Source: Desulfitibacter sp. BRH_c19
GTDB lineage: Bacteria; Bacillota; DSM-16504; Desulfitibacterales; Desulfitibacteraceae
Reading direction: 5' to 3'
DNA: 64,000 nt
NCBI GenBank assembly: GCA_001515945.1
Contig: LOER01000033.1
Coordinates: forward strand, 1-64,000
In this document: positions 1 through 64,000 of the stretch, piece after piece
Numbering within the stretch: the first letter of the stretch is position 1
Layout: each line of letters opens with the position of its first letter
Made by a program: the position numbers and the translations under genes
The notes under the pieces: model-generated
The model's database searches: none
Told to the model about the DNA's origin: nothing
Seen by the model: only the letters and a program-made list of their open reading frames with translations

Positions 1-586
1 CTGTTATGAACATTTGACTTGTTTTTTCTACCATAAATACAAAGTCCATTAGGGCTGGTGAGTATACTGCCCCTCCTGCACATGGTCCCATAATTACTGC
101 TATTTGAGGTACTACTCCTGAGGCTTGGGTGTTTCTGTAAAATATTTGTCCGTAGCCGCTTAGTGCGTCTACTCCTTCTTGGATTCTAGCTCCTCCTGAG
201 TCGTTGATTCCTACACAGGGTGCTCCCATTTTCATTGCCATATCCATGACTTTACATATTTTCTTGGCATGCATTTCCCCAAGTGATCCTCCAACTACTG
301 TGAAGTCTTGGGCATAGACATAAACTAGTCTATCTCGTACTGTACCGTAGCCTGTTACTACTCCTTCTCCTGGTGCTTCTACTTTTTCCATTCCAAAGTT
401 TGTTGCTCTATGGGTGACATACATGTCTAGCTCTGTGAATGTGCCAGGGTCTAAAAATTTCTCTATACGTTCTCTGGCTGTCAGCTTGCCCTGGGAGTGC
501 TGTTTTTCTATCCTCTTTAAGCCGCCTCCCTGTTTTACTTTGTCTTGTCTATTTCGCAGCTCTGCTATCTTTTCTTCCATATTCAT
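1..586 (-). CDS. Acyl-CoA carboxylase, carboxyltransferase subunit (N-terminal part, runs off window)
   Basis: The first ~195 codons of a biotin-dependent carboxyltransferase of the PccB/MmdA type; the 3' end lies beyond base 1. The protein begins with [15 protein letters not shown] and continues with the family hallmarks [36 protein letters not shown], a Gly-rich [10 protein letters not shown] stretch and [16 protein letters not shown], which form the acyl-CoA carboxylase fold. The family moves carboxyl groups between biotin and propionyl-, acetyl- or methylmalonyl-CoA. The start is the ATG at 586, six bases behind GGGAG; a second in-frame ATG follows two codons later. Whether it works as a carboxylase or as a sodium-pumping methylmalonyl-CoA decarboxylase alpha subunit cannot be told without the neighbours. 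Confidence 0.9.
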
Positions 587-751
587 AGTATCTCTCCCTG
601 TTTTTTGGTTTTTACCTATATTTAAGCCTTCAGCGATTTACTAATGATCAAATATCCTCGTAAAATCATACATTTTCCTACCTTATAAATACAATAATAA
701 TCTCTAATAATCCTTTTAAATATATGAAACATACTGGTATGTTTTCTTTTG

Positions 752-785
752 AAAAAACTAAAACCCCCATCACAAGATAGGGGTT
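752..785 (-). terminator. Rho-independent terminator after the NUDIX gene
   Basis: On the minus strand AACCCC and GGGGTT flank a short inner ATC/GAT stem, followed by a T-rich tail (TTTTAGTTTTTT). It lies about 10 bases past the NUDIX stop codon. Confidence 0.7.
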
Positions 786-794
786 AGCAGTTTG

Positions 795-1202
795 TTAGGA
801 GATGAGAGACGGGCCACATCCCGAAAATAGACTTATTTTATTAATAATTTTCTTGTTAGACTCTGAAAATTCAAATTTACCGGACCTCAGTTCATCCAAG
901 GTAACCCAATTGAATTCACCATCATGTTTACTTTCTGGTTCACCAAAGTTTCGTACACATAAATATGCGAGAATAACAATCTGTTTGTTATCAACCACAT
1001 GAGAAACCACTTTGAAAATATCAAGAATAGTAATGTCAATACTCAACTCTTCCTTAACGCTTCTCATTAAACCTATTTCTGGTTCCTCTCCTGAAACATG
1101 CCTTCCACCTGGAAATTCCCAAAAACCTGTGCTGTCGGGCCGACTGATCAAGAATGCGTTGCTTTCTTCTAGAATAGCAACAGTTGTTACTATAGTTTCC
1201 AT
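795..1202 (-). CDS. NUDIX hydrolase (MutT-like nucleoside triphosphate pyrophosphohydrolase)
   Basis: A 135-residue protein with the NUDIX fold. The NUDIX box is visible as GGRHVSGEEPEIGLMRSVKEEL (quoted in two parts: GGRHVSGEEPEIG, then LMRSVKEEL), which fits G-x5-E-x7-R-E-x2-E-x-G only loosely: the usual REE is VKEE. The segment TGFWEFPGG just before it is typical of MutT and CTP pyrophosphohydrolases that clean oxidised nucleotides. The start ATG follows GGAG. It stands alone, with its own terminator. The exact substrate cannot be deduced. Confidence 0.85.
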   Translation of the reverse strand: METIVTTVAILEESNAFLISRPDSTGFWEFPGGRHVSGEEPEIGLMRSVKEELSIDITILDIFKVVSHVVDNKQIVILAYLCVRNFGEPESKHDGEFNWVTLDELRSGKFEFSESNKKIINKISLFSGCGPSLIS

Positions 1203-1348
1203 ATCTCCACTCCTACTATCTTAACTTAATAAAGTTCATTATACCTGTTTTGTATTAATAAATGCATTCTACACTTAATGCCATTTACCTTCTTTTACAT
1301 ATTATTTGTGCATTGGAAAAAACATGAGAAGTGTTTATTATAAGAGAG

Positions 1349-1389
1349 CAAAAAATTAATGCTGCTTATCCCCTAAGCAGCATTAATTT
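1349..1389 (-). terminator. Terminator hairpin after the HesB-like locus
   Basis: A perfect inverted repeat with 16-base arms around a five-base spacer (arms 1353-1368 and 1374-1389), followed on the minus strand by TTTTTTGC. It sits just past the stop at 1393, so the disrupted HesB-like locus still ends in an intact terminator. Confidence 0.85.
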
Positions 1390-1392
1390 CGC

Positions 1393-1667
1393 TTAAAATC
1401 CTTCTATAACAACTTGTTTAAATGGTCCTATACCTTTAACATCTATATTGATGTTTTTTTCAGTTCCTTCATCATTTACTATATAGACTGTTATTCCATC
1501 TACTTCATAGGAATTATAATCATCTGGACTATCAGGTTTACCTGCATACACGGCAGGTCTAATAGATGTCCCCGCTCAACTACGGGTTATTTCTTTCTTT
1601 AAGACTATTTCACTAGTTTTCTTTCCTATTAACGATTTGGCATCTGGGGAAATTGTAATATTCATAA
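1393..1667 (-). pseudogene. HesB/IscA-like small protein, frameshifted and with in-frame TGA (selenoprotein candidate)
   Basis: From the ATG at 1667 (GGAGG eight bases upstream) the reading begins MNITISPDAKSLIGKK, a HesB/IscA-like N-terminus, and then runs into stops. A -1 shift at a run of six A residues (1615-1620) restores a good frame: TSEIVLKKEITRS, a TGA at 1576-1578, then AGTSIRPAVYAGKPDSPDDY, followed by SYEVDGITVYI and an end at 1393. The TGA is where a conserved Cys (or Sec) would be expected in small HesB-like proteins. A hairpin of bacterial SECIS type follows it. The frameshift means the locus is either a decayed gene, a sequencing error in a homopolymer, or a gene using programmed slippage. 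It follows the CoA-disulfide reductase gene by about 100 bases on the same strand. Confidence 0.55.
1540..1558 (-). promoter_or_regulatory. Possible bacterial SECIS hairpin
   Basis: ACCTGC and GCAGGT pair around the seven-base loop CGTGTAT. The loop opens 23 bases after the in-frame TGA and has G as its second base. Known bacterial SECIS elements have a small apical loop with an early G roughly 16-37 bases past the UGA. A lower GGAC/GTCC stem with an ATC/GAT extension and one bulged A is also possible. This is a visual match only. Confidence 0.4.
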
Positions 1668-1769
1668 TTCATGCCTCCTTTGATTAGATTCGTTTCAGTA
1701 ATACTAAGTAATAAATTCTCTATTTGTAGGAATTATCCTTCATGGAATATGAATAATCTTCAAATGTTT

Positions 1770-3434
1770 TTACTTTGGGGTTTTACCTGCCCAGACACTA
1801 TAACCTCCACTTAGATTTTTTACATTAAAGCCATGGTGCTTTAATATTTTATATGCTAGGTAAGATCTGTAACCAATTCCACAGTATAAAACGGTTGGAG
1901 CATCTTTGTCTAAATCGCCAAACCATTCACGTATCTCATCAACTGGCATTATTTCTGAATCTGGAATGCGTCCCATATCATCTATATCAGACATACTCCT
2001 ACAATCTACTACTTGTAGTTTTTCTCCCTTTCCTAATGCTTCATTAAACTCGTTTATATTTATTGTTTCTATTTCACCACGCATTAAATTTGAAGCTACC
2101 ATTCCAGCAATTATTACAGGGTCCTTTGCTGAGGAAAATGGAGGAGCATAAGCCAGGTCTAGGTTTTCTAAATCTTCAACAGTCAACTTAGCATAAATTG
2201 CTGTTGCTAATACATCTATTCTCTTGTCAACTCCCTTTGCACCTACAACTTGTGCCCCTAATATCCGCCCTGTTCTTTTTTCAGCCAGAAGCTTAATTAT
2301 CATCCATTCTGCTCCAGGATAATACCCTGAGTGACTTTTTGTTGCAGAGTAAGAAAGAAAATATTCAATCTTTTCTTTAGCAATTTCTTTTTCAGATAAT
2401 CCAGTTTTTGCAGCAACTATATCAAATATTTTTACAATGAATGTTCCTAAAGCACCTTTAAACTTTAGCTTTCCTCCAGCTACATTTGCACCAGCAACCC
2501 TTCCTTGCTTGTTCGCTGGGCCTGCCAAAGGCATTCTCATCTTTTTGCCTGTTACAAGGTGTGTTGATTCAACAATATCTCCTGCAGCGTATATGTGGGG
2601 ATCATTGGTTTGCATATATTCATTTACAACCACTCCACCAGCATAGCCAATCTCTATATCAGCATCTTCTAAAATACAAAGGTTTGGTTTAACACCTATT
2701 GATACTACTACTAAATCTACCTCAATTGATGTACCTTGTTCGAGTATTATTTTTTCAACTTTTCCATTTTTTCCTTCAAATTCTGTAACTCCCTGGCCAA
2801 GTATTAAATGAACATTCTTGTTTTCAAGTTCTGTTTGTATTTTCTTTGTCATTTCATGGTCAATTGCCGGTAGAACCTGTTTATCCTTCTCAACTAATAC
2901 AACTTCCAAACCTTTATTAACAAAGGCTTCGACTATTTCTAGGCCAACGAATCCTGCACCTATAACAGCTACCTTTTTAAGATTAGTATTTGCCATACCC
3001 TCTAAAATATTATCCATATCTTGAACAGTCCATAGATTATGTATATTCTCCAAATCAATTCCTGGTATTGGTGGTTTTAGGGAGCTCCCACCAGTAGCAA
3101 CAATCAATTTGTCATAGCTTTCCCAAAAGGTTTCTCCATTGGTATGATTCATAACTTGAACTTTCCTGTTTGCCCTGTCTATCTTTATTACCTCATGATT
3201 TATTTTGGCATCTATGTTATACCAATTTTTAAATCGATCAGGAGATACTAAAAAGAGATTATCTCTTTCTTCAATCTGTCCTCCGATATGATATGGTAGA
3301 CCACAATTGGCGAAAGATACATGTGCACCCCGCTCGAACATGATAATTTCAGCAGCTTCATCTACACGTCTAGCCTTAGTAGCAGCTCCAGCTCCTCCTG
3401 CTACCCCGCCAATTACTACGATTTTTCTTTTCAA
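1770..3434 (-). CDS. CoA-disulfide reductase with C-terminal rhodanese domain
   Basis: A 554-residue flavoprotein of the pyridine nucleotide-disulfide reductase family. It has the FAD-binding VVIGGVAGGAGAATKARR motif at the N-terminus, the single catalytic Cys in SFANCGLPYHIGG near residue 43, an NAD(P)H-binding VIGAGFVGLEIVEAF motif near 160, a second FAD motif YAAGDIVE near 285, and a C-terminal rhodanese domain (about 455-554) with active-site Cys in VLYCGIGYRS. The length fits CoADR-rhodanese fusions, which reduce CoA disulfides, persulfides or polysulfide. The start is TTG at 3434 with GAGGGGG eight bases upstream. The HesB-like locus follows on the same strand, suggesting a thiol/sulfur role. 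Confidence 0.92.
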   Translation of the reverse strand: MKRKIVVIGGVAGGAGAATKARRVDEAAEIIMFERGAHVSFANCGLPYHIGGQIEERDNLFLVSPDRFKNWYNIDAKINHEVIKIDRANRKVQVMNHTNGETFWESYDKLIVATGGSSLKPPIPGIDLENIHNLWTVQDMDNILEGMANTNLKKVAVIGAGFVGLEIVEAFVNKGLEVVLVEKDKQVLPAIDHEMTKKIQTELENKNVHLILGQGVTEFEGKNGKVEKIILEQGTSIEVDLVVVSIGVKPNLCILEDADIEIGYAGGVVVNEYMQTNDPHIYAAGDIVESTHLVTGKKMRMPLAGPANKQGRVAGANVAGGKLKFKGALGTFIVKIFDIVAAKTGLSEKEIAKEKIEYFLSYSATKSHSGYYPGAEWMIIKLLAEKRTGRILGAQVVGAKGVDKRIDVLATAIYAKLTVEDLENLDLAYAPPFSSAKDPVIIAGMVASNLMRGEIETININEFNEALGKGEKLQVVDCRSMSDIDDMGRIPDSEIMPVDEIREWFGDLDKDAPTVLYCGIGYRSYLAYKILKHHGFNVKNLSGGYSVWAGKTPK

Positions 3435-3714
3435 AAAAATACCCCCTCAAATATATTATTTTTAAACTATTAATACGATATAGAACATGTTTTAACTATC
3501 TCTATTCTACTATCATAAATTATTATTTCAACTATATATAGCAAATATCCTGTTCTTAGAAGAGCAAATCTTAATTTAGTCATATGCCTAAATATTATCT
3601 GGAGGACAAAAGGTGTCTAATGACATTATTTATAAAAAGGATTCTAGGGTTTAAAATAGAAGATTATTCAGTAGCTTAAATAGATATTTCCAATGCTCTT
3701 TGGAGGTGATATTA

Positions 3715-4836
3715 GTGAGAAAAATAATTTCAACAGTCATATTTCTGATATTACTAGTTCTTCCTGCTGTCGCTAGTGCTAATGATTTGCTAGGTGAAGA
3801 TTATTATGATGATATACCAGAACCCGTCATGGCAAGGGCAAAAATAATTGACTTACTTGATGAAGGTGAAGGTGAATATGGTTTTGTCCACCAGACATTT
3901 TCAGCAGAAATTCTTGCCGGACCCTTTAAAGGAGAAAAAGTTCTTGTAGAAAACGCATTTTCTGATAACCCTGCAATGGATATGATGATTAATCCAGGTG
4001 ATAAGGTTATTTTAGCAATGGATGTAATAGATAACCAGATCACTACTGCTTATCCACAAGATTTTTACAGGGAATTTCATATTTATATGTTACTTGGCAT
4101 ATTTGTTTTAGTTTTGTTAGTAATTGGACAGCTAAAAGGTTTGAAGGCAATTTTAACCCTTGCTATCACAGTATTTTTGATTGCTAAGGTGATGCTCCCT
4201 GCCATGTTACAGGGTTATGATCCACTTCTGCTGGCCATAGGAATCTCCGTTATAGTTACTACTATAACTCTGGTAGTTATTAGTGGATTTACTAGCAAGA
4301 CACTTGCAGCTATCTTAGGTACCACAGGTGGTGTTCTCATTGCAGCCTTTATATCACTTTGGATTGGCCATGCCGCTAAACTAACCGGTTTAAGTGGACA
4401 GGAAGCTCAAATGCTAATGTATATTGCAGATAGTGTGGGCTTTAATTTTAAAAATTTACTTTTTGCAGGTATGATAATTGGGGCTTTAGGGGCTGTTATG
4501 GATGTAAGCATGTCAATAGCATCCTCCATGGAAGAAATTAAACTTAACAATCCTTCTATTTCAAGGTCTAGGCTGATTCGATCTGGAATGAATGTAGGAA
4601 AAGATATCATGGGTACCATGAGTAATACCTTAATTCTAGCTTACACAGGAACATCAATTCCCTTGTTGTTGTTGTTCTTGGCTTATCAGCAATCCTATTT
4701 AAAGATAGCTAATATGGACTTTATCGCAACGGAATTTGTAAGAGCATTGTCAGGAAGTATAGGACTTATATTTGCAATTCCCATTACAGCTTTAGTGACT
4801 GCAGCATTAACAAAAACCTCAAAAAAAGAGAGCTGA
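3715..4836 (+). CDS. YibE/F-like multi-pass membrane protein
   Basis: A membrane protein of about 373 residues. It has a signal-like hydrophobic N-terminus (IISTVIFLILLVLPAVASA), an extracytoplasmic beta-rich part with FKGEKVLVENAF at about 30-120, then seven or so hydrophobic segments. The domain pattern matches the YibE/F family, whose function is unknown. GTG at 3715 is taken as the start because GGAGG lies eight bases before it; the longer frame starting at 3700 has no ribosome binding site. It is a single gene, convergent with the feo operon, with its own weak terminator. Confidence 0.8.
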   Translation: MRKIISTVIFLILLVLPAVASANDLLGEDYYDDIPEPVMARAKIIDLLDEGEGEYGFVHQTFSAEILAGPFKGEKVLVENAFSDNPAMDMMINPGDKVILAMDVIDNQITTAYPQDFYREFHIYMLLGIFVLVLLVIGQLKGLKAILTLAITVFLIAKVMLPAMLQGYDPLLLAIGISVIVTTITLVVISGFTSKTLAAILGTTGGVLIAAFISLWIGHAAKLTGLSGQEAQMLMYIADSVGFNFKNLLFAGMIIGALGAVMDVSMSIASSMEEIKLNNPSISRSRLIRSGMNVGKDIMGTMSNTLILAYTGTSIPLLLLFLAYQQSYLKIANMDFIATEFVRALSGSIGLIFAIPITALVTAALTKTSKKES

Positions 4837-4853
4837 AACTTTTATTCTCTTTT
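4824..4853 (+). terminator. Weak terminator at the end of the YibE/F gene
   Basis: AAAAGAGA (4824-4831) pairs with TCTCTTTT (4846-4853), overlapping the stop codon. The stem is AT-rich and the tail short, so efficiency is uncertain. Confidence 0.45.
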
Positions 4854-4955
4854 CCCCAAGATTCATCATTTCTATAAGGGTTTGGCCTAGACATGCTTAT
4901 TAGCAGAAGAAAACGGCGTAGAGCAATGGCGAAAGGAAAGACTATAGAAGTATTA

Positions 4956-5001
4956 ATAAGAAAAAGTGGCCCTAGTGGAAGACACACTTTGGGACCACTT
5001 T
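4956..5001 (-). terminator. Terminator of the feo operon
   Basis: On the minus strand AAAGTGG-T-CCC pairs with GGGCCACTTT and is followed by TTTTTC. It lies 20 bases past the stop of the small Cys-rich gene, the last gene of the feo operon. Confidence 0.75.
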
Positions 5002-5020
5002 CCTCTTGAGGTGGCAAAAT

Positions 5021-5188
5021 TTAATAAGACTGCTGCTGCGAGTGTTTAATCTTACATTTGCTACAATTTCCATTACAACTATGCATATTTATTGGTGTAT
5101 TACAACGAGGACATTTTAAAATAATTTCACCTTTTTTAATTGGAAAACCACACATAGTACAACATAGATTCTTAGCATTACTATCCAT
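5021..5188 (-). CDS. Small Cys-rich zinc-ribbon-like protein downstream of FeoB
   Basis: A 55-residue protein, too short for many gene finders. It starts MDSNAKNLCCTMCGFPIKKG and contains eight Cys in CCxxC, CPRC and CNGNCSKC patterns, typical of zinc or iron-sulfur binding knuckles. It follows feoB after only six bases and precedes the operon terminator, so it is probably the third gene of the ferrous-iron uptake operon. Comparable small Cys-rich reading frames often follow feoB in Clostridia. The ribosome binding site (AGCGAG or a distant AAGGA) is poor. It is in the same frame as feoB, separated by the feoB TAG stop; see findings. Confidence 0.75.
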   Translation of the reverse strand: MDSNAKNLCCTMCGFPIKKGEIILKCPRCNTPINMHSCNGNCSKCKIKHSQQQSY

Positions 5189-5194
5189 CTCGCT

Positions 5195-7150
5195 CTACAT
5201 CCTTTCAATAGACTTAGGAGAACTAATTTTTATCTTTGTAATAAAGGCTATTGCAAGTACAATTAAACTAAAGACTATACTTACCACAAGTGGATTTGTA
5301 GAAAATGAACTTATCTTAGCTATAATACCACCAACAGAAAAGGCAATTACCCATGTTGCTAACCAAATTATAACAGCCTCTTTTTTACCTCTTTCTTTAA
5401 ATAGTACCATTACCGAAGCAATACACGGTACAAACAGCGTTATAGTTACTAGAGCTACTAGAATCTGCATCGGTTCCAAAGTCATATCATTTAACCCTGC
5501 TGCCCCAAAATCTCTTCTTACTATACCCATAATAAATGCAGTAGCACTTTCTGGAGGCAAATCCAGTAATCCTGTAGTCAAAGGTGCTAGAATTTTTTGT
5601 AACCATTTTAGGACACCTGTTAGTTGCAAGAAGCTTATCAAGAAAGCTCCAATTGCAAACAATGGGAAAGCCTCCTTTAAAAAGTTATATGATTTTATTG
5701 TTGTTTTCTTTAAAACATTCATCACTCTTGGTAATCTTAATGGTGGCAAATCAATTAACAGGTCTGATGACTTGCCTGGTAAAAACCTACTTAAAAGAGT
5801 TCCTATCAATATAAAGATTGAAATAATTATTATTGTATATGCTAGGGCATAATTAGCACCTAAAGTAGCCAACATGGCTGCAATAACTCCTAACTGAGCA
5901 GAGCAGGGAACAGTCAAAGCAAGCAGAAAAACTGTAATGCGTTTTTCTCTTTCTGTTCCAAGTATCCTTGTGACTATGGTAGCCATTGTTACACACCCAA
6001 GGCCAAGAATTAGAGGAATTATGGCCCTTCCATTTAATCCAATTGAATTTAACCCTCTATCAACTAATGCTGCAAGTCTTGGCAAGTAACCAGAATCTTC
6101 AAAAACAGATAGGAATAAGTAAAAACCTATTACTAAAGGCATTAATAACCCAATTACATAAGAAAATGTCATTGTTAGAACTCCAAACTCACCAATTAGA
6201 ATATACCCTAACCAGCCATTCTCATCTAAGAATTGACCAACTAACCCTCGCATTATAGGTTCATAATATTCACCCATAATAATATCCTCTGTAATCCCAA
6301 CTACCCCTTCAGCAACGAAAACACCTATTACTTGATACATTAGCCATAGTGCAAACAAGAGAATTGGTATTCCTGTAATAGGCCTAATCATGATTCTGCT
6401 TAGCCACTTGCCAAATACCCTTGTTTTACTGGTATGCTCCAAAACCCCTTCTATAATAGCGTTTACCCTTTTACGTCTAAGTAGATATATTTGTTCCATT
6501 TCAGCACCAGGTTCCAAGCCATGCCTTTGCGCTACTATATGGTCACCTTCAAGGATAAGCAATGCTTCCCCCTGATGACCCACCCTATTTCTCATGTACA
6601 TCATTTTATCTTTAATTTCAGGAGTGGGATTTCCTTTGACCGCTTTTTCAATAGATTTCTTTGCCTGATCTATACCTTTTCTTTTAACTGCTACCGTGGG
6701 AATTACAGGTACACCCAATTCTTTTGTGAGTAACTCAAAATTAATTATTAAACCTTCCTTTTCAGCTTCATCTATCATATTTAAAGCTACCACTACTGGT
6801 ATCCCAGTATCGATGATTTGTTGAGTTAGAAATAAATCTCTTTCCAAATGAAGGGCATTAACAACATTGAGAACTATATCTGCATTTAAAATAATATCCC
6901 TAGCTATTCTTTCTTCATCATTAAAAGATGATAGCCCATATACACCTGGTGTATCGATAATCACATCCTTACCCAGTTTTCCATGAGAAATTTCTAAAGT
7001 TGTACCGGGATAATTTGATACGTCTACATATAGATTAGTTAATGCGTTAAAAAATACGGATTTTCCTGAATTTGGGTTCCCTGCTAAGACTATTTTTCTA
7101 GCCCCTGTAGGAATTTCAATAGGTAGGTCTTTTCCATGACAATGTGCCAC
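5195..7150 (-). CDS. feoB: Ferrous iron transport protein B
   Basis: A 651-residue FeoB. It has an N-terminal G domain with the P-loop GNPNSGKS (residues about 26-33), switch II DTPGVYGL, and NMID for guanine recognition, a helical GDI-like region to about residue 210, and then two Gate-domain halves and a FeoB_C core with about ten membrane segments. The Cys-containing pore motifs ILGLGCVTMA and VPCSAQLG are present. FeoB imports Fe2+ across the cytoplasmic membrane under anaerobic conditions. It lies 33 bases behind feoA in an operon with a Fur-like box. It stops with TAG (5195-5197), in frame with the next small gene. Confidence 0.97.
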   Translation of the reverse strand: MAHCHGKDLPIEIPTGARKIVLAGNPNSGKSVFFNALTNLYVDVSNYPGTTLEISHGKLGKDVIIDTPGVYGLSSFNDEERIARDIILNADIVLNVVNALHLERDLFLTQQIIDTGIPVVVALNMIDEAEKEGLIINFELLTKELGVPVIPTVAVKRKGIDQAKKSIEKAVKGNPTPEIKDKMMYMRNRVGHQGEALLILEGDHIVAQRHGLEPGAEMEQIYLLRRKRVNAIIEGVLEHTSKTRVFGKWLSRIMIRPITGIPILLFALWLMYQVIGVFVAEGVVGITEDIIMGEYYEPIMRGLVGQFLDENGWLGYILIGEFGVLTMTFSYVIGLLMPLVIGFYLFLSVFEDSGYLPRLAALVDRGLNSIGLNGRAIIPLILGLGCVTMATIVTRILGTEREKRITVFLLALTVPCSAQLGVIAAMLATLGANYALAYTIIIISIFILIGTLLSRFLPGKSSDLLIDLPPLRLPRVMNVLKKTTIKSYNFLKEAFPLFAIGAFLISFLQLTGVLKWLQKILAPLTTGLLDLPPESATAFIMGIVRRDFGAAGLNDMTLEPMQILVALVTITLFVPCIASVMVLFKERGKKEAVIIWLATWVIAFSVGGIIAKISSFSTNPLVVSIVFSLIVLAIAFITKIKISSPKSIERM

Positions 7151-7183
7151 AATAGTTCATCTCCTAATGTAAATATTTATTTC

Positions 7184-7402
7184 TTATGACAAAGCAACAA
7201 AAATTTGTTTTGCTAATCCTCTACCAAGAACTATCTCTTGCAAGTTTTTTCGGATAATAATGGGACCCGCTGGTACAATCTCCTCACAGATAGCATTTTC
7301 CCCTTCCCCTAAGCCAAATCTAATTGTTTGAGCTCTAATATATGGATCAACGATGGAAATAATTTTAAACATCTGCCCTTTTTTGATTTCTTCTAAAGTC
7401 AC
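7184..7402 (-). CDS. feoA: Ferrous iron transport protein A
   Basis: A 72-residue SH3-like FeoA protein (TLEEIKKGQMFKIISI near the start, GPIIIRKNLQEIVLGRGLA near the end), first gene of the feo operon and presumed cytoplasmic partner of FeoB. The start is GTG at 7402 with AAGGAG nine bases upstream. The Fur-like box 7417-7431 lies directly upstream and overlaps the leader, so iron repression is expected. Confidence 0.93.
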   Translation of the reverse strand: MTLEEIKKGQMFKIISIVDPYIRAQTIRFGLGEGENAICEEIVPAGPIIIRKNLQEIVLGRGLAKQIFVALS

Positions 7403-7416
7403 AGCTCATCACTCCT

Positions 7417-7431
7417 TGATAATAATTCTCA
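7417..7431 (-). promoter_or_regulatory. Fur box upstream of feoA
   Basis: The minus strand reads TGAGAATTATTATCA, one mismatch from the 7-1-7 Fur consensus TGATAATNATTATCA. It lies 15 bases before the feoA start codon, where a bound repressor would block transcription. Confidence 0.75.
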
Positions 7432-7552
7432 TTGAGAGGCCAAATAATAAATGGCGTTATTTTTACACCACTATAATATAATTGATAACCTTTATCACTA
7501 TTTTCGCCTTTATCGTACTATTTGTCAAGTCTTTTTTGAGAAACATTTTCAA

Positions 7553-7594
7553 TTAAAAAACCCCTTTTGACCTTTACGCCAAGTATAAGGGTTT
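7553..7594 (-). terminator. Terminator after the antiporter operon
   Basis: On the minus strand AAACCCTT pairs with AAGGGGTTT (one bulged G) and is followed by a T run. It lies about 20 bases past the antiporter stop codon. Confidence 0.65.
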
Positions 7595-7614
7595 CAATAT
7601 AACTTCTGGCGAAC

Positions 7615-8775
7615 TTATATGACTTTCTGCTTTAAGTATTTGTCATTAATTGCCTTTGACCATGCTGGGGCTTTGTTAAATAAAAACACCCCTATAAAAG
7701 CTGTAGTCAATATATAAATACCACTAAATACTCGTAGTTGCGATGGTGCCATGGCTGCTATTATCGCCGAGAATTCTCCCCTTTGCCCCAAGGACAAACC
7801 TGCTCTAATTGAAACCCTTGATGACAAACCATACATTCTACCCCCATAAAAACCAACGATTATTTTACCGATGATTGACCATAAAATAAGTACAATTAAG
7901 AATAAAATATTAGGAACAGTTTCTCCAAAAGAAATAGATGTGCCAAACCAGAAGAAAAAGAATGGAAGAGTAATATCTCTAACAGGTAGTATTAAATGCT
8001 CTAACTCCTTAGCCCTTCCAGTTTCTGAGAGCATTACTCCAGCCAAAAAAGCCCCCAGAACTTCTGACAAGCCTAATGCAATTGCTAGTCCAGCATATCC
8101 AAATGCAATTCCTACTGCAAATAGCGACATAAAATCCATTTCTAGGTATTTTTCAACAAAATTGCTTAGTTTTCGAAAACCATAATACCCAATTATTATA
8201 GCGCCACCTGTCATAATTATAATCTTAAGGAATAGAACTCCCATAAATTGACCTGTAATTTCGGCTCCTGAGTATGCACCAGCTAAAAAGGATACTAGAA
8301 TAGGGGCTGCCAAATCTTCGAAAATGAGTAGAGCAAGTATAAACTCTGCTTCTGGATTAGCTAGTCTTTTTTTCTCTTCAAGCATCTTAGCTGTAATAGA
8401 TGAACTACTTGCATAGGCTACTGCACCTATAAGAAAAGCTGTCAATAAATTAAACCCAAATAAGAGTGCAATTAAAAACCCTATTCCCAAGTTTAATATC
8501 AGATCAAGAACACCAGCAGGCCATACCTTTTTTGAGATACTTAGCATTCTTTGTAATGGAAACTCTAATCCCAATAAAAAAAACAAAAGAACGATACCTA
8601 TTTCTGCTATTGTATGTAAAGTCTCACTTTTGCTAAAGGCACCAGCTAATAGTATACCTACTATAATAAATAGAAGTACTGAAGGAATCCGAATTCTTTG
8701 GGAGGCAAAACTAATGCTGAAAAACAGAAGTAACATAATTCCCCCGAGCAACAGCAAAGATACATTTTCCAGCAT
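7615..8775 (-). CDS. CPA2-family K+/H+ antiporter subunit (KhtU-like)
   Basis: A 386-residue membrane protein with about 12 hydrophobic segments. LLFFLLGLEFPLQRM and FEDLAAPILVSFLAG are characteristic of the Na+/H+ exchanger domain of CPA2 antiporters, where the conserved acidic residue of the FEDL region takes part in ion exchange. It lacks the C-terminal RCK domain of KefB/KefC; that role is supplied by the TrkA-C protein encoded just upstream, eight bases away. Together they resemble Bacillus KhtTU, which exports K+ and helps pH or methylglyoxal resistance. No KhtS homologue is present. Confidence 0.87.
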   Translation of the reverse strand: MLENVSLLLLGGIMLLLFFSISFASQRIRIPSVLLFIIVGILLAGAFSKSETLHTIAEIGIVLLFFLLGLEFPLQRMLSISKKVWPAGVLDLILNLGIGFLIALLFGFNLLTAFLIGAVAYASSSSITAKMLEEKKRLANPEAEFILALLIFEDLAAPILVSFLAGAYSGAEITGQFMGVLFLKIIIMTGGAIIIGYYGFRKLSNFVEKYLEMDFMSLFAVGIAFGYAGLAIALGLSEVLGAFLAGVMLSETGRAKELEHLILPVRDITLPFFFFWFGTSISFGETVPNILFLIVLILWSIIGKIIVGFYGGRMYGLSSRVSIRAGLSLGQRGEFSAIIAAMAPSQLRVFSGIYILTTAFIGVFLFNKAPAWSKAINDKYLKQKVI

Positions 8776-8782
8776 TAATTAT

Positions 8783-9271
8783 TCACTCCTTTTTTATGCA
8801 TAACGCCTCCAATGCCTTAACCTGATCTTTTTTGCCTATTACCATCAGGACATCACCATCCAAAAGAACTTCATTTACATCAGGGCTGCCTATTACTTGA
8901 TCACCCCTTTGGATACCAATGATGGTAGCACCTGTTATCTTTCTAATTTGGGCATCTTTTATTGCCATATTCGTAAGCTTAGATTCTGGACATAAGTTAA
9001 TCCACTCTACAAGTATATTTTTCCTCATAATTTCAAGTTTTTCATCACTAACAGGTTGATAGTCAGCACCTAAAAGAATAGAGCCAACCTTTCTAGCTTC
9101 TTCGTCATTTAGGTCCAAAGTTAAAATAGGTCCATCATCTTCATCATCATTCATAAAATAAATTTCACGTTTTCCCGTATGATGTATAATAATGACAAAA
9201 AGATATCCGTCCTTGGTTGTCACAGAATACTTTTTGCCAATCCCAGGCAAATCAGCACTTTTAATTTGCAT
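8783..9271 (-). CDS. TrkA-C domain regulatory subunit of K+/H+ antiporter (KhtT-like)
   Basis: A soluble 162-residue protein. The N-terminal half (SADLPGIGKKYSVTTKDG) matches the KhtT N-terminal domain. The C-terminal half is a TrkA-C ligand-binding domain, with ITGATIIGIQRGDQVIGSPD and VLLDGDVLMVIGKKDQVKAL. Such domains bind nucleotides such as c-di-AMP and gate the antiporter. It is translated before its partner KhtU-like gene on the same transcript. Confidence 0.87.
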   Translation of the reverse strand: MQIKSADLPGIGKKYSVTTKDGYLFVIIIHHTGKREIYFMNDDEDDGPILTLDLNDEEARKVGSILLGADYQPVSDEKLEIMRKNILVEWINLCPESKLTNMAIKDAQIRKITGATIIGIQRGDQVIGSPDVNEVLLDGDVLMVIGKKDQVKALEALCIKKE

Positions 9272-9547
9272 TTATTAGTACTCCTCCATTCTTTTTTCAT
9301 ATTTTGCCCCTATATTAGAGCTTTTCCTACTTAATATTATATAACAAATCATCAAGGTTTGCTAAAATGACTAGCAAATTTATTGTAAAATTCAAAAGAA
9401 TATATGATTAATGGATACGATAATAGTTTATTTGTAAAATATTATAATAATTAGAATAACTTCTAAAATATTCATATATATAATTTTATTTCTTTGTAAT
9501 AAAGTATATAATAAATAATATGAATATTGTAAAAAGGAGGAAGATAA

Positions 9548-10405
9548 ATGACATTAAATGAGAAAATAGCTCTTATAACGGATAGTTCTTGTGATTTACC
9601 TCAAGAAACTATTGAAAAATATGACATTCACCTGCTTCCATTAAAAGTTATCTATCCAAATAAAGAGTATGATGATAGACTAGAAATCACCCCCGAAGAG
9701 GTATATGCAAGATTTCCGGAAGAAATACCAACAACTTCACAGCCATCTCGAGCGACAGCAACTAAGCTCCTTGAAGATTTACGTACTAAAGGCTACAAAA
9801 AAGTTCTTGCTATCTTGATGTCAAGTGGTCTAAGTGCTACATATGAAATGGTTGAGACTTTAAGGAAGGAATTCTCTGATATGGATATCAGGGTTATTAA
9901 TTCTAATACTCTTTCCATGGGATTGGGCTTACTCGTTAAGGAGGGGGCCAAGCTTCTAGAGGAAAAGAAAATGAACTTTGATGAAATTGTGAACAACTTG
10001 AAAACAGCTCATCAGAAAATAAATGTTTTTTATGCCATTCCCACCTTAGAGTATTTACGTAAGGGTGGAAGAATCGGACTTGTTTCAGCTACCCTTGGTT
10101 CTTTAATTGACTTAAAGCCAGTAATATCCGTAAATAAAGAAGGTAAATACTATTCTCATGCAAAGGTAAGGGGTAGGAAAAAATCTATTGCTAAAATTGT
10201 TGAACTTGTTGAAGAGCTAACTGATGGTAAAAACATAAACCTAGCCGTGGTGCATGGTGATGCTGAAGAAGAAGGCCTTAAATTAAAGAAATACTTTGAG
10301 CATAAACCAAACGTAAAAGAATTATCATTTAGTCAAATAAGCCCAGCTCTTGTTGTGCATACTGGCCCAGGGTTGGTGGGTGTATGTTATCAATTAATTG
10401 ATTAA
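9548..10405 (+). CDS. DegV family fatty-acid-binding protein
   Basis: A 285-residue DegV protein. ITDSSCDLP at residues 10-18 is the family signature around the lipid-carboxylate site, TTSQPS (about 60) and KGGRIG (about 170) are further hallmarks, and the C-terminus has the usual TGPGLVGVCY. In Firmicutes these proteins bind fatty acids and present them to fatty-acid kinase FakA; no fakA is next to this copy. The ATG follows AAAGGAGGAAGATAA. The gene stands alone, preceded by an AT-rich spacer with several TATAAT-like stretches and followed by a strong terminator. Confidence 0.93.
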   Translation: MTLNEKIALITDSSCDLPQETIEKYDIHLLPLKVIYPNKEYDDRLEITPEEVYARFPEEIPTTSQPSRATATKLLEDLRTKGYKKVLAILMSSGLSATYEMVETLRKEFSDMDIRVINSNTLSMGLGLLVKEGAKLLEEKKMNFDEIVNNLKTAHQKINVFYAIPTLEYLRKGGRIGLVSATLGSLIDLKPVISVNKEGKYYSHAKVRGRKKSIAKIVELVEELTDGKNINLAVVHGDAEEEGLKLKKYFEHKPNVKELSFSQISPALVVHTGPGLVGVCYQLID

Positions 10406-10440
10406 TTAATCCAAACAAAAACGATAGTTGTACAAATTTT

Positions 10441-10476
10441 AAGCAGCTAATTTAAACCTAGCTGTTTTTTATTTTT
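10441..10476 (+). terminator. Terminator after the degV-family gene
   Basis: CAGCTA (10444-10449) pairs with TAGCTG (10459-10464), followed by TTTTTTATTTTT. Confidence 0.85.
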
Positions 10477-10559
10477 CACAGTTTAAAGGAAATATGCCGA
10501 ACAAATAGAAAGATTCAGTTGTAACAATTAAAAATTTAGAATACCAAGGGGGTTCTATC

Positions 10560-11147
10560 GTGAATAAGTTTCTCTGTATGCTAATGATTATGATCCTGTT
10601 ATTCTCCCCAGTTATTATTGCTCAAGATGAAACCAATGACATAACGGAAGAAAATATTACACAAGAAGAAGTTATTCCAAAAGAAGAAAGTACTGAAGAA
10701 GAAAGTACTGAAGAAGAAAGCACGCCTACCCAGTCTAATGAAAATCAAATTATTAGCTGGGAAGCAATGAATGAAATGCAGACTGCATTATTTATCATTA
10801 ACAAGCAAATAGATTATCTAATGGAGAGAATTGAAGATAGTGATACTAGGATTAGAAAAATCACAGACACATATGAAGAGCGTTTAGAAAAGGAAATAGC
10901 AAGGAATAAAGAACTAGCAGCTAGCTATGAAGAAAAGATAGAAAGCCTTGAACAAGAGATAGTGGTACACAGAGACAATCTCTCTCAACTTGAAAGAGAT
11001 AACGCTATCTTTGCGAGCGAAAGTGGTTTATATTTAAAAATCTTAATTGGATTTCTTGTCGGATCTATCTTCGGGATAGTACTAGCAGGATTACTACAGT
11101 TATGGAAAAAAGGTAAAAATTCTAAAAACAAGTCTGCATCAGCTTAA
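10560..11147 (+). CDS. Hypothetical envelope protein: signal/anchor, Glu-rich repeat, coiled coil, C-terminal membrane helix
   Basis: I recognise no family. The 195-residue product starts with a hydrophobic signal-like segment (residues 4-22, ending IIAQD). It then has an acidic linker with a five-residue repeat (EESTE), then a charged heptad-rich region (about 85-150) that should form a coiled coil, then one hydrophobic segment (LIGFLVGSIFGIVLAGLLQL) and a basic tail. This is the layout of a tethered extracytoplasmic coiled-coil protein. The GTG start follows AAGGGGG. It is convergent with the L,D-transpeptidase gene, and the two stop codons overlap inside a shared terminator. Confidence 0.7.
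   Translation: MNKFLCMLMIMILLFSPVIIAQDETNDITEENITQEEVIPKEESTEEESTEEESTPTQSNENQIISWEAMNEMQTALFIINKQIDYLMERIEDSDTRIRKITDTYEERLEKEIARNKELAASYEEKIESLEQEIVVHRDNLSQLERDNAIFASESGLYLKILIGFLVGSIFGIVLAGLLQLWKKGKNSKNKSASA
10683..10725 (+). repeat. 15-bp tandem repeat encoding EESTE
   Basis: The unit GAAGAAAGTACTGAA is present nearly three times within the acidic linker of the envelope protein, a place where copy number could vary by slippage. Confidence 0.8.
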
Positions 11148-11163
11148 GGTGCAGACTTGTTTT
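11125..11163. terminator. Bidirectional terminator shared by convergent genes
   Basis: A perfect inverted repeat with 14-base arms (11125-11138 and 11150-11163), flanked by an A run on one side and a T run on the other. It covers the stop codons of both convergent genes. Confidence 0.85.
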
Positions 11164-12094
11164 CTAGGATTCCATAAAATTCTTCTGAGAGCTCTCCTGT
11201 AGGCTCCATTGAATTCAAAAGTTGAAAGTATTTGACTGCGGAAGCCGTCATCAGGCCAAATCTCCCATCGGCTGGCCCCCAGTAAACACCTTTCTCTCTA
11301 AGCTGATACTGTACAGGAATTAAACTCTGAGAATTTATACCAGATTTCAGGTTAGGCTTTCCTAACGGGGGATAGTCACCTACTATTATTACAGGTGTCC
11401 CTACTTTTACAAAAGGAAAGAGTTCTTCAACATGCTGATTAAACATTCTTATACAACCCGCGGAGGCTCTTCTGCCTATAGACCATGGTTTATTTGTACC
11501 ATGAACTCCATATGACCCCCAAGGAACATTAAGACCCATCCAGCGGGTGCCCGTTGCTCCATTATTTCTTACAGATTTATTTGCCACTTTAAATTCTCCT
11601 ACCGGAGAAGGTGTTTTGTTCTTCCCTATGGCTACAGGATACTGTTTGAACACTTCACCATCATCCGTATAGACAGTAAGCTGATTCTTGTTTTTATCAA
11701 TTACAATGATTATATCACCATCTACGGTTTTAAAGTCTTTATCTGGGGGTGGCGGGGTTGTCACATTCTGGGCGAGCAAATCCCAGGTTTCCAAGGTAAC
11801 CATTGCGGAAGAACCCCTACCTTGATCCCTATGAAAGCGACTTACAGCTCTTTGAGTTGGATAATCATAAATGCCTGTAATCTCTCCATTATAATACCCA
11901 AGATGTTTTAACCTTTCCTGCAATTCCTCTACGTCTGGGCCCTTTTGAGCAGGTTCGGTGGCTAACAAAATCCTATCCTGATCATGGCAGCCCACAAGCA
12001 TTGGCTCCTCAGTAAGAACTGAAGAAACATTGAGTGACATCAATATTAGGTTCATAAAAACGAACAAAAAGAAGGCACAGAATACTTTTTTCAT
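11144..12094 (-). CDS. L,D-transpeptidase with two peptidoglycan-binding domains
   Basis: A 316-residue secreted enzyme. The order is signal segment (2-25), PGB1-type domain (about 52-105; LQERLKHLGYYNGEITGIYD), YkuD catalytic domain (about 125-240) and a second PGB-like domain at the C-terminus (about 262-312; LREKGVYWGPADGRFG). The active-site signature is complete: GVHGT, then RRASAGCIRM, whose Cys is the nucleophile. These enzymes make 3-3 crosslinks or attach proteins to the wall. Flanking the catalytic domain by two wall-binding domains is less usual than one. It is transcribed as a single gene. Confidence 0.92.
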   Translation of the reverse strand: MKKVFCAFFLFVFMNLILMSLNVSSVLTEEPMLVGCHDQDRILLATEPAQKGPDVEELQERLKHLGYYNGEITGIYDYPTQRAVSRFHRDQGRGSSAMVTLETWDLLAQNVTTPPPPDKDFKTVDGDIIIVIDKNKNQLTVYTDDGEVFKQYPVAIGKNKTPSPVGEFKVANKSVRNNGATGTRWMGLNVPWGSYGVHGTNKPWSIGRRASAGCIRMFNQHVEELFPFVKVGTPVIIVGDYPPLGKPNLKSGINSQSLIPVQYQLREKGVYWGPADGRFGLMTASAVKYFQLLNSMEPTGELSEEFYGILENKSAP

Positions 12095-12186
12095 CTAGTC
12101 ACCACCATTTTTTCATCTGTAAATAAATATTCAATAAGCGACTCATCTATGCCAATTGTATTACTAAATAATTATTTCCATTTAAT

Positions 12187-12837
12187 CTACTTTTGTCCAT
12201 ATCGAACAGCCATATCCTCTCTTTCTTTTTGTATTAACTGCTTTGATAACACTACTGGTTTTCCAATCACATTTGAATATATGTATATCTTGGCACTAGC
12301 CTCTAATAGCTCACAGATACCAAGTGCTTCATCTAGACTTTTGCCAACTCCTACTGCACCATGATTTGCTAATAAAGCAGCAGCCGTATCACCTAAAGCC
12401 TCAACAATTTGAACCGCGAGATCCTCTGTTCCCGTCCTGGCATATTCCGCAGTTTTAACGGCCCCTCCAAAAACAATAGCCATTGCATCAGTTACCGGAG
12501 GAAGGTCTTGCCTTGTAATAGCAATTGCGCTTGCATAGACTGAATGGGTATGTACAACTGCATTGATATCCTTTCTTGCCCTTAGAATACTTCTATGCAT
12601 ATTCACTTCAATTGATGGTTTTCTGTCACCTTCTACTATATTACCTTTCATATCCACTATAACAATATCTTCGGGAATTAACTTGTCATAAGCCATCCCA
12701 CTTGGTGTAATCATCATTAATTCTTTATTTACTCGAACACTAATATTACCCCCTGTTCCAATCACCAACCCTTTTTCAATTAATAGTTGCCCGTACTTGA
12801 TAATCTCTTTTTTTAATTGTTCTTTTTCTAAAGACAT
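12187..12837 (-). CDS. Class II aldolase (AraD/FucA family)
   Basis: A 216-residue zinc-dependent aldolase/epimerase family protein. Substrate phosphate-binding TGGNISVR and TPSGMAYDKL, the catalytic Glu in PSIEVNMHR, zinc ligands in VVHTHSVYASA and LLANHGAVGVG are all in place. Family members cleave L-fuculose- or L-ribulose-type sugar phosphates or act on methylthioribulose phosphate; the substrate here is unknown. ATG at 12837 is chosen since GGAGG lies seven bases upstream; the longer frame begins inside the dispersed repeat at 12861-12934. Confidence 0.88.
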   Translation of the reverse strand: MSLEKEQLKKEIIKYGQLLIEKGLVIGTGGNISVRVNKELMMITPSGMAYDKLIPEDIVIVDMKGNIVEGDRKPSIEVNMHRSILRARKDINAVVHTHSVYASAIAITRQDLPPVTDAMAIVFGGAVKTAEYARTGTEDLAVQIVEALGDTAAALLANHGAVGVGKSLDEALGICELLEASAKIYIYSNVIGKPVVLSKQLIQKEREDMAVRYGQK

Positions 12838-13151
12838 GCCTACACCTCCATAATCTGAATTTATCCGATGGCTAACTACCACTAGCCTTGCATGGTTTCA
12901 GCTATGTCAACAAGTTGACAAGTTTCACTCAAGACTCCCACCTCTTGCTCTGCACTGGTATTTCTACGCATTGCAAAAATCACAATGCTAGAACTACTGG
13001 CGTAGTGGGGGATAAGTGGTACTAAGCCCCTGGATAACGGTTTTCCCTAAAGGATTAGCTTAGCTACGCCAAACAAGTTGGCAAGTTTCGCTCTATAATA
13101 TTCAGATGGAGTTTTAACTCCATCTGACTAAAGAATCCTGTTTATTTTCAA
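12838..13151. other. Non-coding spacer with dispersed repeat pieces and hairpins
   Basis: No credible gene. It holds a repeat piece (12861-12934), a diverged second piece (13061-13097), and a hairpin with ten-base arms (13103-13126, CAGATGGAGT / ACTCCATCTG) without a T tail. The part between has a T/G-rich stretch around GTAGTGGGGGATAAGTGG. It looks like a structured intergenic repeat or an unknown RNA rather than coding DNA. Confidence 0.5.
12861..12934 (+). repeat. Dispersed intergenic repeat, copy 1
   Basis: The stretch beginning TTTATCCGATGGCTA, continuing CTAGCCTTGCATGG, CAGCTATG and AAGTTTCACTCAAGAC, recurs on the opposite strand at 52488-52655 with about 100 extra bases in the middle. 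A weaker third relative is at 13061-13097 (AGCTACGCC, AAGTTGGCAAGTTTCGCTC). Confidence 0.65.
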
Positions 13152-13177
13152 GAAAAGGAACCTATCGGTTCCTTTTT
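13152..13177 (-). terminator. Terminator after panD
   Basis: AAAAGGAACC and GGTTCCTTTT pair perfectly around TATC. It lies 15 bases past the panD stop. The T runs on both strands could make it work in both directions. Confidence 0.85.
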
Positions 13178-13191
13178 AAATGCTATATCTA

Positions 13192-13542
13192 TTAATCTGT
13201 TAGTTTGTTTTTTTCATCAACAAATACTATGTTTGGCTCATAATTTTTGGTTTCTTCCTGTGTCATATAACAATAAGCTATGATTATAACCTTATCCCCT
13301 GGTTGAACTAGTCTCGCAGCAGAACCATTTAGACAAATAGTACCTGAACCAGCCTCACCCTTTATAACATAGGTTTCAAATCTTGCACCATTGTTATTAT
13401 TAACAACCTGTACCTTTTCATGAGTCAGAATTCCAGCTGCCTTCATAAGGTCTTCATCAATAGTAATGCTTCCCTTATAATTCAAATTAGCGTCTGTAAC
13501 CGTCGCGCCATGTATTTTCCCTTTTAGCATATTTAAAAACAA
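13192..13542 (-). CDS. panD: Aspartate 1-decarboxylase
   Basis: Pyruvoyl-dependent enzyme that makes beta-alanine from aspartate for pantothenate and CoA synthesis. The start is set at the TTG at 13542, seven bases after GGAGGGG. This gives [20 protein letters not shown], which aligns residue for residue with the usual PanD N-terminus, and places the self-cleavage pair exactly at Gly24-Ser25 (YKGSITID). The protein is 116 residues, the normal length ending in an acidic/basic tail, and carries [20 protein letters not shown]. No panB or panC is adjacent, so the gene is isolated. Its leader contains competing hairpins. Confidence 0.95.
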
Positions 13543-13567
13543 AAGATATCCCCTCCTAAGAAAAATA

Positions 13568-13642
13568 AAAAAGCCCATAAAAACATACCAAGGGCTTAGT
13601 TAATTCTCATTATCCAATGGTATGGTTCTAGTTAGATACCAT
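13568..13642 (-). promoter_or_regulatory. Attenuator-like leader of panD
   Basis: Three mutually exclusive elements are visible on the minus strand. ATGGTAT (13636-13642) can pair with ATACCAT (13617-13623). The overlapping CATACCA (13618-13624) can instead pair with TGGTATG (13584-13590), which is the loop of an intrinsic terminator made by AAGCCC (13592-13597 side) and GGGCTT (13571-13576), followed by a T-rich run. The panD ribosome binding site comes right after. The terminator could alternatively belong to the upstream membrane-protein operon. Confidence 0.5.
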
Positions 13643-13651
13643 CCTGAAGTT

Positions 13652-13681
13652 ATTCTATCATAACTTATTAATTTATTACAA
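13652..13681 (-). promoter_or_regulatory. Candidate sigma-A promoter of panD
   Basis: TTGTAA at 13676-13681 and TAGAAT at 13652-13657 on the minus strand, 18 bases apart. Transcription would start near 13645, just before the attenuator-like leader. Confidence 0.45.
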
Positions 13682-13764
13682 GAAAAAATGCTTATGCTTT
13701 AAATGTAGCTTTTGTACAATCATATATTTGTACTCTATGATTTTTACGTTAAATCTTGCAAATC

Positions 13765-14442
13765 TTAGAAAAATATCTTTTCATTCCCCTCACTATCGGA
13801 AGTTCGAAGGTTATCTTTTTCTTTAAAAAGCTCATATACTTTTATTACTCCTAAAACAACTGCAGCCCACATCAATATGGCTATTATATTCCATAACAAT
13901 GGCAGCTGCATTCCTCCCCAAACAGAATAGAATAAGATAGCAGGTATTTGCCCTAAGGCTGTACCAATTACATAATATCTCGTCTTAATTAAAGTAAACC
14001 CAAATGCAAAGCTAGCTAGATCTGTGGGTATAAAAGGCATTAAACGGACTATAAAAACAGCTTTTTCCTGATAAGTTTCAAAAAAACCTATTATTTTTCT
14101 CAAAAAATCGTTTTTTATCTGCATATTAAAATTAAAATGCCTAACCAATGCGAAGCAAAGATAAGCACTTAGCAATGATCCTATCCAAGAAATGAAAAAG
14201 CCCCCAATTGCACCAAAGATTATCCCATTCGCAATATATATAAAAACTGCTGGGATAGGTGCCACAAAGGCCTGTAATAAGATTATGGACATTGATCCGA
14301 GAGGTGTAAAAATTCCCCAGTCATCTAAAAAACCCTGGATATGTTCCATATCGCCTATTATTAATGCTTGAATAATTCCTGAACTATAGAAAAAGGCCAC
14401 AACAACTAGGAGTATCAGTAGTCCGCCAACCCTTTTATACAT
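13765..14442 (-). CDS. TVP38/TMEM64 (VTT/DedA-like) membrane protein
   Basis: A membrane protein of about 225 residues with five or six hydrophobic segments. The VTT-domain signature appears as ANGIIFGAIGGFFISWIGSL and RLMPFIPTDLASFAFGFT. The family is thought to move or scramble lipids, but no activity is known for this member. ATG at 14442 is preferred because AGAGGAGG lies five bases before it. It follows the DUF2062 gene directly, so both are one operon. Confidence 0.87.
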   Translation of the reverse strand: MYKRVGGLLILLVVVAFFYSSGIIQALIIGDMEHIQGFLDDWGIFTPLGSMSIILLQAFVAPIPAVFIYIANGIIFGAIGGFFISWIGSLLSAYLCFALVRHFNFNMQIKNDFLRKIIGFFETYQEKAVFIVRLMPFIPTDLASFAFGFTLIKTRYYVIGTALGQIPAILFYSVWGGMQLPLLWNIIAILMWAAVVLGVIKVYELFKEKDNLRTSDSEGNEKIFF

Positions 14443-14463
14443 CTCAACCTCCTCTGTTTGCAA

Positions 14464-14988
14464 TCAAATATATTCATTCTGTCCGCTTTTCTTTATCTTA
14501 TGCCTACGAATTAATATAACCCAAAACACTAGATAGATAAAAGTTGCTCCTATAAGGGCATTCACTATTGCTCCTATTAAAAAATCAGCAGTAAAGTCTT
14601 GCATTCTATCTAAAGACAAGTAGCTGGTAGGTTGTTCAACAATTCCCTCTATCTTTGTCATTGACTCTTGTAAGGAGCCTTGCAGTCTCTCTTCGATTTC
14701 GACACTCTGTACCTGATCACCCTTTAGAAATCGACCTGTAATCATATTCATACTATAAAAAACGGGAATAAAGAATCCCGTAGCTAAATTTGCAGTAAGT
14801 GCAGCCACAGCACTACCACGAAGCATTTTTGCCAGACCCATTGAAAGAAATGGACCAACTCCAACCGATGGAATGAAATTCCAAAACACCCCTACCGATG
14901 CTCCTAGTGCAATTGAGTGGGGTGATCCTGCTATTTTTAAGATCTGTCTAAATTTGATACGTATTTTTTCCAAGAGTTTTTGTGTCAA
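14464..14988 (-). CDS. DUF2062 domain membrane protein
   Basis: A 174-residue protein with FRQILKIAGSPHSIALGASVG near the N-terminus and FIPSVGVGPFLSMGLAKMLRG, the DUF2062 pattern, and three membrane segments. Function is unknown. The start is probably TTG at 14988, with a weak GGTGA upstream. It is translated first in an operon with the VTT-domain protein. Confidence 0.8.
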   Translation of the reverse strand: MTQKLLEKIRIKFRQILKIAGSPHSIALGASVGVFWNFIPSVGVGPFLSMGLAKMLRGSAVAALTANLATGFFIPVFYSMNMITGRFLKGDQVQSVEIEERLQGSLQESMTKIEGIVEQPTSYLSLDRMQDFTADFLIGAIVNALIGATFIYLVFWVILIRRHKIKKSGQNEYI

Positions 14989-15386
14989 TTATATCACCAC
15001 TTCTATGACTTTAATTAGCACTACCTTAAATTATAACGTGTTTTATATTGTATGTATACAGCACAAACACCATCCATTCTCTGAAATTCGACACATTTTT
15101 TGGAATAAGAGAAACCCTAAACCAAAGTTAGGACGATAGTCCTACTAATTCAGGACCTGGGGGCAATGGTAATAATCGACAAATAGTCTAAAATTATTGT
15201 ATAAGTTGACTATATTTTTGCCTCCTCATTCTCCAGTGGGCTCTACCTCACCACACAAGCCCATTGGGGGATTTTTGTATTTAAACATCACCCGGCCCTC
15301 CATAGTTGCTTTTTCCACTGGAATAACCAATACTGATTTAGATATAATAATAAAAAAAGCTGCTGTTGAATATGGGAGGGGTTAAT
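14989..15386. other. Divergent intergenic region with structured leader of the P-type ATPase
   Basis: No convincing gene. On the plus strand a hairpin TAGGAC-GATA-GTCCTA lies at 15129-15144. A second, CCAGTGGGCT (15233-15242) with AGCCCATTGG (15258-15267), is followed by GGGATTTTTGTATTT and resembles an intrinsic terminator. CCACTGG (15315-15321) could compete for CCAGTGG. I match it to no riboswitch class I know. Confidence 0.4.
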
Positions 15387-18077
15387 TTGGATCTAACAAA
15401 TTGGTATTCAAAAGAAGTCGAAGAAATAGTTCAGGAATTGCAAACCAATTTAGACCAAGGGCTAAGTACTGATGAAGCCAATAAACGTATTCAAGAATAT
15501 GGTTCTAATTCATTACAAGAACCCCCACCAAGAAGGCTTATTTCCATGTTTATTGCCCAGCTTAAAGAAATTTTAGTTCTAATTCTAATTATTGCAGCTA
15601 TTACTTCTGCTGCTCTGGGCGAATGGGTAGATACCACTATTATTTTAATCATTGTAGTTTTAAATGCTACTCTAGGTGTATTTCAAGAAAACAAGGCAGA
15701 ACAGGCTTTAAAAGCTTTAAAAGAAATGACTAAAACTCTGGTTAAAGTATTAAGGGCTGGTAAAGTAAGCCAAATTAATGTAGATAATCTAGTACCTGGA
15801 GATGTAATACTTTTAGAAGCAGGAGATTCCATTCCTGCTGATGCACGCTTAATTGCTGCTGCATCATTAAATGTGAATGAAGCAGCTTTAACTGGAGAGT
15901 CAGTACCTGTAGAAAAAATACTTTCTGTAATTAAGGCTAATGATGTTTCCATCGGTGATCGTAAAAATATGGTCTTTAGAGGAACTTCTGTAACAGGAGG
16001 GCGCGCTAGGGCTATCATTACCAATACAGGCATGAATACCGAGTTAGGTAAAATAGCACGAATGATCCAAGAAACACCACCGGATTCCACACCTCTACAG
16101 CTTCAATTAGCTAAACTGGGTAGGGTTTTAGGGCTTGCTGCAGGAGTTATTGTCGCCGTAATCTTTGCAACTGGGTTACTACGCGGACAAGAGCTCCTAG
16201 ATATTTTTTTAACATCCATTGCTTTAGCAGTAGCAGCAATCCCGGAAGGATTACCTTCTGTAGTTACAATTGTTTTAGCATTAGGTGTAACCAGGATGAG
16301 CCGTCGCAATGCTATTATCCGCAGGTTGCCTGCAGTAGAGACCCTTGGTGTTGCAACATATATTTGTTCCGATAAAACTGGAACCTTGACTAAAAATGAA
16401 ATGACTGTTACACAGCTTTATGTGAATAGCAATTTGTTACAAGTAACAGGAATAGGTTATCAGCCAGTTGGGGATTTTTTGAATCATAACGGAACAAAAA
16501 TTGCTCCGTTAGATGACAAAAACAGAGAATTAATACTTTTAGGCGGCCTCTTAAATAGCGATGCCCGTCTAGAGACTACTGATAAAGGTTATGGAATAAT
16601 AGGCGACCCTACAGAGGGTGCCCTAGTAGTAGCTGCATCAAAGGCTGGACTTGTTAAAGAGACTGTGGAAAAAAATTATCCGCGTCTAGCAGAAATTCCT
16701 TTTGATTCTGCACGAAAAATGATGACTACCTTCCATTCAATGGGTGAGGAAACTTACTCTTTTACAAAAGGAGCTCCAGATGTACTTTTAGCACGTTGTA
16801 CGGAAATACTTACAGGAGAAGGCTTAAAAACACTAAATCAAGACATTCGTAACGAAGTTCTAGGCGTAAATTCTAGTATAGCCTCTCAAGGACAAAGGGT
16901 TTTGGCACTAGCTTTTCGTAAGTGGAATAGACTTCCCCAAAAGCTAACTACTGAAACTGTTGAAGTAGAACTTACCTTTATTGGATTTTTTGCCATGCAG
17001 GACCCAGCCCGTGAAGAAGTTAAAGATGCTGTGGCTATTAGCCGTAGCGCAGGAATAAAAACAGTAATGATTACAGGTGATTACCAAGAAACTGCCCTGG
17101 CCATAGCTAAGGAACTAGATATTTGGCGTGCCAAGGATGGTGTACTTACCGGGCAGCAATTAGAAAAAATGGATGAAGAAGAACTTAAGCAGCACGTTCT
17201 TACAACAACAGTATATGCCAGAGTTTCCCCCGAGCATAAGCTTCGTATAGTAGGTGCTCTAAAAGCTCATGGTCATGTGGTTGCTATGACGGGTGACGGC
17301 GTCAATGACGCTCCAGCTTTAAAACGAGCTGATATCGGTGCATCAATGGGAATTACTGGTACTGCAGTTGCTAAAGAAGCTTCCGATATGGTACTTTTAG
17401 ATGATAACTTCGCAACCATTGTTAGTGCAGTAAAAGAAGGCAGAGCTATTTACAACAATATCCGCAAGTCAATTCAATACTTATTATCCTGTAATACAGG
17501 GGAAATTATAGCTATATTCACATCAATTCTCCTCGGTTTTGGTAGTCCATTAACTCCCGTCCAAATTTTATGGTTAAACCTAGTAACTGATGGTCCCCCA
17601 GCCTTGACCTTAGGTTTGGAACCTCCTGAAAAGGGTATCATGAATCAGCCACCCCGCAATTCCAAAGCAAGTGTTTTTTCCCAGGGTACAGGCGGAGCAA
17701 TTCTTTATCAGGGTCTTATAATTGGTATGGTGTCCTTTGGTGCTTATTGGATAGCTCTCAACTGGGGAAGAACTCTAGAAGAAGCACGTACCATGGCGTT
17801 TTTAACTATGGCTTTTTCTCAATTGATCCATGCTTTTAACGTAAGGAGTTTTAAACAATCCCTGTTTACCATAGGAATTGGTACTAACAGACCCCTAGTA
17901 TATGCTTTTTTAGTTTCTGCAGGTTTACAGTTAGCAGTTGTTAATGTTCCATTTCTAAGAGAAATTTTCAAGACTGCATTGTTAAGAGGAACTGACCTCC
18001 TGGTTGTTCTATTATTATGCTTAACTCCTTTAGCAATAGAAGAGATTGTCAAGTTTTTCAGACGAAGAAGCAACTAG
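15387..18077 (+). CDS. Calcium-transporting P-type ATPase (P2A type)
   Basis: An 896-residue cation pump. It has the N-terminal cation ATPase domain, E1-E2 actuator with LTGESVPVEK, M4 with the Ca2+-binding PEGL motif (AVAAIPEGLPSVVTIV), the phosphorylation motif SDKTGTLTKN near 330, the nucleotide-binding KGAPDVLL region, the hinge TGDGVNDAPALKRADIG, and the C-terminal M7-M10 domain. This is the SERCA/PMCA-like branch that exports Ca2+ (or Mn2+) from the cytoplasm. TTG at 15387 is favoured: GGGAGGGG ends six bases before it, whereas the earlier ATG at 15372 has no binding site. The gene is monocistronic with a structured leader. Confidence 0.93.
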   Translation: MDLTNWYSKEVEEIVQELQTNLDQGLSTDEANKRIQEYGSNSLQEPPPRRLISMFIAQLKEILVLILIIAAITSAALGEWVDTTIILIIVVLNATLGVFQENKAEQALKALKEMTKTLVKVLRAGKVSQINVDNLVPGDVILLEAGDSIPADARLIAAASLNVNEAALTGESVPVEKILSVIKANDVSIGDRKNMVFRGTSVTGGRARAIITNTGMNTELGKIARMIQETPPDSTPLQLQLAKLGRVLGLAAGVIVAVIFATGLLRGQELLDIFLTSIALAVAAIPEGLPSVVTIVLALGVTRMSRRNAIIRRLPAVETLGVATYICSDKTGTLTKNEMTVTQLYVNSNLLQVTGIGYQPVGDFLNHNGTKIAPLDDKNRELILLGGLLNSDARLETTDKGYGIIGDPTEGALVVAASKAGLVKETVEKNYPRLAEIPFDSARKMMTTFHSMGEETYSFTKGAPDVLLARCTEILTGEGLKTLNQDIRNEVLGVNSSIASQGQRVLALAFRKWNRLPQKLTTETVEVELTFIGFFAMQDPAREEVKDAVAISRSAGIKTVMITGDYQETALAIAKELDIWRAKDGVLTGQQLEKMDEEELKQHVLTTTVYARVSPEHKLRIVGALKAHGHVVAMTGDGVNDAPALKRADIGASMGITGTAVAKEASDMVLLDDNFATIVSAVKEGRAIYNNIRKSIQYLLSCNTGEIIAIFTSILLGFGSPLTPVQILWLNLVTDGPPALTLGLEPPEKGIMNQPPRNSKASVFSQGTGGAILYQGLIIGMVSFGAYWIALNWGRTLEEARTMAFLTMAFSQLIHAFNVRSFKQSLFTIGIGTNRPLVYAFLVSAGLQLAVVNVPFLREIFKTALLRGTDLLVVLLLCLTPLAIEEIVKFFRRRSN

Positions 18078-18190
18078 ATCAATTCTTTTTTACAAGTTAA
18101 TAGTGAAGTGAGTAATTCAAAAAGTAATTTGGAAGTAATTTAAAAGTAATTGGGGAACTTTTTGTTAGTGACAAATATAATTAAATTTGT

Positions 18191-18215
18191 TAAACTATAG
18201 CCTAAGTATAGTTTA
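18191..18215. promoter_or_regulatory. Palindrome upstream of trpB
   Basis: TAAACTATA and TATAGTTTA form a perfect inverted repeat around GCCTAAG, about 32 bases before the trpB start. It could be an operator or a leader hairpin; no protein is assigned. Confidence 0.4.
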
Positions 18216-18246
18216 GTTTAGCTAATAGCTGAGAGGAGACGAGTTT

Positions 18247-19446
18247 ATGAAGAGTTTAGTTAATGAAAAAGGTTATTTTGGTGATTTTGGGGGTAGTTTT
18301 GTACCACCTCAACTGCAGAAAGTATTGGATACCTTGGAAAAGCAGTTTTATGAGTGTATCCAAGAACCCGAGTTTATGAAGGAGCTGGATTATCAGTATC
18401 AGCAGTATATTGGAAGGCCGAACCCATTATTTTATGCTAAGAAATTGTCCGAAAAGCTTGGTGGTGGCAAAATCTTTTTAAAAAGAGAGGATTTAAACCA
18501 CACGGGCTCCCACAAAATCAATAATACAATTGGACAAGTACTTCTTGCTAAGCAGATGGGCTTAAAGAGGGTTATTGCAGAAACTGGTGCCGGTCAGCAT
18601 GGTGTAGCAACTGCGACTGCGGCAGCATTGTTCGACATGGAATGTATCATCTATATGGGTGAAGAAGATACCAAAAGACAGGCACTTAATGTATACAGAA
18701 TGCAGCTTTTGGGGGCAAAGGTTAATGCCGTAAAATCAGGCACAAGAACTTTAAAGGATGCTGTGGATGAAGCACTAAACGACCTTATAGAAAACTATGA
18801 TCATACGTATTACATGCTGGGATCTGTTGTGGGACCACACCCATATCCTATGATTGTAAGATATTTTCAATCTATTATTGGACGAGAGGCTAGGGAACAA
18901 GTTATTCAGCAAGCAGGTCGTCTACCTGACTATGTTATGGCATGTGTTGGTGGCGGTAGTAATGCTATAGGATTATTTTCCGGTTTTATCGCTGATGAAA
19001 ATGTAAAAATAATTGGTGTTGAACCTGGTGGTCATGGTATTTCCACAGGTAGGCATGCCGCACCATTATCCGTAGGAAAACCAGGAATGATTCACGGCTT
19101 TAAATGCCACGTGCTTTGTGATGAAGAAGGAAAACCTCTTCCAACCCACTCAGTAGCTGCTGGTCTTGACTACCCTGGAGTAGGACCAGAACACAGTCAC
19201 TTGAAGGAATCCGGCAGAGCTAATTATGTTTCTGTTACTGATGACGAAGCATTAAATGCTTTTCAGGAACTGTCCAAGGTTGAAGGAATTATTCCTGCCT
19301 TAGAAAGTGCTCATGCAATAGCATATGCAATTAAGCTTGCACCAACCCTTGATAGCGATCAGATTATTATCATTAACCTATCAGGTAGAGGTGATAAAGA
19401 CGTAGCTCAAGTATATGATATTTTGCAGTCAAAAGAAAATAATTAG
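18247..19446 (+). CDS. trpB: Tryptophan synthase beta subunit (orphan)
   Basis: A 399-residue PLP enzyme that joins indole and serine to make tryptophan. The PLP lysine is in HTGSHKINN, the phosphate loop is VGGGSNAIG, and KREDLN and EPGGHG are conserved; [20 protein letters not shown] matches the TrpB1 COMM domain that contacts TrpA. No trpA or other trp gene is nearby, so it either works with a distant trpA or salvages indole. The ATG follows GAGAGGAGACGAGTTT. Its upstream region contains three AAGTAATT repeats and a palindrome. Confidence 0.96.
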
Positions 19447-19456
19447 TATAGTTACA

Positions 19457-19486
19457 GCCGCAGAGTTATAAAAATCTGCGGCTTTT
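19457..19486 (+). terminator. Terminator after trpB
   Basis: GCCGCAGA (19457-19464) pairs with TCTGCGGC (19475-19482), followed by TTTT. It lies between trpB and the convergent AOR gene. Confidence 0.88.
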
Positions 19487-19506
19487 GTATTTCTTTTGCT
19501 TGCATT

Positions 19507-21225
19507 TTATTCCATCCCGTTGGCGCTAAATATACTTTTTATTTCATTCTCACTAACATCAAAAACACTATTATGTGGGTCCAACGGTTCATAATAAACA
19601 AATTCAGGCAGTTTATCATGAACATTGGTTATCCCAGCATTTAGATTAAATTGCTTTTCAAGGTGTAATATTTTTCTTCCCATAGTTGCCACAAAGTTGT
19701 TGTCAAGCTCCCATCCATAAAAAGCATTTAGCAAGCCTATCAAAATAGCAAATTTTCCTCCAAGGGCAGGTCCTACCATCATGCACTGTCCTAAATTATC
19801 AACACCTGCCATGTTTATTTGATTACTTTCGGCTATCCTAACTTGCCCCTCAGGATCTAAATGATTAACTGGAGCTCTTAATGTATGTCCTGCAGTATGA
19901 TCTGCACCCATTGGGGAGGTTGCAAAAGTTACTCCCGTTCCTTTAATAGCTCTTGGGTCATATGCAGGCATCGCCTGCCCCTTTACTACTGGTATCCTTG
20001 ATAGCCCCATAACACGCCCCACCAACAATGCACCACTTCCCACTAGCCTGCCTAAGATTGTTTCATTTTCTACTTCACTTAGAAGTTTCATAACTCCCTT
20101 TGAATCTCCAAAGGGAATTACACCTGCCTCCATAAGAAGTCCAAAGGCTGCCCCAGTTTCTATAGTGTCTAACCCAAGCTCATTTAACTTAGCATTAATT
20201 ACTGCAATTTCGTCCAAGCTTCCAATGCAGAGATTTGAGCCAACTAAACCTAATGTTTCGAACTCTAATGGAGCAACAACCTCTTTACCACTTTCATCAG
20301 CAAAGATATTCGAACACTTTATGGTGCAACCAGGCATACAAGCATGAGATATATTGCCTGAGCCTCCCCGTTTAATTATTATGTCATGAAGTGCATCACC
20401 ATTTATTCTATCGGCAAGATCAAATTGACCTAGCCTAAAGTTTTTGGTTGGCAAGGCCCCTAAAGCATTTATCACCGATAATGCAGCTGCAGTACTATAC
20501 TCGGTGTAAATTTTTGAGGTTTGAGGGTTTTCCCTTAGCATGTTCACAAAGCTTTTGTTTTGCTCATTAAATCTATGTGAGTATACTGGTTTTTTCACAG
20601 AAGAATCGGTATTATCTATTACAATAGCTTTCAACCCCTTAGAACCCATTACTGCTCCCAAACCACCCCTACCCGCAAAGCGAGACGGCCGTCCTTCCAT
20701 ATCTGTCACGGCAATTCCAGCTGCTAAAAGGCACATTTCTCCACTAGGGCCTATTACAGCTAATGATAGATTTTTACCAAAACGTTCATACAGTTTTACA
20801 GTAGCTTTACTTGTTGTCAATTTTTTCAGTTCTGGAGCTTTCAATAATTGAGCATTATTTTTACTTATGCGTAAAACATATACGTCCTCATCCATAATTC
20901 TGTTTTCTAGTATAATGGCCTTTATGCCAAGCTTCCCAAGACTATGACCCATGGTTCCACCAGCATTTGCTTCCTTTATACCCCCTGTTAGAGGGCTTTT
21001 GCCACCAATGGATAGCCTGCCAGAACAAGGAACAGATGAGCCTGCTAACGGTCCTCTAGCAAAGATTAGTTTATTATTTGGCCCCAATGGTTCACACGTA
21101 GGATTGACCTCATTGTTAACTACAGCTGCTATATACCCTCGTCCCCAATAGTACTCAAACTCATTAGATTCTTCTTGCCATTTAACTTCTTGATTTTTTA
21201 GGTCAACCCTAAGTACTTTCTCCAA
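19507..21225 (-). CDS. Aldehyde:ferredoxin oxidoreductase family protein (tungsten enzyme)
   Basis: A 572-residue AOR. The N-terminal domain (LRVDLKNQEVKW, GRGYIAAVV, GPLAGSSVPCSGRLSIGGKS) binds bis-tungstopterin. The Cys set for the [4Fe-4S] cluster is visible as CMPGCTIKC, with a further Cys in DNLGQCMM. The family oxidises aldehydes to acids with ferredoxin as acceptor, or runs in reverse. It is the last gene of the methylated-amine operon, 39 bases after an aminotransferase, so it may oxidise an aldehyde formed by that transaminase. It is a little shorter than archaeal AORs (about 605). The TTG start has a modest GGGAAGTGA upstream. Confidence 0.9.
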   Translation of the reverse strand: MEKVLRVDLKNQEVKWQEESNEFEYYWGRGYIAAVVNNEVNPTCEPLGPNNKLIFARGPLAGSSVPCSGRLSIGGKSPLTGGIKEANAGGTMGHSLGKLGIKAIILENRIMDEDVYVLRISKNNAQLLKAPELKKLTTSKATVKLYERFGKNLSLAVIGPSGEMCLLAAGIAVTDMEGRPSRFAGRGGLGAVMGSKGLKAIVIDNTDSSVKKPVYSHRFNEQNKSFVNMLRENPQTSKIYTEYSTAAALSVINALGALPTKNFRLGQFDLADRINGDALHDIIIKRGGSGNISHACMPGCTIKCSNIFADESGKEVVAPLEFETLGLVGSNLCIGSLDEIAVINAKLNELGLDTIETGAAFGLLMEAGVIPFGDSKGVMKLLSEVENETILGRLVGSGALLVGRVMGLSRIPVVKGQAMPAYDPRAIKGTGVTFATSPMGADHTAGHTLRAPVNHLDPEGQVRIAESNQINMAGVDNLGQCMMVGPALGGKFAILIGLLNAFYGWELDNNFVATMGRKILHLEKQFNLNAGITNVHDKLPEFVYYEPLDPHNSVFDVSENEIKSIFSANGME

Positions 21226-21264
21226 TTGTAATCACTTCCCTCATAAGGTTTTATGGTTAGTCTA

Positions 21265-22629
21265 TCAGCTTCTTTCTCTGTAAGCCTTGGCTATAGCATC
21301 ACCTAATATTTCAACTATTTTATCAACCTCAGCCTCACTGATAACTAATGCTGGAGATAACTGAAGTATGTCTCCATTAAGTGGTCTACTAATTAAGCCA
21401 TTTTCATATGCTATTTCAACTACCCTAACAGCCAATGGATTTTGGAACTTTTCTTTGGTTGAACGATCACTAACAAGTTCTATACCCACCATTAGTCCCT
21501 TTCCTCTCACCTCTCCTATAGCATCTAAGTTTAGTGCACTTAAACCAGCCATTAATCTTTGGCCCATAATTTTGCTATTGTCTTTTAAATTTTCTCTTAG
21601 GATTATTTCTATATTTTTGAGCCCTACTTGACAGGCTAATGCATGGCCACTGTAAGTAAAACCATGAAACAATTTTTCTTTCCTTCTAATAGCTTGGAAT
21701 ATTTCGTCAGAGATTACTGCAGCTCCTAGGGGAACATACCCACTTGTTATTCCTTTGGCAATGGTCATAATATCAGGTGTTACATCCTGCCAATGTTCTA
21801 TCCCAAACAAACTGCCCCCTGTTCTACCAAAAGCAGTAATGACCTCATCAGCTATAAACAATACATTATGTTCATTACATATTTCTCTAATTATTTGATA
21901 GTATCCTGGTGGAGGTACAATAACTCCACCTGTCCCCATGACAGGTTCTGCAATAAACGCCCCTACATTATCTGATCCAAGTTCTAAAATCTTTTCTTCT
22001 AATGCATGAGCACATTCTAATTTACAGCCTGGGTACTTCTTTTTCCAAGGACATAGATAGCAGTATGGTGCGTCAATCATATCAAATGCTGGTAACAAAG
22101 GATCAAAACCTTCATGAAATTTAGGAAGATGTGTGGCTTGAACAGCACCGCATGTAACTCCATGATAAGCTAAATTTCTTGAAATAATATAGTCCTTACT
22201 ATCTATTCCCTTAGAATACCAATAAAATCTTACTATTTTAAATATTGAATCGTTGCTTTCAGATCCGCTTGAAGTAAAAAACACCTTGGGATTGCTAATT
22301 GGTACAAGCTCTGCCACCTTTGCAGCCAATGTAATAGCAGGTATGTTTGAGAACTCATTAAATCCATGATAAGCTTCTAGAGTTTCTATTTGTTCTTTAG
22401 CTACCTCTGCAATTTCTGACCTTCCATGACCAATAGAATTAAACCATAGAGCAGAGGTGCCATCGATATATTCTTTACCTTCTATATCATACACTTTGCA
22501 ACCCTTTCCTCTTGTTATTACTTTTGGTCCTCTTTTTTCAAGAATAGATATACTGGATGTAGGATGAAGATAATATTGCAGATCTGCTTGTTTAATAGCA
22601 CTTATTTCTAAAGAAGTATAGGTTTTCAC
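21265..22629 (-). CDS. Class III PLP aminotransferase
   Basis: A 454-residue omega-amino acid aminotransferase family protein. TSSGSESND binds PLP phosphate, FIADEVITAFGRTG holds the PLP-contacting Asp, and TIAKGITSGYVPLGA the Schiff-base Lys. It contains a Cys-rich insertion (YCYLCPWKKKYPGCKLECA, C-x2-C-x7-C-x3-C) found in some anaerobe members of this class, possibly metal-binding. Likely donors are beta-alanine, GABA, taurine or diamines; none can be fixed from sequence. It has its own sigma-54-type promoter and is followed by AOR. The GTG start follows GGGAGG. Confidence 0.88.
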   Translation of the reverse strand: MKTYTSLEISAIKQADLQYYLHPTSSISILEKRGPKVITRGKGCKVYDIEGKEYIDGTSALWFNSIGHGRSEIAEVAKEQIETLEAYHGFNEFSNIPAITLAAKVAELVPISNPKVFFTSSGSESNDSIFKIVRFYWYSKGIDSKDYIISRNLAYHGVTCGAVQATHLPKFHEGFDPLLPAFDMIDAPYCYLCPWKKKYPGCKLECAHALEEKILELGSDNVGAFIAEPVMGTGGVIVPPPGYYQIIREICNEHNVLFIADEVITAFGRTGGSLFGIEHWQDVTPDIMTIAKGITSGYVPLGAAVISDEIFQAIRRKEKLFHGFTYSGHALACQVGLKNIEIILRENLKDNSKIMGQRLMAGLSALNLDAIGEVRGKGLMVGIELVSDRSTKEKFQNPLAVRVVEIAYENGLISRPLNGDILQLSPALVISEAEVDKIVEILGDAIAKAYRERS

Positions 22630-22664
22630 CTGGCTTCCTCCCTGTTTTTGAATAATTTACTTTT

Positions 22665-22681
22665 TTGCAAAAATTATGCCT
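22665..22681 (-). promoter_or_regulatory. Sigma-54 promoter upstream of the aminotransferase
   Basis: The minus strand reads AGGCATAATTTTTGCAA: GG and GC separated by exactly ten bases, matching the -24/-12 consensus TGGCAC-N5-TTGCW except for the first base and C6. It lies 36-52 bases upstream of the start. Confidence 0.65.
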
Positions 22682-22740
22682 GATGAGTTTACCCTTTAGG
22701 TCCACATTATTATTGCTCTGTTGGTATGCTATTTTAAAGG

Positions 22741-24336
22741 TTACACATTAATTTGATTATTTTTTGAATCAACCTCATTTATTACTTCCTTTGGCTTATA
22801 ATCTATGGCATGAATCTCTGGCTTAAGTATTTCGCCGTAATCCTCTTTCAACCATTTTAATAGTGAAACTATCATAATAATCAATACAGGCACCAAAGGA
22901 AGAGCAACAACTACAGTTGATGTTTGTACTGCATTTAGCCCGCCGACAGCTAATAGTCCTGTACCAACAACAGCTAAAACCAACGCCCAGACAACTCTAT
23001 TCCAACGGGCTGGTTCTTCATCACCGCCAAGTTTTTTAGAACATGCCGAAGCTAAAACATAGGCTGAAGAATCTAAAGTAGTAGCAAGGAAAATGAAACA
23101 TAAAACAGTATACACCAGAACAACCAGCTTACTCAGGGGCAATGAATTTAAGGTTGCAATAATGGCAGCTGCCTGACCACCTTCACCAAGTATCTGAGAA
23201 ACAGGAACGATTCCATTAATATCTATGAACAAAGCGTAGCCTCCAAATATGGCAAATGGTATCCAACATCCAATGGTTCCCCATAGGCATTCAGCTATTA
23301 CCAATTGTTTAATTGTACGACCTTTGGAAATTCTAGCAACAAACAGGCCCATCATAGGAGCATAAGCTATCCACCAGGCCCAATAGAAAACTGTCCAGCC
23401 TTCCGGAAAACCGCCCTTTAATACTGGATCTAACCAAAAACTCATCCGGAAAAAGTTATCTAACATTATTCCAAAGCTATTGGTCCACATAGATAGTATA
23501 AACACAGTTGGTCCAACAAAAAGTATAAATCCCGCAAATGCTAAAGCAAGAATTAGATTAAAATTACTTAATACTTTTATACCCTTACTTAGACCCCTAT
23601 ACACACTTCCACCAAATATCAAGGTCCAAATGGCTAAGATTGCAATTTTCAATAGGAAACTATCAGGTATTCCAAATAACTCCCCAAATAGTGAAGCTAC
23701 CAAGGGGACAGCTAAACCTAAAGAGGTTCCTACCCCACCAACAATGCCAAACATCATTAATACATCAATTAGAGTACCAAAGGGCCCATCGGCATGTTTT
23801 CCTATCAATCCTTTGCTAGCATCACTCATTCTTAAATGAGGTGCCTTACGTACATATATAGCATATGCTATTGGTACTGAAGCAATTGCATATATGGCCC
23901 ATGCACTAAAACCCCAGTGAAACTGACCATACATGTGGGCCCATTCCGCAGCCATAGCTGAATGGGGTTCAATTCCTAGTGGTGGTCCACCAAGGTAGTA
24001 AATTGGTTCAACAAAGGACCAAAGCATGATTCCAATACCGATTCCTGCACAAAACAACATGGCAATCCAACTTATGGTAGAAAATTCCGGTTCATCTTTA
24101 GGTCCACCTAACTTGACATTGCCATACTTTCCAAAGGCCAACCACATTAAGATACCAAAACATCCCATGCAGAATAATAGAAAGAGCCATCCAAATTTAG
24201 CAGTAATAAATCCTAGAGCAATGTTGACAGCCCTTGATCCTGCCTCTGGAAAAACAGCTAATGGAATACTCAACCCTAAAACAACTATTATTGCTGGCCA
24301 AAATATTTTGGGGTCAATTTGTTTCTCACTCTTCAT
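22741..24336 (-). CDS. BCCT family transporter (betaine/choline/carnitine)
   Basis: A 531-residue secondary transporter with 12 membrane segments. The BCCT signature is plain: GWTVFYWAWWIAYAPMMG followed by LFVARISKGRTIKQ, with the aromatic box residues for quaternary ammonium binding. ATG at 24336 is chosen because GGAGG lies seven bases before it. It lies between a Pyl-less MttB paralogue and a transaminase, which suggests uptake of glycine betaine, carnitine or a related methylated amine for catabolism rather than osmoprotection. The C-terminal cytoplasmic tail is short. Confidence 0.93.
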   Translation of the reverse strand: MKSEKQIDPKIFWPAIIVVLGLSIPLAVFPEAGSRAVNIALGFITAKFGWLFLLFCMGCFGILMWLAFGKYGNVKLGGPKDEPEFSTISWIAMLFCAGIGIGIMLWSFVEPIYYLGGPPLGIEPHSAMAAEWAHMYGQFHWGFSAWAIYAIASVPIAYAIYVRKAPHLRMSDASKGLIGKHADGPFGTLIDVLMMFGIVGGVGTSLGLAVPLVASLFGELFGIPDSFLLKIAILAIWTLIFGGSVYRGLSKGIKVLSNFNLILALAFAGFILFVGPTVFILSMWTNSFGIMLDNFFRMSFWLDPVLKGGFPEGWTVFYWAWWIAYAPMMGLFVARISKGRTIKQLVIAECLWGTIGCWIPFAIFGGYALFIDINGIVPVSQILGEGGQAAAIIATLNSLPLSKLVVLVYTVLCFIFLATTLDSSAYVLASACSKKLGGDEEPARWNRVVWALVLAVVGTGLLAVGGLNAVQTSTVVVALPLVPVLIIMIVSLLKWLKEDYGEILKPEIHAIDYKPKEVINEVDSKNNQINV

Positions 24337-24449
24337 ATCAATTCCTCCATTCATCTTTATTTGTAATACCTACTTACCTTAATGTTTCCAGAAACAAACT
24401 AAGTATTTGCTTTTTTCTGAAAAAATGCCGACGTTGAATATTTTTGAAC

Positions 24450-25883
24450 TTATTTATTGATAAATTTCATGTAATTTAACAGTTCCTTTTCCAAAGCTAT
24501 GTCAATTAATGATTCAGGAGAAGCCTCCAGTACCTGCTTATACTTTCTATTCGCTCTTGCAACCACGTCTTCTGAACCTTTCTCTAGCCACTTCTCGTAA
24601 GTATCCCAATAGGAAACTGTTGGCTGCCATCTATCCCTAAAATGTGCAAAAGTTGTTGGATGGGTTAAATAGCCACCAGAATGACCAACATCTTGAATTA
24701 CATCAACAAAAGTCTCTTTATCAAAGGAATCTATGCCCCTTGTCACTCTAAGAACTCTACTTATCATCTCCTCATCTATAATAAATTTTTCATAGGATGT
24801 AGTCATAATTGCGTCTAGACATCCCAAGCTGCAATTAATAAAGTGCGCCCCTGCTAGCAAACACATAAATAGATTCTGCATGGTTTCATATCCTGCTTGA
24901 CAATCTGGAACTTTTGCATCTGTTGTTCCAGCCATGGCTCTACTTGGAATTGCATATAGATCCATCGCCATTTGGAGTCCTGCAATTACAATTAAGTATC
25001 CCTCAGGAGACCCAGTTACAAAGTTGGCAGTTTTCATGTCTGCTACTGTAGAACCACTTACATATACAAATGGATTTCCTGGATTAATTAATTGAATTAA
25101 AGTCAGTCCTGCAAGAATCTCTGCATTCATTAACGTAGTAGTTCCAAGCAAACTAATAGGTGCAGTAGCCCCAGCCAAGGAACAGGAATTGATATAGATG
25201 GGCTGGCCATGCCTTGCATATGTGATTATTGTTTCACATGGTTCACTATCATATCTAAGGGGACTTGTAGGATCAACTGCTACTGCAATCATGGGATGAT
25301 CAATCAAATAATCCCTTTTACCCATTGCAATTTCAACCATATCAAACATTTCTCTTATTTCTTTACTAGATCCATTTACTCCAAGCAGCGGCTTATCTGT
25401 ATGCTTTAGTAAGGTATAAATTAACTTTAAATGCCTTTCTTCAGGTTTCACATCACTAGGTTCAGCCGGAATACCACCAACTACTTTTACAATATTACTT
25501 GCCTGGCAAAGTCTTGTGATTTTTTCATATTCTTTCAGGGTTCCTCTCCGGCGCCCTTGATCCAAATCCTGAACATATACCGAACCATTTTGTGTAGAAG
25601 CAACCAATTGTTTTTGCATTGTGCCAATAGCCATTGAATTTGCAGAATTTCTACCATGTTGAGTAAACGATTTAGGGCAAGCAGCAATTGATTTTTCAAC
25701 AAGCTCCTGAGGAATATGAACTACTTTTCCTGAGACCTTGGCTCCATGCTTTTGAAACAATTCTCTTGCTTTTTCAGACTCAAAGACTACACCCGTTTCC
25801 TCTAAGACTTTTATAGAAGCATCATGTATTCGATATAAATCTCCTTTTGAAACAACTCTCAGTTTTGACACAGTAAAGGACAT
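24450..25883 (-). CDS. MttB-family methyltransferase without pyrrolysine (glycine-betaine methyltransferase type)
   Basis: A 477-residue TIM-barrel methyltransferase of the trimethylamine methyltransferase superfamily. The stretch PSRAMAGTTDAKVPD aligns with PSFVAGG-Pyl-ADSKVPD of the neighbouring mttB, so a Thr replaces Pyl. Characterised Pyl-less relatives demethylate quaternary amines such as glycine betaine (MtgB) or proline betaine (MtpB) and pass the methyl to a corrinoid protein. The adjoining BCCT transporter supports a quaternary amine substrate. It lies 50 bases behind mttB and probably shares MtbC-type corrinoid proteins. The ATG follows AAAGGAGAATTAAA. Confidence 0.9.
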   Translation of the reverse strand: MSFTVSKLRVVSKGDLYRIHDASIKVLEETGVVFESEKARELFQKHGAKVSGKVVHIPQELVEKSIAACPKSFTQHGRNSANSMAIGTMQKQLVASTQNGSVYVQDLDQGRRRGTLKEYEKITRLCQASNIVKVVGGIPAEPSDVKPEERHLKLIYTLLKHTDKPLLGVNGSSKEIREMFDMVEIAMGKRDYLIDHPMIAVAVDPTSPLRYDSEPCETIITYARHGQPIYINSCSLAGATAPISLLGTTTLMNAEILAGLTLIQLINPGNPFVYVSGSTVADMKTANFVTGSPEGYLIVIAGLQMAMDLYAIPSRAMAGTTDAKVPDCQAGYETMQNLFMCLLAGAHFINCSLGCLDAIMTTSYEKFIIDEEMISRVLRVTRGIDSFDKETFVDVIQDVGHSGGYLTHPTTFAHFRDRWQPTVSYWDTYEKWLEKGSEDVVARANRKYKQVLEASPESLIDIALEKELLNYMKFINK

Positions 25884-25932
25884 TTTAATTCTCCTTTCCG
25901 TTTATCCCATTAAGTATATGAGTACAGTCATA

Positions 25933-27411
25933 TTATTTAACTACTCCATACTCGATTTCTGTCTCTGCAATTATTTCTCTAATTCTTAATGCCGCCGCTT
26001 CTGGTAATTTTTCAGGTTTATAATTATTGAGAATATATTGTGCGTCCTCGTAAGCTCTGTCAGTCATGTTTTTTCCCCCGTCTAATAACCATGCATCCCT
26101 TCCTCTTCTATCTATAAGCTTTGTATTTGATTGCTCAGATTTAAAGTTTTTATAAGTATGCTCATGACTAATGAATTCTCCACCAGGACCAACCTGCTTG
26201 ATCACATCAATTGCCAACAGTTCATCGGTTACTGGAATTCCTTTTATAACCCTCTTGACCATTTTAAATATTTCGTTGTCCATAACTAGTTGAGCAAAAT
26301 CAAAAGTAACTCCAAGTTCAATCATGCCAGCACCATAAATTAGATTAGCTCCACCCTGGGCAGCTAACAACGCAGTTATGGTTTTCTCATGAGCAGATTG
26401 GGCATCAGGAACCTTACTGTCAGCCTATCCACCTGCAACAAAACTGGGGAGAAGGTAGTATTGAGCTAGTCTTGCAACTCCAGCACTAATTAGTCCTAAT
26501 TCCGGAGCCCCTACTGGTGAAGTAGTATATTTAAGATCCATCATTGTGGTGGAGCTTCCATATAATACAGGTGCTCCCTTACAGGCTAATTGGCTCAGGA
26601 CTATAGCACTTAATACCTCAGCATTATGAGTTACTAATGTACCTGCTAGTGTTACTGGGGATGTTGCACCAGCTAAAGCCATGGATATAATGTTAATAGG
26701 GATACCTGCCCTGGCACCTTCAATAATGACGTTACTGCAATCAGGTATGAGCTGAAGAGGACTTGTAGGACAAACATTAAAGCTAATAATTGGTCTTTCT
26801 TTTAACTGTTTCTTGCCCCCCGCTACTGCTGATGCCATTTCTATTAGTTTATGGCAGTTTTCCACACTATCAGCACCTATGAAAAAATGTTTTGATGTAT
26901 TTAAAAATAAGGCTTCCGCATTATGAAGTGATTGCACCTTTGGAGAAACATCCTGCGCCGCTACAGCTCGATAATTGATATCTAGCTCCTCCAAATAGTC
27001 ACTTAACAATGCTGCGTTTGCAACATCTTGCTTGGTGCTTCTTCGATACTCTTTGGTAAAAGGATCTATTACATTTACACCTTCACCAAAGTTCACAAAA
27101 CCAACTCGATCTCCTTCAATAATGAAGTCTTTATTAGAATTCCTGCCAGCCAGGAGAACAGTACTGGGTGTAGAACGAATACAATCCTCTACAAGATATG
27201 AAGGAAGCTTAACTATTTTGGTGTCACGATCTACACTTGCACCCCCGCCTTCAAAAAGGTCTTGGGCTTCTTTGCTCCCAACTTTAATTCCAGTATGATA
27301 TAACACATCCAATGTAGCACAATGAATTGCGAATAAGTCATCCTCAGATAGAATGCTTAGCCCAAGTCCATTTAAGCTATTAGTTCCAGCTCTTAGATTC
27401 CTTCTTGCCAT
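25933..27411 (-). CDS. mttB: Trimethylamine:corrinoid methyltransferase with in-frame TAG (pyrrolysine)
   Basis: A 492-residue MttB when the TAG at 26425-26427 is read as pyrrolysine (residue 329). Both sides align without a break to the Pyl-less paralogue: PSFVAGG before and ADSKVPDAQSAHEKTITALL after the TAG. Pyl is the catalytic residue that activates the methylamine for transfer to Co(I) corrinoid. ATG at 27411 follows GGAGG; the frame opens 15 bases earlier without a good site. Simple gene callers would split it in two (27411-26425 and 26370-25933). It lies 53 bases behind mtbC within the operon. Confidence 0.93.
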
Positions 27412-27464
27412 AATTAACACCTCCATAGACGGCCCATAGGTATAATAATCTAGCCGTAAAAAGA

Positions 27465-28115
27465 TTATTTCCCATTAATTAAATCCATTACCTTAGTAAC
27501 TGCTTCAGGAGCATCTTCAGCATAAGCATCAGCTCCAATTTTATCCGCAAAACGTTGGGTTACAGGTGCTCCACCCACAATTGTCTTAAATCGTTCTCTA
27601 ACACCTCTCTTTCGTAATTGATCCTCTAAAGTCTTTTGATTCATTAATGTAGTACTAAGTAATGCACTAGTCCCAATAATATGAACATCATAATCTAAAG
27701 CAGCCTCTATTATCCTAGCATTTGGAACATCACGCCCCAAATCAATAAGTTCTATTCCCTGGGTTTTTAAAAGCGATATAACTATACTTTTCCCAATATC
27801 ATGAACATCGCCCTCAACTGTTGCAATGAGCATTTTAGCGACCTTTCTGCTTGGGTCATTATCTTGGACAGCAAAATTTAATATTTTGGTAGTTTTCTGC
27901 ATAATACTTGCGGATTGAATTAGTTGAGGAAGAAATTTCTCACCTCTCTCAAAAAAATCTCCTACCGTTCTAATACCTACACTAAACCCTTCATTAAGAA
28001 TAAGGATAGGATCTATACCAGAACTAATAACAAACTCAGCCAATTGTATTGCTTTTTTTTCATCACACTCTACTATAGAGCTAATTGCTTCTTTTATAAG
28101 ATCTTCTTGATTCAT
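27465..28115 (-). CDS. mtbC: Corrinoid protein of methylamine methyltransferase
   Basis: A 216-residue methyl carrier. The N-terminal half is the helical cap domain, and the C-terminal Rossmann B12-binding domain has DVHDIGKSIV, whose His is the lower cobalt ligand, with IGTSALLSTT and VGGAPVTQRFADKIGADAYA following. It takes methyl groups from MtbB and MttB and passes them to a corrinoid:tetrahydrofolate methyltransferase, which is not in the window. It lies between the two Pyl enzymes, 16 bases after mtbB. It could be called mttC as well; the families are not separable by eye. Confidence 0.93.
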   Translation of the reverse strand: MNQEDLIKEAISSIVECDEKKAIQLAEFVISSGIDPILILNEGFSVGIRTVGDFFERGEKFLPQLIQSASIMQKTTKILNFAVQDNDPSRKVAKMLIATVEGDVHDIGKSIVISLLKTQGIELIDLGRDVPNARIIEAALDYDVHIIGTSALLSTTLMNQKTLEDQLRKRGVRERFKTIVGGAPVTQRFADKIGADAYAEDAPEAVTKVMDLINGK

Positions 28116-28131
28116 GAAACACCTCCAAGAA

Positions 28132-29523
28132 TTAATTTACTTTTATTTTCTTCTTAAATCTAGATACCGAGTTAATATGAATGTCCAGTATCTTTTCTAT
28201 GCGAATCTTAGCTTCCATACCTATAGCAGCTCCAGGCCTTGCCAATACATGACCAATATTTAAATCTTCTCTAACTTCTCTCATTATTTGAGAATCTGCA
28301 AGGTCCATTAGAGAAACCTTAAGTTTGTCTGCTACGTATTTTTTAGCTTCTCCAATCCTCATGGCCTTAGATGACATAACTCGTGCTACCAGATCTCCGG
28401 CAGTACGAACTCCACCCATTCCTGTGGCCAACTCATGAAGAAAAGCCATTCCAAAAGTATCTCCATGACCTATCTACAATCCATCTGCTTTACCTATTTC
28501 TACCAGTGAAACAGATGCTCTAGAAATGGCATCTACTGGGGCTGTGCTTGTCATGGGAACACCACCCACCCCCATGCCAGCATTAGGATGAATTGGTATA
28601 TTTGATGTTTCTGAACACGCTTTAACAAATGTACAAGCTCTAGCTATATTCCATGGTACTGTTTTATTGCTGTTAGTATTTATAACTGGACCAAACACGT
28701 TTGCTCCAGCTTTTTCTGCCAGCTTAACTTGATTATGTGGATATAATCCAGCTAGACGTACATCATCATAAAACAGATCTCCATGCATCCCCATTACAAA
28801 CTCTCCTGCCATTCCAATTTCAATATCCATGTCCGGATGTTCTTTCTTTAGTTTCTCTATGGCCTTAAGAGCTGCTAGAAAATCCCCGTCTCCTGAGGCT
28901 CCTACAGTATCGAAGTTTATACCATCTGACCCTGCCTCATGCATAAGACTAGACACATAAAATATGTCTTTAACGGCATGCTCAACTGCTTCCTCTTGAG
29001 CTACTTGTGCTTCTTTTATTTTCATCATAGGTAAAAGTTCGCTCCAATTATCCACAGGACCATCTGGTTTGGTATATAGTCCTAGGTTAGGCATGGCTCC
29101 GTAGAAAACTGGAATAGTTGAGTTTAATTGAATTTGCTCCATCACCTGTCGTTCTTCATGAACTATTGGTTTTACTGATTTAAAGCTATAATCAATATGG
29201 CCTACTTCAATGGTATCAGAGCAGATTGCTCTCTCGTGTGTTAGCACAGTACCCAATCTATCCACCGGCACCCCTCCCCTTAAAGGAAACTTTAAGGTGC
29301 CAGCATCAAAGCTATGAACCACTTCATTGCCATGTTCAACGCTTATAACTTTTTGAGGGAAAGCACAAATCTCATACAGTCTTTTTAGCTCATCCTCTGT
29401 AAGGAGAGGAATCTTGCCACGTTCTGCTGCATCCTTTGTCCCCTCTTCTAAATCACTCCAGAGTTCCTTCTCACTTAAAAAGCAGATACTACCATCGCCC
29501 ATTCTCGAAAGAATTTTCCCCAT
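28132..29523 (-). CDS. mtbB: Dimethylamine:corrinoid methyltransferase with in-frame TAG (pyrrolysine), copy 1
   Basis: A 463-residue MtbB with TAG at 28474-28476 as codon 350. The sequence before it, SLVEIGKADGL, and after it, IGHGDTFGMAFLHELATGMG, continue the family without a gap, so the TAG is read as Pyl. ATG at 29523 is taken as the start: AAAAGGAGG lies nine bases before it, and the resulting N-terminus (MGKILSRMGDGSI) matches copy 2 at 49246 (MVFTRLGDGSI). The frame is open from 29556, but that start would place the binding site inside the gene. The Pyl region matches copy 2. Confidence 0.95.
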
Positions 29524-29661
29524 TTCTTCTTGCCTCCTTTTAATGTGAGGCGACATACCTCAATTTGGAGCTACATACTTTGGCTGAGGAATGTCCCCAA
29601 CTTATTAAATTGTTTATTGCAGGGAAATACATATCTTAGATACTTATTACTGGCCCAGTTC

Positions 29662-30077
29662 TCAAAACATATTCAGGACTTCAGTTAATGGAGTATATTG
29701 AATTTCTAAAGCTTCAGCTACTGCCTTATATGTTACTTTGCCATTAGCCACATTTACTCCCTTTGCCAGGGTATGGTCCTGCTTTACTGCATCTATCCAT
29801 CCTTTAGTAGCTATATCTAATGCATATGGAAGGGTTACATTTGTTAAGGCTATTGTCGATGTTCTTGCAACAGCGCCAGGCATATTGCAGCACTTATATC
29901 CATAGCTGTAACCCTTGCACCCATTCCCACTGCGACTTTAGCAGCATTTTTACCAGTTCCAGCATTAGTTTCAACGTAGATCGTATACATATTTCGCGTA
30001 AGAGTCTCTACTCCAGCAGGAGTAATAGCTACCCTGTTTTCATTATTTTTAATCTCTTTTGGCACACCAATTTTCAT
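29662..30077 (-). pseudogene. ald: Alanine dehydrogenase remnant
   Basis: The first residues, [20 protein letters not shown], and YVETNAG are the alanine dehydrogenase N-terminus. The reading then jumps straight to [19 protein letters not shown], the middle NAD-binding part. A second jump plus a frame change leads to [20 protein letters not shown] and the normal C-terminus. About 400 bases remain of an expected 1,110, so two internal segments are lost. The start and the sigma-54 promoter upstream are intact, so the remnant now works as the leader of the mtbB operon. Confidence 0.9.
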
Positions 30078-30124
30078 AATATTGACCTCCTACATAGACA
30101 GTATAAATACGTTAAATACCTATT

Positions 30125-30141
30125 AAGCAATTATTATGCCA
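30125..30141 (-). promoter_or_regulatory. Sigma-54 promoter of the methylated-amine operon
   Basis: The minus strand reads TGGCATAATAATTGCTT: GG and GC ten bases apart, one base from the TGGCAC-N5-TTGC consensus. It lies 48 bases upstream of the ald remnant, ahead of mtbB-mtbC-mttB and the transporter. Confidence 0.85.
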
Positions 30142-30256
30142 AATATTCAAAATATTAAAACTATGGGAGGCCTATCCTAGGAGTAATTACTAAAGAGGCT
30201 ATAATGAAAAAATTAATCACTAATCTAAACTTCTCTCATTAATGTAGGAACGTATA

Positions 30257-30308
30257 AGAAAAACCAATGATTATAGTCATTGTTCATAATGAAAATAATC
30301 ATTGGTTT
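30257..30308 (-). terminator. Terminator after the sigma-54 activator gene
   Basis: A perfect inverted repeat with 14-base arms (30261-30274 and 30295-30308; AAACCAATGATTAT and its complement) followed by TTCTT on the minus strand, between the activator and the sigma-54 promoter. Confidence 0.7.
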
Positions 30309-30325
30309 TAACGGAAAGTTTTTTA

Positions 30326-32068
30326 CTATTTATGCTTTTGCAATATTTTCACTACTGTTGATTGATCAATTTCCAGAGCCTTAGCAGCTTTGTAAGTGGA
30401 TTTGTACATTTCATATGCTTTAATAACCAGTTGTTTCTCTAATTCTCGCTTGGCCAATTTATAAGGAATTATATCCGTACAAATTACTTTTCCAGACATG
30501 GGTGCATTTATATTAATAATATCTTCAAAATGCTTTGGGCAGACATTATCGGAATCACTCATGATAACCATTCTTTCAAGTAGATGCTCTAACTCTCTTA
30601 CATTTCCAGGCCAATCGTATTTAATAAATTCATTTAGTACCAAAGGATTAAGCTTTTTGTTCATATGATATCTTGTATTAATCTTCTTGAGAAAATACTC
30701 AACCAGCAATGGTAAATCCTCTAATCTCTCTCTCAGAGGCGGAACATTGATGGGTATTATATTCAGCCTATAGTATAAATCTTTACGGAACGTCCCTTCC
30801 TTCACCATTTGTTGTAAGTCTCGATTCGTTGCAGCTATAATTCTTGCATCAACTTTAATTCTTTCAATACCGCCTACTCTAACAATATGATTATCCTGCA
30901 ATACATCCAACAACTTAATCTGTAGATCATATGGCATCTCACCAATTTCATCCAAAAATAATGTTCCATTATGCGCAATTTCAATTTTACCAATTTTTCC
31001 ACCCTTATTTGCACCGGTAAAAGCACCACTTTCATAACCAAACAACTCTGAATCTAATAAATTGCGTGGTATCAAACCACAATTTATTTTTACAAAATTT
31101 GAATTCTTTCTATCACTTAGATAATGGATTGTCTTTGCAACAACCTCTTTACCGACACCTGTTTCCCCAAGAATAAGAACCGTTAAATCCATATTTACAA
31201 CTTTTCTTATAGTCTGTTTAATATAATCCATTTCCTTACTTTTTGAAATAAAATTAATTTGGGCAAAGACTTCTTCTTGTAATAAATCAAGCTTTTTATT
31301 AATCTGTTCAAGTGTAATCTCATTTGCTTCAACATTCTTTCTTAACTCTACAAGCTCTGTTACATCCTTAGAGGTACATAGAACATAGTGTATTTTATTA
31401 TCCTCTCCATAAATTGGTACACCTGTGCTAAGTCTGATACTTCCATCTCTTACTGTCTGTAGCATGTTGACTTTTTTCTTCTGCTTTAACACCTCTACTG
31501 TTGTACTTGATGAAAGGATTTTATTATTTACCAGTTCACTAACATGTTTTCCAACAACATCACTTGCTCTAATTCCCATAACTCTCTCAGCTTCTGGATT
31601 AATTTTGACTATATTGCCATTGTCATCGCTTAAGAATATTTCTTCTTCAAAGCATTCATGTATTTTATCATAAATATACAATTTATGACAAATATCTTTA
31701 ATATACGTACTAGATACTGCCTGAAATCTTTTGATGGTTTTTAAGTTATTTATAATTCCTACCGGTTGTTTATTATCTTCTATTACAACTACTAGGTTAG
31801 CATCAAGATTTAGTATATCTAATGCAAATTTTCCTGAGTTTATACATACAAATGCTTCTCCTGATATCTCTGAAAGTGATATGTTTTCATGTCCCAATAG
31901 CAATTCTCTTAAAATAGTATTAATAGATAACACCTTTTTAATCTCTACTTCATCTATTATAAGGATAAAATCTTTTCCCTCTAATTGATTACATCCTAGC
32001 AATTCAGAAAGTTGTGTTTTACCAGAATGTATTAAAAAATTCTTTGATGCTATCTCTGATGCTTTCAC
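30326..32068 (-). CDS. Sigma-54-dependent activator with CBS-like, PAS, AAA+ and HTH domains
   Basis: A 580-residue bacterial enhancer-binding protein. Residues 1-120 look like a CBS-domain pair. A PAS domain follows (about 130-250; EIFLSDDNGNIVKINPEAER). The AAA+ domain (about 285-510) has Walker A GETGVGKE, the sigma-54 contact GAFTGA, Walker B GTLFLDEIGE and the WPGNVREL motif. A C-terminal helix-turn-helix ends in STYKAAKALEIDQSTVVKIL. Its position just upstream of the operon promoter at 30125 makes it the likely activator for methylated-amine genes, with the CBS or PAS part sensing an effector. The GTG start follows GGAGG. Confidence 0.93.
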   Translation of the reverse strand: MKASEIASKNFLIHSGKTQLSELLGCNQLEGKDFILIIDEVEIKKVLSINTILRELLLGHENISLSEISGEAFVCINSGKFALDILNLDANLVVVIEDNKQPVGIINNLKTIKRFQAVSSTYIKDICHKLYIYDKIHECFEEEIFLSDDNGNIVKINPEAERVMGIRASDVVGKHVSELVNNKILSSSTTVEVLKQKKKVNMLQTVRDGSIRLSTGVPIYGEDNKIHYVLCTSKDVTELVELRKNVEANEITLEQINKKLDLLQEEVFAQINFISKSKEMDYIKQTIRKVVNMDLTVLILGETGVGKEVVAKTIHYLSDRKNSNFVKINCGLIPRNLLDSELFGYESGAFTGANKGGKIGKIEIAHNGTLFLDEIGEMPYDLQIKLLDVLQDNHIVRVGGIERIKVDARIIAATNRDLQQMVKEGTFRKDLYYRLNIIPINVPPLRERLEDLPLLVEYFLKKINTRYHMNKKLNPLVLNEFIKYDWPGNVRELEHLLERMVIMSDSDNVCPKHFEDIININAPMSGKVICTDIIPYKLAKRELEKQLVIKAYEMYKSTYKAAKALEIDQSTVVKILQKHK

Positions 32069-32199
32069 TACTTATCCTCCAGAAAATATATTTTCAGTTT
32101 ATTAATATTGGTTTCAACAAGAGTTAAATTTTTCCTTTAAAATCATTGTAAGTATTTTAATGCAAATACTATTATACTGAGCATTGCTTAAAGTGAAAT

Positions 32200-32236
32200 A
32201 GTAAAACCCTGCCTGTTTTCTTAATGGGCAGGGTTA
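32200..32236 (-). terminator. Terminator after the iron-sulfur flavoprotein gene
   Basis: AACCCTGCC (32205-32213) and GGCAGGGTT (32227-32235) pair perfectly; the minus strand continues TTTACTATTT. Confidence 0.85.
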
Positions 32237-32247
32237 CTATAATCCTT

Positions 32248-32814
32248 TTAGGATAATTTTTTGATAAGCTTTGCCACATTGCCAGCAAATCTTCTTGTTG
32301 TCTCTATTCCTTCGGTATCTTCCATTGCCTCTCCAGGTGCTTTGCCGAAAACTATATTCCAATAGGTAGAACCTGGCACTATCATCTCATTTATAAAATA
32401 GAACATTAGCATCTCCTGATATGTAGCCGACAGACCACCACGTCTTGCTATTGCAATGGGACCACCAACTTTCCATGATAAAAACCTATCAGTACCATAG
32501 GAGACCATGCCAATTCTTTGAATGGTATTCATAAGGTCACCCCTTGCAGTTCCAAAATATACAGGAGCACCTATAATAAAACCTTCTGCCTCTCTAACTT
32601 TTTCTAAAATATCATTTAATCCATCATTTAGAGCACACTTTTTGATATCCTTGCATTTGCCACATGCTATACAGGCCTCAATTTTTTTGCCTGCTAAAGA
32701 TATAATCTCTGTTTCCAACCCTTGATCCTTAATTTCTTTTTCGCATTCCGCCATTATCTGCATTGTATTACCATTCTTTTTTGGGCTACCTGACAGCAAA
32801 ACTACTTTTGCCAT
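32248..32814 (-). CDS. Iron-sulfur flavoprotein (NADPH-dependent FMN reductase fold)
   Basis: A 188-residue flavodoxin-like protein. LLSGSPKKNGNTMQIM is the FMN phosphate loop, and the compact Cys motif CIACGKCKDIKKC (C-x2-C-x2-C-x5-C) binds a [4Fe-4S] cluster as in Methanosarcina Isf. It passes electrons between ferredoxin and small acceptors, possibly O2 or peroxide. ATG at 32814 is six bases behind GGAGG. It stands alone between two operons. Confidence 0.9.
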   Translation of the reverse strand: MAKVVLLSGSPKKNGNTMQIMAECEKEIKDQGLETEIISLAGKKIEACIACGKCKDIKKCALNDGLNDILEKVREAEGFIIGAPVYFGTARGDLMNTIQRIGMVSYGTDRFLSWKVGGPIAIARRGGLSATYQEMLMFYFINEMIVPGSTYWNIVFGKAPGEAMEDTEGIETTRRFAGNVAKLIKKLS

Positions 32815-32996
32815 TTTCAACCTCCTAACATTTTTTAAATACTTAGATTAATAAATTTCAATATATTATGTCCACATTTTAGCATAACAGAGTTAAATAT
32901 CAAGTAATTGAACTACTAAGCCTTTTACCTATCTTAATATTTTTATGCCGTCAAATAAAAAAACAGACCAATCCATGTCGTCTTACTTGGAGAAAA

Positions 32997-33797
32997 CTAT
33001 ATTGCAGCTGTATTTCTACTTTCTTTCTCTGACATCGTACCGTTTTTAATATGATATTCTATATTCCTAAACTGACAAAAGTCTACTACTTGTTGGCTTA
33101 ATAAATTGTAGAAAGCCCTATAGTCCTTATACTCTCTAACCTTAGGATTATAATTTAATCTCCCGAAAATTATTTTGTCAACAAAGGTAACCGATTTTAA
33201 TACTTCGGAAAAATTTTGATCTACTATATTGGGTGTAGGGTATGGCTCAATACTTACCCAGGTTTTATACCCTTTCTCATGCAGGTAATATAGCCTTTCA
33301 ATTCGCTGTCGGTAGGTAGCTGAATTCGGCTCATATTCTTTCCTGTAATCTTCATTTAACGAAATAAGAGTAATGCCATACTCGTTTCTTCTGCTTAATT
33401 CTGTAAGTTCTTTTGGAAGTAAACCTTTTGTTAGTGCAGTACATTTGATTCCTGCACTATTAAGCATTTTTATTATATCCATGCTTAACATGCTGATTTC
33501 AGGATAGTCAAACATAAATGGGTCGGTTGTAAAACAAAGATGTACTGATATAATTTTTGATTTTAATTTGGGTATTTCCTCTTCCAACAAAGATAGTGTA
33601 TTGTGTACCACTTGGGGTTCAATCCATTCCTCATATGTGCGTGCTTTACCAAACCGTTTTGCCATTAAAAATGCATAGCATGGGTATTTACATCCATGGG
33701 AACACCCCTGCACATGATTTATGGTATAATCACCATACTCTACACCAGTTTTATATAGTAGCGTTTTTCTTGATATGTATTTTGTAACTTTTTTCAT
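32997..33797 (-). CDS. Radical SAM protein, three-Cys-motif (TcmP partner) type
   Basis: A 266-residue radical SAM protein related to the spore photoproduct lyase-like and phage Gp37/Gp68 group. The cluster-binding Cys are at 32, 36 and 40 (HVQGCSHGCKYPCYAFLMAK), spaced C-x3-C-x3-C, unlike the usual C-x3-C-x2-C. Other features are HLCFTTDPFMFD and TKGLLPKEL. It overlaps the upstream tcmP gene by ATGA, so the two are translationally coupled. Function of such pairs is not established; association with DNA-damage control is suggested by the promoter. Confidence 0.85.
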   Translation of the reverse strand: MKKVTKYISRKTLLYKTGVEYGDYTINHVQGCSHGCKYPCYAFLMAKRFGKARTYEEWIEPQVVHNTLSLLEEEIPKLKSKIISVHLCFTTDPFMFDYPEISMLSMDIIKMLNSAGIKCTALTKGLLPKELTELSRRNEYGITLISLNEDYRKEYEPNSATYRQRIERLYYLHEKGYKTWVSIEPYPTPNIVDQNFSEVLKSVTFVDKIIFGRLNYNPKVREYKDYRAFYNLLSQQVVDFCQFRNIEYHIKNGTMSEKESRNTAAI

Positions 33798-34993
33798 TGG
33801 ATTCGTCTCACCTCAATTTTATATTTTGTGTAGTCAAACCCAGTAGCAACTCTTCCTGTTCTTGTTTTTGAAGGATTTCGGATTATTACAATGGTTCTTT
33901 CATCTTCCATACCTTTCAAAGAAGCTCTACAATCTGGTAAAGAGTATGCAATACCAAATTTTTCTATGACTTTGCAATACAAATCAATTAGATTTAAAGA
34001 ATATCCTCTCTCTTCTAATGTGGAAACTATTCCTTTTTTTAAGTCAAAATCTCCAAAAATACTTCTATCGGGATAGTCATACTCGAATAAAACCATTTGC
34101 CCATTGCGTTGATCGTTTAATATTTGTTTCCACTGTTTGTTCATATTATTACACATAAGAAATAGCCCTTCATGGTGATTAGTACCAAAAATCAACCTAT
34201 ATTTAGGAATATTCTTGGTTTTCAGCTTTATAGGTATATTTACGGTATATTTAAATATTTTTTTACCTTTCAATCTTTTTATATATTCATTCACAAAAAT
34301 TTCTTCAGCCTTGAACATATCGTATTGTTTTAAATGATACTTGGTAAGAATTTCCCGCCAATATTCTCCATCAGCAATACTATTTAGTAACTTTATACCA
34401 TCCGAAGTATCCAATTTTTCCGCTTCATAAAGTCCTTCATCATCATCATTAAAACCAATACATTCAACATTATATTTATATTTCATAAGGCGGCAACCTT
34501 CCCGTAAGAAACCAAAGGAGTTAAAGTTCATCAACATTTCATAGGAATAGAATCCGCTATCCTTTAGTTTGGCAAAACGCTTGAAATCAAGGCTTTTGAT
34601 TCCATACGGATCTATATACAAAAATATATTTCTGTTAGGTTTCAATATGTTTTCAAAATTTTCCTCAAACGTTCCTTCAATTACCTCACAATTCGCATAA
34701 ACCTTAAGATTTCCCATTAAATCTTCTGCATATTTCTTCTCGATAAAAACTCCTTGAATATCGGTATAAGCATCTTCATCAAGTACTGATTGAATCTTTT
34801 TCGCTATAATCAAAGGCGAACCATCACACCCATCTTCAAACTTACCCATACCAGCAAAACAATCCACTAAAACAACAGGTTTATGCGTGGATAGAATTTT
34901 TGCAATATATGGAGTAAGATACCACTCAAGTATGCTATCTTTAATAACAGACCATTTTCTTTTTTTCTTAAAGAACTTATCTGTACCCCCCAT
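33794..34993 (-). CDS. tcmP: Three-Cys-motif partner protein TcmP
   Basis: A 399-residue protein. The N-terminal half has a methyltransferase-like fold, with KWSVIKDSILEWYLTPYIAK, VVLVDCFAGMGKFEDG and the signature FLYIDPYGIKSLDF. The C-terminal half is charged and includes FGTNHHEGLFLMCNNMNK. The name comes from its regular pairing with a radical SAM protein of three-Cys type, encoded here directly downstream. The substrate is unknown. The ATG follows GAGGGGG. The leader contains a LexA/DinR-like palindrome over the start point of transcription. Confidence 0.85.
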   Translation of the reverse strand: MGGTDKFFKKKRKWSVIKDSILEWYLTPYIAKILSTHKPVVLVDCFAGMGKFEDGCDGSPLIIAKKIQSVLDEDAYTDIQGVFIEKKYAEDLMGNLKVYANCEVIEGTFEENFENILKPNRNIFLYIDPYGIKSLDFKRFAKLKDSGFYSYEMLMNFNSFGFLREGCRLMKYKYNVECIGFNDDDEGLYEAEKLDTSDGIKLLNSIADGEYWREILTKYHLKQYDMFKAEEIFVNEYIKRLKGKKIFKYTVNIPIKLKTKNIPKYRLIFGTNHHEGLFLMCNNMNKQWKQILNDQRNGQMVLFEYDYPDRSIFGDFDLKKGIVSTLEERGYSLNLIDLYCKVIEKFGIAYSLPDCRASLKGMEDERTIVIIRNPSKTRTGRVATGFDYTKYKIEVRRIQ

Positions 34994-35050
34994 ATAAATA
35001 TCCCCCTCGCATAAAACTCTGGTACCATGTTTTGACTATGCACTTGGCTC

Positions 35051-35076
35051 ATATCCAGAACATATGTTCTGGATAT
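35051..35076. promoter_or_regulatory. SOS (LexA/DinR)-like box and extended palindrome
   Basis: A perfect 26-base palindrome whose core GAACATATGTTC matches the Gram-positive LexA consensus GAAC-RNRY-GTTC; the outer base is A/T rather than the usual C/G. The palindrome extends to ATATCC and GGATAT at the ends. It starts one base after the -10 box of the tcmP promoter, so a bound protein would stop transcription. Confidence 0.7.
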
Positions 35077-35105
35077 ATTATACAACTGTTTACCCAATTT
35101 GTAAA
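35077..35105 (-). promoter_or_regulatory. Sigma-A promoter of tcmP and its radical SAM partner
   Basis: On the minus strand TTTACA (35100-35105) and TATAAT (35077-35082) are 17 bases apart, close to consensus. Confidence 0.85.
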
Positions 35106-35197
35106 GGTATTAACAGCCCATAGTGTATTAACAGCCTATTCATAATCTTATTCCAATTATGAAGTTATTCCATACACCTGAAACAGCAAAGGCTATT

Positions 35198-36508
35198 TTA
35201 TGTCTCAAGCAGCTTATAAGGCATACCATATTTTCGAAGCTTCATAATGAAATTTGGAGCCTTTCGCCTGTTAAACATCTTATTAAATTTATCTATTTTT
35301 CCTTTTAAATAAGCTAATGGAAAATTATTAAGACCGTTTTCCTTGCATGCAAAAATATGCCTTTTGTCTTCCTTATATTCTTTGTCCAGGCTTTCATACA
35401 ATTTTGATCCTGCCATATAATCAAGAATCTTGACATTTACTTGATCAAAAGGAATATTCAAGGCATACTCAAAAGTATTATTTATGCTCTCCTCCGTTTC
35501 CATTGGGGCACCAATAATAAAGTTGCCTACTGTATATATACCAATACTGTCAGCATATCTGATTAACATCTCAACATGCCTTAAATCAAGATCTTTTTGA
35601 TAAAAGTCAAGAATATGGTTGTTAGCTGACTCTATTCCAAAGCTGATTAATGAAACTCCTGCCTTTTTGGCTAAATCCAAAAATTCTACGTCAATTTTAG
35701 TCCAACTGCTTAATGCTAGTTTCATGTCTTTGGTTAAATCTTCATGGACAAACCCTTCAAGGATATCTTTTGCACGAGGCAAATTAAAAGAAAAATTATC
35801 GTCCGACACCCATATATTAATATAATTATTATCTCTAATCTCTCTAAACTCACTGAGTACATTTTCCATAGATCTAAACCTATACTGGGTATTCCATCCC
35901 TGTCTCTGACAGAATATACAACTATTCAAACACCCCCGGCTTGTTTGTACTAAAGTGGATTTTGCTAGAAAAGGCTTTCTATTAACTGTACCTCCATGCT
36001 CAGCAAATCCCGATAATAAAGACCTATCAGGGAAAGGTAATGTGTCAAGCTTCAAAACCACTTTATCCTTTAGCACTATCTCATCCATATTCAAAGTACT
36101 ATTTACAAGCATATCGACTACGTTACAAATTGACGGTTCTGGTTCACAATCAAAGGTGAAGTCTACATATTCCATCTTTCTAGGAAACAATATGCAATCT
36201 TTACCAAATGCCACAATCTTAATAGAAAGTTTTAATTCACCTATAAGCTGTACCATTTGACGGGCTTTGGAAACATTTGTACTGCGTTTCAAAGGAAAGC
36301 TGTCAAGTTCAACTACTACCACGTCAGCCTTTTCAAGCTGTTCTATTAAACCCTGTGCACAGAAATTTTCAACGGCATAGTCCTTGTATTCTATCTTGTG
36401 TCCAGCTTTTTTTAATATGGATGAAAGGTACAAAAGATCCAATGAAAAACCAAACCTTGCACTTTTTACCTCATCCGGTTCAGGATAAATAAGTAAAATA
36501 TTAGCCAT
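35198..36508 (-). CDS. B12-binding domain radical SAM protein
   Basis: A 436-residue protein. Residues 1-140 are a cobalamin-binding-like Rossmann domain (MANILLIYPEPDEV, ADVVVVELDSFPL) without the DxHxxG base-on motif, which suggests base-off/His-off binding. A radical SAM domain follows, with CLNSCIFCQRQGW near 190. Family members methylate unreactive carbons or phosphorus, or do ring rearrangements. ATG at 36508 (GGAGAG six bases upstream) overlaps the stop of the preceding gene. It is the last gene of the RiPP-like cluster. Confidence 0.88.
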   Translation of the reverse strand: MANILLIYPEPDEVKSARFGFSLDLLYLSSILKKAGHKIEYKDYAVENFCAQGLIEQLEKADVVVVELDSFPLKRSTNVSKARQMVQLIGELKLSIKIVAFGKDCILFPRKMEYVDFTFDCEPEPSICNVVDMLVNSTLNMDEIVLKDKVVLKLDTLPFPDRSLLSGFAEHGGTVNRKPFLAKSTLVQTSRGCLNSCIFCQRQGWNTQYRFRSMENVLSEFREIRDNNYINIWVSDDNFSFNLPRAKDILEGFVHEDLTKDMKLALSSWTKIDVEFLDLAKKAGVSLISFGIESANNHILDFYQKDLDLRHVEMLIRYADSIGIYTVGNFIIGAPMETEESINNTFEYALNIPFDQVNVKILDYMAGSKLYESLDKEYKEDKRHIFACKENGLNNFPLAYLKGKIDKFNKMFNRRKAPNFIMKLRKYGMPYKLLET

Positions 36509-37328
36509 TTGAAACTCTCCATTTAATAGTTTTAAAATAGTCAATCAAGTGTACCATTGCATACAATCCCCAGGACGTACCATCCTCTATCTCATGATAT
36601 TTCCATATCCCGTTCTTCAACTGATTTCTGTGCAACCACTCATAACTTCTTTTAAAAACCTTCGTATCTACTCTTTCCCGATATTGTAAAAGACCAATGG
36701 TTGCAATTGCTGTGCAAAAAACATCTGAGTCTACTGGGTGGGCCTTCCATGGAGAAAAACCTCCATCTGCCTCTTGGTTTTCGACAAGCCATTTCACCGT
36801 ATCATCAATCAATTGGGGATTAACAGGCATATAATCCTTTTTTTTAAATGCCATCAATGTATAAGCAGCTTTATAGGTAATGCCTCCGAACTCCTCATAC
36901 CAGAGTTCTTCCAGCAGTCTTAACTCTGTACTTTCTGCCGCTTCCGGCAATAAATAAAAATACAGACCGCTGACTGGAATCCTGCTAATATCTCTGTTTG
37001 ATCTTCCCCAAAGACCTTCCTTGTTTCTATGATTGCCCATGAAATTCAACGCACGTTTTATATTGTCCTTGAAATTACTGTAGCCAAGCTGCTTTAAGAA
37101 AAACGCATTCCATATAGTATCCCCTATTCCTGCCCAACCACCATCCTCATGTTGTTCATCCAGACATCGCTTGACAATATGCTCAGGTATTGAGTTGGCC
37201 GAAAGCCCACTCATCAATAAGATTGAAGATGTCTTTGTAATTCTCTTCAACTCAATATTTTTCCTATTCATCTCTGCAATCATATTTCTAAGAGATATTA
37301 CTGTTCTCAAAATGTTACCTTCAATCAC
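36501..37328 (-). CDS. Prenyltransferase/squalene-cyclase-repeat protein
   Basis: A 275-residue alpha/alpha-toroid protein. QW-like repeats are visible as DEQHEDGGWAGIGD, NKEGLWGR, NQEADGGFSPW and NQLKNGIWKY, as in squalene-hopene cyclases and prenyltransferase beta subunits. It lacks an obvious DxDD catalytic motif, and is about half the length of a squalene cyclase, so a binding or oxidase-like role is also possible. It overlaps its neighbours by a few bases on both sides, showing translational coupling. GTG at 37328 follows GGGGG. Confidence 0.75.
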   Translation of the reverse strand: MIEGNILRTVISLRNMIAEMNRKNIELKRITKTSSILLMSGLSANSIPEHIVKRCLDEQHEDGGWAGIGDTIWNAFFLKQLGYSNFKDNIKRALNFMGNHRNKEGLWGRSNRDISRIPVSGLYFYLLPEAAESTELRLLEELWYEEFGGITYKAAYTLMAFKKKDYMPVNPQLIDDTVKWLVENQEADGGFSPWKAHPVDSDVFCTAIATIGLLQYRERVDTKVFKRSYEWLHRNQLKNGIWKYHEIEDGTSWGLYAMVHLIDYFKTIKWRVSNG

Positions 37329-38164
37329 TTCTTTACCCCCGTTACAATAAAATCAAAAATGATTGCCACATTTCCTTCTGTATTTAAAAAATTCTCCAAC
37401 TGATCAATATCTGCATGGGCATCTTGTTCTGATATATAACCTACTGAAGTTAATTCAGGAACGAGATTTCTATAAACCTCAAGCATAATTTCTCTATATA
37501 CTTTATTGTCATCTTCCACAATATTTTTGCCTATAATATTGGTATGTATATTAGTCATACTCAGGCTTTTAAGTATAAATGGAAGTTTTCTCCCTATAAA
37601 AGAATCCCCACCCCTGTGCGTGTGTTGATTATATTTGTTGAGTGCATCCATGTAGGATGATTTATATAATGGAAATTTAGGAAACCATATGTTGGAAGAC
37701 ACATCCTTGTCTATCAGTATCATTACCCCTTTTTTCTTCAATAGATCAGCCATGTTTTTTACCGCTCCTATAGGGTCAAACATGTGCTTTAGGGCAAATC
37801 TACAGAATACAAGGTCATATTTCCCCTTGATATCAACAGGATTTAGTATGTCATCCTTGGTAAAGTTCACCTGCAGTCCATGGCTTTGTATCAGTTTTCT
37901 TGAATAGTCAAATAGATTTTCTGACATATCACAATATGTTACTTCTGCATCTGGAAAAAGTTGTTTAAGCAACACAGTTGTATGCCCTGTCCCAGCCCCT
38001 ACATCTATAATCCGCTTAAAATCATTATCCCTATACCCCTCAAATAACTGCAACATCTGCTCATGGTAGGCATAACTAAGCTTGATAAGTCTATCCAATT
38101 CCATTTTCTTCAAAGGCCGTTCGTCAAATATAAACCTTCCTCTTTTCTGCATATTCATATACAT
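37325..38164 (-). CDS. Class I SAM-dependent methyltransferase
   Basis: A 279-residue methyltransferase. Motif I is RIIDVGAGTGHTTVLLK, motif II TYCDMS, and the post-I region YDLVFCRFALKHMFDP, which resembles small-molecule methyltransferases of the UbiE/COQ5 type. It begins inside the end of the amidohydrolase gene (10-base overlap) and ends within the next gene. It could modify the peptide or a tailoring product of the cluster. An internal ATG (fifth codon) is an alternative start. Confidence 0.87.
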   Translation of the reverse strand: MYMNMQKRGRFIFDERPLKKMELDRLIKLSYAYHEQMLQLFEGYRDNDFKRIIDVGAGTGHTTVLLKQLFPDAEVTYCDMSENLFDYSRKLIQSHGLQVNFTKDDILNPVDIKGKYDLVFCRFALKHMFDPIGAVKNMADLLKKKGVMILIDKDVSSNIWFPKFPLYKSSYMDALNKYNQHTHRGGDSFIGRKLPFILKSLSMTNIHTNIIGKNIVEDDNKVYREIMLEVYRNLVPELTSVGYISEQDAHADIDQLENFLNTEGNVAIIFDFIVTGVKK

Positions 38165-38970
38165 CCCATATTCTGATTAAGTAGTTTTTCAATATTCTTA
38201 TACAGAACAAGTTCCCTGTCTTCTTGTGTTAAACAATCTAGTGAATTAAACCTTTTTAGAGTTGTAATTGGCTTTTCATAAGGAAAATCCGAGCCAAAAA
38301 GCAGCTTTTTGGCTCCCACAATTTCAAGTGCTCTTTTTAGTATCTCTTCATCCGTGATTGTAGAAATATCGTAATATACATTAGGGTATTTGTTTAATGC
38401 TTCCAAAGTACTGCTGATTTGATTAATCTCAGGCAGGTATTTATTTTGAACCAGATAGTCTGCCCCAAGGTGTGCCAAAATAATTGTTAACTTCGGAGTA
38501 TCTTTAAGCATGTCATCGGTGAGCCTTTCAATCTTGTTCTCTCCCCCATGTAGCAATAGTGGAAGTCCGTGCTTTTCCATAAATCTATAAGTTTTCTTAA
38601 ATCGCTGTGAAAATATATTCCTCCCAGCATAATCCTTCTGAATTCGCTGTCCAAAGGTATGTTCCTTAAAACCTTTAACACCCTGCTCAACCCAATACTG
38701 CGGTTTATCATCTACTACAGTAAATGGAATAAATCGACCAGTATGTTTTCGAGCTGCCTCAACAGCATATCTATTTCCCGCTTCAATATCAATCTCAACA
38801 CTTGGCAGAGGAAATATTATAGTACTCGCAATACTCCCTTCCTCCATATTGGCTAATATAACCTCTTCATCAGCTTCATAATTAAAATTGCGTATAATAA
38901 AGTCATTGCTTTTTTTTACTTTTACCCAACCCTGTCGATGAATATGGCAGTGTACATCAATTACCCTCAT
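38155..38970 (-). CDS. Amidohydrolase family (TIM-barrel) protein
   Basis: A 271-residue metal-dependent hydrolase or decarboxylase. The metal site is visible: VIDVHCHIH (HxH, residues 5-8), LLLHGGE, ILAHLGADY and LFGSDFPYEKP. This order matches amidohydrolase family 2 (PF04909), whose members hydrolyse amides or decarboxylate aromatic acids. ATG at 38970 follows GGAGGAATATA, and lies inside the radical SAM-GNAT gene end. In the cluster it might act on a modified peptide or on a precursor compound. Confidence 0.88.
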   Translation of the reverse strand: MRVIDVHCHIHRQGWVKVKKSNDFIIRNFNYEADEEVILANMEEGSIASTIIFPLPSVEIDIEAGNRYAVEAARKHTGRFIPFTVVDDKPQYWVEQGVKGFKEHTFGQRIQKDYAGRNIFSQRFKKTYRFMEKHGLPLLLHGGENKIERLTDDMLKDTPKLTIILAHLGADYLVQNKYLPEINQISSTLEALNKYPNVYYDISTITDEEILKRALEIVGAKKLLFGSDFPYEKPITTLKRFNSLDCLTQEDRELVLYKNIEKLLNQNMGCI

Positions 38971-40510
38971 TATATTCCTCCAAATATGTGGTTAACTTTT
39001 CCAGCTCTTCAGTCCTTGTTTTATAACCTTCCAACCATCCATTGTACATAGGTGCTGATAATTCAATTTGCTTATCAAGGGCTTTTTGCATACTATAGAC
39101 AGCTTGACCATCCACTTTAAAAAAGCCCTCTGCCTCAATCCTATTTTTATTTGTTACTGTTTTTTCAAAGAAGCCTCCTCTTAACTTCTTCAGAACCTTC
39201 ATCGAAGGGATATTTGCTTTGTGGGAAGTCCAGCCAATTTTTTTTAATTCAGGATGAAGTAAAAAGAGTTTTCTTAATACTATAAAAGAATAGTATCCTC
39301 CCCTTAGCTGAGGAATTAAAGAGATTTCAATAAAGTTTGCATTTGTCTTTGTGTTTTTTATTGCAATAATCCCTATAGGATGCTTATACTTGTGTTTTGA
39401 AAATATCGTATAAGCTGTGGGTACCTTTTTAAATGAATTGCCTAAAAATGGTCTATAAAGGTCTATTAAAAGGTCAAAGAACTCGTTATTTATACCTTCT
39501 TTAAATACTACTTCGTCATCAAGGATAAGGCTGTCATCAGAGAACATTTCTCCCCGAGAAGCATGGCACCCTCCCAAACAGTTCTCCCAGTAGCTGCAAT
39601 TCTTGCAGTATTCACTTCTCCACCTACCTTCTGTAAATTCTTCGATACATTTATTCTTATCCAATACTTCTGCTGTATCGAGAATAGAAGCTCCCACTCG
39701 CTTTTCAGCGCATGGACAAAGCTTTATATTTCCATTACTATCCAAAGCTAATGCTTTTCTTCCTATAATACATGATCTGTTTACTTTCTCTATGATTTCC
39801 TCATTTTCTATTACATTATTTAGGAAACATAGCGGGTAGGCTTCGCCATAAGCATTAATTCCCAATTCATTATTTATCTGTACAAGCTGCTGTATTAATA
39901 GGGCATGTTCAAAATATCCAAGGGGTTTTTTTAGAAACCCCTCCGCTTTTCCTACTGGAAGAATTCTATTAAGATTCACATCGGTTATTTGTATGCCTTT
40001 GTCCTTCAATATTTTAATCGTTTGAAAAAAGGACATATAATTTTCCCATAATGGAGAAAAGAAAATTCCCAAGTCCATACAGCTTTCCCCTATCAGCTTT
40101 AGGTTCTTCAATACTTTATTAAAGAGCCCGCTATCCGTGATGCCCATAATTTTATTATACTGCTTTTTGTCCGCACTATGAAAAGACACACTAATTCGCT
40201 TTAAATGCCTCTCAAGAAATTCTATATCCTTCTCTTCGATTAATGAAGCATTAGTAATTACCTGATTAGACAGACCCTTTTCAGAAGCATACATTAATAT
40301 ATCCTTCCAGAAGGGAATAAGAAAAAATTCTCCCCCTGTATAACTAATGGTTTTAAAGCCACGCTCAACTATCTTGTCTATGATTTTCTTTATGTCTTTT
40401 AGTTCTGAATGCTTTATATTACTTTCAGTACTCCAATCGTTTCTGCAATAGTTGCACCTATAATTGCAAGGATTGGATACATCATAAACAGCCAGCATGT
40501 AATTTTCCAT
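38957..40510 (-). CDS. Radical SAM/SPASM protein fused to a GNAT-like acetyltransferase domain
   Basis: A 517-residue two-part protein. Residues 1-320 form a radical SAM domain with CNYRCNYC (Cys 15, 19, 22) and a SPASM-type Cys set (LCPCAEK, CKNCSYWENCLGGCHASRG). Residues about 350-470 look like a GNAT acyltransferase: HPIGIIAIKN, ISLIPQLRGGYYSFIVLRKL (acyl-CoA loop QLRGGYY) and NIPSMKVLKKLRGGF. The tail is helical. The fusion could combine radical chemistry with N-acylation of a peptide. I know of no characterised relative. Confidence 0.8.
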   Translation of the reverse strand: MENYMLAVYDVSNPCNYRCNYCRNDWSTESNIKHSELKDIKKIIDKIVERGFKTISYTGGEFFLIPFWKDILMYASEKGLSNQVITNASLIEEKDIEFLERHLKRISVSFHSADKKQYNKIMGITDSGLFNKVLKNLKLIGESCMDLGIFFSPLWENYMSFFQTIKILKDKGIQITDVNLNRILPVGKAEGFLKKPLGYFEHALLIQQLVQINNELGINAYGEAYPLCFLNNVIENEEIIEKVNRSCIIGRKALALDSNGNIKLCPCAEKRVGASILDTAEVLDKNKCIEEFTEGRWRSEYCKNCSYWENCLGGCHASRGEMFSDDSLILDDEVVFKEGINNEFFDLLIDLYRPFLGNSFKKVPTAYTIFSKHKYKHPIGIIAIKNTKTNANFIEISLIPQLRGGYYSFIVLRKLFLLHPELKKIGWTSHKANIPSMKVLKKLRGGFFEKTVTNKNRIEAEGFFKVDGQAVYSMQKALDKQIELSAPMYNGWLEGYKTRTEELEKLTTYLEEYNEGN

Positions 40511-40558
40511 GATATCATCAACCTTTATTCATATTTAATTCTTTCGTATTTGGTGTTT

Positions 40559-41881
40559 TTATTTACTCCAAAGTCTTTCTTTTATACCTATTATCATCTT
40601 ATTTTCTCCTGGATAATAAAAATCAGCTAACCCATCAATAAAGACCTTTTTCTTTTGCTCAGTTATCTTAATGCTGTTTATTCTTTCAACAGCTTTTATT
40701 AAATTTTCCTCTGTTCTTCTTGTATTTCCGTTATCCAAGTAATAATAAACCCTAGCAAGGTCCCAGTAGTGATTATATGTTTTATTATTAATCGATTTTA
40801 GGTTATTCTCTGCTACTTTCAGTAATTGTTCTTTTTCCTTATCACCTTTCTCTAGTGCCAACTTAATTTGTACAATAGCTAAATTTCCAAGTGTTTCATC
40901 GGCAACTATTTCAGTTGAGGAAGATTTTTTTATTTGTAATGATCGTTCATAATAAAAAATAGCCTTTTTTAGTGTTTCTATTTCATCAAAACCATTATGA
41001 TCACACTGAGACATCCAGCTGGCGGTGCAATCTATAGGGTGATTCATGCAGATATACTCATTACGATCAGGACATTCACGGTTTAACTCTTCATCTGTCT
41101 TAAAATTGTAATATTGCCATAAAAGCTGTCCAAGCAAGTGATAGAGAAGACTTTTAAATCCTTTGTCTTTATCAATAAAATCTCTTTTCAAAATATACTC
41201 ATAAATTTGATAGGCTTTTCTATATCTATGGAAATCTGCCTCATTGCTCAAAGTGTTCTTAGCATATATTACCTCCAACCAACCATTTCTGCAATAATCC
41301 TCGGATACGAGTGCTAAAATCCTAGATTTTTCTTTTATTTCTTCTTGAGTTTGAAACATTTCTTCTATAGACATACTGCTGTCTGGTGAATAGAATTTTT
41401 CCTGCACCTTTTTTGCCAAGTCACTTTTCTCTTTTAATGTATTAACATCCTCTTGCACATCATTTAGTTGTTTAATCTTATTATCAAAATCTCTATATTT
41501 TTTCCATCCTACAAGCCCTGCTAATGCAATAAGCACTGAAATTAAAGTAAAAATAATCGCATAAGAACTATTTAATGTATCCACACTTAGATAGTTATTA
41601 CCTATTTTAGCACTCTCTTTTTCTATACCTTCTAATATTCTAGTCAGTTCTTTATACTGTTCACCACTAATAGGTTGGTTTGTTGTATCTATCCTGTCGT
41701 CAACCTTTATGGTGAAGGTCACTTGGGTATTTTCCACCATAGGTGTTGTCCTAATGAAATTATTATATCCATGCATGATAGCCAGCATAAACCCAGCCAC
41801 AATAATAAGAAACCCTACCAAATAAACTAGGTCATACAGTATATCTTTATTTCGTTGTTTGATACTCTTAGTTTCTTGCAT
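40559..41881 (-). CDS. Two-TM membrane protein with helical repeats
   Basis: A 440-residue protein with membrane segments at about 17-40 and 105-125 separated by an extracytoplasmic loop of about 65 residues, then a coiled coil and a long helical-repeat region (TPR-like; YRKAYQIYEYILKRDF, ETLKKAIFYYERSLQIKK, WDLARVYYYLDNG). The pattern suggests a membrane-bound scaffold with its repeats inside the cell. A Cys pair occurs in YICMNHPIDC. ATG at 41881 has GGAG upstream and overlaps the stop codon of the propeller gene by 14 bases. It may organise the maturation enzymes or act in export; no transporter signature is present. Confidence 0.6.
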   Translation of the reverse strand: MQETKSIKQRNKDILYDLVYLVGFLIIVAGFMLAIMHGYNNFIRTTPMVENTQVTFTIKVDDRIDTTNQPISGEQYKELTRILEGIEKESAKIGNNYLSVDTLNSSYAIIFTLISVLIALAGLVGWKKYRDFDNKIKQLNDVQEDVNTLKEKSDLAKKVQEKFYSPDSSMSIEEMFQTQEEIKEKSRILALVSEDYCRNGWLEVIYAKNTLSNEADFHRYRKAYQIYEYILKRDFIDKDKGFKSLLYHLLGQLLWQYYNFKTDEELNRECPDRNEYICMNHPIDCTASWMSQCDHNGFDEIETLKKAIFYYERSLQIKKSSSTEIVADETLGNLAIVQIKLALEKGDKEKEQLLKVAENNLKSINNKTYNHYWDLARVYYYLDNGNTRRTEENLIKAVERINSIKITEQKKKVFIDGLADFYYPGENKMIIGIKERLWSK

Positions 41882-43235
41882 ATATCTCCACACCCCCATC
41901 TCCATCCGCTTTATAAATAAAGCCCTTCTCTACCATTACACCTCGGGTAAATGCAGAGGTGGGAATTTGACTTATCTGCTTCTTTAACGCTTTATCCCAA
42001 AGGTTGTATACTAAAACCCCATTTCGTCCATCTGCAATGAAAAGTTGTCCATCATCAATCATCAGATCTCTTGCCTGAACAGTTTCTATAGTTCCAACAA
42101 GCTTTATTTCGTGTAAATCCTCAGCATCAAATATTATAACACCATCAGCTCCACAGGCTGCATACAGCATGTTATCATGCTCAAGCACAGTCCAGCATCT
42201 GTCTATTATATCTTCATAGGAGTACAAAAGTTTCAAATCATGATCAAAAACCTTAAATCCCTCGTAGGAACATGCAGCAAAAACAGCCCTGTCCCGCGCA
42301 CACACACCTATAACCTCTTTGCAGTTCTTGTATTGTGTTTGACACTTCATGCTTTTTATATTCTTTTTGTTTACTTTTATCAATCCTTGGGTATACGCCG
42401 CCAGGTATACATAATCTCCATAAACACAGCTGTCCCATACTCCGCTTGAAAGTACTATCCCACTCACAAGTTTGGGGTTTTCAGGATTTGTAATATCTAT
42501 AACTTTAAGCCCTACAGCTTCACATGAGGCATATGCAAAACTACCTTCTACAATGACCTTTGCTATTCTGTTCCTATTGCTTTCAAATCTACCTATCAAT
42601 TTGAAATCCTGGCTTTTATCATATATTTTTAAACCCAGCACATCTGCTACATAAACAAATTCATCCTGTACAGCTATGTCCTTTGGCCATCCTTTGCATA
42701 CTAATGTATCATTAAGAATTGGTTTATCAAGGTTTGAGATATCTAATATCCTTAAACCAAATACGTCTGCAATATAAAGCTTAGAACCTGCCAGACATAT
42801 ATCATCTATAAAGGAGTACCCTGGGAAATCAAAATGCACAACCTTCTCACCTTTATGAGTATAAAACTCTATTCCCTGCTGCTTGTATGCAACTGCTATA
42901 ACATGATTATCCCAATCCAATGCTCTGGGATCTTCAACAAGGTTAGGTAACTTTTCTAATATTTTATCTTTGTTCTTGTCCACTTTAGTCACATTAATCT
43001 GTTCTATTAATCCTAGCCTATTATCCTCTTCTACAAATTTGAAACACCTGCCTTGTCTATCCAACGTATAGAGTTCTTCATCCACAACTTCCAAGCTTGC
43101 AAACCCCACAAATGGAATATATTCGGATTCTTTTAATGTGTTTTGGTCAACAAAGATAAAACCCCCAGCTACATACCCTACTACATATTTTTTCCACACA
43201 ACAACCCTATGCCAATTGCCCCCAATTTTTTTCAC
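41868..43235 (-). CDS. Beta-propeller protein with LVIVD-like repeats
   Basis: A 455-residue protein with repeats of the form [GLKI]DITNPENPKLV, ADVFGLRILDISNLD, VADVLGLKIYDKSQ and CGADGVIIFDAEDL, about seven blades, typical of LVIVD-repeat propellers. No signal peptide is seen when the GTG at 43235 (AAAAGGAG ten bases upstream) is used; the frame is open from ATG 43313 without a binding site. Being the first gene after the precursor peptide, it may bind or present the peptide. No enzyme active site is recognisable. Confidence 0.7.
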   Translation of the reverse strand: MKKIGGNWHRVVVWKKYVVGYVAGGFIFVDQNTLKESEYIPFVGFASLEVVDEELYTLDRQGRCFKFVEEDNRLGLIEQINVTKVDKNKDKILEKLPNLVEDPRALDWDNHVIAVAYKQQGIEFYTHKGEKVVHFDFPGYSFIDDICLAGSKLYIADVFGLRILDISNLDKPILNDTLVCKGWPKDIAVQDEFVYVADVLGLKIYDKSQDFKLIGRFESNRNRIAKVIVEGSFAYASCEAVGLKVIDITNPENPKLVSGIVLSSGVWDSCVYGDYVYLAAYTQGLIKVNKKNIKSMKCQTQYKNCKEVIGVCARDRAVFAACSYEGFKVFDHDLKLLYSYEDIIDRCWTVLEHDNMLYAACGADGVIIFDAEDLHEIKLVGTIETVQARDLMIDDGQLFIADGRNGVLVYNLWDKALKKQISQIPTSAFTRGVMVEKGFIYKADGDGGVEIYARN

Positions 43236-43354
43236 AGGTGTACAGCTCCTTTTAAAAACATAAAAGACAGTAATCACTTTACACTTGCATATTTCTCTGC
43301 TAATTGAATACATCTTGATTATATCTTTACTATCAATAATTTATTGACAATAAT

Positions 43355-43397
43355 AAATGGAAAGCAAAGAGAAGTTGCTTATCTCTGCTTTCCATTT
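43355..43397 (-). terminator. Hairpin between the peptide gene and downstream genes
   Basis: AAATGGAAAGCA (43355-43366) and TGCTTTCCATTT (43386-43397) pair perfectly, with a further GAGA/TCTC stem inside. The minus strand continues TATTATTG, a weak T tail. It likely reduces read-through so that the precursor mRNA is made in excess, as in other peptide clusters. Confidence 0.65.
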
Positions 43398-43404
43398 ATT
43401 TAAT

Positions 43405-43563
43405 CTAATTACAATTACAGTTTGTGCAACCAAAACACCAGTTTCCACCATTAAACTCTTCCCATATTTCCTCCGAAAAGTTCATACCATCTTCCTTTTC
43501 AAAAAGTGGAGTTTGATAAGTTTTTTTATCAACAGCAACCTTGTCAATCTTGATATTTTCCAT
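43405..43563 (-). CDS. Putative RiPP precursor peptide with Cys/Asn-rich C-terminus
   Basis: A 52-residue peptide. The leader-like part contains KKTYQTPLFEKEDGMNF and SEEIWEEF; a GG pair (residues 39-40) precedes the tail NWCFGCTNCNCN, with Cys at 43, 46, 49 and 51 and Asn at 41, 48, 50 and 52. The start is ATG at 43563 with AAGGAGG nine bases upstream; a longer frame from 43587 would bury this site. It lies directly behind genes for a PqqD-like protein and a SPASM radical SAM enzyme, the classic setting for a thioether or similar radical-modified peptide. It stops at TAG with a TAA three codons later. Confidence 0.75.
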   Translation of the reverse strand: MENIKIDKVAVDKKTYQTPLFEKEDGMNFSEEIWEEFNGGNWCFGCTNCNCN

Positions 43564-43583
43564 ACTCTTTATCCTCCTTAAAT

Positions 43584-43862
43584 TCACTTTTCTATTAATA
43601 TGTTATTGCTAACCCAATTTTGTACCATAAAATTCAAATCTTCCTTAAGCTTTAATGTTTCCACTTCATACACCGCCATCAAGATATCATATATATCTGA
43701 AAGTTTTTTTTCACCGTCAAAAAGTTCAAGCATATCATATGCAACTTCATTCAACCTATATATCGAACCATCAGAAATATCAAATAAAAAGAACTTCTTG
43801 CTGTTAAAATCTCCCTGATATAAGCTGAACTTATCAGCTAAGAAATACACTTTATCTTCCAC
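43584..43862 (-). CDS. PqqD-like peptide recognition protein (RRE)
   Basis: A 92-residue winged-helix protein with the PqqD pattern: FFLFDISDGSIYRLNEVAYD followed by MLELFDGEKKLSDIYD. PqqD-like domains bind the leader of a precursor peptide and deliver it to the radical SAM enzyme. The start is uncertain. GTG at 43862 is preferred: GGGAG lies six bases before it and the length then matches PqqD; the frame is open to 43928 and would overlap the maturase gene by 41 bases. It is followed after 20 bases by the precursor gene. Confidence 0.85.
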   Translation of the reverse strand: MEDKVYFLADKFSLYQGDFNSKKFFLFDISDGSIYRLNEVAYDMLELFDGEKKLSDIYDILMAVYEVETLKLKEDLNFMVQNWVSNNILIEK

Positions 43863-43887
43863 CTTTTTCTCCCACTCCTTATTAATA

Positions 43888-44907
43888 CTATTTCCAGCAT
43901 TGTGGGTCATCTGCCATATAGTTTCCATTGACCGTATATGCTATCGCCCTGCAACCTCCACAATTAGCAAGAATACTACAGTTTTTACATTTTCCCCCCA
44001 GCAGTTTCTTATTTCGTAGCTTCCATAGCACTTCAGAGGTATACCATATTTTGAATAATCCATCTGTCAAAATATTTCCTACTGGTATTTCTAAACGTCT
44101 ACAGGGTAAAACAGTACCATCATTTAAAATACACAGACTTGTCAAACCCACAGGACAAAATCCCCCAAGCTGATTATCTATCAATCCCCAAAGAGGCCGT
44201 GACACTCTAACTCTCAAGTCAGAAGCCTGCTCAACTTTCTTTTTCTTTTCATATATTTGTTTATATATTTTATATAATTCATCTGATGGTATATAAAAGT
44301 TATTTATATCCTCATCATTCATTGGCGTAATTCTTTCTATAGTAAGAGCATCAATCTCCAATTCCTTTGCGAGATCCATAACTGCAACAGCATCTCTTAC
44401 ATTTAGTCTATGTAGTGTGAACATTATAGAGACAAAAAATTTGTTTCTTTTAATGATTTCAATAGCCTTTACTGCTTTGTCAAAGCTTCCAATTCCCCTG
44501 ATTTTGTCATGGGTATCTGCATTATATCCATCAATTGATATCTGAATCTCTTTAAGTTTATTATACCTTTTAAGCTGTGCTGCTAATTCATCATCAATCA
44601 AAGTTCCATTACTTAATATGCCTACCCAATAAAAATTATTGGATTTTTCAAAATAAGAAAGCAGGTCAAGAAGTATATCTTGCTTCAGAAAGGGTTCTCC
44701 CCCAGTAATAGACACTCTTCCTTTCTTATTCCACTTTTCTAGCGTATTATCCATGGTTTTAGCTATTTTCAATAATTTATCTTTATCCAGTGCTTTGACC
44801 TTGTAGCCTTCTTGATAGCAGTGAACACACCTCAAATTACATTCCTCAGTAATATGCCACTGAAAATAAAAATGGTCTTTCTGATCCTTTCTTTCATTAA
44901 CAACCAT
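43888..44907 (-). CDS. Radical SAM/SPASM peptide maturase
   Basis: A 339-residue enzyme of the PqqE/anSME-like group. The [4Fe-4S]-SAM Cys are at 23, 27 and 30 (CNLRCVHC), followed by SITGGEPFL. The C-terminal SPASM region has CPVGLTSLC, GTVLPCRRLEIPVGN, and CKNCSILANCGGCRA for auxiliary clusters. With PqqD-like and precursor genes directly behind it, the most likely role is crosslinking Cys in the NWCFGCTNCNCN tail. It is the first gene of the cluster. The ATG follows GAGAGGAATTTATA. It ends TAG-TAT-TAA. Confidence 0.9.
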   Translation of the reverse strand: MVVNERKDQKDHFYFQWHITEECNLRCVHCYQEGYKVKALDKDKLLKIAKTMDNTLEKWNKKGRVSITGGEPFLKQDILLDLLSYFEKSNNFYWVGILSNGTLIDDELAAQLKRYNKLKEIQISIDGYNADTHDKIRGIGSFDKAVKAIEIIKRNKFFVSIMFTLHRLNVRDAVAVMDLAKELEIDALTIERITPMNDEDINNFYIPSDELYKIYKQIYEKKKKVEQASDLRVRVSRPLWGLIDNQLGGFCPVGLTSLCILNDGTVLPCRRLEIPVGNILTDGLFKIWYTSEVLWKLRNKKLLGGKCKNCSILANCGGCRAIAYTVNGNYMADDPQCWK

Positions 44908-45644
44908 TATAAATTCCTCTCAAGTACATTGATTGTTACAACATTTAGTAAGTACTGATTTTATCTTAGCATATGTATTAGAAAAATGGAATGTATGTTT
45001 TATGTTTTTTTGGTCTAAGATACACTCACCTCTGGATTTATCTTCAATTGAACCAATACTCTCTCTAATAGTAATTGACTTACAAAATCCTAACTTTCAA
45101 TGCTTTATTTTCTCTTGGATCATTTTATTAAAAGGCATATCGCTTGTATCATAAACTAGGAAGATCTTCTTTAGCTGGAACATGGCGTAAAAATCCGGCT
45201 TAGTCCGGTATCAAATCCGCCTACAAAAAAAATCGAATACTCTTGCAGGATTTTTTTCATCTATATATTCAAGCTTTCTGAAAGAGAACTGTCTGCCCTC
45301 CATCAGTACTACAAATATATGCTAAGAAATCCACCATCAACTTTTTTTTTGCTACTTCTACTGTGCCACGATAACATTGATACGTATAGATTTTCAGCAG
45401 ATTTAAATATTCTATAGCATTGAACTCTTCAGAATATCTTTTTATTTAGTTATTATTCTTCTATTTTTTGACAGCCTGTAAAGTAATGGATTTTTGAGTA
45501 GTGGTAACATTTTTATGCCTTTTATTAATAAAGTAGAGCATTTTATGTTACTTCTTGTATGGAGTAAATTATCAATTGGAGGAAATACTAAAAAATACAT
45601 TATGTCTCATTATTACAAAATCCTCAGTAACATGGGAGGTTAAG
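44908..45644. other. AT-rich region between the peptide cluster and kamA
   Basis: No convincing gene. It contains the cluster's upstream region (AT-rich, no clear promoter), a palindromic CCGG-N6-CCGG stretch near 45199, T runs near 45250 and 45342, and a 58-codon open stretch on the minus strand (about 45269-45445; reads YSEEFNAIEYLNLLKIYTYQ) without a start or binding site. The last could be a relic of a gene. The right end is the leader of kamA. Confidence 0.4.
45504..45633 (+). promoter_or_regulatory. Leader with competing pairings before kamA
   Basis: ATGTTAC (45545-45551) can pair with GTAACAT at 45504-45510 or with a second GTAACAT at 45627-45633, which touches the GGGAGG ribosome binding site. 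The first pairing is extended by ATGC/GCAT. One form would free the binding site, the other hide its neighbourhood. Confidence 0.35.
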
Positions 45645-46925
45645 ATGATAAGACTTTCTTCTAACATTAGAGATTACAAAACTATAAAAAAGTGGAAAGA
45701 CGTGCCACTTGATAAATGGAACAGTTGGCAATGGCAACTTAAAAACCGAATTACATCTACCGATGAGTTAAAAGATGTTATAAAACTCACAGGGGAAGAA
45801 GTAACTAGTATAAACAAAGCCTTAGAAAATCTAAGAATGGCTATTACACCCTATTATGCTTCTCTTATGGACCCCATTGATCTTAATTGCCCTATTAGGA
45901 TGCAGGCAGTTCCCGTATCAATGGAGTTAGAGGATGGGCAGTATGATCTGGAAGATCCACTTCATGAAGATGTGGATTCTCCTGTTCCTGGCCTCACCCA
46001 TAGATATCCAGACAGAGCCCTATTTCTTGTAACTGATCAGTGCTCAATGTATTGTAGACATTGTACACGTCGAAGGATGGCAGGTACTCATGATAAATCC
46101 ATGCCCTCCAATCAAATAGAAAATGCACTTGAATATATTCGTAATACTCCTGCAATACGAGATGTTATCTTGTCAGGCGGCGATAGTTTATGTATATCTG
46201 AAAAGAAACTTGATTTCCTTTTAAATAAATTAAGAGAAATTCCACATGTAGAAATAATCAGAATTGGCACAAGGACACCTGTTGTAATGCCTCAACGTAT
46301 AACTCCTGAGCTTTGCAATGTCATAAAAAAATATCATCCAATTTTTTTAAATACACATTTTAATCATCCTAAAGAAATAACTAATGAGTCAATCAAAGCA
46401 TGCGCCATGCTTGCTGATGCTGGTATACCACTTGGAAACCAATCGGTACTTTTAAAAGGTGTAAACGATTGTCCCTATATTTTTAAGGAATTGAACCACA
46501 AATTACTTCAACTGAGAATTAGACCTTACTACATTTACCAGTGTGACTTATCTTCCGGTTTAGAGCATTTTAGAACCTCCGTTGCCAAAGGAATTGAGAT
46601 TATAGAATTGTTAAGAGGCCATACTTCTGGATTGGCAGTACCAACATACGTAATTGATGCCCCAGGAGGTGGAGGTAAAATACCAGTGATGCCACAATAC
46701 TTAATTAGTCAGTCAGAAGGTAAAGTAATTTTAAGGAATTATGAGGGTGTAATTACTGCCTATACAGAACCAAGAAATAATAATAGTAGTTGTGAAGATC
46801 GCAATGAATGTCCACATCTACCTAAAGGAGAAATGGTAGGTATAGAAAAATTAATTAATAGCCGCAAGTTAAGCCTTGTACCTAAAGGAAACTTAAGAGA
46901 AAAACGGAAGGAAGAATTTCACTAA
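45645..46925 (+). CDS. kamA: Lysine 2,3-aminomutase
   Basis: A 426-residue radical SAM/PLP enzyme that turns L-lysine into L-beta-lysine. The radical SAM Cys are in [12 protein letters not shown], the PLP Lys is in [15 protein letters not shown], and SGGDSL is conserved. Residues before C-terminal Cys ([12 protein letters not shown]) resemble the zinc-linked tail. ATG at 45645 is set by GGGAGG six bases before it; the frame opens at 45555 without need. No ablB acetyltransferase or other lysine fermentation gene follows, so the route (osmolyte or catabolic) is open. A strong terminator follows. Confidence 0.95.
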
Positions 46926-46938
46926 TGAGATATAGAAG

Positions 46939-46974
46939 ACTTTGTTCTTGATAAAGAAACTAGAACAAAGTTTT
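46939..46974 (+). terminator. Terminator after kamA
   Basis: ACTTTGTTCT (46939-46948) and AGAACAAAGT (46962-46971) pair perfectly, followed by TTT. Confidence 0.75.
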
Positions 46975-47121
46975 ACGGAAAGCTGGAGTTCTTTTTGAGA
47001 AAAAAATAAATTCGGTTACAAATATAATGGTAGGTTCATAAATAATTGCCATATTTGGGATAGCTATTAAAACATGAACCTATGGGTTAAGAAATTACAC
47101 GCCAGACATTGATCTTCTATA

Positions 47122-47155
47122 CAAAAAATTAGGGTAACCTACTCAAAGGCTACCC
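47122..47155 (-). terminator. Terminator after the second mtbB-mtbC pair
   Basis: On the minus strand GGGTAGCC pairs with GGTTACCC (one G-T pair), followed by TAATTTTTTG. It lies about 40 bases after the mtbC stop. Confidence 0.8.
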
Positions 47156-47196
47156 TTCTCCAAATCATGTTGACACTTCAGTATTTCAGATGCCGT

Positions 47197-47841
47197 TTAA
47201 CTTGTTTTGGCCTTAACAAGCTTTAATGCCTTGTTAACTCCATCTATTGCATTTTCTGCATAAGCGTCTGCCCCTATTCTTCTAGCCCATCTTTCTGTCA
47301 ATGGCGCACCACCTACAATGGTAATAAACCTTTCTCTTAACCCCTCTTTGCGCAGAGTATCTTCTAAATCTTTTTGTCCCTGCATGGTTGTAGTTAACAA
47401 TGCACTAGTACCAATTATATCGGCATTAACCTCAAGAGCTTTTTCTATGAAGTCAATTGTCGGAACATCCCGCCCGATATCATGTACTTCAAATCCATTA
47501 GCATTAAATAAAGCAACTACTATAGATTTCCCAATATCATGCACATCACCTTTTACTGTACCAATTACTGCCGTTCCTACTTTATTGCTACCCACTTCAG
47601 ATAATTGCTCATTAAGCAGGGTAGATACTTTTTCCATTACCTGAGAACTATGAACCAATTCTGGCAGGAATATTTTTCCTCTTTCAAAAAGATCACCAAC
47701 TTTAACTATGCCTGGAATAAATCCTTTTGTCATTAATTCTAAAGGATCAATATTTTCTTGTAGCCCATTTTTTACAATCTCTTCAGCTTTATCCATATTA
47801 GAATCTATAATGGACCTAATAGCTAATTCATACAATTCCAT
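47197..47841 (-). CDS. mtbC: Corrinoid protein of methylamine methyltransferase, second copy
   Basis: A 214-residue methyl-carrier protein, similar throughout to the one at 27465. It has ELVHSSQVMEKVSTLLN in the cap domain, DVHDIGKSIVVALFNANG with the cobalt-binding His, IGTSALLTTTMQG, and VGGAPLTERWARRIGADAYA. It lies 28 bases behind the second mtbB and would take its methyl group. The ATG follows AAGGGGG. Confidence 0.93.
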   Translation of the reverse strand: MELYELAIRSIIDSNMDKAEEIVKNGLQENIDPLELMTKGFIPGIVKVGDLFERGKIFLPELVHSSQVMEKVSTLLNEQLSEVGSNKVGTAVIGTVKGDVHDIGKSIVVALFNANGFEVHDIGRDVPTIDFIEKALEVNADIIGTSALLTTTMQGQKDLEDTLRKEGLRERFITIVGGAPLTERWARRIGADAYAENAIDGVNKALKLVKAKTS

Positions 47842-47869
47842 TGCTAATACCCCCTTATTGTAAATTACT

Positions 47870-49246
47870 TTATCTTATTTTTTCATAAAAACGTTTTACA
47901 GAATTGATATCTATCCCCAATAATTTACCAATATTACTCTGTGCCTGAATACCCCTGGCCTTCCTAGGAGGAGCAGTGACACTACCAATATCCATATCTT
48001 CTCTAACTTCGTTCATTATTACTTCATCGCTCAATTCTGCTACACTAACGTGTAGTTTATCAGCAACATGCTTTTTTGCTTCACCAATCCGCATACCAAG
48101 GGTCATTTGCATACGTGCAACCAGATCTCCGGAAGTACGTAACCCGCCCATACCCGAGGCTAATGAATGGCTAGCAATCATACCTAATGGATCGCCGGAG
48201 CCTATCTACAATCCATCAATTTTTCCAACCTCTGCTAGAGCAACCGATACCCTACTAACCACGTCTACTGGAACAACCTCTACCGTAGTTACCGCACCTA
48301 CCCCTAATCCTGCATTTGCATGCACAGGAATACTTGAAGCTTCAGCACATGTTTTACAGAAAGTAACGGTACGTGCCAAATTAAAGGCAAAGGATTTATT
48401 GGTGACATTGTTAACTACTGGTCCGAAAATACTTACTCCAGCCTTTTCCGCTAATTTGACTTGTTCATGAGGGTATAATCCGGCTAACTTCACGCCATCA
48501 TAAGAGATGCTACCATGCATTCCTAAAACAAACTCGCCAGCCATACCCATTTCAATACAAATATCAGGATACTTTTTCTTTAATATTTCAGTTGCTTTCA
48601 AAGATGCATAAAAGTCGGCATCACCTGCTGCACCGGTTGTATCAAAGTCTATCCCCTGAGCACCACCTTCATACAATTCACTTGCAACATACACTAGATC
48701 CTTTATACAATATTCAGCTGCTTCTTCTTGAGCAGCTTGTGCTTCAGATATTTTACCTTGTGGAAGCAATTCTGCCCAATTAGCAACCGGACCATCTGGC
48801 CTACTATATGAACCCAAGTTAGGCATAGCCCCATACATTAAGGGAATAGTTAAGATTTGTGAAGCTTGTTCCATAATGGCTCTTTCCTCAGAAGCTAATG
48901 CCTTTACTGTCTTATAACTATAATCAATAAACCCTAGTTCTGCTGTGTCCATACCACAAATTCTTTCATAGGTCTGTAGTAATTGAATTCTACTGACAGA
49001 AAATCCTCTAGGAACAGCCGCCATGGAGGGCGAATCACCTGTCATAATTACTTCATTCCCTGGTTCAACCCCAACAAATTTACCTCTTCTACAACAAATT
49101 TCTAAAAGTTGTAATATTTCATCTTCTGAAAGAGGTGAAATTTCTCCTCTTTCAGCAGCGTCTTGAGTACCTGCCTCCAAATCTGCTCTTATCTCATCTA
49201 CAGAAGCATTGATTATGGAGCCATCACCGAGTCTTGTAAATACCAT
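47870..49246 (-). CDS. mtbB: Dimethylamine:corrinoid methyltransferase with in-frame TAG (pyrrolysine), copy 2
   Basis: A 458-residue MtbB with TAG at 48206-48208 as codon 347. The flanks (ALAEVGKIDGL before, IGSGDPLGMIASHSLASGMG after) continue the family without interruption, as in copy 1. Differences include CCRRGKF where copy 1 has CAFPQKV, and a different N-terminus, so this is a diverged paralogue rather than a recent copy. It has its own sigma-54 promoter and its own corrinoid protein. The ATG follows GAAGGAGGATTCTAA. Confidence 0.95.
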
Positions 49247-49310
49247 TTAGAATCCTCCTTCATTATTGTAATTACCAATTCACAAGTTTTATCGTACCTT
49301 AGTAAAGATA

Positions 49311-49327
49311 TTGCAATATTTATGCCA
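49311..49327 (-). promoter_or_regulatory. Sigma-54 promoter of the second mtbB-mtbC pair
   Basis: The minus strand reads TGGCATAAATATTGCAA: GG and GC ten bases apart. It lies 65 bases before the mtbB start and is the same type as the promoter at 30125. Confidence 0.85.
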
Positions 49328-49464
49328 TTTTTAAAATGCTTGCCTAAGTCACTCTGTTCTTAGAGCCCATGGAGAAAATTTCTATAACGGCTGACAAAAA
49401 GTTGTCTAAAATGCTTAAAAATTAGCACTTGGAAACTCATACTAATACACTCTTTTTTGATTCT

Positions 49465-49501
49465 AATTAATAAAACCACCCAAATGACTGGGCAGCTTTA
49501 T
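49465..49501 (-). terminator. Terminator after the M20 peptidase gene
   Basis: On the minus strand AAAGCTGCCC pairs with GGGTGGTTTT through several G-T pairs, followed by ATTAATT. Confidence 0.55.
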
Positions 49502-49552
49502 TAGTGCAAACTAGAAACCTCCCAACTCCTGAACAATTTTTTAATCTAATAG

Positions 49553-50752
49553 TTATCTACATATTGCTAAAATCGTATAGATGTATACTTTGCAGGCATT
49601 AATAATATCTTCAATTGGGCAAAATTCTTCTTCAGAGTGTGCAGATGAAAGGTCGCCGGGTCCATACACTATGGTATCAATACCACCTATGTGACTAAGG
49701 ATACCCCCATCCGTCCAAGCAGGAAACGTAGATACCTCAAAGGTTTTCCTGATTTGTAGATTTGCATTTTTAGCAACCTGAAATATTGGTGAGGCTTCAT
49801 CACATACTAAAGGTGGAAAACCGATTTGATTACTTTTATCTCTCATAAAGGAGGCCTTCGCCTTTAAGTCAGAATCAGTTTCACTAAGTTTTTTTATAAC
49901 CTTATTAAGTTCATCAATAATCATTTCTGGGCTTTCACTTGGCAACCACCTTCTGTCGATTTGTAATATGCAATCTCCCGCTACCGTACTTGGTTGAGTA
50001 CCACCTCGAATTAATCCAAGATTTAGAGAGGCCGATCCCAAAACGGGGTGACTTCTCTTTCTTATTTCTGGAAGAAGATTATTTAGAATATCTGTTATTA
50101 TTTTATTCATCTTATCAATTGCATTTATTCCATTATCAGGCTTACCACCATGGGCATATTTGCCTTCAACAGATATCTGAACCCATTCTAAACCTCTGTG
50201 ACCATTATGTATTTCAAGGTTAGTCGGCTCCCCTACTATCGCGTATTTAGCCTTTGGACCATTTTTTACAATGAACTTCGTACCTTCATTCCAAAATTCT
50301 TCATCTATAACACCAGTAAAAAATACTTCCCCATCAAGCTCAATTTTTGCACGCTTGATTACTAAAATAGCCATAATCATAGCTGAAATTGCGCCCTTCA
50401 TATCTACAACACCACGACCATACATTTTTCCATCTTTTATAAAACCTTTAAAAGGATCAATAACCATGTTCTTTATATCAACAGTATCCAAATGACCATT
50501 TAGCACCAATGACTTCTCTTGGTTATTTCCATCCCCATAAGAGCCTATAACGTTTGGTCTCCCATCAATTACATCTATACACTTAGAGTCAATATTATTT
50601 TTTCTTAAAAAACTATTTATATATTCAGCTATTTTCTTTTCAGGTTGAGGTAGACCATGATAACTTGGAATAGATACTAGTTTTTGAGTTAAATTAATTA
50701 GTTCCTCTTCATCTAGCAGTAATGAAGCTCTATTATAGTCCTGATTATTCAC
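49553..50752 (-). CDS. M20 family metallopeptidase (ArgE/DapE-like)
   Basis: A 399-residue zinc hydrolase. Metal ligands are in LNGHLDTV, GRGVVDMKGAISAM, and GVIDEEFWNEGT (catalytic Glu), EPTNLEIHNGHRG, and SSAHSEEEF. The dimerisation domain occupies about 180-300. Family members deacylate amino acids, split dipeptides or remove carbamoyl groups. GTG at 50752 is used because GAAGGG lies six bases before it; the frame is open to 50800. It is co-transcribed behind a YfcC transporter (57 bases) from a sigma-54 promoter, so it most likely acts on an imported N-substituted amino acid or peptide. Confidence 0.9.
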   Translation of the reverse strand: MNNQDYNRASLLLDEEELINLTQKLVSIPSYHGLPQPEKKIAEYINSFLRKNNIDSKCIDVIDGRPNVIGSYGDGNNQEKSLVLNGHLDTVDIKNMVIDPFKGFIKDGKMYGRGVVDMKGAISAMIMAILVIKRAKIELDGEVFFTGVIDEEFWNEGTKFIVKNGPKAKYAIVGEPTNLEIHNGHRGLEWVQISVEGKYAHGGKPDNGINAIDKMNKIITDILNNLLPEIRKRSHPVLGSASLNLGLIRGGTQPSTVAGDCILQIDRRWLPSESPEMIIDELNKVIKKLSETDSDLKAKASFMRDKSNQIGFPPLVCDEASPIFQVAKNANLQIRKTFEVSTFPAWTDGGILSHIGGIDTIVYGPGDLSSAHSEEEFCPIEDIINACKVYIYTILAICR

Positions 50753-50809
50753 TATTATCCCTTCCCTCAATAATACTATTTGACATATTAATACGTACAC
50801 TAAATAAAT

Positions 50810-52189
50810 TTAAAATGGTCCATACCCTATACTTACCGCTATCATCATGAAAATTACATTTACTATGTAGAATAAACCCATCAAAGGTAATATCCATTTG
50901 GCCCATTTATCCCATGGTATTCCAGCAACACCTAATGCCCCTATGAAGTAACCGGATGTAGGCCAAAATATATTAGAAAAACCATCTCCGATTTGATAAG
51001 CTAATACCGCAGTTTGTCTTGTTATCCCAACCAAGTCACTTAATGGTGCTAGAATAGGCATTGTTACTGCAGCCTGGCCACTACCTGATGGAATAAATAA
51101 ATTTACGAAAGTTTGAATGAACATCATACCTACAGCTGTAAGATGTGAAGGCATACTTTGTAAAGGAACAGATAATCCCATAATAATTGTATCTAAAATA
51201 GCACCATCTCTTAAAATAACTAATATACCTCTTGCAAAAGCAACAATAACAGCAGCATATGTCATTTGTTTAGCCCCTTCAACAAAGTTTTCAAAAACTT
51301 CATTTAAAGAGAGTCCACCAAGCAATCCACCAATTATTGCCATTCCTAGGAATAAGCCTACTAATTCATTTATCCACCAACCTAATTTCGCCATACCAAT
51401 TGGGAGAAGTATGAATGTAATAATCAAAGTTGCTAAGGCTAATTTATGACGAGTAGTAAATTCTTCATTCATATTTAGATTCAATTTTCTTTTTTGATCA
51501 ATTTCATACATGGGGCTAGCTTTTGGATTTTTCTTTACTTTATTTGCATACTTCACAACAAATACGATTGCTATGACTACCTGCACAATAAAGAAAAAGA
51601 ACCTTAAAAGTGCACCAGAAAATAAAGGTATACCAGCGATTCCTTGTGCTACGCCTACAGTAAAAGGGTTAAATAGAGCGGTTGCAAAACCAACACCCAT
51701 TCCTACTAACCCTAACGCTGCACCGGTTATGGAATCATACCCCAACGATAACGCCAATGGAACAAATATCAGCATCAGGGCAATGTTTTCTTCTGCAGCT
51801 CCATAAGTTGCACCTCCAAGGGCACATATTAACATGGCAACAATAATTACTATATATTCCCTACCTTTTAGCTTCTTAACCAATCTTTTCATTCCAGCAT
51901 CGATAGCACCAGTAGATTGGATAACATAAATTGAAGCTCCAATAAATATAATAAAAATAATTATCCAAGCTATTTCATCTGCACCCTGAGGTATAGACTT
52001 CAAAATATCTGTTGGCCCCTGTGGATTACTTTCTACATAGCTAAAACCTCCAGGATCAACAACCATTCTTCCATCCACTTCCACCGTTTCATACTGCCCT
52101 GCTGGTACAATCCATGTCAAAAATGCGGCAATAATAATCAAACAAAATAGAATTGAATAGGTATGCGGTATTTTCCTAAAAAGTTTCAT
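50810..52189 (-). CDS. YfcC family transporter (basic amino acid/C4-dicarboxylate type)
   Basis: A 459-residue membrane protein of about 12 segments. PHTYSILFCLIIIAAFLTWIVPAGQY at the N-terminus is a typical YfcC/ArcD-like start (quoted as PHTYSILFC and TWIVPAGQY), and GGATYGAAEENIALMLIF and FIPSGSGQAAVTMPILAPL are conserved helix-loop motifs. Family members exchange or import amino acids, peptides or dicarboxylates. It leads an operon with the M20 peptidase and is driven by a consensus sigma-54 promoter. The ATG follows AAGGAGGATAAA. Confidence 0.88.
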   Translation of the reverse strand: MKLFRKIPHTYSILFCLIIIAAFLTWIVPAGQYETVEVDGRMVVDPGGFSYVESNPQGPTDILKSIPQGADEIAWIIIFIIFIGASIYVIQSTGAIDAGMKRLVKKLKGREYIVIIVAMLICALGGATYGAAEENIALMLIFVPLALSLGYDSITGAALGLVGMGVGFATALFNPFTVGVAQGIAGIPLFSGALLRFFFFIVQVVIAIVFVVKYANKVKKNPKASPMYEIDQKRKLNLNMNEEFTTRHKLALATLIITFILLPIGMAKLGWWINELVGLFLGMAIIGGLLGGLSLNEVFENFVEGAKQMTYAAVIVAFARGILVILRDGAILDTIIMGLSVPLQSMPSHLTAVGMMFIQTFVNLFIPSGSGQAAVTMPILAPLSDLVGITRQTAVLAYQIGDGFSNIFWPTSGYFIGALGVAGIPWDKWAKWILPLMGLFYIVNVIFMMIAVSIGYGPF

Positions 52190-52291
52190 TTTATCCTCCT
52201 TCTAATATTTTTTGTATTAAACTATATCTCTTCCCTAGATAAATCAATTCATTTGCATTTCCTCCTTCACTTTGGCGTTTGTTTATTAAAT

Positions 52292-52308
52292 AAGCAAGTA
52301 TTGTGCCA
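52292..52308 (-). promoter_or_regulatory. Sigma-54 promoter of the transporter/peptidase operon
   Basis: The minus strand reads TGGCACAATACTTGCTT, an exact match to TGGCAC-N5-TTGC, 103 bases before the transporter start codon. The regulator gene lies upstream. Confidence 0.9.
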
Positions 52309-52401
52309 TTTATCTGAATATTTTAAAATATGCGTTAAATTCTCTTATACTCCAATACAATAAGGTATATATAGCTTCTTCTTTCTGTTTCTAATATAGC
52401 C

Positions 52402-52435
52402 AAAAAATCGTCATATACATGACGATTTTTTGGAC
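52402..52435. terminator. Palindromic terminator between regulator and transporter
   Basis: Perfect inverted repeat with 15-base arms around ATAC; the core CGTCAT/ATGACG is flanked by A and T runs, so it would end transcripts from either side. Chiefly it would stop the regulator transcript 200 bases past its stop codon. Confidence 0.75.
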
Positions 52436-52487
52436 AAGTGACAATTATTTAGCATAAAAAATGAAATGCTATGATGCCTAGTGTAAA

Positions 52488-52655
52488 AGTCTTGAAGTGA
52501 AACTTACTGACTTGCACTATCATTAAGCATAATTTTCATAGGTAGATAGTATTAACACAACTACAGCTTCCGCCTTGAACAATAGATTTGGCTGAACGAG
52601 TTCACTAGCATAGCTGAACCCATGCAAGGCTAGCGGTGATAGTCATCGGATAAAC
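52488..52655 (-). repeat. Dispersed intergenic repeat, copy 2
   Basis: On the minus strand it begins GTTTATCCGATGACTAT, continues CTAGCCTTGCATGG and CAGCTATG, and ends AGTAAGTTTCACTTCAAGAC; both ends match copy 1 at 12861-12934. The first 26 bases code for the last residues of the sigma-54 regulator (LSDDYHR and stop), so the element has joined the 3' end of that gene. Confidence 0.65.
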
Positions 52656-54093
52656 AGTTAGGGTCAAAATTACCTAATACCTTTAATCTATAATGCAATG
52701 TTTGACGTGGCATTTCGAGTATTTTAGCTGCTTTACTTATATTGCCATTGCATTCTTTTAAGATTTCGCAAATTATTTTCTTTTCAACTTCATTAAGGGT
52801 GTTTTTTAATGATTTGTTCTTAGAGAAATTTATAATGCCATCTTTATACTGTAAATTAGGATTAATTGAAGCATTTTTTAGAATATTCAAAGGCAAGTCT
52901 TCAATTCTAATCCATTTTCCTAATCCTACATTCATAGCATGTTCTATACAATGTTGAAGCTCTCTGACGTTACCTGGCCACGTATATTTATTAAATATAG
53001 ATATAACATTGGAATTAACACCCGTCACATCTATTCCTAATTTTTTATTGTAGTGGGAAATAAAATAATCTATTAGCATCGGGATATCAGACATTCTCTC
53101 CCTTAGAGGAGGTATCTGTAGATAAATAACATTGAGCCTATAGTATAGATCATTCCGGAGTTGTTTCAATTTTACAGCTTCTAGGGGTTCTATGTTAGAA
53201 CATGCTATGATTCTCACATTTACCTTTTGTAGCTTAATATCACCTACTCGCCTAAAAGTTCCCTCCTGTAAAAACCTAAGGATCTTACTTTGAAGTTCTA
53301 GAGGCATGGAGTTTACTTCATCAAGAAATAGGGTTCCTTCATCTGCTAATTCCAATAATCCCATTCTATCTTCAGCTCCAGTAAAGCTACCCTTAATTGT
53401 TCCAAATAGTATACTCTCCAACAAAGAAGCGGGAAGAGCGGCACAATTTTGTGCTATAAAGGGACCTAGCCTATTTCCATGGTTATGGATAGCTTGCGCA
53501 AAAAGTTCTTTTCCTGTGCCTGTTTCTCCATATATGAGAATTGGAGAGACACTTTTTGCTACTCTGTTTGCTATATCTTTTAACATCATAAAGTTTTCGT
53601 TATTGGTAATTATGTCATTAAAGGTATATTTTGCTCCAGTATTTTTAACCTTTCGTTTTGTTCTAACCCTTTTAAGCAATTCCTCTTTTAATGCAATATT
53701 CTGATCAGATAATTGCTTAACATTGGTAATATCTCTGGCTAAATCGCAGGAACCAATGGTCTTTCCTTTGAATGTTAGTGGAAAGGTTGAACATAATATA
53801 TTTACTACCTTACCTTGTCTTGTTTCATATGTTTGAACTCTCTCAATAATCGGTTTCCCGGTTTTTTGTACCTCAAATAAAGTGCTATTATTATAAAGGT
53901 TAGGATAAACTTCGGTTATATGTTTACCAATTACATCTTCTGCTTTTAAACCATCAAGATCCTCTGCAACAGGGTTATAATAGATAAATACTCCATTTGC
54001 ATCTATTGCTGTAATACCTACATCTACATGAATGAAAATTTGCTGAAGAACATGATTTTCCTTTATAAGAGCTTCAATATCCAAATCTTTCAC
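52630..54093 (-). CDS. Sigma-54-dependent activator with PAS, AAA+ and Fis-type HTH domains
   Basis: A 487-residue enhancer-binding protein. A PAS domain (about 12-125; VDVGITAIDANGVFIYYNPV) precedes the AAA+ domain (about 165-400), with GETGTGKE, the changed sigma-54 loop GSFTGA, GTLFLDEVN and WPGNVREL. A Fis-type helix-turn-helix lies at 440-475 (CNGNISKAAKILEMPRQTLHYR). GSFTGA in place of GAFTGA is an accepted variant. It should activate the TGGCAC promoter at 52292. GTG at 54093 is the annotated start; TTG at 54084, with GGGGGTG six bases before it, is an alternative. The C-terminus runs into repeat copy 2. Confidence 0.92.
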   Translation of the reverse strand: MKDLDIEALIKENHVLQQIFIHVDVGITAIDANGVFIYYNPVAEDLDGLKAEDVIGKHITEVYPNLYNNSTLFEVQKTGKPIIERVQTYETRQGKVVNILCSTFPLTFKGKTIGSCDLARDITNVKQLSDQNIALKEELLKRVRTKRKVKNTGAKYTFNDIITNNENFMMLKDIANRVAKSVSPILIYGETGTGKELFAQAIHNHGNRLGPFIAQNCAALPASLLESILFGTIKGSFTGAEDRMGLLELADEGTLFLDEVNSMPLELQSKILRFLQEGTFRRVGDIKLQKVNVRIIACSNIEPLEAVKLKQLRNDLYYRLNVIYLQIPPLRERMSDIPMLIDYFISHYNKKLGIDVTGVNSNVISIFNKYTWPGNVRELQHCIEHAMNVGLGKWIRIEDLPLNILKNASINPNLQYKDGIINFSKNKSLKNTLNEVEKKIICEILKECNGNISKAAKILEMPRQTLHYRLKVLGNFDPNCLSDDYHR

Positions 54094-54103
54094 CCCCGTA
54101 TAC

Positions 54104-54979
54104 TTAGACCTGCCACAACATCATCCCAATTCTACTCTGTGTTTTCTTAATAATTTTTCCATCATTAGCCTTATCCAAAAGAAATTGCTTCACCCTGTTT
54201 TCTGTTTTTGTATCTATTTCTGTATACATTCCAATATGGCTTATGATTTCAACAAAAATATCCCCTAAATCAACCTCTCTTTGACTATTACTCTCCTCAA
54301 AGGAAATATTTGGCAAATATCCCATTGCATATAATAAGTTAAATGGATATATGATATTAGGTGAATAAGTTTTGTAATTTTCTCCTAAAATCTCTTTTGC
54401 AATTTTTTCCTGGAGTGGGTATTCTCTAGCACCTGCAAAACTGCTTAGATAACAATAACCTTTTGAAGCTTCAATCATTTTTTGGATTGTCTCCCGGTTA
54501 TTAATTCCGGGCGACATAGAAGCAAAAACAAAGTCAAAGTACTTTTTCCATCCCATTGCTTGCAGATTAATATCTTCCCATTTTTCTGTTAGTGTTTGAA
54601 TATTAGTAATCTTATCTTTAGTCATCTCTTTTTCTAAAATATCTATCATCTTCTCTGCAGGATCTAAAGCCCATACATTAGCTCCCATTTCGGCAAAGGG
54701 AATAGCAAAGTTTCCTGGACCAGCTCCAATATCTAATATTTTCATGCCTCTTATATCCTCTAAGTCAATGCCAGATTTTTCTAGAAAATTTCTTACAGAA
54801 ATCCATCTTCTATTCATTGTTTTGCCCTGTGTTTGTTTTGCATAACTAGTAGCTCTTTTATTCCATTTCTTAACAGGGTATTCTTGATACCCAGAAACCC
54901 CACCCTTAGAATTAGAGTTTCTCCTAGCCTTTTCCCAAAGATCTTCCCATAAGTCCACTTTGCTAATATCAATTTCCAT
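54104..54979 (-). CDS. Class I SAM-dependent methyltransferase
   Basis: A 291-residue methyltransferase. Motif I is MKILDIGAGPGNFAIPFAEMG, quoted in part as KILDIGAGPGNFAIPF, followed by ALDPAEKMIDIL, and FDFVFASMSPGINNRE in the catalytic region. ATG at 54979 is chosen since AGGAGG lies six bases before it; an open frame extends to 55039. Related proteins in anaerobes occur near metal or corrinoid genes, but no substrate can be given. It lies between the sigma-54 regulator and an acyltransferase-like gene, on the same strand. Confidence 0.85.
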   Translation of the reverse strand: MEIDISKVDLWEDLWEKARRNSNSKGGVSGYQEYPVKKWNKRATSYAKQTQGKTMNRRWISVRNFLEKSGIDLEDIRGMKILDIGAGPGNFAIPFAEMGANVWALDPAEKMIDILEKEMTKDKITNIQTLTEKWEDINLQAMGWKKYFDFVFASMSPGINNRETIQKMIEASKGYCYLSSFAGAREYPLQEKIAKEILGENYKTYSPNIIYPFNLLYAMGYLPNISFEESNSQREVDLGDIFVEIISHIGMYTEIDTKTENRVKQFLLDKANDGKIIKKTQSRIGMMLWQV

Positions 54980-55063
54980 TATTGTCCTCCTAACTGGAAG
55001 CGTATGGACGGTTCTGCTGCTTCCTTGAAAAACCTCCAAATAATTTTAATGGACACACCCAAC

Positions 55064-55765
55064 TCATATTATCTTAAGGGTTGATAATATATACAATATT
55101 GCTAGCATAATAGGCTGGTGCAGCAAATATACTATCAATGTTTTTTTACCAATGAATGAAATAGGATTGTTATCTAGATTTACTTTAAAAAGAGTCTGTT
55201 TTGTAGGATATAAAATTCGTGCAAAAAATATCCCATATAAAAAGATACCTGAATAGGGAAGTAACGGATAATAATCTAGCGCATAGTATGTTGGACTTGT
55301 TAAACCTAAGAAAATCAAGTAATCATGAGACATGGGTATGGTCAGAATAGCTTGTCCTACAAGAATCATCATTGTACCTGTCAACAGCAACAATGATTTA
55401 TTTAGTTTATTATAGATAGGATAAAGCAGTACACTAACACCCAAAAAATGTAGAATTCCAAAGGCTATAAATGCCCTAGGGTCATAAAGATAAGTTGCAA
55501 TTGTAATTACCAAGGCTACAGCAATAAGTTTTAATCCACGCCTCATATTGCCTCTGCTAAAGGTACAGCTAATGCCTGTAATTATAATGAATAAATAGGC
55601 AGAAAACTTTCCTAATGCATAGACAATGCCACTACTATACTCAATTGGATAATTATAAAACTCATTTAAATCCCATATTAGATGGAATACTATCATTGAA
55701 ATAAGTGCAATTCCTCTAAAAAAGTCTATCTCCCATACCCTACCCCTGTAGATAATTTGGGACAC
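55064..55765 (-). CDS. Heparan-alpha-glucosaminide N-acetyltransferase-like membrane protein (DUF1624)
   Basis: A 233-residue protein with seven or so membrane segments. The N-terminus, RVWEIDFFRGIALISMIVFH, carries the DUF1624/HGSNAT_cat signature R-x-xxxDxxRGxAxxxMxxxH. The His is the likely catalytic residue for acetyl transfer across the membrane. In bacteria the substrate is not known. The GTG start follows AGGTGG. Confidence 0.85.
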   Translation of the reverse strand: MSQIIYRGRVWEIDFFRGIALISMIVFHLIWDLNEFYNYPIEYSSGIVYALGKFSAYLFIIITGISCTFSRGNMRRGLKLIAVALVITIATYLYDPRAFIAFGILHFLGVSVLLYPIYNKLNKSLLLLTGTMMILVGQAILTIPMSHDYLIFLGLTSPTYYALDYYPLLPYSGIFLYGIFFARILYPTKQTLFKVNLDNNPISFIGKKTLIVYLLHQPIMLAILYILSTLKII

Positions 55766-55816
55766 TAATCTTCACCACCTAGTTAATATCAAGAAATTTA
55801 ATTTAAGTAAGTGTTA

Positions 55817-56698
55817 CTATTCTAGATTGGTTTTACTAAATATCAAAGTAACATAACTTGTAGTCTCTATTATATCATTATTTAACAATATCCCTGAATT
55901 TGTATTGTCAAGCATTTTAAATTCGTTAACCTCTAAATTCTCCATTGCTGAAAACAATACACCTATAGATGCTGGTGAGTCTAAATATTCATTACCCATC
56001 GAGAAAATCCTTCCCAAATTTTTTGAGTATAAGGCATGGATGGTTTCCCTATCTCGTTTTTGCGCTTCATCCCTAGTAAGGTAGTGGGAAAAATCCACAG
56101 AAGCTATTATAATACATTTGTCATCTTTCAAAAATTCTGCTATAGATATTCCGAGATTCATGGCTTCTTGTCGTGATACATCATGATGTAAAATTATTGG
56201 AACCACTTTAGTGTCTGGTAAATAATACTTTATAAAGGGCATCAGGCTTCCCATGGAATGCTCTGAATCAAAAACTTTCTCAGTAACCTTTACTAAGCCC
56301 AAGGCAGTTAGTTCCTCAATAATCTCCCGGTTGCTTTTTACAATCCCAAATGGTGTTTGCCAGCCAAGGGTTGTGGTAAGTATCTTCTCACCCTTATTAA
56401 AGTGATTAGGGCCTACGAGAATTATAGTAGAAGGCTGCTGAGAATACAATTCATGAAAAACCCCTTCAATCAACTCATGGGCAAGCAGATGATGGGGCAC
56501 AACTGCCCCATCAATATGAACGCCATTATTATTAATTTCACTAAAATCTACATTATAACTAAAAGACTTAGGCTCAAAAAATACATTTGGATAAACGGAA
56601 GTTTGAGTTGTAAATTCATTAATAAATTCATTGGTGTTAAAAGCCATCATCCACAAACCTAAACCAAGTATTAGAATTAAAAGAAATCCTCTTTTCAT
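55817..56698 (-). CDS. MEMO1/AmmeMemoRadiSam protein B-family protein with N-terminal anchor
   Basis: A 293-residue protein. A hydrophobic segment (residues 4-20) should anchor it outside the membrane. The MEMO domain begins with GAVVPHHLLAHELIEGVF and has VGPNHF, DSEHSMGSLMPFIKYYLPD and SVDFSHYL, whose His and Asp residues resemble the metal site of extradiol dioxygenases. Most relatives are cytoplasmic; here the protein is secreted or anchored. The ATG overlaps the stop of the macroglobulin gene (ATGA), so both are made together. Confidence 0.85.
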   Translation of the reverse strand: MKRGFLLILILGLGLWMMAFNTNEFINEFTTQTSVYPNVFFEPKSFSYNVDFSEINNNGVHIDGAVVPHHLLAHELIEGVFHELYSQQPSTIILVGPNHFNKGEKILTTTLGWQTPFGIVKSNREIIEELTALGLVKVTEKVFDSEHSMGSLMPFIKYYLPDTKVVPIILHHDVSRQEAMNLGISIAEFLKDDKCIIIASVDFSHYLTRDEAQKRDRETIHALYSKNLGRIFSMGNEYLDSPASIGVLFSAMENLEVNEFKMLDNTNSGILLNNDIIETTSYVTLIFSKTNLE

Positions 56699-59600
56699 TG
56701 AATTGTCACCGTATCCCTAGGAGTGTTATGATATATTTTCCCGCTTCTTACATGTTGAATATGGGCAGGTTCTGCTGAGAATTCACCACCACTAATTACC
56801 CTGGTATAGTATGTTAAGGAATATGTTGATTTGCCATATACAGCAAATACAACCTTCTGTCCATTAACTTCAACAGGATATCCATTCTTAATATCGTTGA
56901 TTCCCCAGATATATGGTCTTTGAATTATCTTTAGTCCTGCTGGCAAATAGTCTGTTATCAGATATGTGCCATCTAATGCCTTATCACCAAATTCATAGCT
57001 TATATTTACCTTTACAAGATTATTTACTTTAAACTGACCTGTATTATCTGGTGTACTGTATGACCGCGTTATTTTAACGCCGTCAATTTCTGAAACTGAT
57101 ATATCCGCCGTTTCAGTTAAATAAACTGAAGTAGCGCCAATTTTTCCTTGGATATCATAAAATTTAAGTGTGCTTAAATCCTCTGGAGTCAGCATTAGTG
57201 TTAATGTTTCATCTAGCTGCAGGGTAGCCTTTTCCTCTTTCCCCTCAATTGAATAAGTAAAGCTAATTACTTTTTTGTCCATATCAGGTAATGTTGCCTT
57301 TAGATATAGCAATTGCTCTATATGTGTTAATATATCCGTTGTGAAGTTTTCCATTATATACTGCTGCAACCTATTCTTTTCATCAAAATTTAGACGGGCT
57401 GCCGCAATTGCAGCAAGAGAAGTTACTTCAAGAATATCATCCTGGTCTTTGCCAGTATTAATTCTAAGCAATGGGCCAAACTCCTGGGAACTATTTGCTA
57501 TTAACTCTTGCAGCATTTCTTTTGATAGCTGCCAATCACCTAATTCAATTAAGGCTAGTATCAGATAGGATTTTTCCTTATGTGTTAAATCAGTCTGCTC
57601 TAATACAATATTTATTTCCTGCAATACAGGCTCTCCAATGGATGCCAGTCCATATAGGGCAACAATGCCTCTTTCCCGAGTTTCTTTAGGATCATTTGCT
57701 ATTCTTTGGAAATATTCACCAAGCAAAATGCTGTCATAGCCTTCTTCATATAATCCTGCTAACCCTGCAATTTTTGCACTCAATTCAAGCTCGGCATCTG
57801 AGTATGGTAATAAAGCTAAACCGCCTTCTGGTGTTTGATAGTTAAAAAAGTCCTCACGTTCTTGTGCTATCATAACTTCTATTTCTGGAAAATACTCCTG
57901 CAACAATTCATTGGCAACAACTGCTGCCAGCTTCTGATCTATCCTATTTCCCATTTGGCCAGTTAAGCCCAATAATATATTAAGATATTGACTTTTCTCA
58001 TATTCAGCAATTGTGACTGTGGTCAGATGATTTTCAGCTCCGCTTATCTTAGTATTATCATCAAGCAAATAAAAATCAGTATGCTGCTGTTCTCTGAAAG
58101 TATCCTTTACTGTGAAAGCTAATGTTAATGTATCAGATAATTCTCCTTTAGTTGAACCCGTTACAGTAAGAGAATAATTCCCCTTTGCTAAAGCAGGTAG
58201 TGGAAAATTAACTGTTTTAAATGCCTCGGCTGATTCATTCTTATTAAAGACCGTGGTGCTATCTTTTTGGAGCTTCAATGATAAATCTACGGTATCTCCA
58301 TTAAATAGCTTATCTCCAAAAGATCTTACTGTAATAATTGGTTTATCCCCTGTAAGATATAAATCGTTTGCAACCATATCTACAAAGAATGGAAGTTTAA
58401 CCTTGATGTTTTTAGAAGCACTTCCTGCCCGTAGGTCTTTTGTTACTGCCTGATAAGTCAAACGCCATGAAGTCAGATTGTCTGGTAATGTAAACGATAC
58501 TTCAGCTTTACCATCTTTACTAGTGGTTATTGTATCAAAGAAAACAGCATCTCTAAGATCCTTCCTATCTGATCCGCCTTCACCACCATGCTCTGCACCA
58601 AAACCGCCCTTAGGGATTTCATGAGTAAGTACAGTCTTTCTTATTCCGGAAGAAATGAAATCTCCATATAAAGATGATAGAATGTTTACACTCTGGTCGC
58701 GCAAGGCATAGAGTGCTTCATCAACAATATTTAGATTTACTGTGGCAGCAACAGGTTTTCCGCCTTTATCCGTTACCTCCACCTGCAATTCTACCTTTTC
58801 ACCTGGTCTATATTCCTCTTTATCCGCAGTTACTTGAACATCAATGGATTTTTCCTTTTCATCATAGGCAACTAATAATTCAGGAGATTCATGATAGTAC
58901 CTACCATCAAAGAAAACTCCCTTGACATAATAATTTGGTATTAGCTCATCCTTAAAAGTATTTTGATAAAGAGGTTTATCCTGAATTTTATGATTAAGTA
59001 GACCTTCTCTAGCATCGATGAATAAAAAGCTGTTCATTCTATCGTTTAATGGAACCTCATTGTTCATAAATGTAAGTAGAACCTCTTCTTCAGACTTAAA
59101 TCTATTATTTTCCTTATCCGATTTTAAGTGATACCACTGATAATCATACTCTCTGAAAAAGTGGGGTCCTCTCACATATACTTCACTAAAAGCCGGGTTA
59201 CCTCTAAAATCTACAGCCCTTAATTCTACCTTGTATGATTGATCTCTTTGCGCAGTAAATTCAAATGTACCCTTCCCACTTCCATCAGTAAGAAACTCAC
59301 CCTCTGTAATAAGCTCTTTCCTGTAGGTATAACTGTATTTCTTCTCGACCTTCTTATTTATAAAATCATAATATTCCCCTGCCTCCTGTTTTTCCCATAC
59401 ATCTCTATACACTTTAGCATTTATTATGTGGTTAGCAACTATGGCTCCTTTAAAAGCATCTTTCTCCCACAATTCCACTTCTCCCCTGTTATACTTTTCA
59501 GGAGTAAGCCTGTTTACAATAACATCTATTCTACCAGCCGTGTCGTTTATAATTTGACCCTTTCCCTCAATGATTAAGTCATTATTAAGAACCACTAATG

Positions 59601-61548
59601 ATTCTTCAGTATAAATCTCACCACTTTCCGGAGAATCAGTACGTACATAGATACTCTGATGCTGGATTGGTGAATAAACGTTCTCCTCATATCTTGGGTT
59701 GTAAACAACTGATGCCTTTCCTTCATTGTCTGTAGTAATTCGGCTACTGTTACCAGCCATATGATAATTTAATGCCAGATTTGCAGCTCCAGTACCTTCA
59801 AAAAAGGCAGCAGAGATATTGAATTCCATCTTTTCTCCAACAAAAAGGGCCTTCTTAGATGGAGTTACATCAATTTGATATGCTGGTTTTGTGTAAGTTT
59901 GCACCTCAAATCCATCCTGAACAATAGTGTTATCTCCATCCTTTACTGATATAGAGTAATAACCAGGAGCAAGGTTTGGTAGCTCTAGACTCCCTTTAAA
60001 AATATCATCTTTTATCACAAGATTCATAGATGTAATACTAATGGACTGCTCCCACATTCCCCATTTTGTTAATTCTACTGTTATTTCGTCAGGTGCTTTT
60101 ACACCTGATTTACGAGGCTTAATAAGTCCCCAAAATTGGACAATATCATCGGGTTTATACAGTCCCCTATCCAAATAAATATACTTCCAATACTGCTGCC
60201 TTGCTTTTTGATCACTTTCCAACTGGCTGTATGTGTAATATTCGGAATAAGCTGCTGCAACACTTTCCTGATTACCCAGCGAAATAGACAAGTAAGTATC
60301 TTCAGTATTTTCAAGGGGGGATGCCAGTAGTGCTATACCATTTTTATCGGTAATGCCCGTTTCTTGATTGTCATGGGAACGAACTGTTGCACCCTTGACA
60401 GGAATACCTTTTGCCAGGTCGTTTACCCAAACAAGGGTTTTATCCTGGGTTTCCGCCGAGTATATACCAAGATCTGTTACCTGAAACCATACCTGGCTTT
60501 TGGCATCACCAAATGATAATTCTGCTAAGTAAAACCCTTGATTAAGCTTATCTGGAAATAGTAAATAGCTTTCGAAATCCCCCGTTATAGGAGTGCTAAA
60601 ATTAGTAACTTGGGTTAGTTTTGTGGTATCTTCTCTATAATGCCTGCGACTGCTGTAAGCCCAATAGGGTATCTTAGCTTTTTCCTTAAGGGCATTTATA
60701 TATTGCTCTGAGTCCTTATATTTAAAGATATCTACATCTATATCAGGGCTTTTAACATTATCCCTGCTGTAATAGCTCATACCTATTACTGGAATATCCG
60801 CAGTTGTATACTCATATGTATTTTTATACAAGTATAAATCATTGTTTTTTGCTGTGTTGTTACCTTCCTCCTGGGTCTCAAACTGGAATGTATAGTCCTC
60901 AGTCAATTCTGTATCACTATTAGAAATATTTAATCCACTTTTAATTTTTACTGTATATAATGTTGAAGGTTCTAATTTCTTTGGAACAAATACTAATGTT
61001 TTTTTATGAACTTCGAAGTTTCCTTCTACCTTGGGATGGATTTCAAAGTAATCATCTATCTTGTCAAAATCTAAATGGCTAAAAGCTACCTCAATCCCTG
61101 TATCCACCGGAACGCCACTTGATTTGTCCCTTGGCAACGTGGAAACCACCCTAAAATCACCCTTTGTTTGAAATGCCCATCTGAAAGTCTCTCCATGATT
61201 TACATCAAGAGAAAACCTGTAAATCTGATTGGGCTCGAGGGGTTCTTTGGGAACAATTTGAACTTCTCCACTACCCTGCTCCCCTTGCTTTAGAGTAAAA
61301 CTTGTCGAAGGCTCAACAGATAAATTATTTTCTACAGATTTAAGGCTAATATCATCTATAGATTTTAGGATAAAGCTCGTTCCTAAATCCACCCCTGCAT
61401 TATCGTAGGTAACTGCTTCTAAAGTAACATCAGCTGCAAAGACACTTACTGTATCTATAGAACCGCTGTCTCTATTAATAAAGAACAAAATGCCTACAAC
61501 CAACACAAGGGCAATCATAATAATTATAGGCTTGGAATACCTTTCCAT
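56695..61548 (-). CDS. Bacterial alpha-2-macroglobulin family protein, without thioester and without cysteine
   Basis: A 1,617-residue secreted or membrane-anchored protein. A membrane segment (about 5-24) is followed by an Ig-like Big_5 domain pair (about 45-240), a series of MG domains (LYKPDDIVQFWGLIKPR), the alpha-2-macroglobulin core (DNLTSWRLTYQAVT) and a thioester-domain-like helical part (about 1,170-1,400). The usual Cys-x-Glu-Gln thioester motif is absent, and I see no Cys in the whole protein. ATG at 61548 is chosen, eight bases behind GGGAG. Together with the downstream MEMO-family protein it forms an operon. It probably traps or blocks foreign proteases at the surface without covalent bonding. 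Confidence 0.9.
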   Translation of the reverse strand: MERYSKPIIIMIALVLVVGILFFINRDSGSIDTVSVFAADVTLEAVTYDNAGVDLGTSFILKSIDDISLKSVENNLSVEPSTSFTLKQGEQGSGEVQIVPKEPLEPNQIYRFSLDVNHGETFRWAFQTKGDFRVVSTLPRDKSSGVPVDTGIEVAFSHLDFDKIDDYFEIHPKVEGNFEVHKKTLVFVPKKLEPSTLYTVKIKSGLNISNSDTELTEDYTFQFETQEEGNNTAKNNDLYLYKNTYEYTTADIPVIGMSYYSRDNVKSPDIDVDIFKYKDSEQYINALKEKAKIPYWAYSSRRHYREDTTKLTQVTNFSTPITGDFESYLLFPDKLNQGFYLAELSFGDAKSQVWFQVTDLGIYSAETQDKTLVWVNDLAKGIPVKGATVRSHDNQETGITDKNGIALLASPLENTEDTYLSISLGNQESVAAAYSEYYTYSQLESDQKARQQYWKYIYLDRGLYKPDDIVQFWGLIKPRKSGVKAPDEITVELTKWGMWEQSISITSMNLVIKDDIFKGSLELPNLAPGYYSISVKDGDNTIVQDGFEVQTYTKPAYQIDVTPSKKALFVGEKMEFNISAAFFEGTGAANLALNYHMAGNSSRITTDNEGKASVVYNPRYEENVYSPIQHQSIYVRTDSPESGEIYTEESLVVLNNDLIIEGKGQIINDTAGRIDVIVNRLTPEKYNRGEVELWEKDAFKGAIVANHIINAKVYRDVWEKQEAGEYYDFINKKVEKKYSYTYRKELITEGEFLTDGSGKGTFEFTAQRDQSYKVELRAVDFRGNPAFSEVYVRGPHFFREYDYQWYHLKSDKENNRFKSEEEVLLTFMNNEVPLNDRMNSFLFIDAREGLLNHKIQDKPLYQNTFKDELIPNYYVKGVFFDGRYYHESPELLVAYDEKEKSIDVQVTADKEEYRPGEKVELQVEVTDKGGKPVAATVNLNIVDEALYALRDQSVNILSSLYGDFISSGIRKTVLTHEIPKGGFGAEHGGEGGSDRKDLRDAVFFDTITTSKDGKAEVSFTLPDNLTSWRLTYQAVTKDLRAGSASKNIKVKLPFFVDMVANDLYLTGDKPIITVRSFGDKLFNGDTVDLSLKLQKDSTTVFNKNESAEAFKTVNFPLPALAKGNYSLTVTGSTKGELSDTLTLAFTVKDTFREQQHTDFYLLDDNTKISGAENHLTTVTIAEYEKSQYLNILLGLTGQMGNRIDQKLAAVVANELLQEYFPEIEVMIAQEREDFFNYQTPEGGLALLPYSDAELELSAKIAGLAGLYEEGYDSILLGEYFQRIANDPKETRERGIVALYGLASIGEPVLQEINIVLEQTDLTHKEKSYLILALIELGDWQLSKEMLQELIANSSQEFGPLLRINTGKDQDDILEVTSLAAIAAARLNFDEKNRLQQYIMENFTTDILTHIEQLLYLKATLPDMDKKVISFTYSIEGKEEKATLQLDETLTLMLTPEDLSTLKFYDIQGKIGATSVYLTETADISVSEIDGVKITRSYSTPDNTGQFKVNNLVKVNISYEFGDKALDGTYLITDYLPAGLKIIQRPYIWGINDIKNGYPVEVNGQKVVFAVYGKSTYSLTYYTRVISGGEFSAEPAHIQHVRSGKIYHNTPRDTVTIQ

Positions 61549-61765
61549 AATCATCTCTCCCAATAATTGAATTCAAATCAATAGACGAAAAATCAATGAG
61601 ATAAGTTCCAGTCTTTGCCTTAACTTAGAAAGATCAGAAAAGCTCTAGTTTTGTAAGAAAATTTTCAAAAACATTATCTTGCGGTATAATACTATTATAC
61701 TTGAAATATCCATTTAACTATTACACTAAGATTATCACGATTTCTTAGAGAGGAGATTAATTTGC

Positions 61766-61945
61766 ATGAGAAAGGGTAAATATAAACAGCTCTTCATGAT
61801 ATTTGTTTTAGGAAACGTCATCCCCTTAGCCTTTTCACTTTTTCAACCAAACTACGATCCAAAACTTTTCTTAGCAATATTTAATATTATAATGATGTTT
61901 GTTATCTTCTACTATATAATAAGAGACATTACTGGAAGGTTATAG
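61766..61945 (+). CDS. Small two-TM membrane protein
   Basis: A 59-residue protein not seen at a 60-residue cut-off. It starts MRKGKYKQLFMIFVLGNVIP and has hydrophobic segments at about 9-25 and 34-51, the second ending MFVIFYYIIRD. AGAGGAG lies 11 bases before the ATG. Upstream is TATAAT at about 61686 with a weak TTTTCA 17 bases before it. It ends in TAG. The family is unknown. It lies ahead of the ureohydrolase gene (56 bases). Confidence 0.6.
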   Translation: MRKGKYKQLFMIFVLGNVIPLAFSLFQPNYDPKLFLAIFNIIMMFVIFYYIIRDITGRL

Positions 61946-62001
61946 TCCAAAAAGACTAATATCATAATCTTAACTACTTAAAACATTTGGAGGGTTATCT
62001 A

Positions 62002-62892
62002 ATGGACAAAGAAAAATTATGGGGTGGGTTAAATCAGCCAAATCTAAAACCCCAGGAGGCAGATTTTACTATTGTAGGCTTACCATTTGATGAAGCTAGC
62101 AGTTATAGAAAAGGTTCTGCCCTCGGTCCCCAAAAGTTAAGAGATATATCATATCATATCCCACCAAGTACTGAAGAAGGACAGCCCATATCTGGTATTT
62201 CTTTAGTTGATCTGGGAGATTGGTTGCCTAAAGGATTGTCCCAGGAAAATTACTTTGAGCAGGTTGAAGAGAAAGCCGCAATGCTATTTGGCAAAACCTT
62301 TCCCATCTTCATCGGTGGTGACCATTCAGTCACTATCCCTGTCTTGAGAGCCATGAACCGAGCGTTCACAGAACCAGTTGGCATTGTACATTTAGATGCC
62401 CATCTGGATTTATGTAACATATTGGACGGTAATAGCCTATCTCATGGTTGTACCCATAGAAGAGGCCTAGAACTTGATTCCTTTTCCCTCGAAAATACAT
62501 ATTTTGTGGGTATTAGGTCCTGTGAAACCCAAGAATTAGAATTCATTAAAGATAAGGATGCTAATATCTACACTTCTAGAACGCTCTTTGAAACTGGTGC
62601 AAAAGTCATTGCTGAGGAAATTGTTCGAAAGCTTTCGGGACTGAACAAAATCTATCTGACACTTGATATTGATATACTTGACCCTGCTTTTGCTCCAGGT
62701 ACGGGCACACCCAAGTCAGGTGGTATCAGTTCAAGAGAACTACTTGAACTTCTTAGAGTCTTTTCCAAGCTACCTCTTGTTGGAATGGACCTTGTGGAAA
62801 TGTCACCACCCTTGGACTGCTCAGATATTACAGCCTTTGCAGCTCAAAGGGCTATCACAGAAATGCTTGGACATCTCTCTAAAAAGTTTTAA
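62002..62892 (+). CDS. Agmatinase/arginase-family ureohydrolase
   Basis: A 296-residue dimanganese hydrolase. Metal ligands are FIGGDHS, HLDAHLDL and LDIDILDPAFAPGTGTPKSG, all conserved. The Glu in VGMDLVEMSPP is conserved as well. The overall type favours agmatinase, which gives putrescine and urea, but other guanidino substrates (guanidinobutyrate, formiminoglutamate) are possible. ATG at 62002 is set by GGAGGG seven bases upstream; the frame opens at TTG 61987. The gene overlaps the convergent iron-sulfur flavoprotein gene by 14 bases. Confidence 0.92.
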   Translation: MDKEKLWGGLNQPNLKPQEADFTIVGLPFDEASSYRKGSALGPQKLRDISYHIPPSTEEGQPISGISLVDLGDWLPKGLSQENYFEQVEEKAAMLFGKTFPIFIGGDHSVTIPVLRAMNRAFTEPVGIVHLDAHLDLCNILDGNSLSHGCTHRRGLELDSFSLENTYFVGIRSCETQELEFIKDKDANIYTSRTLFETGAKVIAEEIVRKLSGLNKIYLTLDIDILDPAFAPGTGTPKSGGISSRELLELLRVFSKLPLVGMDLVEMSPPLDCSDITAFAAQRAITEMLGHLSKKF

Positions 62893-63433
62893 GCATGTCT
62901 TTGAATTTTGTTAATTTATCAGGTTTTGAAAGTATTTCTCCAGGAGGATCTACCTGATTTACAAAGAACTCAAGTTTGTATTTTACATCTAACATTTTAT
63001 AAAAGTATTTGATGGTCTTTTTAGAGCAATCGTGTACGCCTTGGAGATTCATACCAGCAGTTGAAATAAACATTCCAGGCTTGGGTGGTTTTTCATTAAC
63101 CTTCAACACATATTTTCGAGCCCAATACATCTGTGCTCGATCAATCATTCCTTTAGCCAATGCATTTATATTCATTGAAAATACTGGAGCAGCTATGATA
63201 AGCTTGTCTGTATCTTCTATCTTTTGGAACAGGTCAACTAGGTCATCTTTAAATATACAGATGCCTGTTTTAGAGCATGATTCGCAACCTATACAAGGTT
63301 TAAATTTTAGCTCCCTTAAACGTACTATATTTGTTTTATTTCCTTGGCTTCCTAGGTAATCAATTGCTGTTTCTAAGAGGATTGTACTGTTACCCCTAGG
63401 TCTTGGGCTACAAGCTATACCCAATATATTCAT
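62879..63433 (-). CDS. Iron-sulfur flavoprotein (Isf-like)
   Basis: A 184-residue flavodoxin-like protein. GIACSPRPRGNSTILLETA is the FMN-phosphate loop; CIGCESCSKTGIC (C-x2-C-x2-C-x4-C) binds the iron-sulfur cluster; AAPVFSMNINALAKGMIDR is typical of the family. The gene is related to that at 32248 but only distantly. ATG at 63433 is chosen, behind AAAGG; the frame is open to 63472. Confidence 0.88.
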   Translation of the reverse strand: MNILGIACSPRPRGNSTILLETAIDYLGSQGNKTNIVRLRELKFKPCIGCESCSKTGICIFKDDLVDLFQKIEDTDKLIIAAPVFSMNINALAKGMIDRAQMYWARKYVLKVNEKPPKPGMFISTAGMNLQGVHDCSKKTIKYFYKMLDVKYKLEFFVNQVDPPGEILSKPDKLTKFKDMLKTF

Positions 63434-63556
63434 TGCCATCAACCTTTCAATGATTTTTTTACTAAAATGCAAAAGTGCCGTTTTCTTCTGAACTCTGTCT
63501 TCTGTCTTCTGAGCTAGATGGATAATCAGTAAGCTTCATACAAAAAACATGTACTG

Positions 63557-63590
63557 AAGGGAGGAAGGTGCAAATGCACCAGATAACATG
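63557..63590 (+). promoter_or_regulatory. Ribosome binding site separated from its start by a hairpin
   Basis: AAGGGAGG (63557-63564) lies 23 bases before the ATG at 63588, too far in the linear sequence. GGTGC-AAAT-GCACC between them can fold and leave about nine bases. Alternatively the site serves an ATG inside the hairpin (codons MHQIT) whose TGA overlaps the gene's start codon. Confidence 0.5.
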
Positions 63591-63905
63591 AAAGTATTCT
63601 ATTTTATAGCAATTGTATTCTTTGTAATTGGTTATCTCATACGTTATCAAAAGATGTATAACCTAATGGCCGGTTATAGGATCAGCTCTAAAAAAGGTAA
63701 CATTACCAACGCAGAGGGACTCGCAAAGGAAATGTTTTGGCTGTGTATGGTTCTTGGTGTACTTTTTCTTATGGTACCCTTTGTAGTCCATATTCCATAT
63801 GCCCCACCCATAATTTTTGGGATAGCTATATTTTATAGTGTCATTGCAGTATTTAGGGCCAATATGAAATATGATGTTCGTTTTCAAAAACCTCCACGTA
63901 AGTAA
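63588..63905 (+). CDS. DUF3784-like small membrane protein
   Basis: A 105-residue membrane protein. It has three hydrophobic segments (about 2-18, 47-64 and 70-88) and the segment NLMAGYRISSKKG, typical of DUF3784 proteins, which are found in Firmicutes without known function. The tail is basic. It is read either directly, through the hairpin-bridged binding site, or by coupling to a five-codon reading frame. Confidence 0.75.
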   Translation: MKVFYFIAIVFFVIGYLIRYQKMYNLMAGYRISSKKGNITNAEGLAKEMFWLCMVLGVLFLMVPFVVHIPYAPPIIFGIAIFYSVIAVFRANMKYDVRFQKPPRK

Positions 63906-64000
63906 ACTATCTAAAGATCCAAGGAATTTATCCAAAACTCTAAATAGGTTAAGGCCCCCACTTCGATATAAGGAAAGGGGACACACCTGTGAGTAGAACC

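What the first reader, a model, noticed from the sequence alone, without database searches (positions are those of the whole stretch)
35198..44907. Previously undescribed-looking RiPP cluster with three radical SAM enzymes, a Cys/Asn-tailed precursor and unusual tailoring genes
Seen: ten same-strand genes, most overlapping or under 50 bases apart. Order: SPASM radical SAM, PqqD-like, 52-residue precursor, beta-propeller, two-TM helical-repeat protein, radical SAM-SPASM-GNAT, amidohydrolase, methyltransferase, squalene-cyclase-like repeat protein, B12-binding radical SAM. Known: radical SAM plus PqqD plus a Cys-rich peptide is the setup of thioether peptides (sactipeptides, ranthipeptides). Inferred: the downstream genes tailor or hold the product. 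I know no characterised cluster with this set. No exporter or protease is visible, so the product may stay in the cell or be anchored.
Basis: partly seen in the sequence, partly recalled or inferred. Interest (0 to 1): 0.9.

Follow-up and report, generated by a model that had tools for sequence, protein, structure and literature searches.

The report
Phage-defence-linked radical-SAM peptide gene cassette
This is a mobile cassette of ten genes that makes a small, heavily modified cysteine-tailed peptide; its relatives occur in at least eleven bacterial and archaeal phyla and in one phage, often beside phage-defence genes, so it may be an uncatalogued peptide-based defence against viruses.

Summary
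In detail: ten same-strand genes lie at 35198-44907 and the 52-aa precursor is real. A maturase search of 84,980 genomes plus viral contigs found about 30 related loci in at least 11 phyla, including archaea and one phage. Nearly every intact locus has a PqqD-like chaperone and a 40-59 aa precursor. The tail is either WCFGC(T/S)NCNCN (window type) or C(K/R)QCSSCHGCR. The window tail is identical in other phyla despite 4-6 synonymous codon changes in 11. No curated family covers the precursor. New here: defence genes (BREX, Hma/DUF499, Gabija-like, bSEFIR, restriction-modification) flank 15 of 30 family loci against 0 of 17 control loci. One copy is phage cargo beside an RtcR regulator. A congener has the empty site, so 12.7 kb was inserted here. 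Best reading: a radical-SAM RiPP cassette acting inside the cell, probably against phages, like the anti-phage lanthipeptides but made by unrelated chemistry. Antiviral function and chemistry are inferred, not shown.

The parts
43888..44907 (-). Radical SAM/SPASM maturase (339 aa)
   Evidence: Pfam PF04055 and PF13186; best NCBIfam model TIGR04340 (ACGX) at 174 bits, cut-off 400, so not a member; 62% identical to G329; CxxxCxxC and SPASM cysteines invariant over 19 relatives
43584..43928 (-). PqqD-like peptide chaperone (RRE); the true start is probably downstream of 43928
   Evidence: PF05402 1e-10; homologues directly follow the maturase at 21 other loci
43405..43563 (-). Precursor peptide, 52 aa, core WCFGCTNCNCN
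   Evidence: tail identical in another Bacillota genome, Aminicenantes and a phage; purifying selection; AAGGAGG ribosome-binding site
43352..43400 (-). 23-bp hairpin directly after the precursor stop codon, probable attenuator or partial terminator
   Evidence: the repeat finder I1; -26 kcal/mol local fold; strong hairpins also at this place in L036, L055 and L058
41868..43313 (-). LVIVD-repeat beta-propeller, variable part
   Evidence: PF08309 1e-11; also in L039
40559..41905 (-). Membrane-anchored helical-repeat protein, variable part
   Evidence: 26% identical to G329; hydrophobic segments in relatives; no Pfam family
38957..40510 (-). Second radical SAM protein with GNAT-like C-terminus, seen only in the window
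   Evidence: PF04055 8e-19; GNAT only E 0.08; no full-length homologue in 398 genomes of the phylum
38155..38970 (-). Amidohydrolase (Amidohydro_2), core of the window type
   Evidence: PF04909 1.7e-28; present in all complete type I loci, fused to a GNAT domain there
37325..38164 (-). SAM-dependent methyltransferase, seen only in the window
   Evidence: PF13847 5e-18; no hit in related loci
36501..37328 (-). Squalene-cyclase-like single alpha/alpha toroid, core of the whole family
   Evidence: 18 non-redundant homologues with invariant residues including R112 D113 Y152 K153 H245; AlphaFold2 pLDDT 94.7, nearest PDB folds class II terpene cyclases
35198..36508 (-). B12-type radical SAM enzyme, core of the window type
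   Evidence: PF04055 1.7e-17; 55% identical to G329; also in L040, L041, L100
32997..34993 (-). Radical SAM/DUF5131-like gene and TcmP-like gene, co-inserted neighbour pair (probably a separate element)
   Evidence: PADLOC PDC-M30A 7e-12, PDC-M41B 7.5e-6, weak; inside the insertion
32837..45554 (.). Inserted block relative to a congener
   Evidence: in G002 the FMN_red and KAM orthologues (87% and 80% identical) are 229 bp apart

Best explanation
A horizontally mobile RiPP cassette. The PqqD-like chaperone holds the leader of the 52-aa precursor, and the SPASM radical SAM enzyme modifies the C-terminal Cys-rich core WCFGCTNCNCN, most likely by thioether crosslinks. The squalene-cyclase-like toroid, the B12-type radical SAM, the amidohydrolase and variable accessory enzymes complete or use the product. 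There is no exporter, so the product works inside the producer, most likely as a chemical anti-phage defence whose variable genes serve as tailoring or effector modules. Shown here: conserved precursor under purifying selection, fixed core gene set, insertion relative to a congener, phage carriage, and association with defence genes. Inferred: chemistry, intracellular action, antiviral effect.
For: Precursor, PqqD and maturase conserved together across at least 11 phyla and a phage. Tail identical with 4-6 of 11 codons changed synonymously. Amidohydrolase, toroid and B12-radical-SAM in all five complete type I loci, and the toroid in 18 non-redundant loci. Defence genes flank 15 of 30 family loci and 0 of 17 ACGX control loci from the same scan (Fisher p 0.0002; p 0.004 if only defence families recurring across loci count). 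G329 copy lies between BREX plus bSEFIR and a Gabija-like pair. A phage contig with terminase, baseplate, endolysin and integrase carries the full type I cassette next to a divergent RtcR/sigma-54 regulator. Empty site in a congener. Precedent: lanthipeptide clusters in defence islands that protect Streptomyces from phages, described as intracellular (PMC12360287).
Against: No experiment. Half of the family loci show no defence gene within the held flank. The defence query set was drawn from the family's own loci, which inflates the contrast. PADLOC has no model for these proteins. In the window itself the only defence-like neighbours are a weak PDC-M30-like pair. Two related loci (L046, L064) have a MATE transporter just upstream of the maturase, which would fit export there. 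Defence islands also collect non-defence cargo.
Confidence: 0.5

Rival explanations
1. An exported or released RiPP antimicrobial (sactipeptide or ranthipeptide-like bacteriocin) that rides on mobile islands; export and proteolysis are done by host proteins.
For: Cys-rich core plus SPASM maturase plus PqqD is the thioether-peptide layout. A MATE transporter lies upstream of the maturase in L046 and L064. Mobility alone could place it among defence genes.
Against: No exporter, protease or immunity gene in the window cassette or in the other type I loci. The core sequence is nearly invariant across phyla, unlike bacteriocins, which usually diversify (general knowledge).
Confidence: 0.2
2. A peptide-derived redox or metal cofactor (PQQ/mycofactocin-like): near-invariant core, PqqD, radical SAM and, in the sister type, a glycosyltransferase.
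For: Near-invariant core over long distances. GT4 glycosyltransferase and Asn-synthase-like gene in the sister type; a glycosyltransferase is also part of mycofactocin clusters (general knowledge). CxxCxxCx(1-2)C could bind a metal.
Against: No dehydrogenase or other client enzyme travels with it. Distribution is patchy and mobile, absent from two congeners, unlike a cofactor needed by host enzymes. Neighbours are often defence genes.
Confidence: 0.2
3. Two or more unrelated units side by side: a RiPP unit (maturase, PqqD, precursor) and a separate tailoring or metabolic operon.
For: Propeller, helical-repeat, radical-SAM-GNAT and methyltransferase genes are not fixed; a hairpin follows the precursor.
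Against: Toroid, B12-radical-SAM and amidohydrolase follow the RiPP genes in every complete type I locus, across phyla and in a phage; genes overlap.
Confidence: 0.05

Closest known systems
Anti-phage lanthipeptides of Actinomycetota (reviewed in PMC12360287, section 2.1.8)
   Same: RiPP clusters found near anti-phage systems in defence islands; described as intracellular
   Different: Made by lanthionine chemistry in Streptomyces and relatives, without the radical SAM, PqqD and toroid set seen here. Antiviral activity was shown there and is only inferred here
ACGX system (NCBIfam TIGR04340)
   Same: Closest curated maturase model; Cys-containing precursor
   Different: 174 bits against a cut-off of 400; ACGX precursors have ACG repeats, different neighbours (nitroreductase, ferredoxin), separate clade
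Sactipeptides and ranthipeptides (SkfB, AlbA, StsB, PapB)
   Same: SPASM radical SAM acting on a Cys-rich peptide; nearest solved maturase structures are 5wgg and 6efn (SkfB) at about 2e-10
   Different: No family model reached its cut-off; PqqD is a separate protein; thioethers not demonstrated
PQQ and mycofactocin pathways
   Same: Precursor, separate PqqD-type chaperone and SPASM radical SAM; glycosyltransferase in the sister type
   Different: Different core peptide, no client dehydrogenases, mobile and patchy; maturase far below the PqqE and MftC cut-offs

Membership tests
RiPP (general) | small conserved precursor gene next to modifying enzymes | tested here: met
RiPP (general) | leader recognition element (PqqD/RRE) | tested here: met
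   PF05402 1e-10; clustered at 21 further loci
RiPP (general) | post-translational modification of the core | not testable with these tools
   needs mass spectrometry
Sactipeptide/ranthipeptide | maturase in a curated sacti/ranthi family | tested here: not met
   StsB, AlbA, PapB, CefB models all far below cut-off
Sactipeptide/ranthipeptide | Cys to alpha/beta/gamma-carbon thioethers (-2 Da each) | not testable with these tools
   needs co-expression and mass spectrometry
ACGX system | TIGR04340 maturase over cut-off and ACG-repeat precursor | tested here: not met
   174 of 400 bits; separate clade 100/100; no ACG repeats
PQQ/mycofactocin | TIGR02109 or TIGR03962 maturase over cut-off | tested here: not met
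   83 of 381 and 113 of 265 bits
Known anti-phage defence system (PADLOC) | a PADLOC model matches the core proteins specifically | tested here: not met
   only generic radical-SAM matches to viperins; none for the type II proteins tested
Anti-phage RiPP (as a kind) | encoded among defence genes | tested here: met
   15 of 30 loci against 0 of 17 controls; the window itself only weakly
Anti-phage RiPP (as a kind) | protects the host from phage | not testable with these tools
   needs a plaque assay

The most novel reading that the evidence does not exclude
A widespread, undescribed class of anti-phage systems built round a radical-SAM RiPP: an invariant core (precursor, PqqD, SPASM maturase, toroid) makes a modified Cys-tailed peptide, and exchangeable modules act with it. 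These modules include a metallo-hydrolase whose fold differs between cassettes (MBL, HD, PHP, amidohydrolase) and, in two loci, a DNA methylase. The phage-borne copy stands beside an RtcR regulator that could switch the system on after RNA damage.
Probability: 0.35. Interest if true: 0.92.

Novelty: new variant of a known kind. Interest (0 to 1): 0.76.

Why it matters
Peptide natural products that defend the producer against phages are, as far as I found, shown for one RiPP class only. A second, chemically unrelated family, spread over bacteria, archaea and a phage and without any curated model, would suggest that RiPPs are a general arm of prokaryotic immunity. It also offers a new radical-SAM chemistry target with a very short, invariant core, and an open question about a terpene-cyclase-like toroid working on a peptide. 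It is directly testable: put the cassette in a laboratory strain and add phage.

Tried and rejected
The radical-SAM-GNAT protein as cluster marker: no full-length relative in 398 genomes of the phylum. A loose DNA pattern for the type II tail in 398 genomes gave chance-level hits; eight places were fetched and none lay beside a maturase. Second structure prediction, the ~600-aa type II protein (c12): low confidence (pLDDT 62) and no usable fold match, so its 'HD-like' label rests on conserved HFxHQ, FHD and HD motifs read by eye. LanC-like cyclase for the toroid: LanC is not among the 50 best fold matches; class II terpene cyclases are. Homology of the window's GNAT-like tail to the GNAT domain of relatives: not detected. 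Plasmid carriage: no plasmid match above 60% identity; best about 29%. More viral copies: only the one contig in the viral collection.
Full report
Observation. All ten ORFs exist as described at 35198-44907 on the minus strand. Domain searches confirm the SPASM radical SAM, PqqD, LVIVD propeller, amidohydrolase, methyltransferase, squalene-cyclase-like and B12-type radical SAM assignments. The GNAT label of the second radical SAM is weak (E 0.08), and the helical-repeat protein has no family. The precursor at 43405-43563 has a good ribosome-binding site and is followed at once by a 23-bp hairpin of -26 kcal/mol. Strong hairpins stand at the same place in L036, L055 and L058, as expected if precursor mRNA is made in excess of the enzyme genes.

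Relatives. The maturase of another genome of the phylum, G329, is 62% identical. Its locus carries PqqD (44%), a precursor with the identical tail WCFGCTNCNCN (66% overall), a helical-repeat protein (26%), an amidohydrolase fused to GNAT (29%), an asparaginyl-tRNA-synthetase-like protein, the toroid (58%) and the B12-radical SAM (55%). A scan of 84,980 genomes with a two-sequence maturase alignment gave 49 loci; about 30 at 37% identity or more belong to this family, most of the others are ACGX systems. The tree separates ACGX (100/100) and joins all window-type maturases in one clade (100/99) that spans Bacillota, Aminicenantes, Hydrogenedentota and a phage. The whole family covers at least 11 phyla, among them Methanoregula, Methanoperedens and Thermoplasmatota archaea.

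Precursor. Nearly all intact loci have a 40-59 aa ORF with a Y-(E/Q/K)-x-P leader motif and a C-terminal Cys tail. Type I: WCFGC(T/S)NCNCN (one variant WCFGCTNCSCSCY). Type II: C(K/R)QCS(S/G)CH(G/S)CR with small variants. Between window and L036, and window and L038, 11 of 11 tail residues agree while 6 and 4 codons differ synonymously, so the tail is under strong purifying selection. In the viral collection the type I tail pattern occurs once, in the contig that also carries the maturase. No NCBIfam or Pfam model matches the window precursor, and none credibly matches the four relatives tested against NCBIfam.

Core and variable genes. The toroid is present at 18 non-redundant loci with invariant R29, Q59, DGG, G108, R112-D113, Y152-K153, Q236 and H245. 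Its AlphaFold2 model (pLDDT 94.7) is a single alpha/alpha toroid closest to class II terpene cyclases (TM about 0.65-0.70). L051, L055 and L058 lack it. All five complete type I loci (window, G329, L040, L041, L100) have amidohydrolase, toroid and B12-radical SAM; three have the AsnRS-like gene, the window and G329 have the helical-repeat gene (also the fragment L038), the window and fragment L039 have the propeller, and the radical-SAM-GNAT and methyltransferase are seen only in the window. Type II loci instead have an Asn-synthase/GATase protein and a GT4 glycosyltransferase, plus a ~1050-aa protein with an MBL domain or another hydrolase. The hydrolase differs in fold between cassettes: MBL, HD (L057, PF01966 2e-12), PHP (L055, 2.5e-4), HD-like by motif (c12), amidohydrolase in type I. 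Two loci also carry a DNA methylase (PF01555 1.5e-19). As an inference, exchangeable hydrolases fit effectors, but tailoring is not excluded.

Genomic setting. In the congener G002 the two genes that flank the block are 229 bp apart (87% and 80% identical), so 32.84-45.55 kb of the window is an insertion relative to it, together with a radical-SAM/TcmP-like pair that weakly resembles a PADLOC candidate system. G001 also lacks the block beside its FMN_red gene. In G329 the cassette lies between BREX plus bSEFIR and a Gabija-like pair. Other loci adjoin DUF499/DUF1156/PLD-helicase genes (Hma-like; L049, L056, L060, L062), BREX (L048), a DrmD-like helicase (L045), type IIG-like (L053) and type I (L054, L058) restriction genes, ABC-like defence ATPases (L044, L050) and a CARF protein (L051). 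With one query set the count is 15 of 30 family loci against 0 of 17 ACGX control loci (p 0.0002; 11 of 30 and p 0.004 if only families recurring across loci count). The query set came from the family loci, so this is suggestive, not proof.

Phage copy. L100 lies in a 133-kb viral contig with terminase, baseplate, endolysin and integrase genes. The cassette sits between the tail/lysis genes and the integrase side, in a usual cargo position, with a divergent RtcR (PF06956 5e-20)/sigma-54 regulator. Its precursor has the same tail as the window's. The B12-radical SAM is split into two ORFs there.

Interpretation. The product is most likely a modified Cys-tailed peptide kept in the cell. The setting argues for phage defence; the nearest precedent is the anti-phage lanthipeptides of Actinomycetota defence islands (PMC12360287). 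The literature held does not describe this family, but subscription papers and preprints are mostly absent from that library. Chemistry, intracellular action and antiviral effect remain to be tested.

Noticed in passing
window 32997-34993: A radical-SAM/DUF5131-like gene and a TcmP-like gene (three-Cys-motif partner type) sit in the same inserted block; weak PADLOC PDC-M30/M41 matches suggest a separate candidate defence pair.
   Followed up: partly
L100 3205-4104 and 1243-2106: The phage contig carries an amidoligase, a class II glutamine amidotransferase-like gene and a gamma-glutamylcyclotransferase-like gene near the RiPP cassette, a possible second peptide-modifying module.
   Followed up: no
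L045 10402-11142, L046 4527-5240: DNA N6/N4 methylase gene between precursor and MBL-domain gene in two type II cassettes.
   Followed up: partly
L046 1149-2591, L064 892-2274: MATE-family transporter 300-450 bp upstream of the maturase in two phyla, a possible exporter for some relatives.
   Followed up: no
window 27465-29556 and 47197-49246: Two copies of a dimethylamine methyltransferase and corrinoid protein set lie on either side of the inserted block.
   Followed up: no
L041 355-5282: A kinase, VWA and PP2C-like gene group directly upstream of a type I cassette, read by eye as a TerY-type conflict module; the one gene tested had no PADLOC match.
   Followed up: no
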